Below are positions 1-64,000 of a stretch of 64,000 nucleotides of DNA, one piece after another. The notes beneath the pieces are model-generated. The model worked only from the letters and a program-made list of their open reading frames with translations, had not been told where the DNA came from and did not search any database. Position numbers and translations under genes: made by a program. Where the stretch lies: NCBI RefSeq assembly GCF_024105655.1, contig NZ_JAAAMH010000008.1, forward strand, positions 124,001-188,000, read 5' to 3'. Each line of letters begins with the position of its first letter. Positions within the stretch are counted from its first letter, which is position 1. Origin of the DNA: Aliihoeflea sp. 40Bstr573 (GTDB taxonomy: Bacteria; Pseudomonadota; Alphaproteobacteria; Rhizobiales; Rhizobiaceae).

Positions 1-188
1 GAAGAGTGCGGCATCGGCGCCGAGCCCGAGGCGCGATGCGATGCGGCCGACGCCGGCGCGGTCGTCGAGCGCGGCGGTGAAGGCAGCCGTGCGCATGCCG
101 CGCTCCTGATAGTTGTAGGATGCCTGCAAGAGCAGCGTCGACTTGCCGGCATTCATCGCCGAATAGTGGAAGTACAGCTTGGCCATTT
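1..188 (-). CDS. tdk: Thymidine kinase, N-terminal part (gene runs off the left edge)
   Basis: Reading the minus strand from the ATG at 188 gives [20 protein letters not shown] and then [11 protein letters not shown], the N-terminus of class II thymidine kinases such as E. coli Tdk. The P-loop is NAGKST. These enzymes phosphorylate deoxythymidine with ATP in the cytoplasmic salvage pathway. Only about 62 codons lie in the window; the zinc-binding C-terminus is outside. The gene is divergent from choX, with 194 bases between the two starts. The identification rests on close family resemblance of the visible part. Confidence 0.9.
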
Positions 189-204
189 CCCCTCTTAAGC
201 CCGT

Positions 205-238
205 TGCCCGCGAAGGTGGGAGTGCTGACGGGCAACCG
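205..238. promoter_or_regulatory. Inverted repeat between tdk and choX
   Basis: GTTGCCCG (205-212) is repeated inverted as CGGGCAAC (231-238) with 18 bases between the arms, in the divergent tdk/choX intergenic region. It could be an operator or a 5'-UTR hairpin. Nothing in the sequence decides which, and no T-run follows. Confidence 0.25.
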
Positions 239-382
239 TCCACGAAAAATCGCTGCACATGTGCAATATCAGGCCTTTCGACATGGTTCTTGAATCATCG
301 GGCAAATGATGTTTGGCTTTGGCACCTCGTGAAAGACCGCGTTTCAAGCGGTGTTCCATAAATCCGATGGGAGACGAATTCG

Positions 383-1330
383 ATGTTGCGCAGCCGCACA
401 TTCCTCACCACGCTTGCCCTTTCGACCGTGCTTTCGGCCGGAGCGGCGCTTGCCCAGGACCCCGAGGCCTGCCAGACAGTGCGCTTCTCCGATGTCGGCT
501 GGACCGATATCACGGCGACGACCGGCACGGCCACGGTGCTCCTGGAAGCGCTCGGCTACGACACGAACGTGCAGGTTCTGTCCGTGCCGGTGACCTACGC
601 TTCGCTCAAGAACGGCGACATCGACGTCTTCCTCGGCAACTGGATGCCGACCATGGAAGCCGACATCGCGCCCTACCGCGAGGATGGCTCGGTCGAAACG
701 CTGGTGACCAATCTGGAAGGCGCAAAATACACCCTCGCCGTACCGAAATACACCTATGACAAGGGCCTGACGAGCTTCGACAAGATCGCCGAGTTCAAGG
801 ACGAACTGAATGGACAGATCCATGGCATCGAGCCTGGAAATGACGGCAACCGGCTGATCCTCGACATGATCGCGGCTGACCAGTTCGGCCTGTCGGACTT
901 CGAGGTGGTCGAAAGCTCCGAAGCGGGGATGCTCTCCGCCGTGACCCGCGCGGCGCGGTCGCAGCAGGATGTCGTCTTCCTGGGCTGGGAGCCGCATCCC
1001 ATGAACGCCAATATCGAGATGGAATACCTCGACGGCGGCGACGAGGTGTTCGGCCCGAACTATGGCGGCGCCACGGTGCACACCAACGTGCGCAAGGGCT
1101 ACACCGAGGAATGCCCGAATGTCGGCAAGTTGCTCACCAACCTCGTCTTCTCGCTCGAGATGGAAAACGAGATCATGGGCGCGATCCTCGACGACGGCGC
1201 CGACCCGCAGGCCGCCGCAACCGAATGGCTCAAGGCCAACCCCGACGTGCTGGCGCCGTGGCTCGAAGGCGTGACGACGCGCGACGGCGAGGATGGCGAA
1301 GCGGCCGTGCGCGCGGAACTCGGGCTCTAG
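383..1330 (+). CDS. choX: Choline ABC transporter, periplasmic choline-binding protein
   Basis: The 315-residue protein matches the ChoX/OpuAC type of quaternary-amine binding proteins. It has a Sec signal peptide ending near AGAALAQ (about residue 24) and a mature part rich in aromatic residues, with the family motif GWTDITATTG and the later segment FLGWEPHPMN. ChoX binds choline in the periplasm and hands it to ChoW/ChoV; choline then feeds glycine-betaine synthesis or catabolism. GGGAG sits just upstream of the ATG at 383. It is the first gene of choX-choW-choV, and a strong hairpin (1354-1378) separates it from choW. No betaine-synthesis genes are in the window. Confidence 0.9.
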   Translation: MLRSRTFLTTLALSTVLSAGAALAQDPEACQTVRFSDVGWTDITATTGTATVLLEALGYDTNVQVLSVPVTYASLKNGDIDVFLGNWMPTMEADIAPYREDGSVETLVTNLEGAKYTLAVPKYTYDKGLTSFDKIAEFKDELNGQIHGIEPGNDGNRLILDMIAADQFGLSDFEVVESSEAGMLSAVTRAARSQQDVVFLGWEPHPMNANIEMEYLDGGDEVFGPNYGGATVHTNVRKGYTEECPNVGKLLTNLVFSLEMENEIMGAILDDGADPQAAATEWLKANPDVLAPWLEGVTTRDGEDGEAAVRAELGL

Positions 1331-1353
1331 GCCCGGCAACGACGTGATTTCGG

Positions 1354-1378
1354 AGCGGCCGGCGACGATCCGGCCGCT
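1354..1378 (+). other. Intercistronic hairpin between choX and choW
   Basis: AGCGGCCGG (1354-1362) pairs with CCGGCCGCT (1370-1378) over a 7-base loop. No T-run follows, so it is unlikely to terminate fully. Hairpins at this position after binding-protein genes commonly stabilise the upstream mRNA so the binding protein is made in excess; that role is inferred here. Confidence 0.5.
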
Positions 1379-1407
1379 TCGCGTTTGAACTTCGAGGGGA
1401 TGAGGCG

Positions 1408-2262
1408 ATGGACCCGGTTTCGGATTGGGTGGCAAGCGAGAAGATACCGGTCGGCGCATGGGGCCAGACCCTGTTCGATTTCCTGATCGGCAACTTCGCC
1501 TGGTTTTTCGATTCCATTTCCAATGGCTTGCGCTCGGTTCTGGATTCCCTGGTCGACGCCTTACTGTGGTTTCCGCCGGTCGTCGTGGTCCTTGCGATCG
1601 CCGCCCTCGCCTATGCGCTGAAGCGTTCGTGGAAACTGGCGCTGGGCGTCGTCATCGGACTTCTCTTCATCATCAACCAGGGCCTCTGGGCCGAGACGGT
1701 CGAGACGCTGGTCCTCGTGGTTTCGGCGGCCACCGCGTCGATGGCGATCGGCGTGCCGATCGGCATCTGGGCCGCGCACAACGACCGGGTCTATGCCTGG
1801 CTGCAGCCTGTGCTCGACCTGATGCAGACCCTGCCGACCTTCGTCTATCTGATCCCGGTGCTGATCCTTTTCGGCCTCGGCATCGCGCCGGGCCTCATCG
1901 TCACCATCATCTTCGCCTCGCCTGCCCCGATCCGCCTGACCTATCTCGGCATCAAGTCGGTGCCGAAGCCGATGCTGGAGGCCGGCGCCGCCTTCGGCGC
2001 GACGCGCAGACAGCTTCTGTGGAAGGTGGAACTGCCTTCAGCCCTGCCGACCATCATGGCCGGCCTGACGCAGTGCATCATGCTGTCGCTGTCGATGGTG
2101 GTGATCGCGGCGCTGATCGGCGCGGACGGGCTGGGCAAGCCGGTCGTGCGCGCGCTGAACACGGTCAACATCCCGCTCGGTCTCGAGGCGGGCCTGGCGA
2201 TCGTGGTGCTGGCGATCATCCTGGACCGGATGGCGCGGATCGGCCAAGAGAAGACGAAATGA
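1408..2262 (+). CDS. choW: Choline ABC transporter, permease
   Basis: This 284-residue integral membrane protein has about six hydrophobic segments and the OpuAB/ProW-type permease core, including the EAA loop region (EAGAAFGATRRQLLWKVELPSA written in part as EAGAAFGATRRQ). It forms the inner-membrane channel for choline together with the ChoV ATPase. The ATG at 1408 follows a GAGGGGATGAGG ribosome-binding region. Its stop codon overlaps the choV start (ATGA at 2259-2262), which indicates translational coupling. Confidence 0.9.
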   Translation: MDPVSDWVASEKIPVGAWGQTLFDFLIGNFAWFFDSISNGLRSVLDSLVDALLWFPPVVVVLAIAALAYALKRSWKLALGVVIGLLFIINQGLWAETVETLVLVVSAATASMAIGVPIGIWAAHNDRVYAWLQPVLDLMQTLPTFVYLIPVLILFGLGIAPGLIVTIIFASPAPIRLTYLGIKSVPKPMLEAGAAFGATRRQLLWKVELPSALPTIMAGLTQCIMLSLSMVVIAALIGADGLGKPVVRALNTVNIPLGLEAGLAIVVLAIILDRMARIGQEKTK

Positions 2263-3446
2263 GCGCGGCGATCGAATTCCGCCGGGTCGACATCGTCTTC
2301 GGCACCCAAGCCGAACAGCGCGCCGCGCTGCCATTGCTCGATGCCGGCGCGAGCCGTTCGGAAATCCTCGAGAAGACCGGCGCGGTGCTGGGCTGCTGCC
2401 AGGCCGACCTGACGGTGAACCAAGGCGAGATTTCCGTTCTGATGGGCCTTTCGGGCTCGGGCAAGTCGACGCTGCTGCGCGCCGTCAACGGGCTCAACCA
2501 GGTGACACGCGGCGCGGTGATCGTGCATGATGAGGACTGGCAGGCCGATGTGGTGAACTGCTCGCCCGCCAAGCTCCGTCAGATTCGACGCGAATGCGTG
2601 GCGATGGTGTTCCAGCAATTCGCGCTGCTTCCGTGGCGCACGGTGGCCGAAAATGTCGGCTTCGGGCTCGAACTGGCGGGCGTGCCGGCCAAGGAACGCA
2701 AGGAACGCGTTGCCACCCAGCTCGACCTCGTCGGACTGACGCAATGGGCCGACAAATATGCGCACGAGCTTTCGGGCGGCATGCAGCAGCGCGTCGGCCT
2801 CGCCCGCGCCTTTGCAACGGACGCGCCGATCCTGCTGATGGATGAGCCGTTCTCCGCGCTCGATCCACTGATCCGCACCAAGCTGCAGGACGAACTGCTC
2901 GACCTTCAGGACAAGCTGAAAAAGACCATCCTCTTCGTCAGCCACGATCTGGAGGAAGCGCTGAAGATCGGCAACACGATCTCGATCATGGAGGGCGGGC
3001 GGATCGTCCAGACCGGCGCGCCGGAGGAGATCGTGCTGGCGCCGGCGAACGACTATGTCCGCGACTTCATCGCCAATGTGAACCCGCTCTCGGTGCTGAC
3101 CGCGTGGAACATCATGCGCGACGCGCGCGACCTCGACGAGGCCGGCAAGGACTGGCTGTGGCTCGACCGGCGCCACACGACGCGCTTCAAGTTCGACGAG
3201 AACATGCTCGTCATCGACGCCGAGCGCAACGGCGCGCCGGCGATCTGGGTCTCGTGCGAGAACATGGAAGACCTGCCGGCCGACAAGCCGCAGGTCTTCT
3301 GGGCATCCCCGGGAACCCCGCTCAAGACGGTGATGGCTGCCATGCACCGTTCTGCGACCGCGCCGGTCGCGCTGTTCGACGACCAGTCACGTTTCGTCGG
3401 CTCGATCGGCGTGCGCGACGTCCTGAAAGCGGTGATCCGGCGCTAG
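2259..3446 (+). CDS. choV: Choline ABC transporter, ATP-binding protein
   Basis: The 395-residue ATPase has Walker A GLSGSGKST (about residues 62-70), Q-loop VFQQFALLPW, signature LSGGMQQRVGLARA, Walker B ILLMDEP and the switch histidine in SHDLEE. It is longer than a minimal ABC ATPase because it carries the ProV/OpuAA-type C-terminal extension with CBS-like sequence (FVGSIGVRDVLKAV). The start at 2259 is chosen over in-frame upstream codons because it overlaps the choW stop as ATGA and gives the family N-terminus. It energises choline uptake through ChoW. The gene converges with the DUF1059 gene only 4 bases downstream. Confidence 0.92.
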   Translation: MSAAIEFRRVDIVFGTQAEQRAALPLLDAGASRSEILEKTGAVLGCCQADLTVNQGEISVLMGLSGSGKSTLLRAVNGLNQVTRGAVIVHDEDWQADVVNCSPAKLRQIRRECVAMVFQQFALLPWRTVAENVGFGLELAGVPAKERKERVATQLDLVGLTQWADKYAHELSGGMQQRVGLARAFATDAPILLMDEPFSALDPLIRTKLQDELLDLQDKLKKTILFVSHDLEEALKIGNTISIMEGGRIVQTGAPEEIVLAPANDYVRDFIANVNPLSVLTAWNIMRDARDLDEAGKDWLWLDRRHTTRFKFDENMLVIDAERNGAPAIWVSCENMEDLPADKPQVFWASPGTPLKTVMAAMHRSATAPVALFDDQSRFVGSIGVRDVLKAVIRR

Positions 3447-3450
3447 CGGG

Positions 3451-3657
3451 CTATGCCGCGACGCTTGCCGGAGGATTGCCCTTGTGGATCGCCTTGCGGA
3501 TTTCCACGCGGAACTCGGGCGTGTCGTGGTGGCCGTGGACAGCGACAGCGTGCAGGACGGCAGCGTCGACGAGTTCCTTCTCATTGTCCGCAGCGATCGC
3601 GACCGTGCATTTCATGTCGCTGGGGAATTCGCGGCAGTCGATGTAAAGACGTTCCAT
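3451..3657 (-). CDS. DUF1059 family small protein
   Basis: The 68-residue protein begins MERLYIDCREFPSDMKCTV and contains the C-x-(10-12)-C plus AVHGHHD pattern typical of DUF1059 proteins, whose function is not established. The conserved cysteines and histidines suggest metal binding, which is inference. The start at 3657 is supported by a strong AGGAGG ribosome-binding site 5 bases upstream; a much longer open frame through it is a shadow. It ends head-to-head with choV and has its own promoter region downstream of the broken pilus gene. Confidence 0.8.
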   Translation of the reverse strand: MERLYIDCREFPSDMKCTVAIAADNEKELVDAAVLHAVAVHGHHDTPEFRVEIRKAIHKGNPPASVAA

Positions 3658-3749
3658 CTCAACCTCCTGGAACCCGCACCCCTCGGGCGCGGCAGTCAAG
3701 GATACGCCGGTCGCGCGCGCCCGAAAATAGATCGGCATGGCCTCTTCGA

Positions 3750-5059
3750 TCAATAAATCAGCCGCAGATTGCCCTTGTTGATCTCCGTGCCGATGGCCTG
3801 GAAGGCGCCGACCAACGCTGCATTCGACTGTGCGTCGTAGTGATATTCGGGCTTGGATGCGCAGGACTGATAGAGCTTCGTCAGCGAATTGCCCATGTCG
3901 AAGGCGATGGAGTAAATCGTAATGTCGTGTGCCTTCATGAGCGCGCATGTTTCGAGCAGCATCTCGTTCGACGTGTCGCGTGTGAAGTCGTCGCCGGCCT
4001 GGCCAGGATTGTTCTCGCCATCGGTCATTATGACGGCGATCTTGCGCGGCGTGTCGGCATAGGAAAGCGGGAGGTCGGGACTGCCCCATTTGCCTTGCCA
4101 TTTTGGTGACAGCATCCGGTAGCCCCAAGCCATTCCCTCCTGCGTGCTCGTGCCGTGACCGGTATAGAGCGAGGAAAGGAGCGCGCGCACTTGCGCCGTG
4201 CTCGGGGTCAGCCCCAGCGCCCTGTGGGGCCGGGACAGGCTCTCTCGTCATGAGTGAAGGGCGGGAAGGTCTCGACGTCCGGCGGCGCGTCGTTCTGCCG
4301 GTTTGCTTGCGAGCGTAGGTCGGGGCAGCCGGGAATGGCGCCCGCGATGGTTTCGCTCTTCTTGCTGCCGCCCCTGCCCTTCTCCTTACCTGTGCTCTTT
4401 TCCTGTTCGTCCAGTTCCTCGATCCACCCGTTCTCGTAGTCGATGACATTGACCCGGCCGGAGAATGGGACGACGCCCACATAAGTATTGGGCAAAGTTG
4501 CATTAACGCCGTACAAAGTGTCGATCAAGGTCAGGCTCGCGGACCGCAGCGCCTCGATCTTGCCCTTGCCCTTCATCGAGCCGGAGACATCGAGGACCAG
4601 AACCAGTTCCATGCCGCCGCCCGATGCGCCGGCCGCCGAGCGCGCCGACAGATCGATGGCGTCGTGATTGGCGAGTTGCATGAAATAGGTCGGCGACCTG
4701 TAACTGACCTCGCCATGCAGAACGCCATCGCGCACCTCGAAAGATTTGGCGTAAAGCTTTTCACCTTCCTTGATGAACCGCGCCGCGTTGGACGCGAAAA
4801 AAGCACTGGCAGCGTCAAGCGCAGCCTCTTCGCCAGAAGGCAGATACCGCGCACCGGCCAGAACCGCCGAGTCCATTGCCTGTTGCAACGCCGCCTTCTG
4901 GCGGTTGGCCATCGTGAAGTCGACGCCGAGGCCGACCGCCAGCACGAGCGGCACCGACAACACCCCCATCATGATGGCATATGAGCCGTCTCTGTTCTGT
5001 GCGAATGCACGCATCGTCTTCACCCCAGCGACTACCATTTGATGGTAAAGAGCCGGCAA
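3750..5059 (-). pseudogene. TadG-like pilus/VWA protein, interrupted by a one-base frameshift
   Basis: The upstream part (5059 down to about 4222) has the TadE/TadG N-terminus NRDGSYAIMMGVLSVPLVLA with one membrane anchor, followed by a VWA domain with the MIDAS motif DVSGS. It then reads into a stop in the wrong frame. The rest (about 4221 to 3750) continues in another frame with LTPSTAQVRALLSSLYTGHG and the family motif EGMAWGYRMLSP. One extra base in the C-run at 4220-4222 (plus strand) would restore a single open frame of roughly 435 residues. This is either a true recent inactivation or a homopolymer sequencing error. The family takes part in Flp/Tad pilus assembly or cell-envelope adhesion; no other tad genes are in the window. 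Confidence 0.8.
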
Positions 5060-5324
5060 AGCACTAATAAGTGCTAAAACTCGACTCGCCTTGTCCGATT
5101 TTCACGGAAGCGTGAGGTTGGTGAACAGGTTCTGCTTTTTGTCAGGATCGACCACCCTGCGTCTATGCCAGCCAATTTCGACAAGGCAAAGCACCGTCAC
5201 CACGTCGAAGCGTGCGGGTCGTTGCGGCCTCATGTAGCAAAAGCACCAAGCTGCATCCGGCCCGTTTAGCGGAAATGACAAAATCACTGGTTGAATCGAC
5301 TCCCCCGCGCGGAGAAATCCGGGC

Positions 5325-6062
5325 ATGGTGCCAAGTATGTTCAAGCGCCTTTTCAAACGCCTCCCATACATTGAATCACTCCGCGCCTTCCTGGAGCAGT
5401 GGGGACTATGGTCAATCCTTAGTTGGGCGGGGTCTTTGATGTTCGCCGCTGCGACTGGTGCTTGGGCGTGGGTTGAATCGAGCATCCCACTGTGGGCGGC
5501 TGCTGTCGTATTTATTGTGGTTTTTGCCGCGATGCTCTGCGCAGCAAATTTCGGATATGGGCTTCACCTCAAGCGGAAGCAATCAAGAGCTATCGACCAG
5601 GCCGTTACGATAGATCGCGACCTGCTTGCTGATGAACTTGAAGACTTAAGCCGAAAAATCGCGGCTCTTGTCGGCGAATACCGTGGGCCAATGCAGGAGG
5701 CATGGTGGCGGGATACAGCCAATTCCAACCCGGCTTCGATGCGTGAATCCCATTCGCGTATCGAGGGTCAGATGATCGAAAAATACTCGTATCGCCACGC
5801 TGCTGATGCTTGGCGGTTGATAAGGCGTGCGTCAAAAGTCGTGGCAATCGACCAAAGCGAACTATGGGGCGTAAGCCACGGCGTCCGCTCCGAACACGAT
5901 GTTATAAACATCTACATGCTTCTCGCCCAGCTATCTGACGATGTCAGGTCACCAAAAATCCCGCTGCCCATGACAGACCGTCGAATGGCCGAACACAAAG
6001 CTAGAGCTGAAGCTGCTGCGCCCCGATTGCTGACAGGCACTGAAGGAAAAACGCCGCAGTGA
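5325..6062 (+). CDS. Hypothetical membrane protein
   Basis: The 245-residue protein is not recognised. It has two hydrophobic segments (about residues 28-48 and 56-78), then a soluble, charged C-terminal part with a helical stretch around DLLADELEDLSRKIAALVGE. The ATG at 5325 or 5337 could be the start. The region is visibly richer in A+T than its neighbours, and its codon use looks less biased to G/C in third positions, which suggests acquisition. It lies beside a gene fragment on the other strand. Confidence 0.6.
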   Translation: MVPSMFKRLFKRLPYIESLRAFLEQWGLWSILSWAGSLMFAAATGAWAWVESSIPLWAAAVVFIVVFAAMLCAANFGYGLHLKRKQSRAIDQAVTIDRDLLADELEDLSRKIAALVGEYRGPMQEAWWRDTANSNPASMRESHSRIEGQMIEKYSYRHAADAWRLIRRASKVVAIDQSELWGVSHGVRSEHDVINIYMLLAQLSDDVRSPKIPLPMTDRRMAEHKARAEAAAPRLLTGTEGKTPQ

Positions 6063-6097
6063 ATTTCCCGCGCGATAGTTTGTTGCGGATATTCACC

Positions 6098-6385
6098 TTC
6101 TCTCGCGATATTCCGGCTTGATACAGGCGCTGTAGCCGTGTGCAGTTCGGCGTAGATGACCTTCGACAGTTCACCGCGCCCGAATAACACTTCGCGCTTC
6201 TGGCGAGGCATGGCGGCATCCAGATCGCCCGTATTGCCCAGCACGTTCAATGTGCGGTCCATTGCGCTTATGTCGTTCTTTATCTCGGCAAGCCTGTCAC
6301 GAATGCGCTCGGCTTCGTTGGCCGGGCCGCTGATCTCGCCCAGCGTCAACGGGCGCGGGCGCTTGCGCGCGTTCGGTTCGGCCAG
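6098..6385 (-). pseudogene. Fragment of a conserved accessory-genome protein
   Basis: A minus-strand frame reads LTLGEISGPANEAERIRDRL and continues with PRQKREVLFGRGELSKVIYA, a coiled N-terminus plus regulatory-like segment seen in small hypothetical proteins of rhizobial plasmids and islands. There is a TAG just upstream of the first residues and no good start. After IARE (about 6098) the expected continuation is lost, although the frame stays open to 5912. I read it as a truncated remnant. Family assignment is from memory of similar proteins and is tentative. Confidence 0.45.
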
Positions 6386-6436
6386 CTAAGATGAAAGCCG
6401 ACTGTTCTATCGCATAACATTTTCGGAGGAATCTTC

Positions 6437-7198
6437 ATGAACCCATCAGGTCACGTCGCGGTCGTCACGGGCGGCGGTTCAGGTCTCGGCGAGGCGACGG
6501 CGCGGGCGCTGGCCGCCAAGGGCGCCAAGGTCGCGCTGTTCGACGTCGGACTGGAGCGCGCGCAGAAGGTGGCGGCAGAGATCGGCGGCATCGCCGTCAA
6601 GTGCGACGTGTCGAACGCGGAAGCGGGCGAAGCCGCGTTTGGGGAAGTTTCCGAAAAGCTCGGCGAGCCGCGCATCCTCGTCAATTGCGCCGGCATCGCC
6701 ATCGCGATGAAGACGCTGAGCAAGGACGGCGTCCACCCGCTCGACGCCTATCGCAAGGTGATCGAGGTCAACTTGATCGGCACCTTCAACATGATCCGCC
6801 TGATGGCCGACCGCTGCCAGCATCTGGAGCCGATGGACAGCGGCGAGCGCGGCGTCATCATCAACACCGCATCGGTCGCCGCCTATGATGGCCAGATCGG
6901 CCAGATCGCCTATGCCTCGTCCAAGGGCGGCGTTGTCGGCATGACGCTGCCGGCCGCGCGCGATCTCGCCCGCTCGGGCATTCGCGTATGCACCATCGCG
7001 CCCGGCATCTTCATGACGCCGATGCTCGCGGGCCTGCCCGAAGAGGCGCAGAAATCGCTCGGCCAGCAGGTGCCGTTCCCGTCGCGCCTCGGCCAGCCGG
7101 CCGAGTATGGGGCGCTTGCGGTCCATATCGTGGAGAACCAGATGCTGAACGGCGAGACCATCCGCCTCGACGGCGCGATCCGCATGGCGCCGAAGTAA
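6437..7198 (+). CDS. SDR-family 3-hydroxyacyl-CoA dehydrogenase
   Basis: This 253-residue classical short-chain dehydrogenase has the cofactor motif TGGGSGLG (residues 11-18), NCAG (about 82-85), the catalytic Ser in NTASVAAY and the YASSK Tyr-x3-Lys pair. The overall form matches bacterial HSD17B10-like type 2 3-hydroxyacyl-CoA dehydrogenases, which oxidise 3-hydroxyacyl-CoA with NAD+ in fatty-acid or branched-chain degradation. GGAGG lies just upstream of the ATG. The CaiB-family gene follows 10 bases downstream, so they probably form one acyl-CoA operon. Confidence 0.85.
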
Positions 7199-7208
7199 GG
7201 CGCATCGC

Positions 7209-8360
7209 GTGGGGGAGGCAAGGCGCCAGGGGCCGCTCGCCGGCCTCACCGTGATCGAGATGGCGGGGCTCGGTCCCGTCCCCCTCGCCGGCCTGATGCT
7301 GGCCGAACTCGGCGCGCGCGTGGTGCGCGTCGAGCGCAAGGCAAAGGCGAGAGGCTTTCTCCACGTACCGCCGGAATTCGATCTCGACCGGCATGGCCGC
7401 GACATCGTGAAGGTCGATCTGAAGGACCCGCGCGGCACCGCGCTGGTGCTCGACCTCATCGCCGCCGCGGACGTCGTGATCGAAGGTTTCCGGCCGGGCG
7501 TCATGGAGCGGCTCGGCCTCGGCCCGGATGTGTGCATGGCGCGCAACGAGAAGCTGGTCTTCGCGCGGATGACGGGCTTTGGCCAGGACGGGCCGCTCGC
7601 CGACCGCGCCGGCCACGACATCACCTATCTCGCCTATTCTGGCGCGCTGCATGCCATCGGCGAGAAGGACGGCAAGCCGGTCCCGCCGCTCAATCTCGTG
7701 GCCGATTTCGGCGGCGGGACGATGTTTCTTCTGACCGGGCTGCTGGCGGCGCTGGTCGAGCGCGGGATTTCCGGCAGGGGCCAGGTGGTGGACGCGGCAA
7801 TGATCGACGGCGTCGCGATGCTGACCGCGCCGTTCCACGCGTTCCTGGCGACCGGGTTCTGGAAGGACCAGCGCGGCTCGAACCTCCTGGATACCGGCGC
7901 GCCCTTCTACGACACCTACGAGACGGCTGATGGCGGGCATGTCGCAGTCGGCTGCCTCGAGCCGCAGTTTTTCGCCGAATTCGCACGGCTTCTGCCGCTC
8001 GATGCGGATTTCATCGCCAGCCAGTATGACGTGACGGCATGGGGCGCGATGCGCGCGGCGATCGCGGCGCGGTTCCGGGAAAGGACGCGCGACGAGTGGG
8101 CGGCGATCTTCGAGCCGACCGAAGCCTGCGTCGCGCCCGTCCTGTCGCTCGCCGAAGCGACGCGCCATCCGCACAACGTCGCCCGCGAGGTGTTTGCAGC
8201 GAAGGGCAAGCTGACACGCCCGCGCCCTGCCCCGCGCTTTTCGCGCACGCCGGGCGAAATTACCGGCATGGGCGAGGCCGCAACGGCGGCAAGCCTTGCC
8301 AGCCTGGGCATTGCGAAAGAGCGGGTGGAGGAATTGGCGAGCGCGGGGGTGATCGGCTGA
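7209..8360 (+). CDS. CaiB/BaiF CoA-transferase family protein (alpha-methylacyl-CoA racemase type)
   Basis: The 383-residue protein has the type III CoA-transferase pattern: an N-terminal GLTVIEMAGLGPVPLAGLMLAELGARVV-like dinucleotide-style fold, VIEGFRPGVMERLGLG, and the racemase-type HDITYLAYSGALHAIG segment. The G-H-D-I arrangement resembles alpha-methylacyl-CoA racemases, which epimerise 2-methylacyl-CoA before beta-oxidation, rather than CoA transferases. The start is a GTG at 7209. It is tightly spaced between the SDR dehydrogenase and the HugZ-like gene. Confidence 0.85.
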   Translation: MGEARRQGPLAGLTVIEMAGLGPVPLAGLMLAELGARVVRVERKAKARGFLHVPPEFDLDRHGRDIVKVDLKDPRGTALVLDLIAAADVVIEGFRPGVMERLGLGPDVCMARNEKLVFARMTGFGQDGPLADRAGHDITYLAYSGALHAIGEKDGKPVPPLNLVADFGGGTMFLLTGLLAALVERGISGRGQVVDAAMIDGVAMLTAPFHAFLATGFWKDQRGSNLLDTGAPFYDTYETADGGHVAVGCLEPQFFAEFARLLPLDADFIASQYDVTAWGAMRAAIAARFRERTRDEWAAIFEPTEACVAPVLSLAEATRHPHNVAREVFAAKGKLTRPRPAPRFSRTPGEITGMGEAATAASLASLGIAKERVEELASAGVIG

Positions 8361-8362
8361 CC

Positions 8363-9133
8363 ATGGCGGACACCCAGAAAGATGTGCTGCGACCGACGGA
8401 TGCCGAGGCGATCCGGCTCGGCAAGACCCTGCTGCGCGCCGCGCGTCATGCGGCGCTGGCCGTGCTCGAGCCCGACAGCGGCTGGCCGCTCGCAAGCCGG
8501 GTCTCCGTTGCGACGGATTGCGCCGGCCGCCCACTGATCCTCGTCTCGACGCTGTCGGCGCATACAGGCGGGCTGATGGCGGACGGGCGCTGCTCGCTGC
8601 TCCTCGGCGAGCCCGGCAAGGGCGACCCGCTCGCCCATCCGCGCATGACACTGAAATGCCGTGCGGAACGGATCGACCGTGAAAGCGCGGACCATGCGGG
8701 CGTAGCGCAGCGCTTTCTCGCGCGCCATCCGAAGGCGGCGCTCTATGCCGATTTCGCCGATTTCTCCTATTTCCGGCTGGAGCCCGAGGAGGCGAGCCTC
8801 AATGGCGGCTTCGGCAAGGCTTTCCGGCTGACGCGCGCCGACCTGATGAGCGACGAGGCCGTCGCGCGCGAACTCGAACAGGCCGGCCCTGGCGCGGTGG
8901 CGCACATGAACGCGGATCACCGGGATGCCATCGCCCTCTATGCCAGACATTTTGCCGGCATCGACGAGGCGCTGGACTGGAAAATGACCGGGATCGACCC
9001 GGACGGGTTCGACCTCATGGCAGGCGATCGCACAGCGCGCGTCTTCTTTGCCGCACCGCTCGCCTCGGCCCGCGAGATGCGTGCAGTGCTGGTCCAGATG
9101 GCCAAGGACGCACGCGCAGGCGAGATCGGTTGA
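8363..9133 (+). CDS. HugZ-like FMN-binding split-barrel protein with DUF2470 domain
   Basis: The 256-residue protein has an N-terminal pyridoxamine-phosphate-oxidase-like split barrel (about residues 20-150, with SRVSVATDCAGRPLILVSTL) and a C-terminal DUF2470 domain recognised by AHMNADHRDAIALYARHF. Proteins of this build bind flavin or haem and include the haem-utilisation protein HugZ; the substrate here is unknown. The ATG at 8363 is 2 bases after the previous stop. It ends the acyl-CoA operon, though it may be functionally separate. Confidence 0.75.
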   Translation: MADTQKDVLRPTDAEAIRLGKTLLRAARHAALAVLEPDSGWPLASRVSVATDCAGRPLILVSTLSAHTGGLMADGRCSLLLGEPGKGDPLAHPRMTLKCRAERIDRESADHAGVAQRFLARHPKAALYADFADFSYFRLEPEEASLNGGFGKAFRLTRADLMSDEAVARELEQAGPGAVAHMNADHRDAIALYARHFAGIDEALDWKMTGIDPDGFDLMAGDRTARVFFAAPLASAREMRAVLVQMAKDARAGEIG

Positions 9134-9240
9134 AAGCCGGTTCAAAGTATTCGACAGAGGTAAAGTTTATAAAGATGCGCAACCTGCGCCGCCGCCGGGC
9201 GTTAACGACCAGATTTCTCTTCGAATTACCGAGGGGTAGG

Positions 9241-9585
9241 ATGGTTTCCGATGAACTCGTCAGGAATGCCGGCAGGGCCGCCGGACTGCTTGGCGTCCTG
9301 GGGAACGAGAAGCGCTTCGCCATCATGTGCCACCTGCACGAGGCGGAACTCTCGGTCGGGGCGATCGCGGAAAAGGTTTCGTTGAGCCAGTCGGCCCTGT
9401 CCCAGCACTTGGCGAAGCTGCGCGCAATGGACCTCGTCCAGACGCGGCGCGACCGGCAGACGATTTACTACAGTTGCGATTCCTCTGCGGTCGAACTTTT
9501 GCTCGACACGATGGAGCAGCTTTATGGCGAGGCGCCCAAGCGCCGACAGAACGCTGCGTTGCGTGATGACCGTCAAGCCAGTTGA
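9241..9585 (+). CDS. ArsR/SmtB-family transcriptional regulator, NolR-like
   Basis: The 114-residue winged-helix protein carries the recognition helix LSQSALSQHLAKLRAMDLV, followed by RRDRQTIYYS, almost the arrangement seen in rhizobial NolR. No ArsR-type cysteine metal site is visible apart from one Cys in IMCHLHE and one in YYSCDSS, so the inducer is unclear. GGGGTAGG precedes the ATG at 9241; an upstream in-frame TTG extension lacks a good site. It stands 70 bases before copZ in the same direction, but the copZ promoter is of MerR type, so ArsR control of copper genes is not implied. Confidence 0.85.
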   Translation: MVSDELVRNAGRAAGLLGVLGNEKRFAIMCHLHEAELSVGAIAEKVSLSQSALSQHLAKLRAMDLVQTRRDRQTIYYSCDSSAVELLLDTMEQLYGEAPKRRQNAALRDDRQAS

Positions 9586-9601
9586 TTTGCTACCATCTTC
9601 C

Positions 9602-9632
9602 TTGACCTTCCAGTGACCGGAAGTCCTATCTC
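9602..9632 (+). promoter_or_regulatory. CueR/MerR-type promoter and operator of copZ-copA
   Basis: A -35 box TTGACC (9602-9607) and a -10 TATCTC (9627-9632) are separated by 19 bases. That over-long spacer is the hallmark of MerR-family promoters. The spacer holds the dyad CTTCC-N7-GGAAG (9607-9623), which matches the CueR half-site pattern ACCTTCC. Copper-bound CueR would untwist the spacer to start transcription. No cueR gene lies within the window. Confidence 0.75.
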
Positions 9633-9655
9633 CTGATGAGACAGGAGAACGGACG

Positions 9656-9862
9656 ATGGAAATCAGGCTTGAAATCGATGGGATGACCTGCGGCGGCTGC
9701 GTCAAGTCGCTCACGCGCGTGCTCGAGGCGGTGCCCGGCGTCGACCACGCGAAGGTCGATCTCGAAACCGCGTCGGCAAGGGTCGACGGAGACCAGCTTG
9801 ACGCGAAGGCGCTGATCGGTGCCGTCGAGGATGCCGGGTTCGACGCGCGCGTCGCGGGCTGA
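9656..9862 (+). CDS. copZ: Copper chaperone, heavy-metal-associated domain
   Basis: This 68-residue single HMA domain contains the copper-binding loop MTCGGC (residues 10-15) and the usual beta-alpha-beta-beta-alpha-beta outline, ending AGFDARVAG. It binds Cu(I) in the cytoplasm and delivers it to CopA. ACAGGAG precedes the ATG. The stop is 6 bases before copA, so the two are co-transcribed from the CueR-type promoter at 9602. Confidence 0.9.
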   Translation: MEIRLEIDGMTCGGCVKSLTRVLEAVPGVDHAKVDLETASARVDGDQLDAKALIGAVEDAGFDARVAG

Positions 9863-9868
9863 CGGTCG

Positions 9869-12067
9869 ATGACCACGCACACGCTCGACATAACCGGCAT
9901 GACGTGCGCGGCCTGTTCGGCGCGTGTGGAAAAGACGCTCGGGCGCGTGCCGGGCGTGACGAAGGCGAACGTCAACCTGGCGCTGGAACGCGCCTCGGTG
10001 GAGGCCGCGCCGGGCGTTTCCATCGAGATGCTGATCGGGGCGGTCGACAGGGCAGGCTATGGCGCGCGGCTGCGCAGGGATGACCGGGCCGCGCAACGCC
10101 TTGCCGACGAAAGGCGCGATGCCGAGCGACGCGCGGACGAGCGCCAAACGCTGGTGCGGCTCGTCGTCTCGGCGCTGCTCACGATACCGCTGGTGATCGG
10201 AATGTTGCCGATGATGACCGGCGCCGGCCATGCCTGGATCGGGCCATGGACGCAGACGTTTCTGGCCACGGGCGTGATGGCTGTGGCCGCGCCGCACTTC
10301 GTGCGCGAGGCTGTCGCGGCGCTGCGCGGCGGCAGTGCCAACATGGCCGTGCTGGTCGTGCTTGGCACAGGCGTCGCCTATCTCTATTCGCTCGTGCTGG
10401 TCCTTCTGGGCGAAACCCACGCGCATCTGCACTACGAGGCGGCGGCCGTCATCCTGACGCTGATCACCGCGGGCAAATACCTCGAAGCGCGCGCCAAGCG
10501 ATCGACCTCCGCCGCGCTGACCGCGCTTGGCCGGCTTGCGCCGCGCGAAGCGGAGCGGGTCGGCGCGAGCGGAACCGAGATCGTCGCGGCCGACAGCCTT
10601 GAGCCCGGCGAGCGCGTGCGCGTGCGGCCCGGCGCGATCATTCCCTGCGACGGGCGCATTCTGTCCGGACGGTCCAGCATCGACGAGGCGCTGGTGACGG
10701 GCGAAAGCCTGCCGGTCGACCGCAAGCCCGGCGATGCGGTGACGACCGGCACGGTCAACGGAGAGGCCGCGCTCGACATCGAGGTGACCGCGGTGGGCGC
10801 CGACACGCGGCTTGCCCGCATGACGCGCCTCGTCGAGGACGCACAGATCGGCCAGGCGCCGATCCAGAAGCTGGTCGACCGCATCTCGGCGATCTTTGTG
10901 CCGACGATTCTCGCCGTTGCCGCGCTGACCTTTCTCTGCTGGTGGCTGATCGGCGGCGATGCGGTCGCCGGCATGGTTTCGGCCGTTGCCGTTCTCGTCA
11001 TCGCCTGCCCCTGCGCGCTCGGCCTTGCGACGCCGACGGCCCTCGTTGCCGGCACCGGCGCTGCTGCCCGGGCGGGCATTCTGATCCGCGATATCGAGAC
11101 GCTGGAGCGCGCCGACGCGATCCGCACGGTCGCCTTTGACAAGACGGGAACGCTGACGCTCGGCGAGCCGGAACTGGTCGAGATCGCGGTGGCCGAAGGC
11201 AGCGAGACGCAATTGCTGCAACTGGCAGCCGCCGTCGAGGCGCAAAGCGAACACCCGCTGGCCAAGGCACTGATGCAGCGCGCGGGACCGGACGTCCCGT
11301 CAGCGGTGGAGACGCGCGCGCTTGCGGGCCGCGGCCTTGCGGGCCTCGTCGGCAACAGACGCGTCGCCATCGGCAATGCCATGCTGGCGATCGAGGAAGG
11401 CGCTGACAGGACCGCGATCGACGCATTGTCATCGAGCCTGACGGCGCAGGGCACGACCTCCTTCGTCACCATCGACGGCAGGCTCGCCGGCGCTTTCGTC
11501 TTCGCCGACCGGCCAAGGCCGGAAGCCGCAGGCGTCGTCAGCGATCTTGAGGCCCGCGGGCTTGCCGTCGTCATGCTGACCGGCGACAACGAAGCGGCGG
11601 CGAAGGCCGTTGCGAGCGAAACCGGCATCGCCGACCATCGCGCCGGGCTGACGCCGGAGGACAAGATCGCCGCGGTGCGCGAGATCGGCGCCGTGAGCGA
11701 CGTCGCCTTTGTCGGCGACGGGCTGAACGACGGCCCGGCGCTGGCGGCGGCAAGGCTCGGCATCGCGCTCTCCTCCGGCACGCAGGTTGCACGCGAGGCG
11801 GCAGCGATCACGCTGATGCGCCCCGACCTTCGCCTTGTTCCGGCCGCGCTCGACATCGCGCAGCGGACGAAACGCACGATCCGCCAGAACCTCGTCTGGG
11901 CGTTCGTCTACAACGTCGTCGGCATTCCGCTGGCAGCGCTCGGCATTCTCTCGCCCGTCTTCGCCGGCGCTGCGATGGCGCTTTCCTCCGTCTCGGTGGT
12001 GACGAATTCGACCTTGCTGGCGCGCTGGAAACCGGAACTGGACGCGGCGCGGCGCAACGTGAAATAA
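9869..12067 (+). CDS. copA: Copper-translocating P1B-type ATPase
   Basis: The 732-residue protein has one N-terminal HMA domain with MTCAAC (about residues 11-16), a membrane region with the transport motif CPC (about residue 380), the phosphorylation motif DKTGTLT (Asp near 424), the HP dipeptide in SEHPLAKAL, MLTGDN and the hinge GDGLNDGPAL. It exports Cu(I) from the cytoplasm at the expense of ATP. Length and single HMA domain are typical of bacterial CopA. It forms an operon with copZ. Confidence 0.95.
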   Translation: MTTHTLDITGMTCAACSARVEKTLGRVPGVTKANVNLALERASVEAAPGVSIEMLIGAVDRAGYGARLRRDDRAAQRLADERRDAERRADERQTLVRLVVSALLTIPLVIGMLPMMTGAGHAWIGPWTQTFLATGVMAVAAPHFVREAVAALRGGSANMAVLVVLGTGVAYLYSLVLVLLGETHAHLHYEAAAVILTLITAGKYLEARAKRSTSAALTALGRLAPREAERVGASGTEIVAADSLEPGERVRVRPGAIIPCDGRILSGRSSIDEALVTGESLPVDRKPGDAVTTGTVNGEAALDIEVTAVGADTRLARMTRLVEDAQIGQAPIQKLVDRISAIFVPTILAVAALTFLCWWLIGGDAVAGMVSAVAVLVIACPCALGLATPTALVAGTGAAARAGILIRDIETLERADAIRTVAFDKTGTLTLGEPELVEIAVAEGSETQLLQLAAAVEAQSEHPLAKALMQRAGPDVPSAVETRALAGRGLAGLVGNRRVAIGNAMLAIEEGADRTAIDALSSSLTAQGTTSFVTIDGRLAGAFVFADRPRPEAAGVVSDLEARGLAVVMLTGDNEAAAKAVASETGIADHRAGLTPEDKIAAVREIGAVSDVAFVGDGLNDGPALAAARLGIALSSGTQVAREAAAITLMRPDLRLVPAALDIAQRTKRTIRQNLVWAFVYNVVGIPLAALGILSPVFAGAAMALSSVSVVTNSTLLARWKPELDAARRNVK

Positions 12068-12074
12068 GCCGGCG

Positions 12075-12881
12075 ATGACGCCGATCGAGATCACCGACCC
12101 GCAAGACCCCAGGATTGCCGCCTATCGCAACGTGCGCGAACGCGACCTCGTCGGCCGCGAGGGACGCTTCGTCGCGGAGGGCAAGGTGGTTCTGAACGTG
12201 CTGTTTGGCGCGCGGCGGTTCGAAACCGAATCCGTCCTCATCCTCGACAAGCGTCTGGCCGGCATGGAAGACACGCTCGCAGCGAAGCCGGCCAACGCGC
12301 CGCTTTACATCGCGGACCAGGCGACGATGGACGCCATCGCCGGCTTCCACATCCATCGCGGCATATTGGCGATCGGGGCAAAGCGAGAGCCGGAAGCAGC
12401 CGCTGTGATACTCGCCGCCCTGCCCGACGACGCGTTGATCGTCGCGATGGTCGGCATCGCGAACCACGACAATGTCGGCGCGATCTTCCGCAATGCGGCC
12501 GCGCTTGGGGCCGATACGGTGCTGCTCGACGCCGCAAGCTGCGACCCGCTCTATCGCAAGGCGATCCGCGTCTCGGTCGGCGCGGCGCTGAAGGTGCCCT
12601 ATGCGGTGCTTCCCGATGCCACCGCGATGTACGACGCATTGGACGCCGCCGGCTTCGAGCAATTGGCGATGACGCCGCGCAATGCAGAGGATCTTGCGGA
12701 GATCGCGCCGGCGGGGCGGCAGGCGATCTATCTGGGCGCGGAGGGGCGGGGCCTGCCGGAGGCGTTGATGGCGCGGATGCGGCGCGTGCGGATCGACATG
12801 GAGGCCGATTTCGACAGTCTCAACGTCGCGGCCGCCTCAGCGATCGCTCTCCATCGCCTGCGCAGGCTGCACCGGAACTGA
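12075..12881 (+). CDS. TrmH/SpoU-family RNA 2'-O-methyltransferase
   Basis: The 268-residue protein has an N-terminal substrate-binding-like region (DPRIAAYRNVRERDLVGREGRF) and a C-terminal SPOUT domain with the three motifs GIANHDNVGAIFRNAAALGA, IYLGAEGRGLPEAL and VRIDMEADFDSLNVAAA. It transfers methyl from SAM to a ribose 2'-OH in rRNA or tRNA; the exact nucleotide cannot be told. It starts 7 bases after copA, and its last 45 bases overlap the convergent coiled-coil gene. Confidence 0.85.
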   Translation: MTPIEITDPQDPRIAAYRNVRERDLVGREGRFVAEGKVVLNVLFGARRFETESVLILDKRLAGMEDTLAAKPANAPLYIADQATMDAIAGFHIHRGILAIGAKREPEAAAVILAALPDDALIVAMVGIANHDNVGAIFRNAAALGADTVLLDAASCDPLYRKAIRVSVGAALKVPYAVLPDATAMYDALDAAGFEQLAMTPRNAEDLAEIAPAGRQAIYLGAEGRGLPEALMARMRRVRIDMEADFDSLNVAAASAIALHRLRRLHRN

Positions 12882-13970
12882 TCTTGCGCGCTCGGAGGCT
12901 TCGCGCAGCGCGCTGATGCGTTCTGCAAGGCTCACCGGAAGCCCCTCGCCTGACGCCTGCGCCGCCTCGATGGCCTTGCGGATGGGCGATTGCGGACCTT
13001 CGAGCGTCGCCGTCAGGTGCACCATCTCGGCGGCGAGCTGGTGAAGCTGGTCGCGAAGCTGCGCGTCGTCATCGCCTGAAGGTTTCGGCGATGTGGCCTG
13101 CGACTTGAGCTTCTTGTTTTCGCGCGTCAGCGTCGCGAGTTTCTTTTCCAGACGGTCGCGCTCGGCTGCAATCTTATCGGCGGCATCGGGCTCTTCCGCC
13201 GCGTCCGCCGGCGCCTTGCCCTTGAGACGGGCGATCTCTTTCTCGCGCCGCTCCAACCTGTCCTCGCGGTCGGACAGATCGGACAGAAGGCGCTCGATGC
13301 GCCGGTTGGCATCCTCGCTCTTGCGCGTCTCGACCTTCAGCGCCTCGCGCATCGCCTTGTTGTCGGCGGTGACGTCGCGCAGCTTGCGCTCCGTCTCGTT
13401 GCGCTGGTTGCGCAGCGCGGCGAGATCGGTGGCAAGCCGGTCGATCTCCGTCTCGCGCGCAACGACCTCGATCTGCCGGCTGCTCGACGTCAAGCTGGCA
13501 TCCTCGTAGAGCGCGGAAAGCCGGTCGAGCTCGCTCTTGCGCGCGAAGGCCTCCGCGTGTTCGGAAACCAGCCTGTCTTCCAGATGTGCCACTTTCTCGT
13601 CATGCGCGGCTATCGTGGCACGCATTTCCTCGACTTCCGCCTCGAGCTCGGCGATGCGCGTATCGCGCGCCAGGATCACGTCGCCGCTCGATCCGAGCGC
13701 CTGGCGCTGGCGGTCAAGGTCGACCATCTGTTCGGCAATGCGCGCGCGCGCGGCCTTGAGTTCGATCTCGACCTTGCGCTGCTTCAGCGCGGCCTCAGCG
13801 CGGATGCGGTCCTTGTCGGCCTGGATCTCCTCGCGCGTCAGCGGCAGGCGCGCCTCGATGCGGCGCGTCGTCAGGCGCTCGGTGCGCCGGCGCAGCGCCG
13901 GGGCAAACAGGAGCCCGATGAAGGCGGCCGTCAGAAAACCGAGGCCGAAGAACAAGAAGGTCTGGATCAC
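12837..13970 (-). CDS. Membrane-anchored coiled-coil protein of unknown function
   Basis: The 377-residue protein starts MIQTFLFFGLGFLTAAFIGL, a single transmembrane anchor, then a positively charged stretch (RRRTERLTTRR) and a long predicted coiled coil from about residue 50 to 340, rich in E, R, K and A heptads. This form is conserved in Hyphomicrobiales but has no established function. Its 3' end overlaps the 3' end of the RNA methyltransferase gene by 45 bases, antisense. It could act as a cell-envelope scaffold, which is a guess from its shape. Confidence 0.75.
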   Translation of the reverse strand: MIQTFLFFGLGFLTAAFIGLLFAPALRRRTERLTTRRIEARLPLTREEIQADKDRIRAEAALKQRKVEIELKAARARIAEQMVDLDRQRQALGSSGDVILARDTRIAELEAEVEEMRATIAAHDEKVAHLEDRLVSEHAEAFARKSELDRLSALYEDASLTSSSRQIEVVARETEIDRLATDLAALRNQRNETERKLRDVTADNKAMREALKVETRKSEDANRRIERLLSDLSDREDRLERREKEIARLKGKAPADAAEEPDAADKIAAERDRLEKKLATLTRENKKLKSQATSPKPSGDDDAQLRDQLHQLAAEMVHLTATLEGPQSPIRKAIEAAQASGEGLPVSLAERISALREASERARSVPVQPAQAMESDR

Positions 13971-14099
13971 AAACGCTTTTCCATGGACGGCCCGATGACG
14001 ATACTGACGTGGTGGACCCTGATCCCGTTCTGATCAAGCCTTACGCGCAAATTGCGGCGGAGAACCGCCGCAAGTCTGTTGATGGCGGCATTCTCGAGG

Positions 14100-14687
14100 T
14101 CAGAACGGATTCCATGTCGGGTTCTGGGTGACCTTGAGGTAGCCGATATTGACGCCGAGCCGCGCGCCGACGCCGGTGCGCACCGGGACGAGCAGGATGT
14201 TGCCGTGCTTCATGACGTTGAAGCCAAGCCCGGCGACGAGATAGGCCGAGCCGGCGACGCCGGCATAACGCTTGCCATAAAGGCTCGGCACGGCGTCGAG
14301 ATTGTAGACCAGAACCATGGTCCGCGAGCCCTGCCCGCCGGCGTCCCAACCGACCGACGGACCCTGCCAGTAGACGCGGTGGTCGCCGACATTCTTTGTG
14401 TAGAGCGTGCCTTCGCCATAGGTCAGCCCGCCGATGAAGGCGCCGCCGGCTTCCTCACCGAGAATGTAGCCGTTGGGCAGGCCGTAGCTCTGGAAGATCT
14501 GCTCGACGACGGTCGCGAGCCCACCCGAGGTCGAACCGAAGAACTGGTGTCCCGAATCGATGATCTCCTGCGCCGTATAGGGCTGGTTGGCGCGCGCCGG
14601 CGCGGAAACGGCAAGAACGCCCGCCGTCAAAAGGGCGATCACTATGGACAGGCGCGAAAGGAGAGCTGCTGGCATATGCGGTCTCAT
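14100..14687 (-). CDS. eipA: EipA family envelope integrity protein (DUF1134)
   Basis: The 195-residue protein has a signal peptide ending near APARANQ and a compact DUF1134 domain (YTAQEIIDSGHQFFGSTSGG onward, ending QNPTWNPF). The family includes Brucella EipA, a periplasmic protein needed for envelope integrity whose gene is CtrA-controlled. The start at 14687 is preferred over an upstream extension because GGAGG lies 6 bases ahead and a signal peptide follows at once. Its position next to chpT and ctrA agrees with that regulatory link, although no clear full CtrA box is visible upstream. Confidence 0.85.
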   Translation of the reverse strand: MRPHMPAALLSRLSIVIALLTAGVLAVSAPARANQPYTAQEIIDSGHQFFGSTSGGLATVVEQIFQSYGLPNGYILGEEAGGAFIGGLTYGEGTLYTKNVGDHRVYWQGPSVGWDAGGQGSRTMVLVYNLDAVPSLYGKRYAGVAGSAYLVAGLGFNVMKHGNILLVPVRTGVGARLGVNIGYLKVTQNPTWNPF

Positions 14688-14812
14688 GGCGAACCTCCGG
14701 AGCAAGCCTGCGCCGCGCGCCGGTCGTGATCCGGGCGCGGCGCGTTTACGTTTAAGGAACGGTAACCCGGCAGGCTTAATGAAAAGTAAGGCCGCCCGCA
14801 AAGGCGGGTTTT
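14688..14812 (+). ncRNA. Possible small RNA or chpT leader ending in a terminator hairpin
   Basis: On the plus strand, a long GC hairpin (arms 14710-14723 and 14731-14743, one bulge) is followed by a shorter one, CCCGC-AAAG-GCGGG (14795-14808), and TTTT. No plus-strand gene ends here and chpT only starts at 14930. A short transcript or an attenuated leader would explain the structure. No promoter is clearly recognised, so this is a weak call. Confidence 0.3.
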
Positions 14813-14929
14813 CTTGATGGACGCGGCCGGCTGTGTCACCACGGCTGACGACGATATCGACACGATTCGCGCGCGGCGCGGAAGCGACGGTCCGTCCAAC
14901 ATACGCATGCCAAACGAGGGGCCGATCGC

Positions 14930-15559
14930 ATGTCCGAACTCTTCACGCTGACCGCAACCGATCTTGCTGCACTCCTGTGCAGCCGCGTTTGCCACGACGT
15001 CATCTCGCCGGTCGGCGCGATCAACAACGGCCTCGAACTCCTCGATGAGGGCGGCGCGGACGAAGACGCCATGCACCTGATCCGCACCAGCGCCCGCAAC
15101 GCCTCGGCCCGGCTCCAGTTCGCCCGCATCGCCTTCGGCGCAGCTGGCTCGGCCGGGATGCAGATCGACACCGGCGACGCCGAAAGCGTGGCACAGGCCT
15201 TCCTGAAGAACGAAAAGCCTGAACTGGAATGGACCGGCGAGCGCGCGCTCCTGCCCAAGAACGCCGTCAAGCTGATCCTGAACCTCCTGCTCGTTGCCAA
15301 TGGCGGCATTCCGCGCGGCGGCAAGATCACCGTGGACCTTGAGAACCTCCAGACCAAGCCGCGATTCACGCTGACGGCCAAGGGCCCGATGGTGCGCGTG
15401 CCGGCGAAGTTTCTCGAAATGCATTCGGGCCGCAAGCCCGAAGAGGCGATCGACGCGCACTCGGTTCAGGCCTACTACACGCTGCTTCTGGCACGCGAGG
15501 CCGGCATGGAAATCAATATCCGCGCCAGCGCCGAAGACATCGTTCTGACGGCCGAATAG
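14930..15559 (+). CDS. chpT: Histidine phosphotransferase ChpT
   Basis: The 209-residue protein carries the phosphorylatable His in LCSRVCHDVISPVGAINNGLE-type sequence (His at about residue 22) within a DHp-like four-helix bundle. It has a degenerate ATPase-like C-terminal domain without an intact ATP lid, as in Caulobacter and Brucella ChpT. It shuttles phosphate from the hybrid kinase CckA to CtrA and CpdR. Its location beside ctrA supports the call. The ATG at 14930 is directly preceded by GAGGGG about 10 bases upstream. Confidence 0.92.
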   Translation: MSELFTLTATDLAALLCSRVCHDVISPVGAINNGLELLDEGGADEDAMHLIRTSARNASARLQFARIAFGAAGSAGMQIDTGDAESVAQAFLKNEKPELEWTGERALLPKNAVKLILNLLLVANGGIPRGGKITVDLENLQTKPRFTLTAKGPMVRVPAKFLEMHSGRKPEEAIDAHSVQAYYTLLLAREAGMEINIRASAEDIVLTAE

Positions 15560-15673
15560 ACGCCGATTAACCCATTATTCAGCCAACCGATTACCCGCTT
15601 CTTTACCCGGGCCGCGTAGCTTCCTGCTCACAGACAAGGCGGGGGCCGATCGATGGACGGAAGGGATTTCGGG

Positions 15674-16042
15674 ATGAAGCGCTGCATGATCGTGGACGAT
15701 TCCAACGTCATCCGCAAGGTCGCCAAGCGAATCCTCGCCACGCCGCAGATGGCCGTGGTCGAAGCCTGCGACGGCCGCGAAGCGCTGTCGCACTGCGCTG
15801 CCGAGATGCCCGACATCATCGTCGTCGACGCGCAGCTTCCCGACATGGCGACCGTGGACTTCATCCGCCAGGCGATGGCGCTTCCCGCCGAGCCCAAGCC
15901 GCGCATCGTCATCTGCATGACCGAATTCGACGTCGGCGCCATCATGCGCGCCAAGCGCGCCGGCGCGAAAGGCTATATCCTCAAGCCCTTCAACCGGCCA
16001 ATCCTGCTGGAGCGTTTCCGGGAAATCCAGATGGCGGCTTGA
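15674..16042 (+). CDS. Single-domain response regulator (CheY-like receiver)
   Basis: The 122-residue receiver domain has the acidic pair DD (8-9), the phospho-acceptor Asp52 in VVDAQLPDM, a conserved Thr in CMTEFD and the Lys in ILKPFNRP. There is no output domain. It lies 114 bases after chpT and converges on ctrA across a shared terminator, so it probably belongs to the CckA-ChpT-CtrA phosphorelay network, though its partner kinase is unknown. The start at 15674 has GGAAGGG at good spacing; an in-frame ATG at 15653 is possible. Confidence 0.8.
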   Translation: MKRCMIVDDSNVIRKVAKRILATPQMAVVEACDGREALSHCAAEMPDIIVVDAQLPDMATVDFIRQAMALPAEPKPRIVICMTEFDVGAIMRAKRAGAKGYILKPFNRPILLERFREIQMAA

Positions 16043-16132
16043 CGGTTGGGAACGGATTGACAATTCCTCCCAACGACCGACCCGGCTGATCCTGGCATTG
16101 AGGGACGCCACTGACGACCAGTGAGCAAAAAG

Positions 16133-16158
16133 AAAACCCGGCTCGAGGCCGGGTTTTT
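16133..16158. terminator. Bidirectional intrinsic terminator between the response regulator and ctrA
   Basis: AAAACCCGGC (16133-16142) pairs with GCCGGGTTTT (16148-16157) around TCGAG. A-tract and T-tract flanks allow it to serve both converging genes. Confidence 0.85.
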
Positions 16159-16178
16159 TCCTGTCTGGATGTGAGCGA

Positions 16179-16874
16179 TCAGGCGCTGACGCGCATTTCC
16201 TCGGGCTCGCGAAGCACGTAGCCACGGCCCCAGACGGTCTCGATATAGTTCTGGCCGCCGGAGGCGAGGTCGAGCTTCTTGCGCAGCTTGCAGATGAAGA
16301 CGTCGATGATCTTCAGCTCCGGCTCATCCATGCCGCCATAAAGGTGGTTGAGGAACATTTCCTTGGTGAGCGTGGTGCCCTTGCGCAGCGAGAGCAGCTC
16401 CAGCATCTGGTATTCCTTGCCGGTCAGGTGCACGCGCTGGCCACCGACCTCGACCGTCTTGGCGTCGAGATTGACGATCAGGTCGCCCGTGGTGATGACC
16501 GACTGGGCATGGCCCTTGGAGCGGCGCACGATGGCATGGATGCGGGCGACGAGCTCATCCTTGTGGAATGGCTTGGTCATGTAGTCATCGGCACCGAAGC
16601 CGAGACCGCGCACCTTGTCCTCGATGCCGGCCATGCCGGAGAGGATGAGAATCGGCGTCTTGACCTTCGAAAGCCGCAGCGTGCGCAGCACCTCATAGCC
16701 GGACATGTCCGGCAGGTTCAGGTCCAGAAGAATGATGTCGTAGTCGTAGAGCTTGCCGAGATCGACACCCTCCTCGCCAAGATCGGTCGAATAGACATTG
16801 AAGCTTTCCGACTTGAGCATCAGCTCGATGCTCTGTGCAATCGCACTGTCGTCTTCAATCAGCAAAACGCGCAT
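16179..16874 (-). CDS. ctrA: Cell-cycle master response regulator CtrA
   Basis: The 231-residue OmpR-type regulator has receiver residues D8-D9, the phospho-acceptor Asp51 in [11 protein letters not shown] and Lys in TKPFHKDEL, then a winged-helix DNA-binding domain with [20 protein letters not shown] and [11 protein letters not shown]. It is nearly the textbook alphaproteobacterial CtrA, ending EEMRVSA with the hydrophobic-type C-terminus used for ClpXP turnover. CtrA~P controls division, flagellar and replication genes. The start at 16874 follows GGAGAAGGGG; a 7-codon upstream extension is unlikely. ChpT, SciP and FliJ are neighbours. Confidence 0.96.
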
Positions 16875-17274
16875 TTCATTCCCCTTCTCCGCCAACAGCC
16901 CCGTCAGCTCGGCACCGAAGCGTTGATTTGCCTGAATCGCAGGATGCCATCGAAATGGTTAACAAACTCTGATTCAGCCTGGCAAGAGGCCATCGCAACA
17001 TTCAGCAGTTTGTCGTAGCAACCTGTTTCAAAAAGACTAATCCGCCAACCGCACCATGAATCTGAACTTTAGGATCTCCGCATAAGCGACTCATGGAAAG
17101 GCGCTTTGCGACCGTGACCTCATGTTGGGATTTACCCCGCCTTAAGTCCTCGTCCCTATGATTAACAATGCGCGTAAACGAATGGTTACTTTCCGGCGCG
17201 ATCGGGGATGGTCGCGAAGAAAAAAGTAACGATATCGACCATAGCGTGCGGGTGGCGTTTCGGGAGCGTTGAGT
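16875..17274. promoter_or_regulatory. ctrA/fliJ divergent regulatory region with GANTC and TTAAC sites
   Basis: These 400 bases contain no gene. Three GANTC motifs, targets of the cell-cycle methylase CcrM, are at 16934-16938, 16971-16975 and 17058-17062. A GTTAAC half-site (16958-16963) lies between the first two, and TTAAC recurs at 17162-17166 nearer fliJ. This matches the known CcrM/GcrA and CtrA autoregulatory control of ctrA in alphaproteobacteria. No perfect TTAA-N7-TTAAC box was found. Confidence 0.6.
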
Positions 17275-17640
17275 ATGAAGTCACGTGAAAACCTGGTCCG
17301 ACTGAAGCAATTTCAGGTTGGCGAGAAGCGCAAGCAATTGCTCCAGCTCGACATGATGATCGCCGAATTCGACCGCATGGCCGGTGAACTCGATGCCCAG
17401 ATCGTTTCGGAAGAGAAGAAGGCGGGTATCACGGACATCAATCATTTCGCTTATCCCACCTTCGCCAAGGCCGCGCGCCAGCGCCGGGACAATCTGCACA
17501 ATTCGCGCAACGACCTCGCCTCGCAGCGCAGCGCCGCCGAAGACGCGCTCACGGAAGCCGAGGCCGAGCTGGCAAAGGCCGAAGCGCTCGACAACCGCAA
17601 CCGCGAACCCGACTATTCCGGCCGCGCCGCCACCGGATGA
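17275..17640 (+). CDS. fliJ: Flagellar export protein FliJ
   Basis: The 121-residue protein is almost wholly helical and charged, with heptad repeats (VRLKQFQVGEKRKQLLQLDM onward), the shape and length of FliJ. FliJ is the cytoplasmic stalk that couples the FliI ATPase to the flagellar export gate. The ATG at 17275 is chosen; a TTG 6 bases upstream in frame is possible. It is flanked by ctrA and sciP, both flagellar cell-cycle regulators, and ends in an intrinsic terminator. Confidence 0.8.
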   Translation: MKSRENLVRLKQFQVGEKRKQLLQLDMMIAEFDRMAGELDAQIVSEEKKAGITDINHFAYPTFAKAARQRRDNLHNSRNDLASQRSAAEDALTEAEAELAKAEALDNRNREPDYSGRAATG

Positions 17641-17663
17641 CCCTGGCCGCATGAATTTGCGAC

Positions 17664-17697
17664 AAGCCCGCCCCGGCTGAACCGCGGCGGGCTTTTT
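17664..17697 (+). terminator. Intrinsic terminator of fliJ
   Basis: AAGCCCGCC (17664-17672) pairs with GGCGGGCTT (17686-17694), followed by a run of five T. Confidence 0.85.
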
Positions 17698-17745
17698 CAT
17701 GTCCGCACGGGACGGATCACGGTTGGCGAAGACCCCTGAAACGAC

Positions 17746-17767
17746 AAAACGCCCGGCAGGCCGGGCG
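17746..17767 (-). terminator. Intrinsic terminator of sciP
   Basis: CGCCCGGC (17750-17757) and GCCGGGCG (17760-17767) form a tight stem. On the minus strand it is followed by TTTT (complement of 17746-17749). Confidence 0.8.
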
Positions 17768-17793
17768 CTTCGTCAAATCGGATAACCGCTTTG

Positions 17794-18069
17794 TCAGTGG
17801 CGGTATTGCTGGATGCGCGTGGTGCGCAGGCCGGCAAGACCATGATCGTCGATGGAGGCCTGCCAGGACAGGAACTCCTCGACCGTCAGCTTATATCGCT
17901 GGCAGGCTTCATCGAGGCTGAGCAAACCACCGCGAACGGCAGCCACCACCTCGGCCTTCCGGCGAATGACCCAGCGACGCGTGTTGCTGGGGGGCAGATC
18001 GGCAATCGTCAACGGGCTGCCGTCCGGCCCGATTACATATTTGACACGCGGTCTAATAAGATCGGTCAT
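17794..18069 (-). CDS. sciP: SciP, CtrA-inhibitory HTH protein (DUF1153)
   Basis: The 91-residue protein begins MTDLIRPRVKYVIGPDGSPL and contains the DUF1153 trihelical region RRWVIRRKAEVVAAVRGGLL and LSLDEACQRYKLTVEEFLSW. In Caulobacter, SciP binds CtrA at its target promoters and blocks activation. Length and sequence are as expected for the family. AGAGAG precedes the ATG at 18069. It faces fliJ tail to tail, each with its own terminator. Confidence 0.93.
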   Translation of the reverse strand: MTDLIRPRVKYVIGPDGSPLTIADLPPSNTRRWVIRRKAEVVAAVRGGLLSLDEACQRYKLTVEEFLSWQASIDDHGLAGLRTTRIQQYRH

Positions 18070-18307
18070 CGTACTCTCTACAACATCAAAGACCCAATCG
18101 ACGGCCACACTAACGCCACAGCTTTAAGAAAGGGCTAAATCACCGGTAAGCCTACCGTAACCTTCGTGAACGCGGGCTTTCGCGGACACCTCAAATCTTA
18201 AAGAGTGCGAACGCGGCGCTTGCGGGCGGTTGGCAGCCCCTGCCCGGCTCGCCTATATAGACGCCGACCGCCCCGGTCCTTGAAGCCGGTCCGATCATGC
18301 AAGCCTG

Positions 18308-19498
18308 ATGAGCCACCTGATGAACAGCCTTGATTTCGACAAGCGCCCCGAAGACACGCGCGTCGTTGTCGCCATGTCCGGAGGCGTCGATTCCTCCGTC
18401 GTCGCCGGCCTGATGAAGGAACAGGGTTATGACGTGGTGGGCATCACGCTGCAGCTCTACGACCACGGCGCGGCGGTGCATCGCGCGGGCTCGTGCTGCG
18501 CCGGGCAGGACATTGGCGACGCGCGCGCGGTCTCCGAGAAGCTCGGCATCCCCCATTACGTGCTGGACTACGAGAAGCGGTTCCGTGAGGCGGTGATCAA
18601 CCCATTTGCCGAAAGCTACATCGCCGGCGAGACGCCGATCCCGTGCGTTGCCTGCAACCAGACGGTCAAGTTCGCCGACCTGTTGCAGACCGCGCGCGAA
18701 CTCGGCGCCGACGCGCTCGCGACCGGGCACTATATCCGCAGCCGCGCCAATGGCGCGCATCGCGCGCTGTTCAGGCCGATCGACGCCGACCGTGACCAGA
18801 GCTATTTCCTCTTCGCCACCACGCAGGAGCAGATCGACTTTCTGCGCTTCCCGCTCGGCGGCATGTCGAAGCGCGAGGTGCGCGACGCGGCCGCGCGCAT
18901 GGGGCTGACGGTGGCCGCCAAGCCCGACAGTCAGGACATCTGCTTCGTGCCGCAGGGCAAATATGCCGACATCATCGCGAAGCTGCGGCCCGAAGCGGCC
19001 CAGCCGGGCGACATCTACCATGTCGACGGCCGACACCTGGGCCGTCACGACGGCATTTTGCGCTATACGATCGGCCAGCGCCGCGGCCTTGGCGTCGCCT
19101 CCGGCGAGCCGCTCTACGTCGTCCACCTCGATGCGCCCCGCGCACGCGTGATCGTCGGGCCGAAGGAGGCGCTGGAGACGCACCGGATCGTGCTGCGCGA
19201 CATGAACTGGCTGGGCGACGCACCCCTCGAGGCGCTGCCGGCCGAGGGCATCGAGCTCTTTGCCAAGGTGCGCTCGACACGCCCGCCGCGCGAGGCGCGG
19301 CTTTTCGTGCGCGACGGCCGGCCGATCGTCGAACTGGCCGACGGCGAGGCCGGCATCGCACCCGGCCAGGCCTGCGTGCTCTATGCCGACGAGAGCGAGG
19401 ATACGCGCGTCCTCGGCGGTGGCTTCATCGCCCGAACCGAACGCAGCCGGCGCTCCGAGGAAATGCTCGCCCGGCTGGAGGCCCTGCCCGCCGCCTGA
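18308..19498 (+). CDS. mnmA: tRNA-specific 2-thiouridylase MnmA
   Basis: The 396-residue protein has the PP-loop SGGVDSS (about residues 25-31), the catalytic Cys in PIPCVACN, the second Cys in SQDICFV and the C-terminal beta-barrel [11 protein letters not shown]. MnmA activates U34 of Lys, Glu and Gln tRNAs with ATP and inserts sulfur. The start could be 18308 or the ATG at 18320. It stands alone, transcribed away from sciP. Confidence 0.95.
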
Positions 19499-19588
19499 CG
19501 CTTGGCCTGACGCCTGCGGGAAATCGTTGCTCAGGCATGTGCAGCCGCTTGCAGAGAAACATGCCTCCCCAGGGAGGGGCATAGGGCA

Positions 19589-19800
19589 ATGGTCAAGATC
19601 GAAACGGACCGGTGGCAGCGCTGGATCTGCTGCGGTTCGTCGCCGCGTTCGGGGTCGTCCTTGCCCACGGGCTCAATCCGCGCCCGATCGCCGCGATCGG
19701 TTACGCGGCGCGCATCTTTCTCCTGATCATGATGGCTGATCTTTCGATCCATCAGATCGAACGAAGAGGAGCGCGCAAGAATCTTGCCGTGGGTTTCTGA
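19589..19800 (+). pseudogene. Remnant of an acyltransferase-3 family gene
   Basis: The ATG at 19589 opens with MVKIETDR. One base later in frame the typical acyltransferase-3 N-terminus appears as ALDLLRFVAAFGVVLAHG, in a frame shifted by one near 19612 (a G seems to be missing). Homology stops within about 60 codons at a TGA, and nothing downstream to 19960 restores it. The family acylates sugars in envelope polysaccharides. I treat it as a decayed 5' fragment. Confidence 0.6.
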
Positions 19801-19960
19801 TCGATCGTCTGCCTGGCGCTGACCGCACTGCAGATGCGCTCGAACTTTTCCGTCTGAACCACTCCAACTGGCTGCTTGGAGGCCCGCCGGGCCTGCGCGT
19901 CCGGTTTGTCAGTCGTGCTGACGGCAGCGATGAAGGAGGTTGCCAGATATCCTGACGGCC

Positions 19961-20914
19961 TCAGTCGTGCAGGACAGTGCCCGCCGTCAGGATCTTGAGA
20001 ACGCCGATCGCCTCCTCGCCGGACGTGCGCGGCTCCTCGCGCGTTTCGATGCACTGGATGAAGTGCTGCAGTTCGCGCGTCAGCGGCATGCCCTGCTCGA
20101 CCGGCACATAGGATGGCTCGTTCATCGTGAACGCCCACTGGCCGCTGTCGCGCCAGATCGCGTGGCGATAGACGGCGAGCTTCCGTTCCCACGGCTCCAC
20201 GTCGTCGAACACCGCCATCGCCTTCTCGCCGACGACCGTCAGCCGCCGCTCGCGATAGGGGTTCAGCCGCGAGGCGAAGAGATGGCTGCGCAGATCGCCG
20301 GGAAAGCGCATGTGCAGATGCGCGAAATCGGACAGATGATCGAGCAGTGCCGCGCCCTCCCCGCGCACCTCGACCGGATGGGCGCCGGTGATGGCTAGGA
20401 TCATCGAGAGGTCGTGCGGGGCGAGATCCCAAAGTGCGTCGTTCTCGGTGTGAAACTTGCCGAGACCGAGCCGGTGAGAGTGGATGTAGCGCACACGGCC
20501 GAGCTCGCCCGCGTCAATCAACGCCTTCAGCCCCTCGAAACCGGGATGGAAGCGCAGCACGTGACCGGTCATGAAGATGCGGCCGCAGGCCTTGGCCGTC
20601 TCGACGGCACGCGTCGCATCCTCGACGGTGAGCGCAATCGGCTTTTCGACCAGCACGTCCTTGCCGTTTTCCACCGCGCGGATCGCGGCTTCGGCATGGA
20701 ACTGCGGCGGCAGCGCCATGACGACGGCGTCGATGTCATCGCGGCCGTAGATCTCGTCGACACCGACGGCAATGCATCCATGCTCGGCCGCAAAGCCTTC
20801 GGCGCGCGCGGAATTGACGTCCGCCACCGCCTGCAGCGCGCCGAGCGACTTGAGCGTTCGGATATGGTTCGATCCCCAATATCCGCATCCGAGGACGGCG
20901 ATGCGCGGTTTCAT
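19961..20914 (-). CDS. Gfo/Idh/MocA-family oxidoreductase
   Basis: The 317-residue protein has an N-terminal Rossmann motif GCGYWGSNHIR, the EKPIAL motif that carries the conserved Lys (VLVEKPIALTVEDA) and the C-terminal Gfo/Idh domain with HDLSMILAITG. It resembles UDP-sugar 3-dehydrogenases of the WbpB/WlbA type, which act in lipopolysaccharide sugar synthesis; the substrate is inferred only. The start at 20914 gives the Rossmann fold at once, whereas the longer frame adds an unlikely leader. The acyltransferase remnant next door also suggests an old polysaccharide locus. Confidence 0.75.
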   Translation of the reverse strand: MKPRIAVLGCGYWGSNHIRTLKSLGALQAVADVNSARAEGFAAEHGCIAVGVDEIYGRDDIDAVVMALPPQFHAEAAIRAVENGKDVLVEKPIALTVEDATRAVETAKACGRIFMTGHVLRFHPGFEGLKALIDAGELGRVRYIHSHRLGLGKFHTENDALWDLAPHDLSMILAITGAHPVEVRGEGAALLDHLSDFAHLHMRFPGDLRSHLFASRLNPYRERRLTVVGEKAMAVFDDVEPWERKLAVYRHAIWRDSGQWAFTMNEPSYVPVEQGMPLTRELQHFIQCIETREEPRTSGEEAIGVLKILTAGTVLHD

Positions 20915-21128
20915 CTGGCTTTCTGGTTGACGGGTCCGAGCGCAGACATAATGGGCGGGCCGAAGGAACTCAACCCTCGCGCCGCGCATGGTGGCGAAGT
21001 CGCCGCCGATGACGGAAGGGAATGCGCAATAGGGGCAAAAACCCGTCCGCAAGACCGCGCGCTTGCTTGACAGTGCCACCGCCCGCCCCTTATATCCGCG
21101 GCACTTCGCGGCGCCACGGCGCTGCCGG

Positions 21129-21205
21129 GGCGGAGTAGCTCAGTAGGTTAGAGCAGAGGAATCATAATCCTTGTGTCGGGGGTTCGAATCCCTCCTCCGC
21201 TACCA
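21129..21205 (+). tRNA. tRNA-Met (CAT), elongator type
   Basis: The 77 bases fold as a cloverleaf with acceptor stem GGCGGAG/CTCCGCT (first pair G-U), D-arm GCTC/GAGC, anticodon stem GAGGA/TCCTT with loop ATCATAA (anticodon CAT), T-arm with TTCGAAT, and encoded CCA at 21203-21205. It matches the usual alphaproteobacterial elongator tRNA-Met; a tRNA-Ile2 (lysidine) is less likely. The 3' half is overlapped antisense by the end of the serine recombinase gene, which is why this looks like an integration target. Confidence 0.93.
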
Positions 21206-22787
21206 CCATTACAGTGTTTGGCGGTTCGCCGGGGTTGCGGCGAGGCAGGTTGAGCAGTTCTGCCAGTGCGCCATTGACGTGTAGGTCAAATTTCCCGCGC
21301 CCTTCGCGCGGTATCACCTCAATGCTTGCAACGAGCGAACGAATGGTATTGATCGCTTCCCGACGATCGTCTTCGTTGGAGTGCAGCGCCTCCTGCAAGT
21401 CGGCAATCCTGCGGCGATAGACCTCGATCGAAGCCGGATGCAGTTCCACGACATCGCCAGCATCCGAGATTGCGGCAAGATCAGCGGCAAGGCGCTCTTT
21501 CTCTTCCTCCATCTCGATCAGCCGAGACTTCATGCCTGCCGTTGCCGCACCATCGGCTATGGCGTCGATGATGTTTGCGATTTGCCTTTCGAGAATGACA
21601 AGCCGTTTGTCGATCTGCTGCCGATCATGCCGCATCTTGGCGTTCAGGCGCTTCCTCTCGGCATGATACTCAGTGAGGAATTCCGCAACCGCGTCAGGCG
21701 CGAGTAGCCGCTGCTTGATGCCTTCAAGCACGCGGCGTTCGAGGTCGGGCACACGAACGGTGCGGTTGTTCGTGCATGTCCCTCGTTCCCGATGCGCTGT
21801 GCAAGCGAGCTGATCCTGGGTCTTGATGGTGTAGGTGGCGCCGCAACACCCGCACCGCACGAGACCGGAGAACATATGTTTCGGCCTTCGACGTTTATGA
21901 AGCCGAGTCCCGCCGTAGAGCTTCTTGCGTGCCTGGACGGCATTCCAGAGCTCGTCGCTGACGATACGCAGGTGAGGAGCCTCCACTACTTGCCACTGCT
22001 CGGGCAGATTCGGGCGGGAGATGCGCTTGCCGGTCTCCGGGTCCTTGACCATCTGAACGCGATTGAAGACCAGAAATCCGATATAGGCCTCGTTATAGAG
22101 TATGCCGCTGCGACGTTTGAGATTGCCGTTGATCGTCGAGGCTCCCCATTCCCGACCGAATGGAGAGGGAATGCCGTCGCGGTTAAGGCCGGCAGCGATG
22201 GTCCGGGCGGAACGTCCCGAAGCAAACTCGTGGAAGATGCGCCGGAGTACGCCGGCCTGTTCCTCATCCACTTCCCGGAGGCCCCGGATAGGCTCCCCAC
22301 GTTCGTCGAGCTTCTTGACCACGCGATACCCGTAGGACAGGCCCCCGGCGGAATATCCGCTGATGATACGGCCGGACTGGCCACGCCTGATCTTGGCAGC
22401 CAGATCGCGAAGGAAGAGAGCATTCATCGTGCCTTTCAGGCCGACATGCAACTCATCCACCGTTCCCTCCGACAAGGTGACGATGCGAACACCGGCGAAC
22501 CGAAGCCGCTTGAATAATGCGGCGATGTCTTCCTGATCACGGGAGAGCCTGTCAAGGGCTTCGGCTAGCACCACGTCGAACCGTCCATCCTGAGCATCCG
22601 CGAGCAGTGTTTTGATCCCCGGACGGAGGATCATGCTGGCACCGGAAATTGCGGCGTCGGTATAATTTTCCACGACCTGCCATCCTTCATGGCCCGCGCG
22701 CTCACGGCATAGCCGCAACTGATCCTCAATCGAGGCATCCCGCTGGTGGTCAGAGGAATAACGGGCGTAGAGTGCTGCGCGGGTCAT
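21162..22787 (-). CDS. Large serine recombinase (integrase of the first element)
   Basis: The 541-residue protein has the resolvase catalytic domain with YARYSSDHQ (nucleophile Ser11) and LSRDQED, a recombinase domain (IISGYSAGGLSYGYRVVKK) and a zinc-ribbon region (GLVRCGCCGATYT with a further Cys pair in HRERGTCTNN), then a coiled-coil. Such enzymes integrate and excise elements at short att sites. The last codons, VAEEGFEPPTQGL, are read from the antisense of the tRNA-Met 3' half; the stop lies within the tRNA. GGAG precedes the ATG. Confidence 0.92.
   Translation of the reverse strand: MTRAALYARYSSDHQRDASIEDQLRLCRERAGHEGWQVVENYTDAAISGASMILRPGIKTLLADAQDGRFDVVLAEALDRLSRDQEDIAALFKRLRFAGVRIVTLSEGTVDELHVGLKGTMNALFLRDLAAKIRRGQSGRIISGYSAGGLSYGYRVVKKLDERGEPIRGLREVDEEQAGVLRRIFHEFASGRSARTIAAGLNRDGIPSPFGREWGASTINGNLKRRSGILYNEAYIGFLVFNRVQMVKDPETGKRISRPNLPEQWQVVEAPHLRIVSDELWNAVQARKKLYGGTRLHKRRRPKHMFSGLVRCGCCGATYTIKTQDQLACTAHRERGTCTNNRTVRVPDLERRVLEGIKQRLLAPDAVAEFLTEYHAERKRLNAKMRHDRQQIDKRLVILERQIANIIDAIADGAATAGMKSRLIEMEEEKERLAADLAAISDAGDVVELHPASIEVYRRRIADLQEALHSNEDDRREAINTIRSLVASIEVIPREGRGKFDLHVNGALAELLNLPRRNPGEPPNTVMVVAEEGFEPPTQGL
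21192..21205. other. Left attachment site, tRNA 3' end (14-bp repeat copy 1)
   Basis: CTCCTCCGCTACCA is the 3' end of the tRNA and recurs exactly at 58434-58447. On the minus strand it encodes VAEE at the C-terminus of the recombinase. Confidence 0.7.
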
Positions 22788-22805
22788 GACGGTCTCCGTG
22801 TTCGG

Positions 22806-23066
22806 TCAGTCCTTGATGGCATCCTCCGGCATCGGCTGCACATCCGGCGCTTGGTCCAGAAGCCTCGTCAAATCTCCGCGCTTTGCCGTGCCAGCACGCG
22901 CCTTGAGAAAGTCGGCCGCTGTCTCCATGGCACCGATCTTCTGCGCGACGGCCGAGACGATCCACTGGTTGAGAGACACTCCGTCCTCTTGCGCCAGCCG
23001 CGCCGCCGTTTCCTTGAGCGACTGCGGCAGTTGCAGCGGGTATTTGTAGCGTAGGGTCTGCGTCAT
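22806..23066 (-). CDS. Ribbon-helix-helix antitoxin-like protein
   Basis: The 86-residue protein starts MTQTLRYKYPLQLPQSLKET, a short N-terminal beta strand followed by two helices with GVSLNQWIVSAVAQKIG, the HicB/Arc-type ribbon-helix-helix. Its start overlaps the stop of the PIN gene, so they are coupled. It probably neutralises the PIN protein and represses the pair through the palindrome at 23495-23516. It lies between the toxin and the recombinase and may help retain the element. Confidence 0.8.
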   Translation of the reverse strand: MTQTLRYKYPLQLPQSLKETAARLAQEDGVSLNQWIVSAVAQKIGAMETAADFLKARAGTAKRGDLTRLLDQAPDVQPMPEDAIKD

Positions 23067-23482
23067 GTATTCAGTCTCCTGACAATCTCTCCCGGCGTTG
23101 CAATGGTGATGCCCAGTTTGAGCGCTGGGCGGAAGTCCTTGACGTTATGCGTCACGATGGCCTCGGCCTCGCCGTTCAAGGCGGCTTCAAGCACCATCTC
23201 GTCGGCGACATCGGACAGCATGGGCCGCGTCCGAAACGAAATATCGACGCCCTCGGAAACGGCAGCGAGTGCGCTCATCACCGCCGCGACATCTTCGAGG
23301 CTGTGGCCGGTTGCCTTGCGGTTTTCCTCCCGGCTCAGCACCGCCTCATATTCGAGAAACAGCGCCGTCGAACACAGCGGCGTCACCATGCCCCGGTCAA
23401 CGAAGCGGAGCAGCAGGTTGCTCGCGCCGTTGCGGCTGCGGAACGCCGCCACGATCACATTGGTGTCCAGAACCAGCCTCAT
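23063..23482 (-). CDS. PIN-domain toxin (COG1569-type ribonuclease)
   Basis: The 139-residue PIN protein has the first acidic residue in LDTNVIVAAFRS (Asp6), a Glu in LEYEAVLSREE and the later acidic cluster in SDVADEMVLEAALNG plus IVTHNVKDF. PIN toxins cleave RNA using Mg2+. The start at 23482 is used because the family begins MRLVLDTN; the upstream in-frame codons cross the operator palindrome. Toxin precedes antitoxin, which is the reverse of the common order. Confidence 0.85.
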   Translation of the reverse strand: MRLVLDTNVIVAAFRSRNGASNLLLRFVDRGMVTPLCSTALFLEYEAVLSREENRKATGHSLEDVAAVMSALAAVSEGVDISFRTRPMLSDVADEMVLEAALNGEAEAIVTHNVKDFRPALKLGITIATPGEIVRRLNT

Positions 23483-23494
23483 GGAGGCAGTATA

Positions 23495-23516
23495 TAGACA
23501 TCTCATAGGATGTCTA
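23495..23516. promoter_or_regulatory. Operator palindrome of the PIN/RHH module
   Basis: TAGACATC (23495-23502) and GATGTCTA (23509-23516) form a perfect 8-bp inverted repeat with a 6-base spacer, 13 bases upstream of the toxin start. It is the expected type of site for autoregulation by an RHH antitoxin. Confidence 0.65.
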
Positions 23517-23566
23517 CAATCACTTCGCATCGGATCATGTGAGGCATAGCTGTGCGGATCACGGCT

Positions 23567-23794
23567 CTATCGGTCATCGTCATTAGTTTTGGATGACGCA
23601 TTATCATTCGCCGCGCGCATGGCATCCTCATAGTCCTCGCGTGCCATCCGCCTGCCGATCAACCGGGCGATGGACATCACCACCGCATCCACACGTTCAG
23701 ACGCATCGGCTGTGCTCCCGGCTTGCTGCCCCTCGGGCGCATGGTTGTCGTTCGCCGGTCTCTCTCTACCCCGATACTTTTCCTCATCGCCCAT
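23567..23794 (-). CDS. Small hypothetical protein downstream of alpA
   Basis: The 75-residue hydrophilic protein begins MGDEEKYRGRERPANDNHAP and ends NDNASSKTNDDDR; NDN motifs are common in small proteins of rhizobial islands. There is one short helical stretch (VDAVVMSIARLIGRRMARED). No function is known. Its start overlaps the alpA stop by 11 bases, so the two are coupled, and the pair precedes the toxin-antitoxin genes. Confidence 0.65.
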   Translation of the reverse strand: MGDEEKYRGRERPANDNHAPEGQQAGSTADASERVDAVVMSIARLIGRRMAREDYEDAMRAANDNASSKTNDDDR

Positions 23795-23999
23795 CGCCGG
23801 CCTCTTCCTCTGGCCGCCATTTGACCGGATCGGCGACCCAGCGGTTGATGTCGGATTCCCGCCATCCCGCGCCGTTGATGCTGATCTTGAGCTGGGCTGG
23901 AAAGGTGCCCTCTTTGATCTTGCGGTAGATGGTGGATCGCGACAGACCGGTTCGGGCGCGAACAGTGTCAAAGCGGATGATACGATCTGGCTGGCGCAT
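23784..23999 (-). CDS. AlpA-family helix-turn-helix regulator
   Basis: The 71-residue protein has the MerR-like HTH of phage/ICE AlpA proteins: RIIRFDTVRARTGLSRSTIY, then RKIKEGTFPAQLKI and GWRESDINRWV. AlpA proteins regulate excision genes or act as recombination directionality factors in islands. Here it sits between the relaxase and the recombinase, which suits a role in control of excision. That role is inferred from position. Confidence 0.88.
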   Translation of the reverse strand: MRQPDRIIRFDTVRARTGLSRSTIYRKIKEGTFPAQLKISINGAGWRESDINRWVADPVKWRPEEEAGDGR

Positions 24000-24494
24000 G
24001 GCCGCATTGCCTCCTTCTGGCTGTTTCTGGCGATTGCAGAGACCAGACAGAGCAACGAATTGCCGTTGTGCAACAGATATTTAGCCGCCGTAGGGCTATG
24101 ACGTGCAACCGGCGGTAAATAGGATGGTTGTCGTAGCCGATATTCGGCCCGCCACCGGCGCGCATTGTTGATGAAGGCCAGTTCCGGTCGAAGCGCAGAG
24201 CGATTCGGGCTCGGCTTCTACTGTGTGGAATCAACCGCAATATAGGCGGCCACTTGGACAAGGGAAGCGCCGGCGCTCCCACCCAGCCTTTTCTGCTTCC
24301 TCGCGCTTTGCCGGGCCGTGAACCTGGCTGTCAAGGCTGGCGCGGAACGCGCCACCGCGAAGCGGCTGCGGCCTTGACTGCCCGGTTCAGGTCCGGCCCC
24401 ATCTCGGGAAGCAACAAAGGATTGTTCCGAACCTTCCGGTTCCAAATCCTCACCTGTCATTCCGCGCAGCCCGAATGGGCGGAGCAGCGTGTGG
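24000..24494. other. Gene-free region between traA and alpA
   Basis: These 495 bases hold no gene I can support. Open frames on both strands are arginine/alanine-rich translations without family resemblance. The promoter of the alpA-toxin-recombinase block is presumably in the part nearest alpA. Confidence 0.5.
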
Positions 24495-27476
24495 CTACAT
24501 TCCGATGCCCAGCCCTCTTCCCCTGCCGAGACCATGACTGAGGGCCAGATCGCCGCCGATGCCCAGCCCCCTGTCGAAGGAGATGCCCAGTTCGCGCCTG
24601 CGGTTGGCGAGCAGGGATTCCATCTGCGGATCGCGTTCGAGGCTCTTGGCCATGTCTCCCATCCATGCCCGGGTGGACCGATAGCCCGAATAGTCGCCCG
24701 CCGCATATTGGCGTTCGCTGGTCCGGCTGAGCTTCTGCCAGCGTTCGACAAAGCGATCCGCCCGGCGCTGCGGATCGGTGCGGATTTCGGTTTCGAGTTG
24801 CAGCGCGCGAATGGCGCGGTTGACCTTGCCGGTCGCCGCCTCATGGGAAAGACCTGCATCTTGGGAATAGGCTTCTTCCGCATCCTTTGAACCGAAGGGG
24901 CGCACCTCATCGAATGTCGTGCGGGCCTCGGCCAGTTCATTCCATTGGACGGGGCTGACCTTGTGGCCTGCGTCTTCGGTGGCATAGATCGTGCTCACGG
25001 CATGAGCATGACGGATGAGCGCCATTCTGCGGGCGTGGCGCAAGGCATCATCCGGGTCGATCCCGGCCTCCTGCGCCACCGCCTCGATCTCCTGCCTTAT
25101 TCCGCTGCCGGCTGCCTCTCTATCCGACCCATCGGCGCCTTGACCGCGGGAGCCTGCGCCAAAGATGATGTCACCGATTCTGTCGTGGGCAGTTTCCAGC
25201 ACGCGGTCTCGTTCGATCTCGCCGGCAAGAGTGGCAAAGTCGATGCCGCGCCGTTCGGCATAGTTTTGGGCTGGATCGATCTGCTGCTGGTAATCGCTTG
25301 CCATGTCCTTGGACCGGTCACGCGACAAGGTGGTTATGAGCTTGTCCTGGCTGGCGAAGTCGTCACGGGCGTAATGGAGGTCCATGCCGTCGCGGTGGCG
25401 CGACAACGCGACATAGCTGCCGTGGGCGTCCAGACCCGGTGTCGCCAGCACATGGCTGCGGTCCACGGTCATGCCCTGAGATTTGTGGATGGTCGCCGCA
25501 TAGCCATGGTCAATGCGGTCATAGTCTTTCAGGTCGAACGCGATACTGCGTCCGTGATCGGTGCGCACTGTCATGCTCTGGGTGCTGATGTCCTCGATGG
25601 TGCCGAGCGTGCCGTTCTTGACGCCAAGACCGCGCTCGTTTTGCAGAAACATGACGCGATCCCCGGTGGCAAAGTTTCGTTCGCCCCGTTCGACGGTGAC
25701 GCTGACATCATCACCCAGGTCACCTGCATCGCGCATCCTGTCGCGGGCGGCCTCGTTGAGTTCCCGCACCTCGGCATTGGTGTGGGTGAGGATGATGCGA
25801 CTCGCATCCGGTGATGCCTGCCGGTCTTTGTCCCAGCGCTCGATCAGGTCGTCGCGCGCCTGCTCGCGCGTCTGCGCTTCATGCACCATGTCATTTCTGT
25901 CATAGGCATGGATGGCATCGGCGGTTTTGCCGGTCGCCAGATCGCGCGTGGCGTCCCGCTGCCAGTCGCCTCGCTGGCGGCGCACGGTTTCGATTTCGAC
26001 ACCACCGTGACGCTCGTGGAGCGAGCGGAAGGCCGCGCCCGCCTCGATGGATTGTAGCTGCTGCGGATCGCCAACCAGCACAACCTTTGCGCCAGCTTCC
26101 GCCGCGCGGGACAATACACGCTCCAACTGGCGGGTGCCGACCATGCCCGCCTCGTCGATGACAAGCACGTCGCGGGAAGTGAGCAGGTCACGGTTGTTTG
26201 CCCAGCCATGTTCCATGCTGGCAATGGTGCGGGACACAATGCCCGATCCGCTTTCCAGATTTTCCGCCGCAATGCCGGAGAGCGCAACGCCGCGCACCTC
26301 GTAGCCTGCCGCCTCCCATGCCTCGCGTGCTACGCCGAGCATGGCGCTCTTTCCCGTCCCGGCATAGCCGACGACAATACCAAGATTGCGCCCGTTGGTG
26401 ACATGCGCCAGCGCATCGGCCTGCTCTCGGGACAGGACAAGACCGCGTTCTTCTGCACGCACCAAAGCCGCTTCGCGGTTTCTGTCGCTGACCTCGTGCA
26501 ATTCCTTCTCGGCCATGAGTTCGGCAGCACGGTGCAGGCGCTGTTCGGCCTCGATCATCTCGCGCGTGGTGAAGCGATCCTCGCCGCGTCCGTCCTTGCC
26601 GAGTTCGACAAGATCGGGCGAACCGCGCATCGCGCCCATCACCTCGTTGAACTGGTCGATGCCGTCGCTGTGCCGGTGCGCGAACATCGCCATGTGTCGC
26701 TGCGTAAATGTCGATTGCTGATGCGTGATCGCGTCCAGCGCCACCGATGGATCGGCGATGATCCGCGCGCCGTTGTTGCGGGCAATCTCGCGGTGCAGGT
26801 CGGCCCGATCAGCGAGCTCGGTGCTGTCGATCTCGATCCGCTGCGCGGGCGCACCAATCTGGGTTTGCGGCTCAAGCCCGATCCCCTGCGCCTCAAGGTT
26901 GCGATGGTCGATGCGGGCATCAATGTCGAGTTCGGCCAATCGCTCGTTCACATGCTCGGCCCAGCGTTCACGCCAGCGCTCCACCATCTCCGTGCGGTTC
27001 CAGTCCCGCACCTTCTGGCCGAAACCGTTCTCGTCCACGCTGCGCATGGTGAGCATGACATGGGCATGGGGTTTGGGCATGCCGTCCTCACCGATGTCCC
27101 AATGCACATTGAGGTCAGCAATCATCCCCCGGTCGACAAACTCCGACTGCACGAAGTCGCGGGCAAGCTCGATGCCCTGCGCCTGCGTCATCTCGCGAGG
27201 AATGGCGAACTCAACCTCACGGGCAAGCTGGGCGTCCTTCCTGACCTCGAACGCCTCGACGTCATTCCAGAGCCGCTCGCGGTCGCTCCATGCTTCCGGT
27301 GCGCTCTTTGGCAGCATGATCTCGGAATGGACGACGCCGCGCTTGCTGGAAAAGTCCTGCACGCGGTCGATGCGCTCGTCGCGCATCCGCGAGGCCGAGC
27401 GGTAGGCAGCAGACGCCACCGCACTGCTTCCGGCCTTGCGGGAAATGACCTTGACGTGAAGATGATAGATCGCCAT
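24495..27476 (-). CDS. traA: Ti-type conjugative relaxase/helicase TraA
   Basis: The 993-residue protein has an N-terminal MobA/MobL (MOBQ) relaxase domain: MAIYHLHVKVISRKAGSSAV at the start and the metal-binding histidines in NVHWDIGEDG followed by KPHAHVMLTMR (about residue 137). A helicase domain follows with Walker A GYAGTGKSAML (about residue 375), Walker B VLVIDEAGM and later helicase motifs (LSRHRDGMDLHYA). TraA nicks oriT and unwinds the strand for transfer. The start at 27476 gives the canonical N-terminus; the longer frame would run through oriT. It is divergent from traC across oriT. Confidence 0.93.
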   Translation of the reverse strand: MAIYHLHVKVISRKAGSSAVASAAYRSASRMRDERIDRVQDFSSKRGVVHSEIMLPKSAPEAWSDRERLWNDVEAFEVRKDAQLAREVEFAIPREMTQAQGIELARDFVQSEFVDRGMIADLNVHWDIGEDGMPKPHAHVMLTMRSVDENGFGQKVRDWNRTEMVERWRERWAEHVNERLAELDIDARIDHRNLEAQGIGLEPQTQIGAPAQRIEIDSTELADRADLHREIARNNGARIIADPSVALDAITHQQSTFTQRHMAMFAHRHSDGIDQFNEVMGAMRGSPDLVELGKDGRGEDRFTTREMIEAEQRLHRAAELMAEKELHEVSDRNREAALVRAEERGLVLSREQADALAHVTNGRNLGIVVGYAGTGKSAMLGVAREAWEAAGYEVRGVALSGIAAENLESGSGIVSRTIASMEHGWANNRDLLTSRDVLVIDEAGMVGTRQLERVLSRAAEAGAKVVLVGDPQQLQSIEAGAAFRSLHERHGGVEIETVRRQRGDWQRDATRDLATGKTADAIHAYDRNDMVHEAQTREQARDDLIERWDKDRQASPDASRIILTHTNAEVRELNEAARDRMRDAGDLGDDVSVTVERGERNFATGDRVMFLQNERGLGVKNGTLGTIEDISTQSMTVRTDHGRSIAFDLKDYDRIDHGYAATIHKSQGMTVDRSHVLATPGLDAHGSYVALSRHRDGMDLHYARDDFASQDKLITTLSRDRSKDMASDYQQQIDPAQNYAERRGIDFATLAGEIERDRVLETAHDRIGDIIFGAGSRGQGADGSDREAAGSGIRQEIEAVAQEAGIDPDDALRHARRMALIRHAHAVSTIYATEDAGHKVSPVQWNELAEARTTFDEVRPFGSKDAEEAYSQDAGLSHEAATGKVNRAIRALQLETEIRTDPQRRADRFVERWQKLSRTSERQYAAGDYSGYRSTRAWMGDMAKSLERDPQMESLLANRRRELGISFDRGLGIGGDLALSHGLGRGRGLGIGM

Positions 27477-27505
27477 CGCGATCAAGCATTGGCACGGCCA
27501 AGCGC

Positions 27506-27535
27506 ACGTCGGAACGACGTATAAGCGCGCCCTCC
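27506..27535. other. Origin of transfer (oriT), MOBQ/pTi type
   Basis: ACGTCG-GAA-CGACGT (27506-27520) is a perfect inverted repeat, followed at once by ATAAGCGCGCCCTC (27521-27534). This matches the hairpin plus nic layout of pTi and RSF1010 origins, whose nic core is close to TAAGTGCGCCCT. It lies between divergent traA and traC, as in Ti plasmids. Confidence 0.8.
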
Positions 27536-27656
27536 CTCGAAAAAATCTCGGGATGGACCGGGCCGTGCCACACCGTCCCGGCAACAATACTGCGTTCCGC
27601 TGTCCGCGCAACTATCCTCATCGCATCGACAACCAACCGGAACGAAGGAGGCGACA

Positions 27657-27980
27657 TTGCGCAAGCCACGCAATTACGACGCGGAACTGAAGGCGCTCGA
27701 AGACAAGGCGCGGGAACTGAAAGCCCGCAAGGTGCAGCAACTCGGTGAACTGGTGATCGCCACGGGAGCCGATGCGCTCACCGCCGAGGAACTGGCCGGT
27801 GCGCTGATCGTGCTGGCGGAAACCACCGATGCCGGAAAGAGGGAGGCATGGGCGAAGCGCGGGCAAGCGTTCTTTCGCGGGAAACCGCGCCGATCTGCAT
27901 CAACGTCTGACCGCGACAACGGCGGCGCTCAAACGCAACCGGGCGGCGCGCAACCGGCATCAGGCACAACGGGCGCGTAA
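27657..27980 (+). CDS. traC: Conjugal transfer protein TraC-like
   Basis: The 107-residue protein starts at a TTG (27657) with GGAGGCGACA upstream. It has a helical N-terminus (MRKPRNYDAELKALEDKARE) and a body like the small TraC/TraD accessory proteins beside pTi oriT (EELAGALIVLAETTDAGKRE, then WAKRGQAFFRGK). Such proteins assist the relaxosome. It is followed 4 bases later by traD. The assignment rests on position and the short conserved tail. Confidence 0.65.
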   Translation: MRKPRNYDAELKALEDKARELKARKVQQLGELVIATGADALTAEELAGALIVLAETTDAGKREAWAKRGQAFFRGKPRRSASTSDRDNGGAQTQPGGAQPASGTTGA

Positions 27981-27984
27981 CGAC

Positions 27985-28260
27985 ATGCGCGCATGGCAGG
28001 TCGAGCGCCGCAAGCGCACACGGCATCTGATCGAGCTCGGCGGACTTGTCGTCAAGGCCGGCATCGTGGACCTAACTGGCGATGATCGCGCCATGATCTA
28101 CGGCGCGTTGATCTGGATGGTCGGCAAGCTCAACAGCGAGGACGGTGCTCGGGCGCGCGGCGTCTGGACAAAGCTGGGAAAGATGGGGCTTGAAGTGGAA
28201 TGCAAGCGAGATGAATCCGCCGTTCCCAGTCGCCGGCCCCACCTCCCTGCAGGTGCTTGA
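27985..28260 (+). CDS. traD: Conjugal transfer protein TraD-like
   Basis: From the ATG at 27985 the protein reads MRAWQVERRKRTRHLIELGG and continues LVVKAGIVDLTGDDRAMIYG, the conserved TraD core of pTi-type systems. The frame is open further upstream to 27829, but that part overlaps traC. The C-terminal tail (after GLEVECKRDE) overlaps the hydantoinase remnant and may not be original, since the cargo junction falls here. The downstream traG coupling gene of Ti plasmids is absent. Confidence 0.7.
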   Translation: MRAWQVERRKRTRHLIELGGLVVKAGIVDLTGDDRAMIYGALIWMVGKLNSEDGARARGVWTKLGKMGLEVECKRDESAVPSRRPHLPAGA

Positions 28261-28645
28261 GGCGGTGACGGGAGAGGATCTGAAGGACATCGCCTTTCCG
28301 GGGGTGATTGATCCGCATACCCATTGGGGCAACTTTGGCGATCTGGAAGGCGATTGCGTTCAGGAAAGCCAGCATGCCGCAATGGGTGACACGACCACTG
28401 CACTCCTGTTCCAAAAGGTCGCTGCCTCCGGGAGGGACTTTACCGGCTATGAAACGGCTAGCCTCGATTTCGACAAACAACGTTCGATCGGAGATCGGGT
28501 CGCTTACGTAAATTACGGCTTCAATCCCATTGTTCACGATGAGGTTACCGCGGCTGAAATCCTCGATCTTGCTGAGAAATGCGGCAGCCCCGCCGTAAAA
28601 TTCTACATGGCGTATCGGTTACATCAAAGGCGCGCACGTAGGTAG
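28211..28645 (+). pseudogene. Dihydropyrimidinase/hydantoinase fragment
   Basis: The frame contains DIAFPGVIDPHTHWGNFGD, which has the metal-binding HxH of cyclic amidohydrolases, then TTTALLFQKVAASGRDF and a middle segment ending AVKFYMAYR. Both ends are missing (a full enzyme has about 460 residues), and the frame decays to QRRARR before a stop. It is a truncated remnant left between traD and gmaS. Such enzymes open hydantoin or dihydropyrimidine rings, in keeping with the organic-nitrogen cargo. Confidence 0.75.
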
Positions 28646-28682
28646 CAAGTGGAATGAGATTGACGTACCCGCCCCGTGCGAC

Positions 28683-29990
28683 TCAGGCGTCCAGTGTCGA
28701 GAAGCGCTCCCAGTCGGTGATCTGCGAGGAGTAGTTGTTCCACTCCTGGTGCTTGAGCTTCAGATAGGCGGCCGAGAACTCCGTTCCCAAGGCCTGCTGG
28801 AGCTCCGTATCCCTCTCATATTCGCGCAGCGCATCGAGCAGGTTGAGCGGCAGTTTCGGCGCGTCCTTCACCGTATGGCCGTCGCGATACATGTCGATGT
28901 CATGGTGCGGGCCGGGATCGGCCGCGCTGCGCACGCCGGACAGGCCGGCGGCGATGATGATCGCCTGCAGCAGATAGGGATTGACAGCGCCGTCGGGCAG
29001 TCGCAGCTCGAACCTGCCGGGGCCGGGCACGCGCACCATGTGGGTGCGGTTGTTGCCGGTCCAGGTGACGCTGTTCGGCGCCCAGGTGGCGCCAGAGATC
29101 GTGCGCGGCGCGTTGATGCGCTTGTAGGAATTGACGGTCGGGTTGGTGACTGCCGCCAAGGCGGAGGCATGCTGCATGATGCCGCCGAGGAACGTCTTGC
29201 CCTTGGCGGACAGGCCGAAGGGCATGCCCTTGTCGGCAAAAACGTTCTCCTTCCCGTCATTGTCCCACACCGAGACGTGGGCGTGGCAGCCGTTGCCCGT
29301 CAAGCCCTTGAAGGGCTTCGGCATGAAGGTCGCGCGCAGCCCGTGCTTCTCGGCGATCGACTTGACCATGAACTTGAAGAAGGAGTGCTTGTCGGCGGTG
29401 GCGAGCGCGTCGTCATACTCCCAGTTCATCTCGAACTGGCCGTTCGCGTCCTCGTGGTCGTTCTGGTAGGGCTTCCAGCCGAGTTCCAACATGGCGTCGC
29501 AGATTTCCGCGATCACGTCATAGCGCCGCATCACCGCCTGCTGGTCGTAGCAGGGCTTCTCGGCGATATCGAACTCGTCGGAGATGCGTGATCCGTCCGG
29601 CATGATGAGGAAGAACTCGGCTTCGACGCCGGTCTTGACCCGCATGCCTTCCGCCGTTGCTTCCCGTATCAGCCGTTTCAGCACCACGCGCGGCGCCTGC
29701 TCAACGGGCGCATCCTCCATGACGCAATCCGCCGCGACCCAGGCAACCTCCTTCTTCCAGGGAAGCTGGATGACCGAGGAGGCGTCCGGCATGGCGAAGA
29801 GATCGGGATGCGCCGGCGACAGGTCGAGCCATGTGGCGAAACCGGCGAAACCGGCGCCATCCTTCTGCATATCCGCGATTGCCTGCGCGGGGACCAGCTT
29901 CGCGCGCTGGCCGCCGAACAGGTCAGTATAGCTGATCATGAAGTATTTGACGCCCTTGTCGGCGGCATAGGCCGAGAGGTCCAGTGTCAT
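28683..29990 (-). CDS. gmaS: Gamma-glutamylmethylamide synthetase (GlnT/GSIII-type glutamine synthetase)
   Basis: The 435-residue protein belongs to the glutamine synthetase superfamily, with GVEAEFFLI, EDANGQFEMNW, the NGCHAHVSVWD loop and the ATP/glutamate region RTHMVRVPGPGRFELRLPDG. It would ligate methylamine to glutamate with ATP. Rhizobial relatives are called GlnT, and a true glutamine synthetase role cannot be ruled out by sequence alone. The neighbours settle the likely role: with mgsABC and mgdABCD nearby it completes the N-methylglutamate pathway. The start at 29990 follows AAGGGGA. It is last in the minus-strand operon. Confidence 0.85.
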   Translation of the reverse strand: MTLDLSAYAADKGVKYFMISYTDLFGGQRAKLVPAQAIADMQKDGAGFAGFATWLDLSPAHPDLFAMPDASSVIQLPWKKEVAWVAADCVMEDAPVEQAPRVVLKRLIREATAEGMRVKTGVEAEFFLIMPDGSRISDEFDIAEKPCYDQQAVMRRYDVIAEICDAMLELGWKPYQNDHEDANGQFEMNWEYDDALATADKHSFFKFMVKSIAEKHGLRATFMPKPFKGLTGNGCHAHVSVWDNDGKENVFADKGMPFGLSAKGKTFLGGIMQHASALAAVTNPTVNSYKRINAPRTISGATWAPNSVTWTGNNRTHMVRVPGPGRFELRLPDGAVNPYLLQAIIIAAGLSGVRSAADPGPHHDIDMYRDGHTVKDAPKLPLNLLDALREYERDTELQQALGTEFSAAYLKLKHQEWNNYSSQITDWERFSTLDA

Positions 29991-30074
29991 GTCGGTTCCC
30001 CTTTGTTTTGAATCAGACACCTAGAACGGAAGCCGCGGGCGCACCTCCCAGTTGCTGCCCGCCGTCCTATCGCT

Positions 30075-31403
30075 TCAGAAACCTCCCTTACCCGGGTACC
30101 AGCTGGTTCCGGCCAGCGGCACCTGCGCCATCGCGGCCGCCTCCATGGTCAGTGCGCACAGGTCCTCGGGCTCGAGATTGTGCAGGTGGTTCTTGCCGCA
30201 GGCGCGAGCGATGGTCTGCGCCTCCAGCGTCATCACCTTGAGGTAGTTGGCGAGCCGTCGCCCGGAGACCTCTGGATCGAGCCGGCTGGCCAGTTCCGGG
30301 TCCTGCGTGGTGATCCCCGCGGGATCGCGGCCTTCGTGCCAGTCATCATAGGCGCCAGCCGTCGAGCCCAGTTTGCGATATTCCTCCTCCCACTTCGGAT
30401 CGTTGTCGCCGATCGCCGCAAGCGCCGCAGTGCCGATGGAGACGGCATCTGCACCGAGCGCCAGCGCCTTGGCGACGTCGGCGCCGGAGCGGATGCCGCC
30501 GGACACGATCAGCTGCACCTTGCGGTGCATGCCGAGATCCTGCAGCGCCTGGACCGCTGGGCGGATGCAGGCGAGCGTCGGCATGCCGACATTCTCTATG
30601 AAGACGTCCTGCGTCGCCGCCGTGCCACCCTGCATGCCGTCGAGCACCACGACGTCGGCGCCCGCCTTCACCGCCAGCGCCGTGTCGTAGTAGGGCCGCG
30701 CGCCGCCGACCTTGACATAGATCGGCTTCTCCCAATCGGTGATCTCGCGCAGTTCGAGGATCTTGATCTCGAGATCGTCCGGGCCGGTCCAGTCGGGATG
30801 GCGGCAGGCGGAGCGCTGGTCGATGCCCTTGGGCAGCGTGCGCATCTCGGCGACGCGGTCGGAGATCTTCTGGCCTAGCAGCATGCCGCCGCCGCCGGGC
30901 TTGGCGCCCTGCCCGACCACGACCTCAATCGCATCGGCACGGCGCAGGTCGCGCGGGTTCATGCCGTAGCGCGACGGCAGGTACTGATAGACGAGCTTCT
31001 GCGAGTGGCCGCGCTCCTCGTCGGTCATGCCACCGTCGCCGGTGGTGGTCGACGTGCCGGCGATCGTCGCGCCGCGCCCGAGCGCCTCCTTGGCGGGGCC
31101 GGACAGGGCACCGAAGCTCATGCCTGCGACGGTGATCGGAATCTTCAGTTCGATCGGCTTCTTGGCGAAACGCGTGCCCAGCACCACCGAGGTCTCGCAT
31201 TTCTCGCGATAGCCCTCGAGCGGATAGCGAGAGATCGAGGCGCCGAGGAACAGCAGGTCGTCGAAATGCGGCACTTTGCGCTTGGTGCCGCCGCCGCGGA
31301 TGTCGTAGATGCCCGTCGCCGCCGCGCGGCGGATTTCCGCCAGCGTGGCATCGTCGAAGGTGGCCGACTTGCGCGGCGGGGTGGGCGGATTGTGGTAGGA
31401 CAT
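30075..31403 (-). CDS. mgsC: N-methylglutamate synthase, FMN-binding glutamate-synthase-like subunit
   Basis: The 442-residue protein matches domain 2 of glutamate synthase (GlxD-like), with GMSFGALSGPAKEALGRGA, TGDGGMTDEERGHSQKLVYQ-type sequence and the FMN/Fe-S barrel part KAGADVVVLDGMQGGTAATQ. It forms N-methylglutamate from gamma-glutamylmethylamide and 2-oxoglutarate-derived glutamate together with MgsA and MgsB. GAGGAG precedes the start at 31403. The domain organisation splits ordinary GltB into three genes, the rule for this enzyme. Confidence 0.88.
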   Translation of the reverse strand: MSYHNPPTPPRKSATFDDATLAEIRRAAATGIYDIRGGGTKRKVPHFDDLLFLGASISRYPLEGYREKCETSVVLGTRFAKKPIELKIPITVAGMSFGALSGPAKEALGRGATIAGTSTTTGDGGMTDEERGHSQKLVYQYLPSRYGMNPRDLRRADAIEVVVGQGAKPGGGGMLLGQKISDRVAEMRTLPKGIDQRSACRHPDWTGPDDLEIKILELREITDWEKPIYVKVGGARPYYDTALAVKAGADVVVLDGMQGGTAATQDVFIENVGMPTLACIRPAVQALQDLGMHRKVQLIVSGGIRSGADVAKALALGADAVSIGTAALAAIGDNDPKWEEEYRKLGSTAGAYDDWHEGRDPAGITTQDPELASRLDPEVSGRRLANYLKVMTLEAQTIARACGKNHLHNLEPEDLCALTMEAAAMAQVPLAGTSWYPGKGGF

Positions 31404-31417
31404 GGTTTCTCCTCGCC

Positions 31418-32104
31418 TCAATACGCGTCGGCGTTGTCGATGTTGAAATTGTAGAGCTTGCGCGCCGAGCCGTAGCGCTTGAACTCCTCGGGCCGCACGT
31501 CGGTGACTCCCGCCTTGTCCAGCAGTTCGCCCAGCTTCGCGATGTGTTCGGGCCGCATCTCCTTCTCGATGCAGTCGGCGCCCAGGCTCTTCACCGTGCC
31601 GCGCACGAAAAGCTTTGCCTCGTAGAGCGAGTCGCCCAGCGCATCGCCCGCATCGCCCAACACGACCAGGTGGCCCGACTGGCCCATGAAGGCCGACATG
31701 TGGCCGATCGAGCCATGCACGACGATGTCGATGCCCTTCATCGAGATGCCGCAGCGCGAGGCCGCATTGCCCTTGATGACGAGCAGGCCACCGCGGCCCG
31801 TGGCGCCCGCATATTGCGATGCGTCGCCCTCGATCACGACCGTACCGGACATCATGTTCTCGGCGACCCCAGGCCCGGCCGAGCCGTGCACCGTGACGGT
31901 TCCGCCATCGTTCATGCCGGCGCAGTAATAGCCGACCGAGCCATGCACCTCGACGCTGACGGGTTTGGCGATGCCGACGGCCACGGCATGGCTGCCGCGC
32001 GGGTTGACCACCTCGAACTCCGTGTCGTTTGCGCCGTCCGCGATGGCATGCAGGGCACTGTTGAGGTCGCGCAAGGTTGCGCTGGAAAGGTCGAAGACGG
32101 TCAT
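31418..32104 (-). CDS. mgsB: N-methylglutamate synthase, GXGXG-domain subunit
   Basis: The 228-residue protein is the GltB C-terminal beta-helix domain as a separate polypeptide (GlxC-like), with repeated G-x-G turns: VHGSVGYYCAGMNDGGTVTV, SAGPGVAENMMSGTVVIEGD and GSIGHMSAFMGQSGHLVVLG. It is a structural subunit linking the amidotransferase and FMN domains. It begins 1 base after mgsA ends and is 14 bases from mgsC, so the three are surely co-expressed. Confidence 0.88.
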   Translation of the reverse strand: MTVFDLSSATLRDLNSALHAIADGANDTEFEVVNPRGSHAVAVGIAKPVSVEVHGSVGYYCAGMNDGGTVTVHGSAGPGVAENMMSGTVVIEGDASQYAGATGRGGLLVIKGNAASRCGISMKGIDIVVHGSIGHMSAFMGQSGHLVVLGDAGDALGDSLYEAKLFVRGTVKSLGADCIEKEMRPEHIAKLGELLDKAGVTDVRPEEFKRYGSARKLYNFNIDNADAY

Positions 32105-32105
32105 C

Positions 32106-33005
32106 TCAAGCGGCCTTCTCGTGATCCCAGAAATAGACGGTTGCCGGCTCCGGCTCCCAGACCCGCGCCGTCTCGATGCCGGGCAGATTGACTAGCGCGC
32201 GATATTCGGAGCCGAAAGCGACATACTGGTCGGTCTCGGCCATGACGGCCGGCTTGCAGGCGATCGGATCGCGCACCACGCCGAAGCCGGACTTCGTGCC
32301 GACAACGAAGGTGAAGAAGCCGTCTAGGTCACCCAGCGCGCCTTCCAGCGCCGCGCCGAGATCCTTGCCCTTCGCCATTTCGGACGTCAGGTAGGCGGCA
32401 GCCACCTCGGAGTCGTTCTCGGTCTCGAAACGCATGCCGCCGCGCACCAACTCGCGGCGCAGGTTGTTGTGATTGGAGAGCGATCCGTTGTGCACCAGGC
32501 ACTGGTCGGGTCCGGTGGAGAAGGGGTGTGCGCCGAGCGTCGTGACAGCCGATTCCGTCGCCATGCGCGTATGGCCGATGCCGTGCGTGCCGCCCATGGC
32601 GCGGACGCCGAAGCGCTCGACGACATCCTTCGGCAGGCCGGTTTCCTTGTAGATTTCGACATTGTCGCCGACGCCCATGACACGCATCGAGGGCTTGTCG
32701 GTAAGGAATGAGCGAACCTCGTCCGCCGCCGCCTCGGTCTCGATCACCGCGTGCGTGCTCTTGACCGTCACGTCGGCCTGGATGCCGGACGAAGCGAGCT
32801 TCTGCGCCAGATCGGCGAAATCCGTTTCAGGCGCCGATGACTGGATCGTCAGCTTGGTGCCCTTGGCGGACGCCGCGCCGTAGATGGCGATGCCTGCCGA
32901 ATCCGGCCCACGATCCGTCATGGTGATCAACATGTCGGACAGCATGTCGCCGAGCTTCGGCTCCAGCGTCCGGTCCTTCAAAAATAGCCCAACAATGCCG
33001 CACAT
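32106..33005 (-). CDS. mgsA: N-methylglutamate synthase, class II amidotransferase subunit
   Basis: The 299-residue Ntn-type glutaminase domain starts MCGIVGLFLK, so Cys2 becomes the catalytic N-terminal nucleophile. Supporting motifs are GIGHTRMATES and CLVHNGSLSNHNNLRREL. It is the GlxB type, which in this pathway handles gamma-glutamylmethylamide. The start at 33005 is required by the Cys2 rule; the longer frame is excluded. It is the first gene of the mgsABC-gmaS operon on the minus strand, downstream of a cupin regulator. Confidence 0.9.
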   Translation of the reverse strand: MCGIVGLFLKDRTLEPKLGDMLSDMLITMTDRGPDSAGIAIYGAASAKGTKLTIQSSAPETDFADLAQKLASSGIQADVTVKSTHAVIETEAAADEVRSFLTDKPSMRVMGVGDNVEIYKETGLPKDVVERFGVRAMGGTHGIGHTRMATESAVTTLGAHPFSTGPDQCLVHNGSLSNHNNLRRELVRGGMRFETENDSEVAAAYLTSEMAKGKDLGAALEGALGDLDGFFTFVVGTKSGFGVVRDPIACKPAVMAETDQYVAFGSEYRALVNLPGIETARVWEPEPATVYFWDHEKAA

Positions 33006-33098
33006 CGCGCTGACAGCCTCCGGTCCAATCTGAACGGAGGCGTAGCACGGCAATCGAGGAATGACAATCAGCGAGAATAAAATATTCTCTAGGAGAAA

Positions 33099-33773
33099 TT
33101 ATCTCCCACTTCGGTCGCGGTTCGGATAGGAGATGATCGAGAGATAGCGGGCCGGCAATTTGACCAGCTCGACGGGCCCGTGCGGCGCATCCGCGTCGAA
33201 GAACAGGCTGTCGCCGGGCTGCATCGCGTAGTTGGAATCGCCATGCCGATAGGTGACCTCGCCTTCCAGCATGTAGAGAAACTCCATGCCCTCGTGCTGA
33301 AAGGTGGGAAACACGTCGGACTCCGTCGTCAGCGTGATCAGGTAGGGTTCGACCATCACACCGCTGGAATTGTTGTCGATGTGTCCGAGCAGGCTGTACT
33401 GGTGGCCGGCGCGCGTGCCGCGGCGCTCGATGTTCACGCCCTCGCCGGCCTTTACGAAGGTGGCGTTACGCGGTTCCTCGAAGCGGCGGAAGAAGGCGGT
33501 CAGCGGCACGCCGAGCGCGCGGGACAGCGCCTGCAGCGTGGTCAGCGAGGCGGAGATGTTGCCGTTCTCGATCTTGGACAGCATGCCGACGGACATGCCC
33601 GTCGCGACCGCCAGATCCGCAACGGTGATGCCGAGCTGCTTGCGATAGGCCCGCACCTCGTGGCCGATCGCCATTTCAAGATTGTTCTCTCGCGGCTCGC
33701 GCACGGCATGAGGGTTCTGGGCAAGCGGTTGTGTGGGCACAGCCGGCATTTCGTTCGACTTGCGGGGCATCAT
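33099..33773 (-). CDS. XRE-family regulator with C-terminal cupin sensor domain
   Basis: The 224-residue protein has an HTH of the XRE type (about residues 36-92: EVRAYRKQLGITVADLAVATGM..SKIENGNISASL, cited in part) and a C-terminal cupin barrel with FQHEGMEFLYMLEGEVTYRHGD and ADAPHGPVEL. Such PuuR-like regulators sense small nitrogen compounds. It stands just ahead of mgsA in the same direction and is probably its local regulator. The effector is not visible from sequence. Confidence 0.85.
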   Translation of the reverse strand: MMPRKSNEMPAVPTQPLAQNPHAVREPRENNLEMAIGHEVRAYRKQLGITVADLAVATGMSVGMLSKIENGNISASLTTLQALSRALGVPLTAFFRRFEEPRNATFVKAGEGVNIERRGTRAGHQYSLLGHIDNNSSGVMVEPYLITLTTESDVFPTFQHEGMEFLYMLEGEVTYRHGDSNYAMQPGDSLFFDADAPHGPVELVKLPARYLSIISYPNRDRSGR

Positions 33774-33834
33774 ATGTCCTCGAATTAGGCGCCGAGCCTA
33801 TCCTGCGAGGAAAATCGCGGCAACTCGGAAGAAA

Positions 33835-34803
33835 CTAGCCCCGCTCCTGCCGGGGCGTATGGCCGAAGGCGCGACGGTAGGCGGTGGCGAAGTGCCCGGC
33901 GCTGGAGAAGCCCGTCGCGAATGCGATCTCGGAGACCGACAGCGGACTTTGCTGCAGCAGGCGCCGCGCGTGGCGCAGACGCAGGTCGCGATAGGTCTCG
34001 GCGAAGCCGCGCTTGAGGTGATCTGCGAATAGGCGGTCGAGATGGCGCGGGCTGACCCCTGCGAAGGCCGCCATCGCGTCGCGCCCGATCGGGTTCTCGA
34101 TCGTGCCTTCCATCCGGTCGAGCACGGCGAGCAGGGCGGGATGATGCACGCCGAAGCGTTCCGCCGTCGAGGCCCGCTGCGGCGCGGTCGGCTCGGCCAC
34201 CGCCGTGTGCAGGTACCAGTCGCTGACCCGCCGCGCGAAATCCGCACCCATCCGCTCCGCGATCAGCGCATGCATCATGTCGAGCGGCGCCACGCCGCCG
34301 CCGCAGGTAATGCGGTTGCCGTCCACGACGAAACGCGCCTGGCGCGGCGACAGGCTTGGAAAGGCCTCCATCAGCGCCGGCGCATGTTCCCAGTGCACGG
34401 TGAAGTCGCGCCCGTCGAGCAGGCCTGCTGCAGCCAAGACGTAAGGGCCGCCGGAAATGCCGCCGATCCGCATCCCGGAAACGGCGAACGCGCGCAGCGC
34501 CGCATGGAGCGACGGCAGGTACCAGTCGGCCGGATTGCCGCCGGCGCAGACGAATAGCGTATGCAGCACCTCCGTTTCGCTCAACGACGCGCAGGGAACC
34601 AGCGCACCGGACGACGACGCCACCGGTGCACCGTCAATGGAGAGATACACCGGCTCGTAAAGGTGCTGCCCCGCGAGCAGGTTGGCGGCGCGGAGCGGTT
34701 CCGTCGCCGATGCGAAGGACATGAGTGCGAAGCCTGGCAACAGGACAAAGCCGTAACGCTGGCTGCCTGCCCGGATCGATCCTTTGGAAGAAACGCGCGC
34801 CAT
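33835..34803 (-). CDS. GlxA-type AraC-family regulator with DJ-1/PfpI-like sensor domain
   Basis: The 322-residue protein has an N-terminal class I glutaminase-like (DJ-1/PfpI) domain (about residues 17-190: [45 protein letters not shown]) and a C-terminal AraC HTH pair ending GFSSAGHFATAYRRAFGHTP. It belongs with GbdR/SouR-type regulators of methylated amines such as glycine betaine and sarcosine. It is divergent from mgdA with 89 bases between starts, so it likely controls mgdABCD. Confidence 0.88.
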   Translation of the reverse strand: MARVSSKGSIRAGSQRYGFVLLPGFALMSFASATEPLRAANLLAGQHLYEPVYLSIDGAPVASSSGALVPCASLSETEVLHTLFVCAGGNPADWYLPSLHAALRAFAVSGMRIGGISGGPYVLAAAGLLDGRDFTVHWEHAPALMEAFPSLSPRQARFVVDGNRITCGGGVAPLDMMHALIAERMGADFARRVSDWYLHTAVAEPTAPQRASTAERFGVHHPALLAVLDRMEGTIENPIGRDAMAAFAGVSPRHLDRLFADHLKRGFAETYRDLRLRHARRLLQQSPLSVSEIAFATGFSSAGHFATAYRRAFGHTPRQERG

Positions 34804-34892
34804 GTCTCTGCTTGAAAGGAATACGTCCCTTATGAGCAGGTATAGACCAGCGCTTTCGGCTTAACAATCGCGGACGAGATGGGACGCAAACG

Positions 34893-36143
34893 ATGCGCTA
34901 TTCGGCACTGTCCGTTTTCCTGAACGGCCTGAAGGGCAACAAAAGCTGGCAGCCGGCGTGGCGAGATCCGCAGCCGAAGCCGCATTACGACGTCATCATC
35001 GTCGGCGGCGGGGGGCATGGTCTGGCCACCGCCTACTACCTCGCCAAGGAATTCGGCAGCACCAATGTCGCTGTGCTGGAGAAGGGCTACATCGGCTCCG
35101 GCAATGTCGGGCGCAACACCACTATCATCCGTTCGAACTATCTGCTGCCCGGAAACAACCCCTTCTACGAACTGTCGATGAAGCTCTGGGAAGGGCTCGA
35201 GCAGGACTTCAACTTCAACGCCATGGTCTCGCAGCGCGGGGTGCTGAACCTGTTCCACTCCGACGCCCAGCGCGACGCCTATACGCGGCGCGGCAACGCG
35301 ATGCGCCTGCACGGCGTGGACGCCGACCTGCTCGACCGTTCGCAGGTCAAGGCGATGCTGCCTTTCCTCGACTACGACAATTCGCGCTTCCCCATCCAGG
35401 GCGGGCTCATCCAGCGGCGCGGCGGCACGGTACGCCACGACGCGGTGGCATGGGGCTATGCACGTGGTGCCGACAGCCGCGGCGTCGACATCATCCAGAA
35501 CTGTGAGGTGACCGGGATTCGCCGCGAGAACGGCCGCGTCACCGGCGTCGAGACGTCGCGCGGCTTCATCGGCTGCGACAGGCTGGCGCTGGCGGCGGCC
35601 GGTAATTCGTCGCGCGTCGCGGCGATGGCCGAGATGCGCCTGCCGATCGAAAGCCATGTGCTGCAGGCCTTCGTCTCAGAAGCCATCAAGCCGTTCATCG
35701 ACGGCGTGGTGACCTTCGGCGCCGGGCACTTCTACGTGTCCCAGTCCGACAAGGGCGGTCTGGTCTTCGGCGGCGACATCGACGGCTACAACTCCTACGC
35801 CCAGCGCGGCAACCTCGCCACGGTGGAGCATGTGGTCGAGGCCGGCAAGGCGATGATCCCTGCCCTGTCGCGGCTGCGCGTGCTGCGCTCATGGGGCGGC
35901 ATCATGGACATGTCGATGGATGGTTCGCCGATCATCGACCGCACCCATATCGACAATCTCTACCTCAATGCCGGCTGGTGCTACGGCGGCTTCAAGGCGA
36001 CGCCCGCCTCGGGCTTCTGTTTCGCCCATCTGATTGCGAAGGGTACGCCGCAGCAGACCGCTTCCGCCTTCCGGCTCGACCGTTTCGCGCGCGGCTACAT
36101 GCTCGACGAAAAGGGCCAAGGCGCCCAGCCGAACCTGCACTGA
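34893..36143 (+). CDS. mgdA: N-methylglutamate dehydrogenase, SoxB-like flavoprotein subunit
   Basis: The 416-residue FAD protein resembles heterotetrameric sarcosine oxidase beta subunit, with dinucleotide motif VIIVGGGGHGLATAYYLAKE and the C-terminal GWCYGGFKATPASG. It oxidises the N-methyl group of N-methylglutamate, giving glutamate and a C1 unit. A role as sarcosine oxidase is possible from sequence alone, but gmaS and mgsABC next door favour N-methylglutamate. It opens the plus-strand operon mgdABCD. Confidence 0.88.
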   Translation: MRYSALSVFLNGLKGNKSWQPAWRDPQPKPHYDVIIVGGGGHGLATAYYLAKEFGSTNVAVLEKGYIGSGNVGRNTTIIRSNYLLPGNNPFYELSMKLWEGLEQDFNFNAMVSQRGVLNLFHSDAQRDAYTRRGNAMRLHGVDADLLDRSQVKAMLPFLDYDNSRFPIQGGLIQRRGGTVRHDAVAWGYARGADSRGVDIIQNCEVTGIRRENGRVTGVETSRGFIGCDRLALAAAGNSSRVAAMAEMRLPIESHVLQAFVSEAIKPFIDGVVTFGAGHFYVSQSDKGGLVFGGDIDGYNSYAQRGNLATVEHVVEAGKAMIPALSRLRVLRSWGGIMDMSMDGSPIIDRTHIDNLYLNAGWCYGGFKATPASGFCFAHLIAKGTPQQTASAFRLDRFARGYMLDEKGQGAQPNLH

Positions 36144-36162
36144 GCGGAGGCAAGGAAGCACG

Positions 36163-36426
36163 ATGGCAAGCCTCATCACATGCCCCCATTGCGGCGCGCG
36201 GCCCAAGGAGGAATTCACCGTCAAGAGCGCGGCGCTCCCGCGCCCCTCAGCCGATGCCGGCGAGGCGGTCTGGTTCGACCATGTCTACCTGCGCGACAAT
36301 CCGCGCGGCGCCTATGAGGAGTATTGGCATCATACCTCCGGCTGCCGCCGCTGGCTGGTGGTGAGCCGGAACACGGCGACGCACGAAGTCGCCGACGCCA
36401 GAGACGCCTCGGAGGCGCGGCCATGA
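36163..36426 (+). CDS. mgdB: N-methylglutamate dehydrogenase, SoxD-like zinc subunit
   Basis: The 87-residue protein has the zinc motif ITCPHCGARPKEEF with a further Cys and His in WHHTSGCRRW, characteristic of sarcosine oxidase delta subunits. GGAGGCAAGGA lies upstream of the ATG at 36163, which is 19 bases after mgdA. Its stop overlaps the mgdC start (ATGA at 36423). It is a small structural subunit of the four-subunit enzyme. Confidence 0.88.
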   Translation: MASLITCPHCGARPKEEFTVKSAALPRPSADAGEAVWFDHVYLRDNPRGAYEEYWHHTSGCRRWLVVSRNTATHEVADARDASEARP

Positions 36427-39386
36427 CCTCCTACCGGCTTCCGACCGGCGGTCTGGTCGATCGCACCGCGCCCCTGTCGTTCACCTTCGATGGCAAGGCG
36501 CTGAGCGGGCTTGCCGGCGACAGCCTCGCTTCGGCGCTGCTGGCCAACGGCGTGCGGCTGGTCGGACGCAGCTTCAAATATCACCGCCCGCGCGGCATCC
36601 TCACCGCCGGCGCATCGGAGCCCAACGCGCTGGTGACGGTCGGCACCGGCGGGCGGAGCGAGCCCAACAGCCGCGCCACGATGCAGGAGCTCTATGCCGG
36701 GCTGGTCGCGACCAGCCAGAATCGCTGGCCGTCGCTCGACCTCGACATCGGCGCGCTCAATGGCCTGCTCTGGCCCTTCCTCGGCGCGGGCTTCTACTAC
36801 AAGACCTTCATGTGGCCGGGCGCGCTGTGGGAGAAGCTCTACGAGCCCTTCATCCGCAAGGCCGCAGGACTCGGACGCGCGACCTACGAGTCCGACCCTG
36901 ACCAATATGAAAAGCAATGGGCGCATTGCGACCTGCTGGTCGTGGGTGCGGGGCCCGCCGGTCTCTCCGCTGCCCTCGCCGCCGGCCGCGCCGGCGCGCG
37001 CGTCATCGTGGCGGACGAGCAGGCACACGCGGGCGGCGCTCTGCTTTCGGAAACGGCGACGATCGGCGGTGCGTCCGCTCCCTGCTTCGCCGCGGCAATG
37101 GTCGCCGAGCTGCAGTCGCTGCCCAACGTGCAGTTGCTGACCCGCGCCACCGTGTTCGGCTGGTACGACGACATGGTGTTCGGCGCGGTGGAGCGTGTTC
37201 AGAAACATGTCGCCGCCCCTCAGGCGCATCGACCGATGGAGCGCCTCTGGCGCATCGTCGCGCGCCGCGCACTACTCGCCACCGGGGCGGAGGAACGCCC
37301 GCTCGTCTTCGGCGGCAATGATACCCCCGGCGTCATGATGGCGGGCGCGGCCCGCACCTATCTCAACCGCTACGGCATCGCGGCCGGACGCAAGGCTGCG
37401 ATCTTCACCACCAACGACAGCGGCTATGCGCTGGCGCGCGACCTCGAAGCGGCGGGCGTGGAGCTCGCCGCAATCGTGGACAGCCGGCGCCAGCGGCCGT
37501 CGGACTACCGCGGCAAGGCGCGCCTGATCTCGGGCGCCATCGTGACCGACGCACGCGGCGGCAAGTCGCTCTCCTCCATCCGCGTCAGCCATGACGGCCG
37601 AACGGAGGACATCTCGGTCGATCTGCTCGCCATGTCGGGCGGCTTCAATCCCGTCATCAACCTTGCCTGCCACCGCGGCGGGAGGCCCGTCTGGTCTGAC
37701 GCCCAGGGCGCATTCCTCGCGCCGGAGAGTCTTGCAGGTTTGGCTCTGGCCGGCGCAGCGAATGCCGTCACCGGCATCGCGGCCTGCCTTGCCGATGGCG
37801 CTGAAGCCGGCGCGCGGCTCGCGGCCGAGCTGGGCTTTGCCGCGGCGCCTGACAGCACGCCGTCCGTCGAAGACGACATCATCGCCGCCCCAACCGCCCC
37901 GCTCTGGTCGGTGCCGGGGTCGAAGGTCAAGGCCTTCGTCGATTTCCAGAATGACGTGCACGTCAAGGACCTCGGCCTCGCCGTCCGCGAAGGCTACGGC
38001 CATGTCGAACTCGCCAAGCGCTACACCACGATGGGCATGGCGACGGACCAGGGCAAGCTGTCGAACGTGAACGCGATCGGCCTGCTGGCGCAAGTGCGGG
38101 GTGTGTCGCCCGGCGAGGTCGGCACCACCACGTTCAGGCCCTTCTACACCCCGGTCTCCTTCGCGGCACTGGCCGGTGCGCATCACGGCCGCCACTTCCA
38201 GCCGGTGCGCAAGTCGCCGATGCACGACTGGGCCAAGGCGCGCGGCGCGACCTTCGTGGAGACCGGCCTCTGGTACCGTCCGGCATGGTTCCCGCAGCCG
38301 GGCGAGACCCATTGGCGGACCAGCGTCGACCGCGAGGTGCGCAACGTGCGCGCCAATGTCGGCCTGTGCGACATGTCCACCCTCGGCAAGATCGAGATCT
38401 GCGGCAGCGACGCCGCCGCGTTCCTCGACCGGGTCTACTGCAACCCGTTCCTCAAGCTGCCGGTTGGCAAGGCGCGTTATGGGCTGATGCTGCGCGAGGA
38501 CGGCATGGTCTATGACGACGGCACGACGAGCCGGATCGCCGAGGACCGTTTCTTCATGACCACCACAACCGCCTATGCGGCGGGTGTCATGAACCACCTC
38601 GAATTCTGTTCGCAGGCGCTCTGGCCGGAGCTCGACATGCGGCTTGCCTCGGCGACCGACCAGTGGGCGCAACTTGCCGTGGCCGGTCCGAAGGCGCGGG
38701 CGGTGCTGTCGCAGATCGTCGATGACGACATCTCCGACGCGGCCTTCCCGTTCCTCGCGGCCGGCGAGGTTTCGCTGTGCGGCAGCGCGCTGCGCGGCCG
38801 GCTGTTCCGCATCTCGTTTTCGGGCGAACTGGCCTATGAGCTGGCTGTGCCGGCCGGCTTCGGCCCTGCCATCGCCGATGCGATCATGGCGGCTGGCGAG
38901 GCGCACGGAATCTGCGCCTACGGCGCCGAAGCGCTCGCCGTACTGCGTATCGAGAAGGGCCATGTCACCCACAACGAGATCAACGGCACCGTCGTCCCAT
39001 CCGATCTCGGCCTGGGCCGCATGGTCTCTGCGAAGAAGCCGGACTTCATCGGCAGGGCGATGCTGGCACGCGAAGGCTTACAGGCGCCGGGCCGCGCCCA
39101 GCTCGTCGGCGTGGTCCCGCTCGACAAGGCGGACGCCTTCCGCAGTGGAGCGCATATCCTCGCGGCAGGCGCAGAAACGACTCTGGAAAACGACCAGGGC
39201 TACATCACGTCGAGCTGCTTTTCGCCGCATGTCGGCTCAAGCATCGGTCTCGCCCTCGTACGCAACGGCGCCGCCCGGCATGGCGAGGAAATCGTGATCT
39301 GGAACGGGCTGCGCGGCGAGATCACCCGTGGACGGCTCTGTGCGCCGGTCTTCGTCGATCCGGAGGGAGGACGACTCCATGGCTGA
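36423..39386 (+). CDS. mgdC: N-methylglutamate dehydrogenase, SoxA-like large subunit
   Basis: The 987-residue protein has an N-terminal ferredoxin-like segment (FTFDGKALSGLAGDSLASAL, then RSFKYHRPRGI), a dinucleotide-binding domain (LLVVGAGPAGLSAALAAGRA, about residues 171-190) and C-terminal GcvT-like folate domains (ending GLRGEITRGRLCAPVFVD). The folate part suggests the methyl carbon leaves as methylene-tetrahydrofolate. The start overlaps the mgdB stop. Length is normal for sarcosine oxidase alpha subunits. Confidence 0.9.
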   Translation: MTSYRLPTGGLVDRTAPLSFTFDGKALSGLAGDSLASALLANGVRLVGRSFKYHRPRGILTAGASEPNALVTVGTGGRSEPNSRATMQELYAGLVATSQNRWPSLDLDIGALNGLLWPFLGAGFYYKTFMWPGALWEKLYEPFIRKAAGLGRATYESDPDQYEKQWAHCDLLVVGAGPAGLSAALAAGRAGARVIVADEQAHAGGALLSETATIGGASAPCFAAAMVAELQSLPNVQLLTRATVFGWYDDMVFGAVERVQKHVAAPQAHRPMERLWRIVARRALLATGAEERPLVFGGNDTPGVMMAGAARTYLNRYGIAAGRKAAIFTTNDSGYALARDLEAAGVELAAIVDSRRQRPSDYRGKARLISGAIVTDARGGKSLSSIRVSHDGRTEDISVDLLAMSGGFNPVINLACHRGGRPVWSDAQGAFLAPESLAGLALAGAANAVTGIAACLADGAEAGARLAAELGFAAAPDSTPSVEDDIIAAPTAPLWSVPGSKVKAFVDFQNDVHVKDLGLAVREGYGHVELAKRYTTMGMATDQGKLSNVNAIGLLAQVRGVSPGEVGTTTFRPFYTPVSFAALAGAHHGRHFQPVRKSPMHDWAKARGATFVETGLWYRPAWFPQPGETHWRTSVDREVRNVRANVGLCDMSTLGKIEICGSDAAAFLDRVYCNPFLKLPVGKARYGLMLREDGMVYDDGTTSRIAEDRFFMTTTTAYAAGVMNHLEFCSQALWPELDMRLASATDQWAQLAVAGPKARAVLSQIVDDDISDAAFPFLAAGEVSLCGSALRGRLFRISFSGELAYELAVPAGFGPAIADAIMAAGEAHGICAYGAEALAVLRIEKGHVTHNEINGTVVPSDLGLGRMVSAKKPDFIGRAMLAREGLQAPGRAQLVGVVPLDKADAFRSGAHILAAGAETTLENDQGYITSSCFSPHVGSSIGLALVRNGAARHGEEIVIWNGLRGEITRGRLCAPVFVDPEGGRLHG

Positions 39387-39936
39387 GATGACAACGAACC
39401 GGATACCGCTCACCGCTCCGCCGACGCAGGCGGCGCTAGCCGATCGTGCGCCGGTCGTTCGCGAAGGCGTCACGCTTGAGGCGCTGCCGGAAGGCACGAT
39501 CCTTCACCTGCTGGCACGGCCGACGCAGGTTGCCGCACCCTTCGCAGATAAGGTCGCAGCCGCAGGCCTCGACCTGCGCGTCGTCGCGCCGGGGCAATGG
39601 TTCGCGACGGCGCCCACAGTGATGTCTGGCGCCGACCTCGTCGTCCTCTCGCAGGCGCTGAAGCCGGAGGTCGATGTGGTCGACCAGAGCCATGGACGCG
39701 TAGGCATCGTATTGCACGGTCCGCTGGCGGCGCGCGTGCTGGCGAAGGGTACGGCGGTGGACCTCGATCCGTCCGCCTTCCCGGTGGGGCGCTCGGCAAC
39801 GACGCTCGTCGGCCATATCGCAGCGCACCTCACGCGCGTGAACGCAGAGCGTTTCGAGATCGTCGTGCAACGCGGTTTCGCGGGCAGCCTGTTCGATGAT
39901 CTTTCGCAGATGAGCCTCGAGTTCGCGCGGCTTTGA
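39379..39936 (+). CDS. mgdD: N-methylglutamate dehydrogenase, SoxG-like subunit
   Basis: The 185-residue protein is a compact GcvT-like fold of the sarcosine oxidase gamma type, with VDVVDQSHGRVGIVLHGPLA and the C-terminal RVNAERFEIVVQRGFAGSLF. GGAGGGAGG precedes the ATG at 39379, which overlaps the mgdC stop by 8 bases. It completes the mgdABCD operon. Confidence 0.85.
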   Translation: MAEMTTNRIPLTAPPTQAALADRAPVVREGVTLEALPEGTILHLLARPTQVAAPFADKVAAAGLDLRVVAPGQWFATAPTVMSGADLVVLSQALKPEVDVVDQSHGRVGIVLHGPLAARVLAKGTAVDLDPSAFPVGRSATTLVGHIAAHLTRVNAERFEIVVQRGFAGSLFDDLSQMSLEFARL

Positions 39937-40025
39937 AATGACCGGACCGCGCCCAAAAAGCACTTGCATTGCACTGCAAAAAATGTTTGCATTCCCCTCA
40001 CAGTGCCCGCGCGACGGGCACCATC

Positions 40026-40098
40026 GTGGACCGACAGCGCCGTCATCCACACGAGGCAAGGAAGCCTGAGCACACCGGCTGGTGGCTCGGGTTTTTTT
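40026..40098 (+). promoter_or_regulatory. ANTAR dual-hexaloop antiterminator leader of the amide transporter operon
   Basis: Hairpin P1 has stems GTGGA/TCCAC (40026-40030, 40046-40050) and GAC/GTC (40033-40035, 40042-40044) with hexaloop AGCGCC (40036-40041). Hairpin P2 has stem AGGC/GCCT (40054-40057, 40064-40067) with hexaloop AAGGAA (40058-40063). Both loops have A at position 1 and G at position 4, the pair read by ANTAR proteins. The P2 3' arm overlaps the 5' arm of a terminator (40065-40076 with 40081-40091, one bulge) followed by seven T. P2 and terminator exclude each other. AmiR (55323-55943) is the likely ligand. Confidence 0.8.
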
Positions 40099-40228
40099 GT
40101 TCCGACGAGGCTGTCGGAACTCCTTCGACCGAATTGACCTGCTGATCTGCCGCTGCGCGTCGCCGCGCCGGCACATGCATCCCTTTACCCAGAAAAACAC
40201 CACCAACCTCCAGAGGCGGAGCACACGC

Positions 40229-41482
40229 ATGACCATCAATCGTCGCACATTTCTCACGGGTACGGCCGGTGCCTTCGGGGCGCTGGCAGCGCCGGCCATC
40301 CTGCCCCGCGCAGCCTTCGCGGCCGACACGGTCAAGGTCGGTTCGATCTTCTCGCTGACCGGCGGCTTGTCGATCATCGAGCGCTCGCTCAACGACGCGA
40401 CGCACATGGCCGTGTCGGAGATCAACGCGGCGGGCGGCGTGCTCGGCAAGCAGATCGAGATCGTCGCCGAAGACGGCGCATCCGACCCCAAGACCTTCAA
40501 TGAAAAGGCCTCGAAGCTGATCCTGCAGGACCGGATCAGCTCGGTCTTCGCCTGCTACACCTCGGCCAGCCGGAAGGCCGTCCTGCCGGTGTTCGAGCGA
40601 CGCAACGGCCTGCTGTTCTACCCGACCTACTACGAAGGCTTCGAGTGCTCGAAGAACGTGGTCTACACGGGCGCGGTGCCGAACCAGCAGCTGTCCAACT
40701 TCATCCCCTGGATCATCAACACGCTGGGCAAGAAGAAGTTCTTCATCGTCGGCTCGAACTACATCTACCCGCGCGAGATGGCCAAGGTCTCCAAGATGCT
40801 GATCGAGCAGAACGGCGGCGAGTGGGTTGCCGACGAATATCTCGAGCTCGGCCATTCGGAATGGGCCTCGATGGTCTCCAAGATCAAGAGCTCGGGCTGT
40901 GACGTCGTGCTGTCCAACGTGGTCGGCGATTCCGTCGTCGCCTTCTATCGCGAGTTCAAGAACCAGGGCCTCTCGCACGACACGTTGCCGATCTGCGCAA
41001 CGGTGACGTCGGAGATCGAGATCGCCGCCATGGGCGCGGAATATGCCGCCGGCAGCTACACCTCCTTCCCGTATTTCCAGGCCATCGACACACCGGCCAA
41101 CACGGAATTCGTCGCGCGCTATCGCAAGTTCGTCGGCGACGAGAAGGCGGTGACGCATCACGCGCTCGAGTCGTCCTATTTCCAGGTCTACCTCTGGAAA
41201 CAGGCGGTGGAGAAGGCCGGCGATACGAGCACCGAGGCCGTTCGCGCCGCCGTCGGCGGCCAGACCTTCGACGCGCCGGGCGGCAAGGTGACGGTGGAAG
41301 CCGAGAACCTGCACACCGCGCTCACGCCGCGCATCGCGCAGTGGCAGGACGATGGCCAGGGCAAGATCATCGACGCCTATGACGAGCCGGAGTTCCCACT
41401 GCCCTACGTCGCCTATGGCGAGGCGCAGGACAATCTCTACTGCACGGCCTCCGGCCTCGACACGTCGAAGCTGCCGAAGTGA
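40229..41482 (+). CDS. urtA: Amide/urea ABC transporter substrate-binding protein (UrtA/FmdD-like)
   Basis: The 417-residue protein has a Tat-type signal (RRTFLTG, then AAPAILPRAAFA) and a type I periplasmic fold (VKVGSIFSLTGGLSIIERSL, LLFYPTYYEGFECSKNVVYTG). It resembles FmdD of short-chain amide transporters and the AmiC sensor more than classical urea-binding UrtA. The start at 40229 follows GAGGCGGA and the ANTAR leader. It is the first gene of the operon through to the VWA gene. Substrate is inferred as amide or urea from its companions amiE and urease. Confidence 0.85.
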   Translation: MTINRRTFLTGTAGAFGALAAPAILPRAAFAADTVKVGSIFSLTGGLSIIERSLNDATHMAVSEINAAGGVLGKQIEIVAEDGASDPKTFNEKASKLILQDRISSVFACYTSASRKAVLPVFERRNGLLFYPTYYEGFECSKNVVYTGAVPNQQLSNFIPWIINTLGKKKFFIVGSNYIYPREMAKVSKMLIEQNGGEWVADEYLELGHSEWASMVSKIKSSGCDVVLSNVVGDSVVAFYREFKNQGLSHDTLPICATVTSEIEIAAMGAEYAAGSYTSFPYFQAIDTPANTEFVARYRKFVGDEKAVTHHALESSYFQVYLWKQAVEKAGDTSTEAVRAAVGGQTFDAPGGKVTVEAENLHTALTPRIAQWQDDGQGKIIDAYDEPEFPLPYVAYGEAQDNLYCTASGLDTSKLPK

Positions 41483-41488
41483 CCGCGT

Positions 41489-41520
41489 GGCGGACGGCGT
41501 CCTGCACCGCGCCGTCCGCC
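41489..41520 (+). other. Intercistronic hairpin after the binding-protein gene
   Basis: GGCGGACGGCG (41489-41499) pairs perfectly with CGCCGTCCGCC (41510-41520) over a 10-base loop, with no T-run. It probably protects the binding-protein mRNA or partly reduces transcription into the permease genes, as at choX/choW. Confidence 0.55.
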
Positions 41521-41612
41521 GTCTTCCGCATGCCGGCCTGACAGGGCCCGGCTTTGTCGCGGCGCCGCTCGGGCGCCCGCACCGAAACGGATCAAGATCG
41601 GGAAGGTCCGCC

Positions 41613-42506
41613 ATGCTGGACACCATCTTCATCGGCCTGAGCGTGGGATCGGTCCTGCTGCTCGTCGCGCTCGGCCTGGCAATCACCTACGGCGCGATGG
41701 GCGTCATCAACATGGCGCATGGCGAAATGGTCATGCTGGGTGCCTATACGACGGTGCTGGCGTCCATCCATCTCGGCATCGGCTTGCTGGGTGCCATCCC
41801 GATCGCCTTCATGGTCACCGCACTCGTCGGCTATGCCATCGAGCGGCTGATCGTCAGCCGGCTCTACGGGCGCCTGCTCGATACGCTGCTCGCGACCTGG
41901 GGCGTCGCGATCCTGCTCCAGCAGGCGGTGCGCCTGTCGCTCGGCCTCGCCTTCTTCGGCATCACCATCGCCGGGCTTGGCACAGGCCTGCAGAACGTGC
42001 GCGTGCCTGCCTATCTCTCCGGCGTCATCAGCATCGGCGGCGAGCAGGTCAGCCTATACCGCGCCTTCATCATCCTAGTGACGATCCTGCTGACCCTGCT
42101 CACCTGGTTCATCATGTACCGCACGGCGATCGGCGCGCAGGTTCGGGCCATCATGCGCAATCCGGATATGGCGGCGGCCTGCGGCATCGACGTCAAGCGA
42201 GTCAACGCGCTGACCTTCGCCTACGGGTCGGGGCTCGCCGGGGTCGCGGGCGTGATGATGTCGGGCTTCAAGACCGTGTTCCCCGACATGGGCACGCCGA
42301 TGGTCGTGGACGGCTTCCTCGTCGTCGTGACCGGCGGCGTCGGCAGCCTGATGGGCACCGTGCTCTCGGCCGGCCTGCTCGGCCAGATCAACGGCCTGAC
42401 GGCATCGGTGAGCAACGACATCATCGCACGCGCCGTAATCTTCGCCGTGGTGGTCACGATCATCATCTGGAAGCCCTCGGGCCTCTTTTCCTACAAGGGA
42501 CGCTGA
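41613..42506 (+). CDS. urtB: Amide/urea ABC transporter permease (UrtB/LivH type)
   Basis: The 297-residue permease has about eight hydrophobic segments and the LivH-type motifs GLAITYGAMGVINMAHGEMV near the N-terminus and AYGSGLAGVAGVMMSGF in the later cytoplasmic loop. It lacks the long N-terminal extension of many UrtB proteins, closer to the FmdE type. The start at 41613 gives the normal N-terminus. It pairs with the following permease. Confidence 0.88.
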   Translation: MLDTIFIGLSVGSVLLLVALGLAITYGAMGVINMAHGEMVMLGAYTTVLASIHLGIGLLGAIPIAFMVTALVGYAIERLIVSRLYGRLLDTLLATWGVAILLQQAVRLSLGLAFFGITIAGLGTGLQNVRVPAYLSGVISIGGEQVSLYRAFIILVTILLTLLTWFIMYRTAIGAQVRAIMRNPDMAAACGIDVKRVNALTFAYGSGLAGVAGVMMSGFKTVFPDMGTPMVVDGFLVVVTGGVGSLMGTVLSAGLLGQINGLTASVSNDIIARAVIFAVVVTIIIWKPSGLFSYKGR

Positions 42507-42509
42507 GCG

Positions 42510-43661
42510 ATGCCCGTTACCAAGAATACGCTCGCGCTGGCGACCTATGTGGTGCTCTTCCTGATCATTCTGGCCGCGCCGCTCTACTTCGACGTCTTCT
42601 GGCTCAACCGTTTCTCCAAGTTCCTGGTGTACGGAATGCTGGGCGTGGCGATGGCGCTGTGCTGGGGCTACGCGGGCATCCTGAACCTCGGTCAGGGCCT
42701 CTTCTTCGGCCTGGGCGCCTACTCCATCGCGATGTCGATGAAGCTCGCCAGCCCGACCAGCCTGGCGCAGGGCTCGGATACGCCGATCCCGGACTTCATG
42801 CTGTGGAACGCCGAGCCCGGCGCGCCGATCGACCTGTGCTGCATTACCAACGGGTCGTTCCTCTGGATCCCGTTCAAGAGCCAGTTCTTCGGCATTGCGA
42901 TGGGCGTCGTGCTGCCGACGCTGGTCGCCTTCGCGATCGGCTCGATCATCTTCCGCAAGCGGATCTCCGGCGTGTTCATCTCGATCATCACGCTGGCGGT
43001 GGTTCTTCTGGTCCGCCTGCTGGTGGTGGAGGCCCAGCCTTTCACCAACGGGTTCAACGGCCTGACCGACCTCGGCTACCTCACCGTCTTCGGCCACGAG
43101 TTCGACCCCTACTACGTCTCGACCTATTATCTGATCGCGATCAGCCTGGTGGTGGTGCTCGTTCTGGCACGCATCCTGGTCCAGACGCGCAGCGGCCTGA
43201 TCCTGCAGGCGGTGCGCGACGACGACCGGCGCGCGCGCTTTCTCGGCTTCGACGTGCCGGCCTACCAGATCTTCTTCTTCTGCGTGTCGGCGGCGATCGC
43301 CGGCTATGCGGGCATGCTCTACGTCCTCGTCGCCGAATTCGCTTCGCCGACCTTCATGGATCTCGCCTTCTCCATCACCATGGTGGTCTGGGCGGCCGTG
43401 GGCGGGCGCAACTCGCTGCTGGGCGCCTGCATCGGCGCCGTGCTGATCAACATGGTCGAGGCCACCGTCAGCGAGACGCCGCAGCTGATCGAGGCGTGGA
43501 AGGTCATCATGGGCCTCGCCTTCGTCCTGGCCGTTCTGTTCCTGCCGCGCGGCATTGCAGGCCTCGTCAGCCGGCTCGGCTACATGATCGTGCGCAAGCC
43601 GCAGAAGATGCCTGCGGCGCGGGCGGATGCCGTCGACGCCGAACCGGCACGTGCGGGCTAG
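42510..43661 (+). CDS. urtC: Amide/urea ABC transporter permease (UrtC/LivM type)
   Basis: The 383-residue membrane protein has the LivM pattern CWGYAGILNLGQGLFFGLGA and AVRDDDRRARFLGFDVPAYQ. An insertion between the second and third membrane segments (DTPIPDFMLWNAEPGAPIDL) is usual for UrtC. It starts 3 bases after urtB and forms the second half of the channel. Confidence 0.9.
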   Translation: MPVTKNTLALATYVVLFLIILAAPLYFDVFWLNRFSKFLVYGMLGVAMALCWGYAGILNLGQGLFFGLGAYSIAMSMKLASPTSLAQGSDTPIPDFMLWNAEPGAPIDLCCITNGSFLWIPFKSQFFGIAMGVVLPTLVAFAIGSIIFRKRISGVFISIITLAVVLLVRLLVVEAQPFTNGFNGLTDLGYLTVFGHEFDPYYVSTYYLIAISLVVVLVLARILVQTRSGLILQAVRDDDRRARFLGFDVPAYQIFFFCVSAAIAGYAGMLYVLVAEFASPTFMDLAFSITMVVWAAVGGRNSLLGACIGAVLINMVEATVSETPQLIEAWKVIMGLAFVLAVLFLPRGIAGLVSRLGYMIVRKPQKMPAARADAVDAEPARAG

Positions 43662-43670
43662 GAGGCGAAG

Positions 43671-44420
43671 ATGAGCACAGCCAGCCTGACAATAGACGGC
43701 CTGACCGTCGACTTTTCCGGGTTCCGCGCCGTCGACAGCGTTTCGACCGTGGTCGATGCCGGGGAACTGCGCGTGCTGCTCGGCGCCAACGGCGCCGGCA
43801 AGACGACGCTGATGGACCTGATCTCCGGCAAGACCCGCGCCACCGCGGGCAAGGTCTATATCGGCGACACCGAGGTCACCGCCATGTCGGAGCACGCCAT
43901 CGCGCGGGCCGGCATGGGGCGCAAGTTCCAGATTCCCAGCGTCTTCCGCGACCTGACGGTGCGACAGAACCTCGAGGTCGCCGCCTCGCCCAGCCCGGGT
44001 GTGTTCGCCAACCTGCGCTTCGCGCTGCCGTCGAGCACGACAGCCCGCATCGATGAGATCATCGAGCTCGTCGGGCTGGGCGATCGCGTGGACACGGATG
44101 CCGGTACGCTCAGCCATGGCGAGACCCAGTGGCTGGAGCTCGGGATGCTGATCGCGCAGCGGCCGAAGGTGATCCTGCTCGACGAGCCGACCGCCGGCAT
44201 GACCGAGGCTGAGACCATGAAGACCGCCGCCATCATCAAGGCGATGCGGGGCGAGCATACGCTCGTGGTCGTTGAGCACGACATGGCCTTCGTCAAGGAA
44301 ATCGCCAACCGCATCACTGTCATGCATTTGGGCAAGGTGCTGGCCGAGGGCTCGGTCGAGAGCATCGAGAAAAACCAGGCGGTGCGCGACGCTTATCTCG
44401 GCTCGAAGGGGATCGTCTGA
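43671..44420 (+). CDS. urtD: Amide/urea ABC transporter ATP-binding protein (UrtD/LivG type)
   Basis: The 249-residue ATPase has Walker A LLGANGAGKTTLMDL, a Q-loop in GMGRKFQIPSVFRDLTVRQN, signature LSHGETQWLELGM (the SHGE variant typical of UrtD), Walker B VILLDEPTAGM and switch VVEHDMAFV. It energises the two permeases together with UrtE. Its stop overlaps the urtE start by 1 base. Confidence 0.92.
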   Translation: MSTASLTIDGLTVDFSGFRAVDSVSTVVDAGELRVLLGANGAGKTTLMDLISGKTRATAGKVYIGDTEVTAMSEHAIARAGMGRKFQIPSVFRDLTVRQNLEVAASPSPGVFANLRFALPSSTTARIDEIIELVGLGDRVDTDAGTLSHGETQWLELGMLIAQRPKVILLDEPTAGMTEAETMKTAAIIKAMRGEHTLVVVEHDMAFVKEIANRITVMHLGKVLAEGSVESIEKNQAVRDAYLGSKGIV

Positions 44421-45112
44421 TGCTGAAGCTCGACAAGGTGAACAGCTTCTACGGCCGCAGCCACGCCCTGCACGACCTGTCGCTTTCGATCCCGAAGGGA
44501 CAGATCACGGCCATCGTCGGTCGCAACGGTACCGGCAAGACGACGCTGCTCAAGACGATCATGGGGCTAACCGTGAAGTCGACGGGCGCGATCGACCTCG
44601 ACGGCACAGACCTCTCCGCCCAGCCGACCTTCCGCCGCGCCCGCGCGGGGATCGCCTATGTGCCGCAAGGCCGGCAGATCATCCCGGACTTCACGGTGCG
44701 CGAGAACATCCTGATGGGCGGCTTCGCCTCGACATCCGGCCGCCAGGTGCCGGCGCTGGTGGGCGCGCTCTTCCCCTATCTGACCGAGAACATGGAGCGG
44801 CCGGGCGGCCTCCTGTCTGGCGGCCAGCAGCAGCAGCTCGCCATCGCCCGGGCGCTGGCGGCGAATCCTCAGATCCTGCTGCTCGATGAGCCGACCGAGG
44901 GCATCCAGCCCAACATCGTCGAGGACATCCAGAACATCATCATCCGCCTCAACCGCGACGAAGGCCTGTCGATCGTGCTAGTCGAGCAGAACGTCGCCTT
45001 CGCGCGACGGGCCGGACATCACTTCGCCATGCTGGAGAAGGGGCGCGCCGTGGCGGCCGGACCGATCGACAGCCTGACCGACGAACTTATCCATCAACAC
45101 ATCGCCGTCTAG
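44420..45112 (+). CDS. urtE: Amide/urea ABC transporter ATP-binding protein (UrtE/LivF type)
   Basis: The 230-residue ATPase has Walker [16 protein letters not shown]-loop [16 protein letters not shown], signature [15 protein letters not shown], Walker [15 protein letters not shown] and switch [10 protein letters not shown]. The form is standard for LivF/UrtE. It is followed 28 bases later by amiE, linking uptake directly to amide hydrolysis. Confidence 0.92.
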
Positions 45113-45140
45113 CGACAGAACAACCAAGGGAGTTCCCAGT

Positions 45141-46181
45141 ATGCAACATGGTGACATCGTTTCGAGCAAGGATTCCGTCGGCGTTGCCGTCGTCAACTAC
45201 AAGATGCCGCGGCTGCACACCAAGGCCGAGGTGCTCGCCAATGCGCACAAGATCGCCGACATGCTCATTGGCATGAAGCAGGGCCTGCCCGGCATGGACC
45301 TGGTGATCTTCCCCGAATACTCGACCCACGGCATCATGTACGACCCCAAGGAGATGTACGAGACCGCCTCGCAGATCCCCGGGGAGGAGACCGAAATCTT
45401 CGCCGAGGCCTGCCGCGCGGCCAAGGTATGGGGCGTCTTCTCGCTGACAGGCGAGCGTCATGAGGCGCACCCCAACAAGGCGCCCTACAACACGCTGATC
45501 CTGATGAACGACAAGGGCGAGATCGTCCAGAAGTACCGCAAGATCATGCCATGGGTGCCGATCGAGGGCTGGTATCCCGGCGACTGCACCTATGTGTCGG
45601 AAGGCCCGAAGGGCATGAAGATCAGCCTGATTATCTGCGACGACGGCAATTATCCGGAAATCTGGCGCGACTGCGCGATGAAGGGCGCCGAGCTGATCAT
45701 CCGCTGCCAGGGCTACATGTATCCGGCCAAGGAGCAACAGATCGTCATGGCCAAGGCGATGGCCTGGGCCAACAACAGCTATGTCGCCGTCGCCAATGCC
45801 GCAGGCTTCGACGGTGTCTATACCTATTTCGGCCACTCCGCGATCATCGGCTTCGATGGGCGCTCGCTGGGCGAATGCGGCACGGAAGAGATGGGCATCC
45901 AGTTCGCCCAGCTCTCGGTGCCGCTGATCCGTGAGGCGCGCGCCAAGGGCCAGGCGCAGAACCACCTCTACAAGCTGCTGCACCGCGGCTACACCGGCAT
46001 GATCAACTCCGGCGAGGATCCGCGCGGCACCTGTGCCCTGCCGTTCGAATTCTACCGCAAATGGACCAACGACCCGGAAGGCACGCGCGACATGGTCGAG
46101 GCCATGACGCGCAGCGCGCCGGGCGTCGAGGACAGCCCGATCGAGGGCATTCCCACCAAGGTTGCGGCGGGCCATCGCTAG
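45141..46181 (+). CDS. amiE: Aliphatic amidase
   Basis: The 346-residue protein is a nitrilase-superfamily aliphatic amidase, almost collinear with Pseudomonas AmiE. The catalytic triad is Glu59 (VIFPEYST), Lys134 (QKYRKIMPW) and Cys166 ([10 protein letters not shown]), at the standard positions. It hydrolyses short amides such as acetamide and formamide to acid plus ammonia in the cytoplasm. GGGAG precedes the ATG. It lies behind the amide transporter and is controlled, by inference, through the ANTAR leader at 40026 via AmiC/AmiR. Confidence 0.95.
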
Positions 46182-46248
46182 AGCAACACGGCGTCCCGCG
46201 TCGGCGAAGACCGGCGCGGGACGAACTCGGACGATGACGGCAGGTGCG

Positions 46249-47046
46249 ATGAGCCTCGACCAGTACCGCATAGACCAGCAGCCGTTCTACGCGCCGGTCG
46301 GCAACGAGATCGCCTATTTCGAGGCGGCCTATGCCGAGCGCGTGCCGGTTATGCTGAAGGGCCCCACCGGCTGCGGCAAGACGCGGTTCGTGGAGCATAT
46401 GGCGTGGAAGCTCGGCCGGCCGCTGGTCACCGTCGCCTGCCACGAGGACATGACGGCTGCCGATCTCGTCGGCCGCTTCCTGCTCGAGGGTGGCGACACG
46501 GTCTGGAAGGACGGCCCGCTGACGGAGGCTGTGCGCGGCGGCGCTATCTGCTATCTCGACGAGATCGTGGAGGCGCGGCAGGACACGACGGTGGTCATCC
46601 ATCCGCTGACCGACCAGCGCCGCGCGCTGCCGCTCGAGAAGCGCAACGAGCTGGTCACCGCGCATCCCGATTTCTTCCTCGTGATCTCCTACAACCCCGG
46701 CTACCAGAGCGCGGTGAAGGACCTCAAGGAATCGACGAAGCAGCGGTTTGCGGCGATCGACTTCACCTATGCCGATCCAGCCCGCGAACGCGCCATCGTG
46801 GCGGCCGAAGCAGGCATCGAGGATGAGCTTGCCGGCCGGTTGGTCGCCATCGCGGCCGCGTCGCGCAATCTGTCGGGCAAGGGCCTCGACGAAGGCGCAT
46901 CGACACGCACGCTGATCCGCGCCGGTCGACTGATCGCGCGCGGCATCGCCCCGACGGACGCCTGCGAACTCGCGATCGTCTCGCCGCTGACCGACGATGC
47001 GGATCTGCGCGGCGCGTTGCGCTCCGCGGTGGCGGCGTGCCTCTGA
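46249..47046 (+). CDS. MoxR-family AAA+ ATPase (CbbQ/NorQ-like)
   Basis: The 265-residue AAA+ protein has Walker [12 protein letters not shown] (about residues 37-47), Walker [12 protein letters not shown] and the sensor-1 region [12 protein letters not shown], with a C-terminal CbbQ-type domain. CbbQ/NorQ proteins work with a VWA partner to insert metals into or remodel a client enzyme. Here it sits between amiE and a VWA gene and would replace the AmiB chaperone of Pseudomonas; the client (amidase or urease) is unknown. The start at 46249 follows AGGTG; 46234 is an alternative. Confidence 0.85.
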
Positions 47047-49340
47047 GCGCGACAGCCGAGGCCAGCGAGACGGGCGCGGCGGATGCCGACCCGATGGAGC
47101 GCGAGCTGCGCATGCGGCCTGCCCTTCTCGATGCCTATCGCGCCGCCCGTCACGACATCCGCCGCCACCTTGCACCTGCGGACATCGCGCGATGGTCTGA
47201 CGCGATGCTGCGCCTCTACCGCGCCAATGCCGGACCGGCGCTTCTGGGGAACCTGTGGACCCTCCAGCGGCGTGTCGCGGCGCATGCCTCACCGGATACG
47301 CTGCTCTCGATTTCCAGCGCGTCGCGGGAACTCTGTCTGCACGGCGGTGCGCGCGGCACCGCGCAGCTTGTGGATGCGGTCGGCATGCGCCTGACGTTTG
47401 GCGACGACGGTGCGGTCTGGGCGCAGTTCCTGGCCGGTGTCGCCGCGCTCGCACCGCGCGCACCGGAACTCGCCGGCGCGCTGGCCGAGACGCTGCCTGC
47501 TCTTGCCGAGGCGCTCGATCCGCCGGATATGGTCGGCTGGGCCGAGGATGCGCTGCGGCTCTATCCGTTGGACCGCCGCCGCCGGTTGGCCTATCTGCGG
47601 CTGGACGACCCGATGGCGCGGCAGCGCCTCTCCGCCCATGAGGGCGCGGCGCGGTTCGACGCCCACCGCAATCGTCTCGCCTATCTCGCCCGCGCCCTGT
47701 TCGAGCGCGAGTTGCAGACCCAGACGCTCGCCGCGCGCGGCCCCCGCGCCTACGCCCGCACCCGGCTCGCAGGCAGCGTCGTGCTCATGCCGGAGCTGGC
47801 GCCGCGCCTGCCATCGGCACAGGCGGAGCGCTTCTTCGAGGCAGCAGTGCTCCATGCGCTCGCGCATCAGGCGTTCACATCGCATCGCTTCGCGGTTGGG
47901 AAGATGAAACCCTTGCAGCTCGCGCTGGTCTCGCTGCTGGAAGATGCGCGTGTCGAGCGGTTGGCGATGCAACGCTTTCCGGGCCTGGCGCGGCTCTGGC
48001 TGCCCTTCCACACGGCCCGGCCGATGCGCGCGCGGTCGTCCGGCGCGCTGCTGGCACGACTGGCCCGAACGCTGGCCGACCAGTCGGTGGAGGATGACGA
48101 CCAATGGGTGCGCAAGGGCAGCAGTTTGTTCGAACAGGCGTTCGCCGAGAGGCCGCATGATCAGTCCTTTTGCGAAGTGATCGTGCGTGTCCTTGGGCAC
48201 GATCTGGGCCAGATGCGCATTCCGTTCGATGCGAAATCCTATCTGGTGGACCCCGCCTACCGCGACGACGGGCTCGGCCTGTTCGAGCTCGACGATCCTG
48301 AGGACGCCGACCCGGATACGCTCGACATCATGCTCGATGCGGCGCGCATGGAGCCCGGACGGACGGACGACGGCGCCGGCGATGACAGCGGTGCGGAAGC
48401 TGCCCGCAGCCGCGCCGCCGAGGCGGAGGCTGACAAGGGTCCGCTGCTCGGACATTATCCCGAATGGGACCACCGCCTGCACACCGACACGATGGCGCTG
48501 ACCAGCGTGTATGCCGAGGAACTCGCGGCCCTGCAGCGCCCGCATTGGCTGAACCGCGAGATCGATGCCCGCCGGCGCGAGACGAGCCGCATCGGCGCGA
48601 TGGTGCGGCGTGCGCGCATGGGGCCGGCGAGGCGGCTGAAGAAGCGGCTCGACGGCGACGATCTCGATCTGGACGCGCTGGTCGAGATGACGGTCGCCCG
48701 GCGCAGCGGCGAAACGCCAGATCCGCGCATCTATACCGTCAAGCGGCGCACCGAGCGCAACATCTCCATGGCGCTGCTGATCGATACGTCGGAATCGACG
48801 GCAGCACATGTCGCGGCCAGCGGTGGCACGATCCTCCAGACGGCCGCGGTGGCGACTGGACTGTTCGGTACGGCGCTCGACGAGCTGGGCGACGACTTCG
48901 CCGTCTTCACCTTCTGCTCCGATGGTCCCGACAATGTGCGCCTCGGAGCGGTCAAGGATTTCACAGACGGCTTCGGCGAAGGCATCGACCGGCTGGCGGC
49001 GCTGCGGCCCGGCCTGTCGACGCGGCTGGGCGCGGCTCTACGACATGTGGCGCGGCGCCTGGATGCGCGCCCAAGCCTGCGCAAGGTGATGATCGTGGTG
49101 ACGGACGGAGAGCCTGCCGACCGGGACATCGACGACCCCGACCATCTGGTCGAGGATGCACGTCGGGCGGTTCTTCAAGCGCGCGCGGACGGGCTCGATC
49201 TGTTCTGCGTGGCGCTGGGCAATCATGCCGACCGCGCCGCGAGCCGCGTCTTCGGCCGCCGCAACACGCTGCTGGTGGAGCGTGTCGCGGATCTGCCGTC
49301 GCGGCTGGCCGGGCTCTATTTCCGGCTGACGGTCAACTGA
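47037..49340 (+). CDS. VWA-domain protein (CbbO/NorD-like), partner of the AAA+ ATPase
   Basis: The 767-residue protein has a long helical N-terminal part, an acidic middle section (about residues 415-470, [20 protein letters not shown]) and a C-terminal VWA domain with the MIDAS motif LLIDTSEST (about residue 582) and [10 protein letters not shown]. This is the NorD/CbbO pattern. The GTG start at 47037 overlaps the AAA+ gene by 10 bases, so the pair is coupled. It ends the plus-strand operon and converges with ureJ, 9 bases away. Confidence 0.85.
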
Positions 49341-49349
49341 CCGCGGCGG

Positions 49350-49937
49350 TCAGCCGGCGCCGAGCACCAGGCCGATGCCGGCGAGTGCCGCGACGCCGCC
49401 CAGCAGGCGCGCCGGGAGATTGCCGGCAGCCTTGAGCGCCATGCCCATCACCAGTCCCGACGCATGCAGCAGCGCGGTCGCGAGCAGGAAGCCGCTCGCA
49501 TAGGACAGGCCATTGGCCGAAGCGGGCATTTCCGCGCCGTGTGCGTAGCCATGGAAGATCGCCGACAGACCCACGGCAAGCATCGCCCAAGGCAAGGGCT
49601 GGCGCAGATCGAAGGCGGTCAGCAGGCCGAGCACGACCACTGACAGCGCGATGCCAAGCTCGAACATCGGAATGACAACGCCGGCTGCGCCGAGCATGCC
49701 GCCGACGGCCATCATCGAGACGAACAGCAGCGGCAGGCCCCAGCGCGCGCGACCGCCGATCTGCCAGGCCAGCACACCGACGAGCACCATTGCCATCAGG
49801 TGATCGAGCCCCCCGACCGGGTGGGCCAGGCCGTGGAGAAGGCTGTAGCCATGGTCGCCCTGCGCATGCGCGAAGGCCGTGGCGGGCAGGAGTGCGAAGG
49901 TGGCGGTGAGGCCGAAGCGACGAGTTGTTCGAGTCAT
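49350..49937 (-). CDS. ureJ: HupE/UreJ-family nickel transporter
   Basis: The 195-residue membrane protein has a signal-like N-terminus ending ATAFAHAQGD and the HupE/UreJ motif HGLAHPVGGLDHLMAMVLVG, then FHGYAHGAEMP, both rich in His. These proteins bring nickel across the inner membrane for urease or hydrogenase. It is the last gene of the urease operon, which fits nickel supply for UreC. The start at 49937 gives the signal directly. Confidence 0.9.
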   Translation of the reverse strand: MTRTTRRFGLTATFALLPATAFAHAQGDHGYSLLHGLAHPVGGLDHLMAMVLVGVLAWQIGGRARWGLPLLFVSMMAVGGMLGAAGVVIPMFELGIALSVVVLGLLTAFDLRQPLPWAMLAVGLSAIFHGYAHGAEMPASANGLSYASGFLLATALLHASGLVMGMALKAAGNLPARLLGGVAALAGIGLVLGAG

Positions 49938-49983
49938 GATGCGGGTTCCCTGCTGGATGCCGGTTCTTGAGATACGAGAGAGG

Positions 49984-50862
49984 TCATTTGCGCCTCGGAG
50001 CGGGTGTCCGGCCGTCGAAGGCCGCCTGGACCGATGCGACGAAGGCGGCATTTGCTGCCCGCCGCGATGCCACCGCACTGGTTGCGATGCCACGCACGCA
50101 CCAGCCCGCATCGTTCGGCAGCGCGCTGATGCCGACCAGAATATCGTGAAGCGCCAGCGCGTCGCGAAGCACATCACGTGACGGCAAACGTGCGGCAGGG
50201 CCGAGCAGCAGCGAGGTGCTCACCACCCGCCAGTCCCTGCCCGTCCCGAAGGTCGCGCCGAGCTGCGCGCCAGTCACGACAAAGCGGTCGCGCAGCCGAA
50301 GGCGGCCATTTCGATCATATACGGTGACGTCGTTGCACAGCCTGTCGAAGGCGCCGTTCGCCGCCGCCGGATCGTGCCATGCGAAGGCATCGTGCAGCAG
50401 CACCACCGCATCGGGGTCGAGCCGAAGCTCGATGCGAGCATCCAGCGCCGCTCCGGGAAACAGGATCGCCGGATCCGGCGTGTAGGCGAGATAGCCGTCC
50501 GCCTCGACCTCGATGCGCGTCGTCTGCCGTGCCGGCATGCCGTGGCAGGCATGGACGACGCTTGCGGCCTGCGTAGTGACATGCGCCGCCGCGCCGGCGG
50601 TGACCACCAGGCGGTTGTCGAGCCGATCGTCACGGTAGAGCCCGCCCGACGACGACTGTTGGTAGGCCGTCAGGAGCTCCGGAATGTCGGAATCGAGCCG
50701 GAACGGCCGCGTGAAGTGAAACGGATAGGAGACGAACTGCTCGCCGATGCGGGTGATGTCGCCGTGGCGGTTGAAGGCGAGGTGAAACCGCCCGACACGC
50801 GCCGCCGCATCGAAGCTGTCCGTCGTCATCGCCAAGTCAGCCGGTTGCCAGTGTAGGGTCAT
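49984..50862 (-). CDS. ureD: Urease accessory protein UreD
   Basis: The 292-residue protein has the UreD/UreH pattern: [42 protein letters not shown] and [10 protein letters not shown]. UreD is the platform on which UreF and UreG assemble with apo-urease. Its ATG overlaps the ureG stop (ATGA). Length is normal. Confidence 0.9.
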
Positions 50863-51506
50863 CGGAACAGCAGCTGCTTAGCGATGAGGTCGACGATCTC
50901 CTCTATACCTTCCCGTGCCCGGCAGTTGGTCAGCGCGATCGGCTTGTCGCCGCGCGCGTTGCGGGCATCCGCCAGCATCTGCGGCAGGTCGACGCCGACA
51001 TGGGGCGCCAGGTCCTTCTTGTTGATGACGAGGAGGTCGCACTTCAGCACGCCCGGGCCGTTCTTGCGCGGAATGTCGTCGCCGCCGGCCACGTCGATCA
51101 CGAACATCCACCAGTCGACGAGATCGAGCGAGAAGGTGGAAGCGAGATTGTCGCCGCCGCTTTCGATGAGGATCAGCTCGACATTCGGAAAGATCATCTC
51201 CAGTTCGTCGGCCGCGGCGATGTTGAGCGTCGGGTCCTCGCGGATCACCGTATGCGGACAGGCGCCGGCCTCTACCGCCATCACGCGCTTTGGGTCGATC
51301 AGGCCCGAGCGGCGCAGCCGCTCGGCATCCTCGGCGGTGACGAGATCGTTGGTGACGACGGCGATGGAGATGCCGCGCGCCGCGAAGGCCGGGATCAGCC
51401 GCTCGATCAAGGCTGTCTTGCCCGAACCGACCGGCCCGCCGATGCCGACGCGCGCCGCGCCGACGCGGCTCTTCTCTTGCGAGCCAATCTTGGCCTGAAC
51501 GTTCAT
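50859..51506 (-). CDS. ureG: Urease accessory GTPase UreG
   Basis: The 215-residue SIMIBI-class GTPase has P-loop [11 protein letters not shown] (residues 23-33), the Cys-Pro-His nickel motif in [14 protein letters not shown] and the guanine-specificity NKKD. It delivers nickel to the urease active site using GTP. It lies 3 bases after ureC and overlaps ureD. Confidence 0.95.
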
Positions 51507-51509
51507 CGC

Positions 51510-53222
51510 CTACCTCAGCATATAGCGCTGCGTCAGCGGCAGCTCGCGTGCCGGTTCGCAGGTCGCCAACTCGCCATCGACGAAGACGTCGAAGGTCTGC
51601 GGGTCGACCCGGATGTCGGGGCACAGGTCGTTGTGCAGCATGTCGGCCTTGCCAAGCTTGCGCGTGCCGCGCGCCGGCAGGATCATCTTCGACAGGTCGA
51701 GGCGACCGGCGATGTCGTCCTCGATCGCCAGCGGGTTGACAAAGCAGGCGGAGAGCGCCTGCTTGGCGCGGCCGAAGGCGCCCCATTGCGGGCGCATGAT
51801 CAGCGGCTCGCAGGTCATCAGCGACGCCGCGCTGTCGCCCATGGCGCCCCAGGCGATGAAGCCGCCCTTGACGACGAGTTCGGGCTTGATGCCGAAGAAG
51901 GCGGGACGCCACAGCACGATGTCGGCCAGCTTGCCGTCTTCCAGCGAGCCGATGTGCTCGTGGATGCCGAAGGTGCGCGCGGCGTTGATCGTGTATTTGG
52001 CGATGTAGCGCTTGATGCGCTCGTTGTCGCCGAACTTCGTCGATTCCGTGGGCAGGCGACCGCGCTGCTTCTTCATCTTGTCGGCCAACTGCCAAGTGCG
52101 GCAGATCACCTCGTTGATGCGGCCCATGCCCTGGCTGTCGGAGCCCAGCATGGAGATCGCGCCGATATCGTGCAGCACGTCTTCCGCAGCGATCGTCTGG
52201 GCGCGGATGCGGCTTTCGGCGAAGGCTACGTCCTCGGGAATGGCCGGGTTGAGGTGATGGCACACCATCGTCATGTCGAGATGTTCGTCGAACGTGTTGA
52301 TGGTGTAGGGGTTGGTCGGATTGGTCGAGGACGGCAGGCACCACGGCACGCCGGCCACGCGGATGATGTCCGGCGCATGGCCGCCGCCGGCGCCTTCGGT
52401 GTGGTACATGTGGATGGTACGGCCGTTGATGGCGGCCAGCGTGTCCTCCACGAAACCGGATTCGTTCAGCGTATCGGTGTGGATCTGGACCGGGAAATCC
52501 AGCTCGTCGGCGACGCTGAGGCAGGTGTCGATCGACGCCGGCATCGTACCCCAGTCCTCGTGCAGCTTGAGGCCGAGGCAGCCGGTGCGGATCTGCTCGT
52601 GCAGCGAAGCCGGGCGATGCGAATTGCCGCGGCCGAGGAAGCCGAAATTGATCGGCCACTGTTCCGCCGCCTGCAGCATCTTGCCGACATTGAACGGACC
52701 GCCGCAATCGATGCCCACCGTGATCGGGCCGAGCGAGCCGCCCAGCATGGTGGTGATGCCGGACGAAATGGCGTGTTCGCAGAGCTGCGCGCTGTCGAAA
52801 TGAACGTGTACGTCGATGGCGCCCGCCGTCGCGATCAGCCCTTCGCAATCGCGCACCGTGGTCGCTGCCGACACGACGAGGCGCGGGTCGACGCCGTCCA
52901 TCACGGCGGGATTTCCGGCCTTTCCGAAGCCGACGATCCGGCCGTCGCGGATGCCGAGGTCGCCCTTGACGATGCCCAGCACCGCGTCGATCACGACGAC
53001 GTTGCACAAAAGCATGTCGAGCGCGCCTTCCGCGCTCGTCACGCCGGCCGCGAGCCCCGCGCCGTCGCGCAGCGTCTTGCCGCCGCCATGCAGGCACTCG
53101 TCGCCGTAGACGGCATGGTCCTTCTCGATCACCGCAACCAGCGACGTGTCGCCCAGAACCAGGCCGTCCCCCGTGGTCGGCCCGTACATGGTCGCATATT
53201 CCCGCTTGCTCATTACCGCCAT
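51510..53222 (-). CDS. ureC: Urease subunit alpha (catalytic)
   Basis: The 570-residue protein has all urease alpha hallmarks: the nickel-binding HxH in [16 protein letters not shown], the Lys that becomes carbamylated in [11 protein letters not shown] (about residue 217), [14 protein letters not shown], the flap with the active-site Cys and His in MVCHHLNP, and [11 protein letters not shown]. It hydrolyses urea to ammonia and carbamate. Length is normal. It lies 9 bases after the fused ureAB gene. Confidence 0.97.
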
Positions 53223-53231
53223 GACAGCCCC

Positions 53232-53927
53232 CTATGCGCCCAGAAATCCGCGTGCCTTGGCATTCGCCAGCGCCTTCGCCTTTGCCGCCGGATCGTCGGC
53301 GGCGCCGTCCGTCAGGCCATTCAGTCCCGACAGCACCTTCGCGCCGCCGAATTCCGTCAACGTGACCGACTTCTCCTGGCCCGGCTCGAAGCGCACGGCG
53401 GTGCCGGCGGGGATGTCCAGACGCAGGCCGAACGCTGCCGCGCGGTCGAAACGGAGCGCCTTGTTGACCTCGAAGAAGTGATAGTGGCTGCCGATCTGAA
53501 CCGGCCGGTCGCCGGTGTTGACCACCGTAAGCGTTTCCTTACGCCGCCCTGCATTGATCTCGATCTCCCCGTCGTCGACGACGAGACGGCCGGGTTCCAC
53601 TGTGTCGGCGGGCTTGCCCTCGGCCGGACGCAGCGGCTCATGCACCGTCACCAGTTTCGTTCCATCCGGGAACGTTGCCTCGACCTGCAGCATCGGCAGC
53701 ATGGCGGCGACGCCTTCCATGACATCGTCCTGCGTCAGGATGCGCGAGCCGAAGGACATCATTTCGGCCACGGAGCGGCCGTCGCGTGCGCCTTCGAGGA
53801 TCTCGTCGCAGATGATCGCCACGGCCTCCGGGAAGTTCAGTTTCAGACCGCGCGCACGCCGCTTCCGCGCCAGTTCGGCCGCGGTGTATATCGTGAGCCG
53901 TTCCAGCTCGGTCGGTGTCAGAAGCAT
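53232..53927 (-). CDS. ureAB: Fused urease gamma-beta subunit
   Basis: The 231-residue protein joins urease gamma (residues 1-100, [20 protein letters not shown] through [13 protein letters not shown]) to urease beta (about 101-231, [17 protein letters not shown], then [20 protein letters not shown]). Most bacteria encode these separately; the fusion is known from Helicobacter and some proteobacteria. The ATG at 53927 gives the exact gamma N-terminus; the long upstream open frame is a shadow of ureF. Confidence 0.95.
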
Positions 53928-53971
53928 GACGGTCCCCGTTTCGGTTTCATGCGGTCGGCGCGATTGCGGTG

Positions 53972-54658
53972 TTAGCTCGAGAACAGCCGCTGGCCTGACG
54001 CGTCGGGCATCAGCACGGCGATCTCGGCGAGCGGGATGAAGGCGGCGAGCGGCTCGTCGTCTTCGATGGGGGTTGCGGAGAGCGTCGCCACCAGCGGGTG
54101 GAGCCGCGCGATCGCGGCCTGCGCTTCGAGCGCACCAAGAAGCCCAAGCCGAACCGCCGCCGTCGCCAGTGAGGCGACGCACTGGTAGCCGCTGATCGCC
54201 ACCGCCGCATCCTCGCCCACCCCCAGATCGTGCCAGACGAGCCCCTGGACGACGCACAGATGGCCGGAAGCCTGCCCCGCGCGCACAAGCTTTGCGTAGT
54301 CGTCGGCCGGCGCGCAGCCGAGCCGCCGATGCGCAGTGAGGAAGGCCATGCCGTTGCGCCGCGACCCGTGCCGGAGCACATCGATGGCAGTCGATGCCTC
54401 GACCTCCGCGTCCAGCTCCATGATGCGTGCGAGGTCGCCTTTCATGCGGTGGCTGCGGACCAGTGCGACGCGGTCGGCGCAGGTCCAGCGATGGATGAGC
54501 TGCGTGCGCACATAGGGCTCGAATTCGAAGCCGCCGAACCGGTCCGCCAGCAGCGACGAGGCCTCGAGGCCTTGCGAAAAGGCGAATCCGCCGGAGGGGA
54601 ACGCGCTGTCGGCGTGCTGCATGACAAGCAGAAGGCCGGCGCGGGGATCCGTAGTCAT
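53972..54658 (-). CDS. ureF: Urease accessory protein UreF
   Basis: The 228-residue helical protein has the UreF motif [20 protein letters not shown] and [20 protein letters not shown]. It regulates the GTPase cycle of UreG during nickel insertion. Its start overlaps the ureE stop by 4 bases. Confidence 0.92.
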
Positions 54659-55107
54659 GCGGCGTCCTCAACGAGGCTGACGCGGTGCTCCGATAGCATG
54701 GGCGCAATGCGGTCGAGATAGATCCTGGCGTCGCCGTCCTGCGCGACGAGCAGCATCTCGCCATCGAACCGGACGCGCCAATGTAGGTTGCCGGCATGGT
54801 AGCCGAGCTCCAGCGCGTCGGTGGCGCTGGCGGGACGCAGGCGCAGCCAGCGCTGTTCGCCGGCGCGCACGATCACGGCGCGGTGTTCGTCGAGGTGCAG
54901 CACGGCGCCGTCGGAGAGCTTCTGGTCGCGCGGCAGGGCGATCGCCACGGTCAGTCCGCTTCTCGTCGTCTTCATCAGGCGGTGGCGTTCGAGATCGTCG
55001 CCGGACACCTCCAGCACCTCGACATGCCCATGGTGCCCGACCCGATGGAGGAGTTCGGCCATGTCCGGTTCTGAAATGTTGCCGATCACGGATTCGACAC
55101 GCAGCAT
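54655..55107 (-). CDS. ureE: Urease accessory nickel chaperone UreE
   Basis: The 150-residue protein has the peptide-binding and metal-binding UreE domains, with [20 protein letters not shown] and the nickel-site region [15 protein letters not shown]. There is no His-rich tail. It is the first gene of the urease operon; the ANTAR-type leader with its terminator (55224-55297) lies about 120 bases upstream of its start. Confidence 0.9.
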
Positions 55108-55223
55108 GTTGGCCCTCGCTGAGGCGACGTTGAAACTTCAGGCGCCCGTGGGAGTGGATCCCGAGGCGGAGTGATTGGGAAATCGGCGGTCAGCCTCGAC
55201 CGAGAAAGCTGGCAGCGGAAAAC

Positions 55224-55297
55224 AAAAAAACCCGCCGCTCATGATCCACGAGCAATACGGGCTACACTGCCGCGCAGCCTCCAACGCCATTGTTGAA
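55224..55297 (-). promoter_or_regulatory. ANTAR dual-hexaloop antiterminator between amiR and ureE
   Basis: On the minus strand, P1 is TTCAAC/GTTGGA (55297-55292, 55285-55280) with hexaloop AATGGC. P2 is GGC/GCC (55271-55269, 55262-55260), extendable by a C-G pair past a bulge, with hexaloop AGTGTA. Both loops have A1 and G4. The P2 3' arm overlaps the 5' CCCG (55261-55258) of a terminator: CCCG/CGGG outside, GCTCGTG/CATGAGC inside (55253-55247, 55243-55237), followed by seven T (55230-55224). AmiR would prevent termination and admit polymerase into the urease genes. Confidence 0.75.
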
Positions 55298-55322
55298 CGC
55301 CGCAAGAATACGAGCCGAGGCT

Positions 55323-55943
55323 CTATTCCTTAAGCTTATTGGGGTCGATTCGGGCTGTCAACAACTCGTGGGCATTGATGATCGCGGTCGCCAGTTCGTC
55401 CATCGGGATGCGCTTGGCCATCGCCTGCTGGCGGATCGTCTCATAGGCCTCCCTCTCGTTGAGGCCCTGCGATTCCATCAGGATGTTCTTGGCCTTCAGG
55501 ATCTTGTTGTTTCCGGCCAGCTTGCGTTCGAGCTTGCGCAGGCGCTTGTTCGCCTCCTGGCGCTCGAGCCACAGGGACCGGGCGATTGTGAGGTTCGTCA
55601 GCAGCCCGAACGGCCTGATCGGACGCTCCACGACGGCCAGTGCACCGCATTCCAGCACCACCTGGAGCGTGCCGGGATCCTCATAGGAGGTGACGGCGAT
55701 CAGCGTCGGAGGCACCCGGGTGTTGAAGCTGCACAGTTTGAGAACCTCGCGCCGCCGCTCCTGATCCACCGAGATGAACACAATGTCGGCGCTGGGATTG
55801 ATCGTCTCGGGGAGCGGCCACGTCGTCTCGCATTTGCAGCCCATGCGGTGAAGATGCTCCACCAGTGCATGGCCCTCACTGTCCGGCGCGTGAATGACCT
55901 GGATGTGCAATCCCCGAAAGTCGCGAAGAACCTGAACGGCCAC
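55323..55943 (-). CDS. amiR: ANTAR-domain antiterminator AmiR
   Basis: The 206-residue protein has a degenerate receiver-like N-terminal domain (ADIVFISVDQERRREVLKLC; no phosphorylation site), a coiled linker (LRKLERKLAGNNKILKAKNI) and a C-terminal ANTAR domain (ILMESQGLNEREAYETIRQQ, then AMAKRIPMDELATAII). In Pseudomonas, AmiR binds the amiE leader RNA and stops termination, and is held inactive by AmiC until an amide is bound. It follows amiC by 10 bases in the same operon. Its own downstream region and the leader at 40026 both hold ANTAR-type RNA sites. Confidence 0.92.
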   Translation of the reverse strand: MAVQVLRDFRGLHIQVIHAPDSEGHALVEHLHRMGCKCETTWPLPETINPSADIVFISVDQERRREVLKLCSFNTRVPPTLIAVTSYEDPGTLQVVLECGALAVVERPIRPFGLLTNLTIARSLWLERQEANKRLRKLERKLAGNNKILKAKNILMESQGLNEREAYETIRQQAMAKRIPMDELATAIINAHELLTARIDPNKLKE

Positions 55944-55953
55944 CGGCTCGATC

Positions 55954-57102
55954 CTATGCCCGCCGCACGAAGGGAGCGCTTCCCCAATCGTCCAGGGTCG
56001 GCGCGATAAAGTAGGGGTCGGGTTTCACACGAATCGGCGCTTCCCATAGAATATCGAATGCCCGCTCGGCATTCACGCGCCCGATTCGGGGCCACAACTC
56101 GGTGTGGTGATTGGCTGGATCAATCCGGACCATGCCCTGCGGCGCGTCGAGTTCGATCCCGCCCAACGCGCGGATGAGGTAGTCCGGATTGTCGGTGCCC
56201 GCCTTATCAAGCGCCCGCGCATAGACGTAGACCTGGAAATAGGCCGCCTCAGCACACGCGGTGACCGGTTCGGTGATGCCGAACCTGGCTTTGTAGGCCG
56301 CGACGAACCGCTTTGCGGCTGGGGTCTGGACGGTCTCGAAGAACGGAGCGGAGGAGAGATGCCCCTTCGCCACCTCCGGCTGCATCGTCCTGATCTCGGC
56401 CTCGCTTGTCGTGATTGCTGCGATCGGCATGGCGGCGGCGCTGAAGCCAGCCTCCGCATAGGCCTCGTAGAACATCTTCACGCCCGACCCGACCACGGTT
56501 GAAATGACCGCATCGGGAGCGTGCTTCGATATCTGCTTGATGGCCCGCTTGAAATCGTCGGGCTTGGCGTCCAGCGGCACGTAGATCTCGTCGAGGATCT
56601 TCCCGCGCGCCTGAGTGACGAGATCGGTGATGACCCGGTTGGTCTCGTAGGGAAACACATAGTTCGAGCCGACGAGGATGAAGCGCGACCCGTGATGTTC
56701 CATCAGGTAGCGCGCCAGCTGAAGCGCGCTCTGGTTGGAAGCCGCGCCCGTGTAAAAACACCGCGGCGAATATTCGAAGCCTTCATAGAAGGTAGGATAG
56801 AACAGCAAGCCACGAAAGGCTTCGATCTCGGGCAGGATGGCCTTGCGACATGACGACATGTAGCCGCCGAACACGATCCGCACCCGATCCTCTGCCATCA
56901 GCTTGAAGGCAAGCTCGCGATAGATGCGCGGCGACGCCTTTGGGTCATAGTCAACAAAGCTGATCGGCCGGCCGAGCACGCCGCCCTGCGCATTGATCTC
57001 CTCGATCGCCAGATGGGTGGCGTTCGCCATGGTTGTCTCGACTGCCGACGTGACGCCTTCCCTCGAGAATAGGACACCCACCCTCCAATCTTCTTTCACC
57101 AT
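55954..57102 (-). CDS. amiC: Amide sensor AmiC
   Basis: The 382-residue protein has the type I periplasmic-binding fold (WRVGVLFSREGVTSAVETTM, LLFYPTFYEGFEYSPRCFYTG) but no signal peptide, so it stays in the cytoplasm like Pseudomonas AmiC. It is a paralogue of the binding protein at 40229. It would bind AmiR in the absence of amide and release it when amide binds. The start at 57102 is used because upstream codons cross a terminator hairpin. Confidence 0.9.
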   Translation of the reverse strand: MVKEDWRVGVLFSREGVTSAVETTMANATHLAIEEINAQGGVLGRPISFVDYDPKASPRIYRELAFKLMAEDRVRIVFGGYMSSCRKAILPEIEAFRGLLFYPTFYEGFEYSPRCFYTGAASNQSALQLARYLMEHHGSRFILVGSNYVFPYETNRVITDLVTQARGKILDEIYVPLDAKPDDFKRAIKQISKHAPDAVISTVVGSGVKMFYEAYAEAGFSAAAMPIAAITTSEAEIRTMQPEVAKGHLSSAPFFETVQTPAAKRFVAAYKARFGITEPVTACAEAAYFQVYVYARALDKAGTDNPDYLIRALGGIELDAPQGMVRIDPANHHTELWPRIGRVNAERAFDILWEAPIRVKPDPYFIAPTLDDWGSAPFVRRA

Positions 57103-57125
57103 TCGCGTCCGCCAATCGCCCCTAG

Positions 57126-57203
57126 AAAAAGTAAAACCCCCGGTGCACGCCGTGCACGCGGAGGCCTCATCGCCACAAATCTCGAACAATCCCTGTTCTG
57201 AGA
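57126..57203 (-). promoter_or_regulatory. amiC leader with terminator and two hairpins (possible third ANTAR site)
   Basis: On the minus strand, a strong terminator has arms CCTCCG-C-GTGCAC (57164-57152) and GTGCACCGGGGG (57148-57137), then TTTTACTTTTT. Upstream is GGC-GATGAG-GCC (57174-57163), a hexaloop with G4 but not A1, overlapping the terminator arm. Before it lies a long stem (57203-57180) whose loop starts AGGGAT, with A1 and G4 but closable as 5 or 7 bases. The layout copies the other two leaders with weaker motifs, so autoregulation by AmiR is possible. Confidence 0.45.
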
Positions 57204-57429
57204 CACCCTATTTAATCCTCGTAGTCCATGGAACGCAACAATTTTCACGATGCATCCATGGTCGCGCTTCTCGTCCTTTCTGGTGGCTGTAAGCTTCGGG
57301 CGTCCTCAGGCTGTCGGCAGACGCCTTATTGGGTCGCGCGTAGAGTGGTGCAAGGTATCGGGTGTCGCGGCCTTAATGGCGCTGTCTTAAGTGGCTAGTG
57401 GACCCGAGACGGCTCTATCGGGGGTGCAA

Positions 57430-58118
57430 GCAGGCCAGATGCCGGCAACCTCGGCGGCTTCCTGTACCGCACGGTGCCACTGCCGCGACGAGGTCGGATC
57501 GGTGCCGCTGTGTCACGGGAACAGCCAGCGATGGGGCAACATCACGCCCCGCCGCTTCCTTCGCGCCACCACAGTCGCAACAGTTCCAGGAGTTGCGGCG
57601 AAAGCATGGCGTTGCGGTCCTTGCGTCCCTTGCCCTGTTCGACCCGGATCAGCATTCGCGTCGAGTCGATGTCGTCGACTTTGAAATGCGCGACCTCAGA
57701 AACGCGCAGACGCGCGCCATAGGCGACCGACCGCCGCCTTGTATTTGATCGCCGCCTCGAGCAGCCGTGCGGCTTCCTCCACGCTCAGAACGTCGGGCAG
57801 CTTGCGTAGATTGCGGATTATGACCAAAGTTCGCGCGAGATCCCGACGGTTAAGCGTCACCGTGAACAGAAATCGCAGCGCCGAAACTGTGCTGTTGACT
57901 GTGGCCGGCCCCACACCGTTCTCATGCTGGTACAACTGGTAGTGCCGGATGTCCTTGGCGGTTGAGGTGTCAGGAGGACGCCCCAGGAAAGCAGCGAAGC
58001 GACGGACATGTCGAACATAGTCGTGCTGCGTATGGGATCCCAAACCTCGCATCACCAAGTCTTGCTGCATATATTGGCGCAGCGGTGTGATCGGGGCGTC
58101 AGTCTGCAAAGTCGCCAT
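57430..58118 (-). pseudogene. Decayed tyrosine recombinase of the type found with IS91-like elements
   Basis: The N-terminal part (58118 to about 57740) has a SAM-like core-binding domain: MRGLGSHTQHDYVRHVRRFA and GVGPATVNSTVSALRFLFTV. Near 57735 the frame shifts, and the next frame continues RLRVSEVAHFKVDDIDSTRM and VEQGKGRKDRNAMLSPQLL. A second shift near 57555 leads to RGVMLPHRWLFP, then further homology before all trace ends near 57430. The catalytic C-terminus with the Tyr is missing. It marks past insertion activity at the right end of the first element. Confidence 0.75.
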
Positions 58119-58391
58119 GGTAAGTTCCTCTCGTTAAATGGAACTCCCATGGTCGGCGCGCCCACCGCGCCCCGCTTAAAGGCTGTCTATACTGTGCCAT
58201 CTTAGGCCGCGGCGCCCCTCCCGCGAAGCGGTTCTTGCAAGAATGCGCAAAGCTGCCATGAGACGAGATGGAAGATGAGTTCTGTCAAGCGAGCTTTGAT
58301 TGCTTCATAGCATTGGCCCGCCGGGCCTCGACCAATGGTAAGAAGGGGTGATGCGAAGTCACATGAATCTCTAACGATCAGGCAACCGGCT

Positions 58392-60068
58392 TCAACAGAT
58401 GAAATTAAGCGCAACACTGTATTGGCGGTAGCGCTCCTCCGCTACCAACGGTGCAGCCCCCACGGGTGCGGCGTCTTCCTGTAGGAACGGGGCCAGCGTC
58501 GCCTCGACCTCGATCGTCATGCATCCATCATCATCGCGATCGAGCGTGATCGATCGGATCAGTTCCCGTACGATCGGCGCAAGCTCGCCCATATCGTCCA
58601 TCAAGTTCAGCGCCATTTCCAGCCGTGCGCATGGCGAGCGGAGAGGGTCAGTCGCTCTTCCCATCAACTTCCCGGCGAAAGCATTGATCGCGGTCGGGTG
58701 CAGGACGACGTTGTTGCCCTTCGGCAGGCTGGCGAGTTCCTGTTTCAGGTCGTCACGCTCTGCGCCCTGCGCCTTCATTCGAGCGTCTATCGCGTCCTGA
58801 TCGCCCTTCCCCGCCATAAGCAAGTCGAGTAGCCGGTCGTTGTCCTTGGCGATGGCGGCTATACGAGCCTCGATCTCCGCACGGCGACGATGCTCGTGCG
58901 CCCCTTGCGCATGTCGGGCCTCGATATAGCGACGAGCATAAATTTCGATTTGTTCGGGGCTGGCGAGTTCCTTCGTGAGGCTTTGAATGACCAGTTCCTC
59001 CACGTCGGCGAGATAGAAGGTCTTCGGATCGGGGCAAGCTCCGCTGTTGACGTGCGCAGAACACCGAATGCGTGTCCGGCCGGACTTGTCGACGCCGGCC
59101 ACGGCCATGCCGGAACCACATGCGCCGCACTTTAGAAGGCCGGACAGGAGACGCTTGGGGCGTTTGTGTATCCCGATGTTATCCGCCCTGCCCCCGTGCG
59201 ACCGTCCGGCCATTAACGCCTGAACGGCTTTGAATAGTTCGTCAGGCAGGATACGCAGTTCGGGAACAGCGGCGGACTTCCAATCGCTTTCGGGATTGGG
59301 CCGGGATACGCGCTTACCGGTCGACGGGTCTTTGATCATCCTGTTCTTGTTCCATACGATGCGGCCCACAAAGATCGGATTACGCAACATGCCTGTGCCC
59401 CGGACCGCGTACCCGACCAAGGCGGATGGCGACCATAGCTTCCCCCGTGGTGGCTTCACATGTTCGGCGTTCAACCGCTTGCATATGGCCCGCGGGGAAA
59501 CGCCCTTGGAGTAGTCCTCAAATATGCGCAGGACGATCGCGGCTTCGTCTTCTACGATGATGGGCTTGCCGGGGTTCGCCGGATCAGGACGGTAGCCATA
59601 CGCTTTCCCGCCAGCCGACAGTCCCTGTTTGATCAGCCCGGTCATGCCGCGCCGGACTTTATGGACATTTTCTTCCCGGAAGAGTTGGGCGAACATCGCC
59701 TTCATTCCCACCATAGCGGTGCTGGCTTTGCCGCCGTGGACTTCGATGATCTCGATGTTGTGGAATAAGAGACGCTTGTAGATGCCCGCCATGTCTTCCA
59801 TGTCGCGTGAAAGTCGGTCCAACGCCTCGACAACAATGACGTTAAACTCGCCCGCGTAGGCGTCCCGAAGCATCCGTTTCAGTTCATGCCGGCCATGCAT
59901 CGATGCGCCCGACACGGCCTTATCGGCGTATGTCGCGACGATCTCCAATCCCTCCCGTTTTGCGAAATCACGGCAGAGATCAAGTTGGTCTTCGGTGCTA
60001 CGCTCGTTTTGACGGTCGGTGGAGAAGCGGGCGTATGCAACTGCCTTGGTCAGTTCGGCTGAAAGCAT
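58392..60068 (-). CDS. Large serine recombinase (integrase of the second element)
   Basis: The 558-residue protein has the catalytic domain AVAYARFSTDRQNERSTEDQ (Ser16) and LSRDMEDM, a recombinase domain (GKAYGYRPDPANPGKPI) and a zinc ribbon (GLLKCGACGSGMAV, later NSGACPDP), then a coiled coil. It is clearly diverged from the recombinase at 21162. The start at 60068 overlaps the stop of the RHH gene (TAATG) and has AGGA at good distance. The C-terminus LVAEERYRQYSVALNFIC crosses the second att site. Confidence 0.92.
   Translation of the reverse strand: MLSAELTKAVAYARFSTDRQNERSTEDQLDLCRDFAKREGLEIVATYADKAVSGASMHGRHELKRMLRDAYAGEFNVIVVEALDRLSRDMEDMAGIYKRLLFHNIEIIEVHGGKASTAMVGMKAMFAQLFREENVHKVRRGMTGLIKQGLSAGGKAYGYRPDPANPGKPIIVEDEAAIVLRIFEDYSKGVSPRAICKRLNAEHVKPPRGKLWSPSALVGYAVRGTGMLRNPIFVGRIVWNKNRMIKDPSTGKRVSRPNPESDWKSAAVPELRILPDELFKAVQALMAGRSHGGRADNIGIHKRPKRLLSGLLKCGACGSGMAVAGVDKSGRTRIRCSAHVNSGACPDPKTFYLADVEELVIQSLTKELASPEQIEIYARRYIEARHAQGAHEHRRRAEIEARIAAIAKDNDRLLDLLMAGKGDQDAIDARMKAQGAERDDLKQELASLPKGNNVVLHPTAINAFAGKLMGRATDPLRSPCARLEMALNLMDDMGELAPIVRELIRSITLDRDDDGCMTIEVEATLAPFLQEDAAPVGAAPLVAEERYRQYSVALNFIC
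58427..58447. other. Second tRNA-derived attachment site (14-bp repeat copy 2)
   Basis: CTCCTCCGCTACCA (58434-58447) is identical to the tRNA-Met 3' end at 21192-21205. Here it is also part of an inverted repeat GGTAGCG (58427-58433) / CGCTACC (58440-58446). It lies inside the 3' end of the second recombinase gene and again encodes VAEE in the same frame. It is read as the junction between two tandem elements. Confidence 0.65.
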
Positions 60069-60238
60069 TACACGCATTCCTTCTTGGAAGTGCTCTCCAG
60101 AACCGCCGCGTTTTTGTAGAGGTGCCGTTTGAGTATCTGGACGAGCTGGCCATTCATGCTTCGACCATCCTCTCTGGCACGCTGCCTCAACAATTCTTTG
60201 AGCGTAGCAGGCAAGCGAACGCGCAAAAGCTCCGTCAT
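60068..60238 (-). CDS. Arc-type ribbon-helix-helix protein, upstream of the recombinase
   Basis: The 56-residue protein has an RHH fold: TELLRVRLPATLKELLRQRA, then GRSMNGQLVQILKRHL. It is translationally coupled to the recombinase by a 1-base overlap. It is divergent from another RHH gene, and the intergenic region has two copies of a palindromic 13-mer. It could regulate integrase expression. Confidence 0.75.
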   Translation of the reverse strand: MTELLRVRLPATLKELLRQRAREDGRSMNGQLVQILKRHLYKNAAVLESTSKKECV

Positions 60239-60264
60239 GATCATTCTCCAATGCCTCACGAAAT

Positions 60265-60329
60265 GTCCACGGTGGACCACAGAAAAGATAATTGGGAGAG
60301 CGGATTGTGGTCAACCCCACGGTGGACCA
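60265..60329. promoter_or_regulatory. Paired operator sites between divergent RHH genes
   Basis: CCACGGTGGACCA occurs at 60267-60279 and 60317-60329, exactly 50 bases apart. The first copy is within the palindrome GTCCAC-G-GTGGAC (60265-60277). They sit between and partly cover the likely promoters of both RHH genes. Confidence 0.6.
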
Positions 60330-60339
60330 TATTTGGCTT

Positions 60340-60609
60340 ATGTCGAGAGAAGACCCCCCACTGCGCATCCGCCTTCCCGCAGCCTTAAAGTCCGCAGTCC
60401 AAGCCCGCGCTGCGGAAAACCGGCGAAGCATGAACGCGGAAATTGTTCGGCGGCTTGAATGGAGCTTGGAAGCCGAACAAGATCATCAGCCGGGGCAAGA
60501 TAGCGTTCGGCGGCTACTGCAAGCAGGCCTTCCGGCAGAAATCACCAATTCAGACCGAATTGCCAAACTTGAAAGGCGTCTTGCCGAACTTGAACGGAAG
60601 TCCAAGTGA
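60340..60609 (+). CDS. Arc-family RHH DNA-binding protein
   Basis: The 89-residue protein has an Arc-type RHH (PPLRIRLPAALKSAVQARAA, then RRSMNAEIVRRLEWSLEAEQ) and a C-terminal coiled coil (RIAKLERRLAELERKSK). The start at 60340 places the RHH at the N-terminus; the open frame extends upstream through the operator. It probably binds the 13-mer repeats. No obvious toxin partner is adjacent. Confidence 0.75.
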   Translation: MSREDPPLRIRLPAALKSAVQARAAENRRSMNAEIVRRLEWSLEAEQDHQPGQDSVRRLLQAGLPAEITNSDRIAKLERRLAELERKSK

Positions 60610-60906
60610 CCGCCGATTTCGTATCGCTGACCGGGGAAGGCTCCCTCCTAGGCACCGCGCGCCTATAGGAGAGGAGAGTTGTAAGCCAGATCGCTTGAAG
60701 CCGCTGGCGAGGTCTGGACGCGCTTGGCAGCGCCCTCGGATATGAAGGTGTGCTGGAGACAAAGGTCGGCCAAATTCCACCGTGTTCAGCGCCTTGCATT
60801 TCGCCGACACCGTATCGATCCGAAAAACTGACCAATCTCTCGCTGAGCAAAGCCGTTAACTGTCCCGGTCTATCGTGCTTCTCATCCAACACGGAGGCGC
60901 AGGGCA

Positions 60907-61614
60907 ATGGCAGGACACGAAGTCACGCGACGCGAGTATATGCGCACCTTACATCGCGAAATGGGACCGAACAAATCCTCCGTTTGTGCAGCCTATGCGG
61001 AAGGTGAGCGTGCTGGCATGGTCACGCGCCATCGGAATAGCCATGATCAGAGCCCGGAAGATTATGCGAGAGCACTGTGGGATGATGGCGTAAGGAAAGG
61101 CTGGCTTATTCTCGGCGATGGTCACACTTCACCCCCGCTGTCAGTGCTATCCGTTGCTGAACTGCTGGTCCTTCACGCACAGATCGGCGAGGAGCTACGT
61201 GACAGGGGCATAGTGCGCAGCGCGAATAATCCAACTGGTGATCTGGCCGAGTATCTGTTCTGCCGCGCCTTCGGCTGGCAGCAAGCACCAAATTCCGAAC
61301 GGGGCTATGACGCCACGGGAGCAGACGGTACGCGGTATCAGATCAAAGGTCGCCGCATCCATAGCCGCAACAAGTCACGCCAGCTTTCCGCGATCCGAGA
61401 CATCGAAAAGGGCCACTTTCAGCAGCTTGCGGCAGTGCTGTTCAATGACGATTTTCAGGTCATGAAGGCGGCGCTAGTTCTTGCCAAGCTGGTGGTAGAA
61501 AAGTCCACCTTCATAGCCCATACCAACAGCAACAGGTTCATGTTGCGCGACGACGTATGGTCTGCTCCCGGTGTCCGCGATGTCACCGCCGAGATTGCAG
61601 CGGCGATGCCGTGA
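60907..61614 (+). CDS. DUF6998-like hypothetical protein with nuclease-like motif
   Basis: The 235-residue protein has a helical N-terminus (MAGHEVTRREYMRTLHREMG) and a C-terminal domain with NPTGDLAEYLFCRAFGW, GYDATGADGTRYQIKGRR and HFQQLAAVLFNDDFQVMKAA. The spacing of Asp in YDA and Q-x-K in YQIKGR resembles a PD-(D/E)xK nuclease variant, which is inference. The domain looks like DUF6998, seen near restriction systems; I recall the family but could not search. It lies 560 bases from hsdR, with a broken gene between. Confidence 0.6.
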   Translation: MAGHEVTRREYMRTLHREMGPNKSSVCAAYAEGERAGMVTRHRNSHDQSPEDYARALWDDGVRKGWLILGDGHTSPPLSVLSVAELLVLHAQIGEELRDRGIVRSANNPTGDLAEYLFCRAFGWQQAPNSERGYDATGADGTRYQIKGRRIHSRNKSRQLSAIRDIEKGHFQQLAAVLFNDDFQVMKAALVLAKLVVEKSTFIAHTNSNRFMLRDDVWSAPGVRDVTAEIAAAMP

Positions 61615-61641
61615 TCCTGCGCACTGCTGGAGAAATCTACC

Positions 61642-62165
61642 CTAGTCTTTGTGGCCTTTGCCCACCGCAGCCCGCGCGAATACGCGTTCCTGCTGTTCCC
61701 GTAGGAACCTCTCATCGTCGGCCACAGCGTAACCCAGCGCACGCGCCGCCTCGACAAACCCTTGAGCGTGGGCGGCTCCATCTCCCCAGTCGCGACGTTC
61801 TGCTGGTTGACGACGATGGCGCTGAGCAATGGCCAGCCCTTACCATGCGCATAGTCAATCAGGTCGCCGAGATGAGTGTTGACTGCATATCGGACTGTCG
61901 ACCAGTCGGACCCGCTGGCGTCGGCCAATTCCTTATAGGACAAGAAGCGTCGCTCAGTCGCCGCCTAGCGGATCAGGTCGAACGACTTCTGAAAGTCGAG
62001 GCCGCGCCCCTTCCGCCGTGCCAATTCTTCCATCGCGGCGAGATAGTAAGGCTCGTGCACCTTGCCGTGCGTGCGATGGTTCTCAATAACATTCCGCAAT
62101 TGCTGGTCGCTGTGCTCATCAATTGGCTTGGTCATCAGAGCCTCTGCACGTTCGATTTCATTCAA
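61642..62165 (-). pseudogene. Conserved hypothetical gene broken by an amber codon and a frameshift
   Basis: The first part (62165 to 61965) reads MNEIERAEALMTKPIDEHSD to QKSFDLIR, then TAG. In the same frame it continues at once as AATERRFLSYKELADASGSD and NTHLGDLIDYAHGKGWPLLS, so the TAG is a nonsense mutation. Near 61757 the frame shifts (one base missing in a G/T run), and the other frame continues FVEAARALGYAVADDERFLR to AVGKGHKD and a stop at 61642. A restored protein would have about 174 residues. Its position next to hsdR suggests an accessory role in the restriction locus. Confidence 0.75.
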
Positions 62166-62176
62166 TGCCCGCCCGC

Positions 62177-64000
62177 TTAATGCGCCGTTGCAGCAACCTC
62201 TCTGAGGATCACCTCGGCTTGCGCCAGCACGGTCTGGATGGCTTCCTGCTCCAGATCGGGCGGGTAGCCGTACTTCTTGAGGATGCGCTTGACGAGCACG
62301 CGCATTCGGGCACGGGCACTCGCCCTATGGTGCCAATCGACGGTGGCTGAGCCCCGCATCTGCTCCACCAACTCGTGCGCAATGATACGCAGCTTATCGC
62401 TGCCCATAGCCTCGACCGCGCTGTCGTTCTCAGCCAAGGCGTCGTAGAAGGCGAGTTCCTCGGGTGACAGGCCGTGCTCCTCGCCACGGGCGGCAGATGC
62501 CTTGATGTCCTTCGCCAGCGCAATCAGTTCCTGTATCATCTCGACTGTGGAGATGGCGTTGGCATGGTATCGGGCGACCGCCTCCTCCAACCGCTGCGAG
62601 AAAGTCTTCGCCTCCACGACGTTCGAGCGTGACCGACTTCTGATCTCGCCGTTGAGCAGCTTCTTCAGCGCCTCCAGCGCGAGGTTCTTCTTCTCCATCT
62701 GCTGGAGTTCGGCAAGGAACTCGTCCGACAGGATCGACAAGTCGGGCGACTGGATGCCCGCCGCTTGCAGGATGTCCACGATCTCGGCGTTGGCGACGGC
62801 CTGATTAAGCAACTGCTCCACGATCAGGGACTTCGCCCGGTCCGACATCCTGCCGGTGGCGGTGGTCTTCACGAGTGCCGCCCGCACCGCCTGAAAGAAG
62901 CCGACTTCATCACGGATGGACCGCGCCTCGTCGCTGGCCGAGGCGAGCGCGTATGCCTTGCTCAACTCCAGCACGGCGTCCTGATAGCGCCTATGGGCCT
63001 TCTTCTTGTCCTCGGCGCTCGTGACCTTGGCAGCCTCCCGCTCCTGCGATTTCAGTATCCAGTCGATGGCGTCGGCAAGCGCGGCAAGACGCTGCTGCGG
63101 CAGGCCGGTGATCCCAAGGCTGTAGTTGTGACCGTGGAACATGCCGCGCACGATCTCGTACTTCTCCATCAGCACCGCGACGGCTTCTTTCTCGTCGATG
63201 CCGGTCTTGTCGCGGTCTGACGCCGTGTACTGGCTGAGCGCCTTCTTCAGGTTCTGGGCGATGCCGATGTAGTCCACGATGAGGCCACCGGGCTTTTCCC
63301 TGAACACCCGGTTGACGCGAGCGATGGCCTGCATCAGCCCATGACCGCGCATGGGCTTGTCAATGTACATGGTGTGAATGCACGGCGCGTCGAAGCCGGT
63401 CAGCCACATGTCGCGCACGATCACCAGCTTGAGCGGATCGTTCGGATCACGAGCACGCTTAGCGAGATCGTCACGCCGCTTCTTGTTGCCGATATGCGGC
63501 TGCCAGTCCAAGGGATCGGAGGCCGAGCCGGTCATCACGATCTTGATCCCGCCTTTGTCGTCATCGTCGGAATGCCAGTCAGGGCGAAGGGCCACGATCT
63601 GCTTGTAGAGGTCAACGCAGATGCGGCGGCTCATGCACACCGCCATTGCTTTGCCGGGCATGCCCTCAATCCGTGCGTCCAGATGTTCGACCAGATCGGC
63701 GGCAATCTGCGACAGACGCTTTTCCGAGCCGACCAGCCGCTCCACGGTCGTCCATTTCGCCTTCTGCTTCTCCTGCTCGCTCAGCGTCTCGTCTTCGAGT
63801 ATTGCCTCGATCTCGGCGTCGATCTTTGGCTTCTCGTCCTCGTCCAGTTCGATACGGGCGAGCCTGCTCTCATAGAAGATCGGCACCGTGGCCCCGTCCT
63901 CAACGGCGCGGCTGATGTCATAAACGTCGATGTACCCGCCGAAGATCGCGGGCGTGTTCACATCCTCTGCCTCAATCGGCGTGCCTGTGAAGCCGATGAA
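62177..64000 (-). CDS. hsdR: Type I restriction enzyme HsdR, C-terminal part (5' end outside window)
   Basis: The visible 608 or so codons include [11 protein letters not shown] (helicase motif III, read at the very right edge), [20 protein letters not shown], the motif V/VI region [20 protein letters not shown] and [20 protein letters not shown], then the helical C-terminal domain of HsdR. HsdR is the ATP-driven translocase and nuclease subunit of type I restriction. The nuclease domain and the hsdM/hsdS genes, if present, are beyond the window. Its stop is 11 bases from the broken gene downstream. Confidence 0.92.

Follow-up and report, generated by a model that had tools for sequence, protein, structure and literature searches.

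One of the closest described systems is the amiE leader of Pseudomonas aeruginosa, which acts with the sensor AmiC and the antiterminator AmiR. As described in the available portion of PMC3369931, this leader has dual hexaloops with A at position 1 and G at position 4 (A1/G4), and an overlapping terminator. The eut leaders of Enterococcus faecalis, whose antiterminator is EutV, have the same two hexaloop hairpins, P1 and P2, and the same overlap with a terminator (available parts of PMC3369931 and PMC8934654). Crystallography of EutV bound to RNA shows G4 stacked on Tyr164 and no specific contact of A1 (PMC8934654, accessible sections). ANTAR RNAs have been reported upstream of nitrogen genes, including urea transporters (Ramesh et al. 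2012, PMC3369931), and urease is not named among the downstream genes in the available main text of that paper. Plasmid acetamidase operons with amiC, amiR, amiE and an ABC transporter have also been described; according to the accessible part of that source, amiCR lie beside the amidase and, in one strain, transporter genes, urease is chromosomal and separate, and an RNA leader was not analyzed (PMC13209695). In the open-licence literature, to the extent that its texts were available, we found no published description of ANTAR or AmiC/AmiR control of urease, which is weak evidence of novelty.

The DNA analyzed here (the window, 64 kb) contains an AmiC/AmiR pair of the same sensor and antiterminator families as the P. 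aeruginosa pair, and an ANTAR-type leader with dual A1/G4 hexaloops and an overlapping terminator (55224-55301, minus strand) lies between amiR and the operon ureEFABCGDJ. The first gene after the leader is ureE (54655-55107, minus; NCBIfam), and it is followed by ureF, a fused ureAB, ureC, ureG, ureD and ureJ (49350-54658, minus; NCBIfam and Shinella homologues), where ureF and ureD have no NCBIfam match and were named by position and annotated Shinella homologues. Another ANTAR leader, the first in the window (40026-40120, plus; motif scan and covariance model), precedes the convergent operon urtABCDE-amiE-cbbQ-cbbO, whose genes for a urtABCDE-type ABC transporter, an aliphatic amidase (amiE) and CbbQ-like AAA and VWA proteins occupy 40229-49340 (plus); the names of urtB to urtE come from annotated Shinella homologues. 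Like the leaders of Ramesh et al., these stand before nitrogen genes, and like the plasmid acetamidase operons, the window has amiCR near an amidase and transporter genes. Unlike those operons, its urease lies beside amiCR. In contrast to the P. aeruginosa leader, the window’s leaders would gate urease and, separately, a urt-type transporter with amiE, and the ureE leader, which has a third hairpin, comes after amiR and probably has its promoter within that gene. We predict that AmiR acts on the ureE leader to bring about transcription antitermination into an accessory urease operon, and that the same AmiR opens the urtA leader. We put the probability of this reading at roughly 0.77.

An earlier sequence-only reading had proposed two A1/G4 hexaloops on the minus strand between amiR and ureE, the second overlapping a terminator with seven T, and had called this the second ANTAR leader of the window. 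Direct reading and coordinates bear out the first two claims, and the motif scan, which places the other leader upstream of urtA, bears out the third. P1, the putative recruitment hairpin, is TTCAAC[AATGGC]GTTGGA (55280-55297, minus; loops in square brackets), and five further pairs are possible beyond a 1x1 mismatch. P2, the putative antitermination hairpin, is GGC[AGTGTA]GCC (55260-55271, minus). Both hairpins were found by the scan and the alignment; they stand in tandem, each with a 6-nt loop on a stem no shorter than 3 bp, and both loops have A1 and G4. The 8-nt linker between them (between 55280 and 55271) is inside the range of 2-25 nt given for ANTAR RNAs in the accessible text of PMC8164766. 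The intrinsic terminator with its T-run (55224-55262, minus; scan and terminator alignment) has a hairpin at 55262-55230 of -18.5 kcal/mol, and its seven T occupy 55230-55224. P2 and the terminator share one arm, 3' in the former and 5' in the latter, which is the overlap expected of an ANTAR leader. P2 is short, with a 3-bp core of -2.8 kcal/mol, and in the three of four folded stretches that contain the whole terminator, the minimum-energy fold has the terminator and not P2. In such modeled folds, this outcome is expected of an antiterminator and is no proof of one.

Similar structures are rare by chance and in the rest of the genome. We scanned both strands of the window for pairs of ANNGNN hexaloops, each on a stem of 3 bp or more, combined with an overlapping terminator that runs into T5. 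There were exactly two matches, one being the ureE leader and the other lying at 40033-40092, upstream of urtA; 100 dinucleotide shuffles of the window gave no match. In the urtA leader, P1 is at 40026-40050, P2 at 40054-40067, the terminator at 40062-40094 and a third hairpin, P3, at 40099-40120 (all plus). A covariance model (R1) was built on 26 leaders, and in its search of the whole genome 150 of 4944 first-look candidates were scored. Among these, the ureE leader had E 9e-11, the urtA leader 5e-10 and the next candidate 0.72. Because both window leaders were among the training rows, the informative part is that nothing else in the genome scores. Across 199 genomes of the family, the model gave weak matches in 6 (E 8e-4 to 5e-3). 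An Rfam scan of the window returned only a tRNA, and no family reached its gathering score on the ureE leader. A second urease is encoded elsewhere in the genome (L129; contig 13, 34000-46000), with separate subunit genes and a UreC 55% identical to that of the window, so the window’s urease is an additional enzyme; no match anywhere on contig 13 was listed by the leader model.

In a profile search, the only ANTAR gene in the genome at E 1e-3 or better was amiR (55323-55943, minus; domain and structure-relative searches), and relaxing the limit to E 10 gave a single further place, at E 2.2. Thus, if any ANTAR protein reads these leaders, it is AmiR. This protein consists of an AmiR_N pseudo-receiver and an ANTAR domain (PF21332, E 2e-33; PF03861, E 1e-14) and matches the AmiR of structure 1qo0 at E 1e-25. 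The adjacent gene, amiC (55954-57102, minus), encodes a sensor of AmiC type with a periplasmic-binding fold; its best solved relative is P. aeruginosa AmiC (1pea; E 6e-95 over query residues 7-375). In contrast, EutV is activated by a histidine kinase, as stated in the available portion of the literature on it. We also compared AmiR with EutV (6wsh) at the residues described as RNA contacts in the accessible sections of PMC8934654. These contacts are partly kept: Tyr164, Arg168, Met172, Arg175 and Lys147 are the same in AmiR, and four others are replaced (Asn173 by Ala, Arg177 by Pro, Lys143 by Asn and Arg142 by Asn).

To compare leaders among relatives, we aligned 29 of them, 27 downstream of amiR and 2 upstream of urtA, omitting near-duplicates (L070, L081, L082 and L105) and distant loci (L097, L100, L103 and L104). 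G4 is present in 28 loops of P1, 29 of P2 and 28 of P3; the corresponding counts for A1 are 25, 10 and 23. The 19 of 29 P2 loops without A1 have T (13) or G (6) at this position. A loose A1 and a kept G4 fit the EutV-RNA contacts reported in the available part of PMC8934654. Because many P2 loops lack A1, a strict A1/G4 scan downstream of amiR matched in only 6 of 41 relative loci (L003, L069, L070, L080, L083 and L104, with P2 placed differently in L003). The strict scan misses the urtA leader of Shinella L069, because one of the three core positions of P1 is unpaired there. In many P2 loops, T1 and A6 could pair and close the loop to a tetraloop, which weakens a strict hexaloop reading. The sequence-only reading had looked to an alignment of this leader in other genomes; G4 has been kept there in P1 and P2, and A1 in P2 has not. 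When P1 was picked automatically as the strongest stem, the choice frequently fell on another hairpin (A1/G4 in 13 of 34), and we used the alignment instead.

The alignment supports the secondary structure. With P1, P2 and P3 taken together, 93.7% of cells are paired in the 29 leaders, compared with 15-61% when the structure is slid along the alignment. Two-sided changes occur at four pairs within the P1 and P3 stems, and the three P2 pairs are invariant, so that covariation is uninformative for them either way. For the terminator, 95.1% of cells are paired in the 29 leaders (33-58% when slid), and its covariation score is above all 500 shuffles. Of five covariation measures, two do not stand out from the shuffles, namely how many pairs change on both sides (146 of 500) and how many pair types occur (64 of 500). 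A strong terminator downstream of amiR was not found in L002, L004, L077, L091, L098, L099 or L101, nor was a terminator found there in the loci L106 and L110, which were added later.

It might be supposed that the structure before ureE serves amiCR as a plain transcription terminator, that ure has its own, unregulated start and that the hexaloops are coincidental. The terminator is indeed strong, with its seven T, and an amiCR-ure arrangement without a leader does exist (L004/L077). Against coincidence, the motif did not arise in the 100 shuffles, G4 has been kept in 28 of 29 P1 and 29 of 29 P2 loops with accompanying covariation, and the only two sites in the genome that match the model both precede amide or urea operons. 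Moreover, the promoter scan had no sigma-70-like entry for the stretch from the T-run to ureE, a weak test given that it also missed the element inside amiR described below. We therefore regard an ordinary terminator as very improbable. The earlier claim that the product of the upstream gene gates urease has indirect support from the anatomy of the leader, from AmiR as the sole ANTAR protein found and from urease as the first operon downstream.

Under AmiR-dependent antitermination, RNA polymerase would start at a promoter lying among the final codons of amiR. As long as inducer is absent, the nascent RNA would form the terminator (55262-55230), and transcription would stop at the seven T. By analogy with P. 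aeruginosa, the binding of a short-chain amide or related compound by AmiC would release AmiR, and an AmiR dimer would bind the hexaloop of P1 and then that of P2. Because P2 uses the 5' arm of the terminator, termination would then fail, and ureEFABCGDJ would be transcribed. AmiR would presumably also open the urtABCDE-amiE leader. Since one AmiR would open both leaders, transporter, amidase and urease would form one regulon of two convergent operons. If this is true, an amide sensor controls a nickel enzyme through a switch in RNA, and the leaders hint at the reason why urt-like, amiE and ure genes move as a group.

The predicted start within amiR comes from a promoter-like element, TTGACA-17-TAAGCT, inside the 3' end of this gene (55333-55361, minus); the TTG codon in its -35 part is conserved among relatives. 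Its -10 hexamer is weak, with 3 of 6 consensus matches. Within the C-terminal ‘LL’ motif of AmiR, the final Leu is encoded by TTG in 29 of the 31 leader loci that have this motif (of 35 in all), which are related loci and not a set of independent events, compared with 70 of 782 (9%) for other Leu codons of the same amiR genes. The TTG starts either TTGAC or TTGAA, and in many loci a TAnnnT, frequently covering the stop codon, lies about 17-18 nt further along. Where a strong terminator is lacking, L002, L004/L077 and L098 have other Leu codons at this position, L091 has TTG even though no leader was found there, and L099 and L101 are not comparable. It is therefore probable, on these sequence features, that the transcript begins just before the leader. 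We also considered a sigma-54-like -24/-12 pattern, which had 62 matches with up to 2 mismatches (73 expected), of which only that at 39958, with 2 mismatches, is near a leader; we rejected it.

It had been suggested that the whole amiC-amiR-ure stretch could be one transcript, in which case ure might be reached mainly by readthrough from an amiC promoter, and the leader would be an internal attenuator. The genes are co-directional with a gap of only 10 nt between amiC and amiR, and some readthrough from amiC is possible. However, the conserved TTG element at the end of amiR implies that readthrough is probably not the main route, and a terminator also lies upstream of amiC (57137-57198, minus; folding). 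We thus consider a long transcript unlikely to be the principal one, and a start inside the end of amiR is preferred. The amiC-upstream terminator is accompanied by degenerate ANTAR-like hairpins, GAAC[AGGGATT]GTTC and GGC[GATGAG]GCC. Because of these loops (one of 7 nt, the other GATGAG), we rejected this region as a third working leader; a canonical counterpart occurs in L002.

We searched for relatives of AmiR in collections with one genome per species and in plasmids, with even draws of 297 genomes from the family, 397 from the order and 385 from the class. An AmiR at least 69% identical was found in 5 of the 297 family genomes, the genome itself included, and in none of the 4 other genomes of the same genus in the draw. 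This patchiness indicates that the locus is accessory. We sampled 34 loci whose AmiR has 48% identity or more, and ureC follows downstream on the same strand in 26 of them. These loci are a sample and not a census, and include near-duplicates (L069/L070, L004/L077, L005/L092/L105 and L079/L081/L082). L006, at 47.7%, falls just under the cut; the many Rhizobium and Agrobacterium plasmid copies (about 51%) have one representative, L072, which is without ure; six Aminobacter plasmid matches are represented by L071; and Variovorax L107, outside the 34-locus count, has no urease in the fetched stretch. The first recognized gene after amiR is urtA in 18 of the 34 loci, amiE in 10 and ureE in 5, with none in L002. 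Usually, then, amiCR is linked to ure with urt and/or amiE genes between them. The ureE-first loci are the window, L069 and L070, which have a leader, and L004/L077, which are one contig with the order amiC-amiR-ureE, a 22-nt gap between amiR and ureE and no leader. Among the loci examined, a leader directly before ureE occurs only in the window and in two Shinella plasmids, the megaplasmids of S. sumterensis and S. oryzae, both of which have the window’s gene order in both operons. The AmiC/AmiR-urease link is therefore a recurrent arrangement, contrary to the earlier view that it is not a standard one, and the leader directly adjoining ureE is a rare form of it. If the proposed control is real, the arrangement recurs across the window’s order (the named relatives are Hyphomicrobiales). 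In many relatives, the CbbQ-like AAA and VWA genes (46252-49340, plus, in the window) likewise lie close to amiE and the urease genes.

The conserved residues for urea binding in UrtA include Trp120, Ser122, Gln144, Tyr190 and Asn246, according to the accessible text of PMC10392092. Mapping these positions by hand through an alignment, we found Tyr, Ser, Tyr, Tyr and Val in the window’s UrtA, which thus departs from the described urea pocket, and Tyr, Ser, Phe, Tyr and Val in AmiC. Trp120, Gln144 and Asn246 occur in none of the 28 UrtA-like rows compared. The window’s UrtA is also below the cut-off of TIGR03407 (422 versus 493 bits), and for an amiE-linked transporter of Bradyrhizobium, amide rather than urea has been inferred (PMC3098086, available part). 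Since three of these five urea residues are absent, ‘urea transporter’ may be a misnomer here. Judging from the AmiC and UrtA pockets, we favor amides over urea as the signal, and the AmiC pocket makes it plausible that the ureE leader is amide-responsive. The UrtA-like protein (40229-41482, plus) is itself probably an amide-binding protein. An alternative is that AmiR does control the leader, with urea or a substituted urea as the signal. This would suit the presence of ureC downstream in 26 of 34 loci, and no amiE is present in the fetched stretches of L071, L075, L076 and L093-L096, where an amide signal would make little sense. The absence of Trp120, Gln144 and Asn246 from AmiC and the associated UrtA proteins, and the amide inferred for the similar amiE-linked transporter, count against it, as far as the available parts of these two sources allow. 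We consider a urea signal the less likely of the two, albeit the most credible of the alternatives weighed here.

The sequence-only reading had not reported a third hairpin, P3, which is a new feature; the available text of PMC8934654 makes no mention of a third hairpin or of three hairpins. In the ureE leader, P3 is CGGTC[GAGGCT]GACCG, downstream of the poly-U (55187-55202, minus; alignment and fold), and in the urtA leader it is TTCCGAC[GAGGCT]GTCGGAA, within 40099-40120 (plus). Both loops are G1/G4, and in that of ureE the energy model closes the loop to a tetraloop via a G-U pair, so that here too a strict hexaloop reading is weakened. The typical form in the aligned leaders is CCGAC[ANNGNN]GTYGG after the poly-U. 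We counted P3 by taking the strongest hexaloop hairpin within 60 nt 3' of the T-run, chosen blind to the loop. It is A1/G4 in 22 of 29 leaders, compared with an average of 0.47 and a maximum of 3 in 200 shuffles, and with 4 of 51 after other strong terminators of the same loci. Adding the distant L097, L100, L103 and L104 (none A1/G4) gives 22 of 33, and an earlier, redundant count was 24 of 33. P3 was seen in 0 of 12 leaders upstream of amiC and not in L109, which has a terminator; betaproteobacterial loci that have it are Paracidovorax L006 and Variovorax L107. When we looked for a fourth hairpin after P3, a shared one was found in L071 and L094-L096 only. In a distant group (L026, L027, L030 and L031; AmiR 25-28% identical), the position of P3 is taken by P1 and P2 of another complete unit. 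Between the distant amiR and urtA there are thus two ANTAR-like units in tandem, at about 2040-2320, and each has a terminator of its own; L028 is less clear, and L104 is the same locus as L026.

Because P3 would be transcribed after the terminator, it should not be able to act on that terminator. It is conserved and yet too late for the termination decision, and so must have another role. We tentatively suggest that these AmiR leaders have three hexaloops and not two: P1 would recruit AmiR, P2 would block termination, and P3, made only after readthrough, would recapture the AmiR dimer, which might then be kept near the polymerase or be titrated, with a damped response. P3 would then be what remains of a tandem array, reduced to a single hexaloop and still under selection. 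A late but conserved hexaloop would let the successive-binding model of ANTAR antitermination be tested directly (PMC8934654, as presented in its available sections). P3 could instead be an inverted repeat in DNA, an operator for some regulator, and several copies are near-perfect palindromes (GCCGAC..GTCGGC). That idea does not sit well with a G-U at one pair in 8 of 29 rows, with the conservation of loop G4 (28 of 29) and A1 (23 of 29) or with a position after the poly-U of AmiR leaders; we think it improbable, and prefer the tentative RNA site.

The region upstream of amiC on the minus strand contains an N-terminal fragment of a tyrosine integrase (57696-58118) and a serine recombinase (58392-60431), which suggests that mobile DNA was inserted beside the cluster. 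Further along, the C-terminal part of a type I restriction enzyme R subunit is encoded at 62177-63961 (minus).
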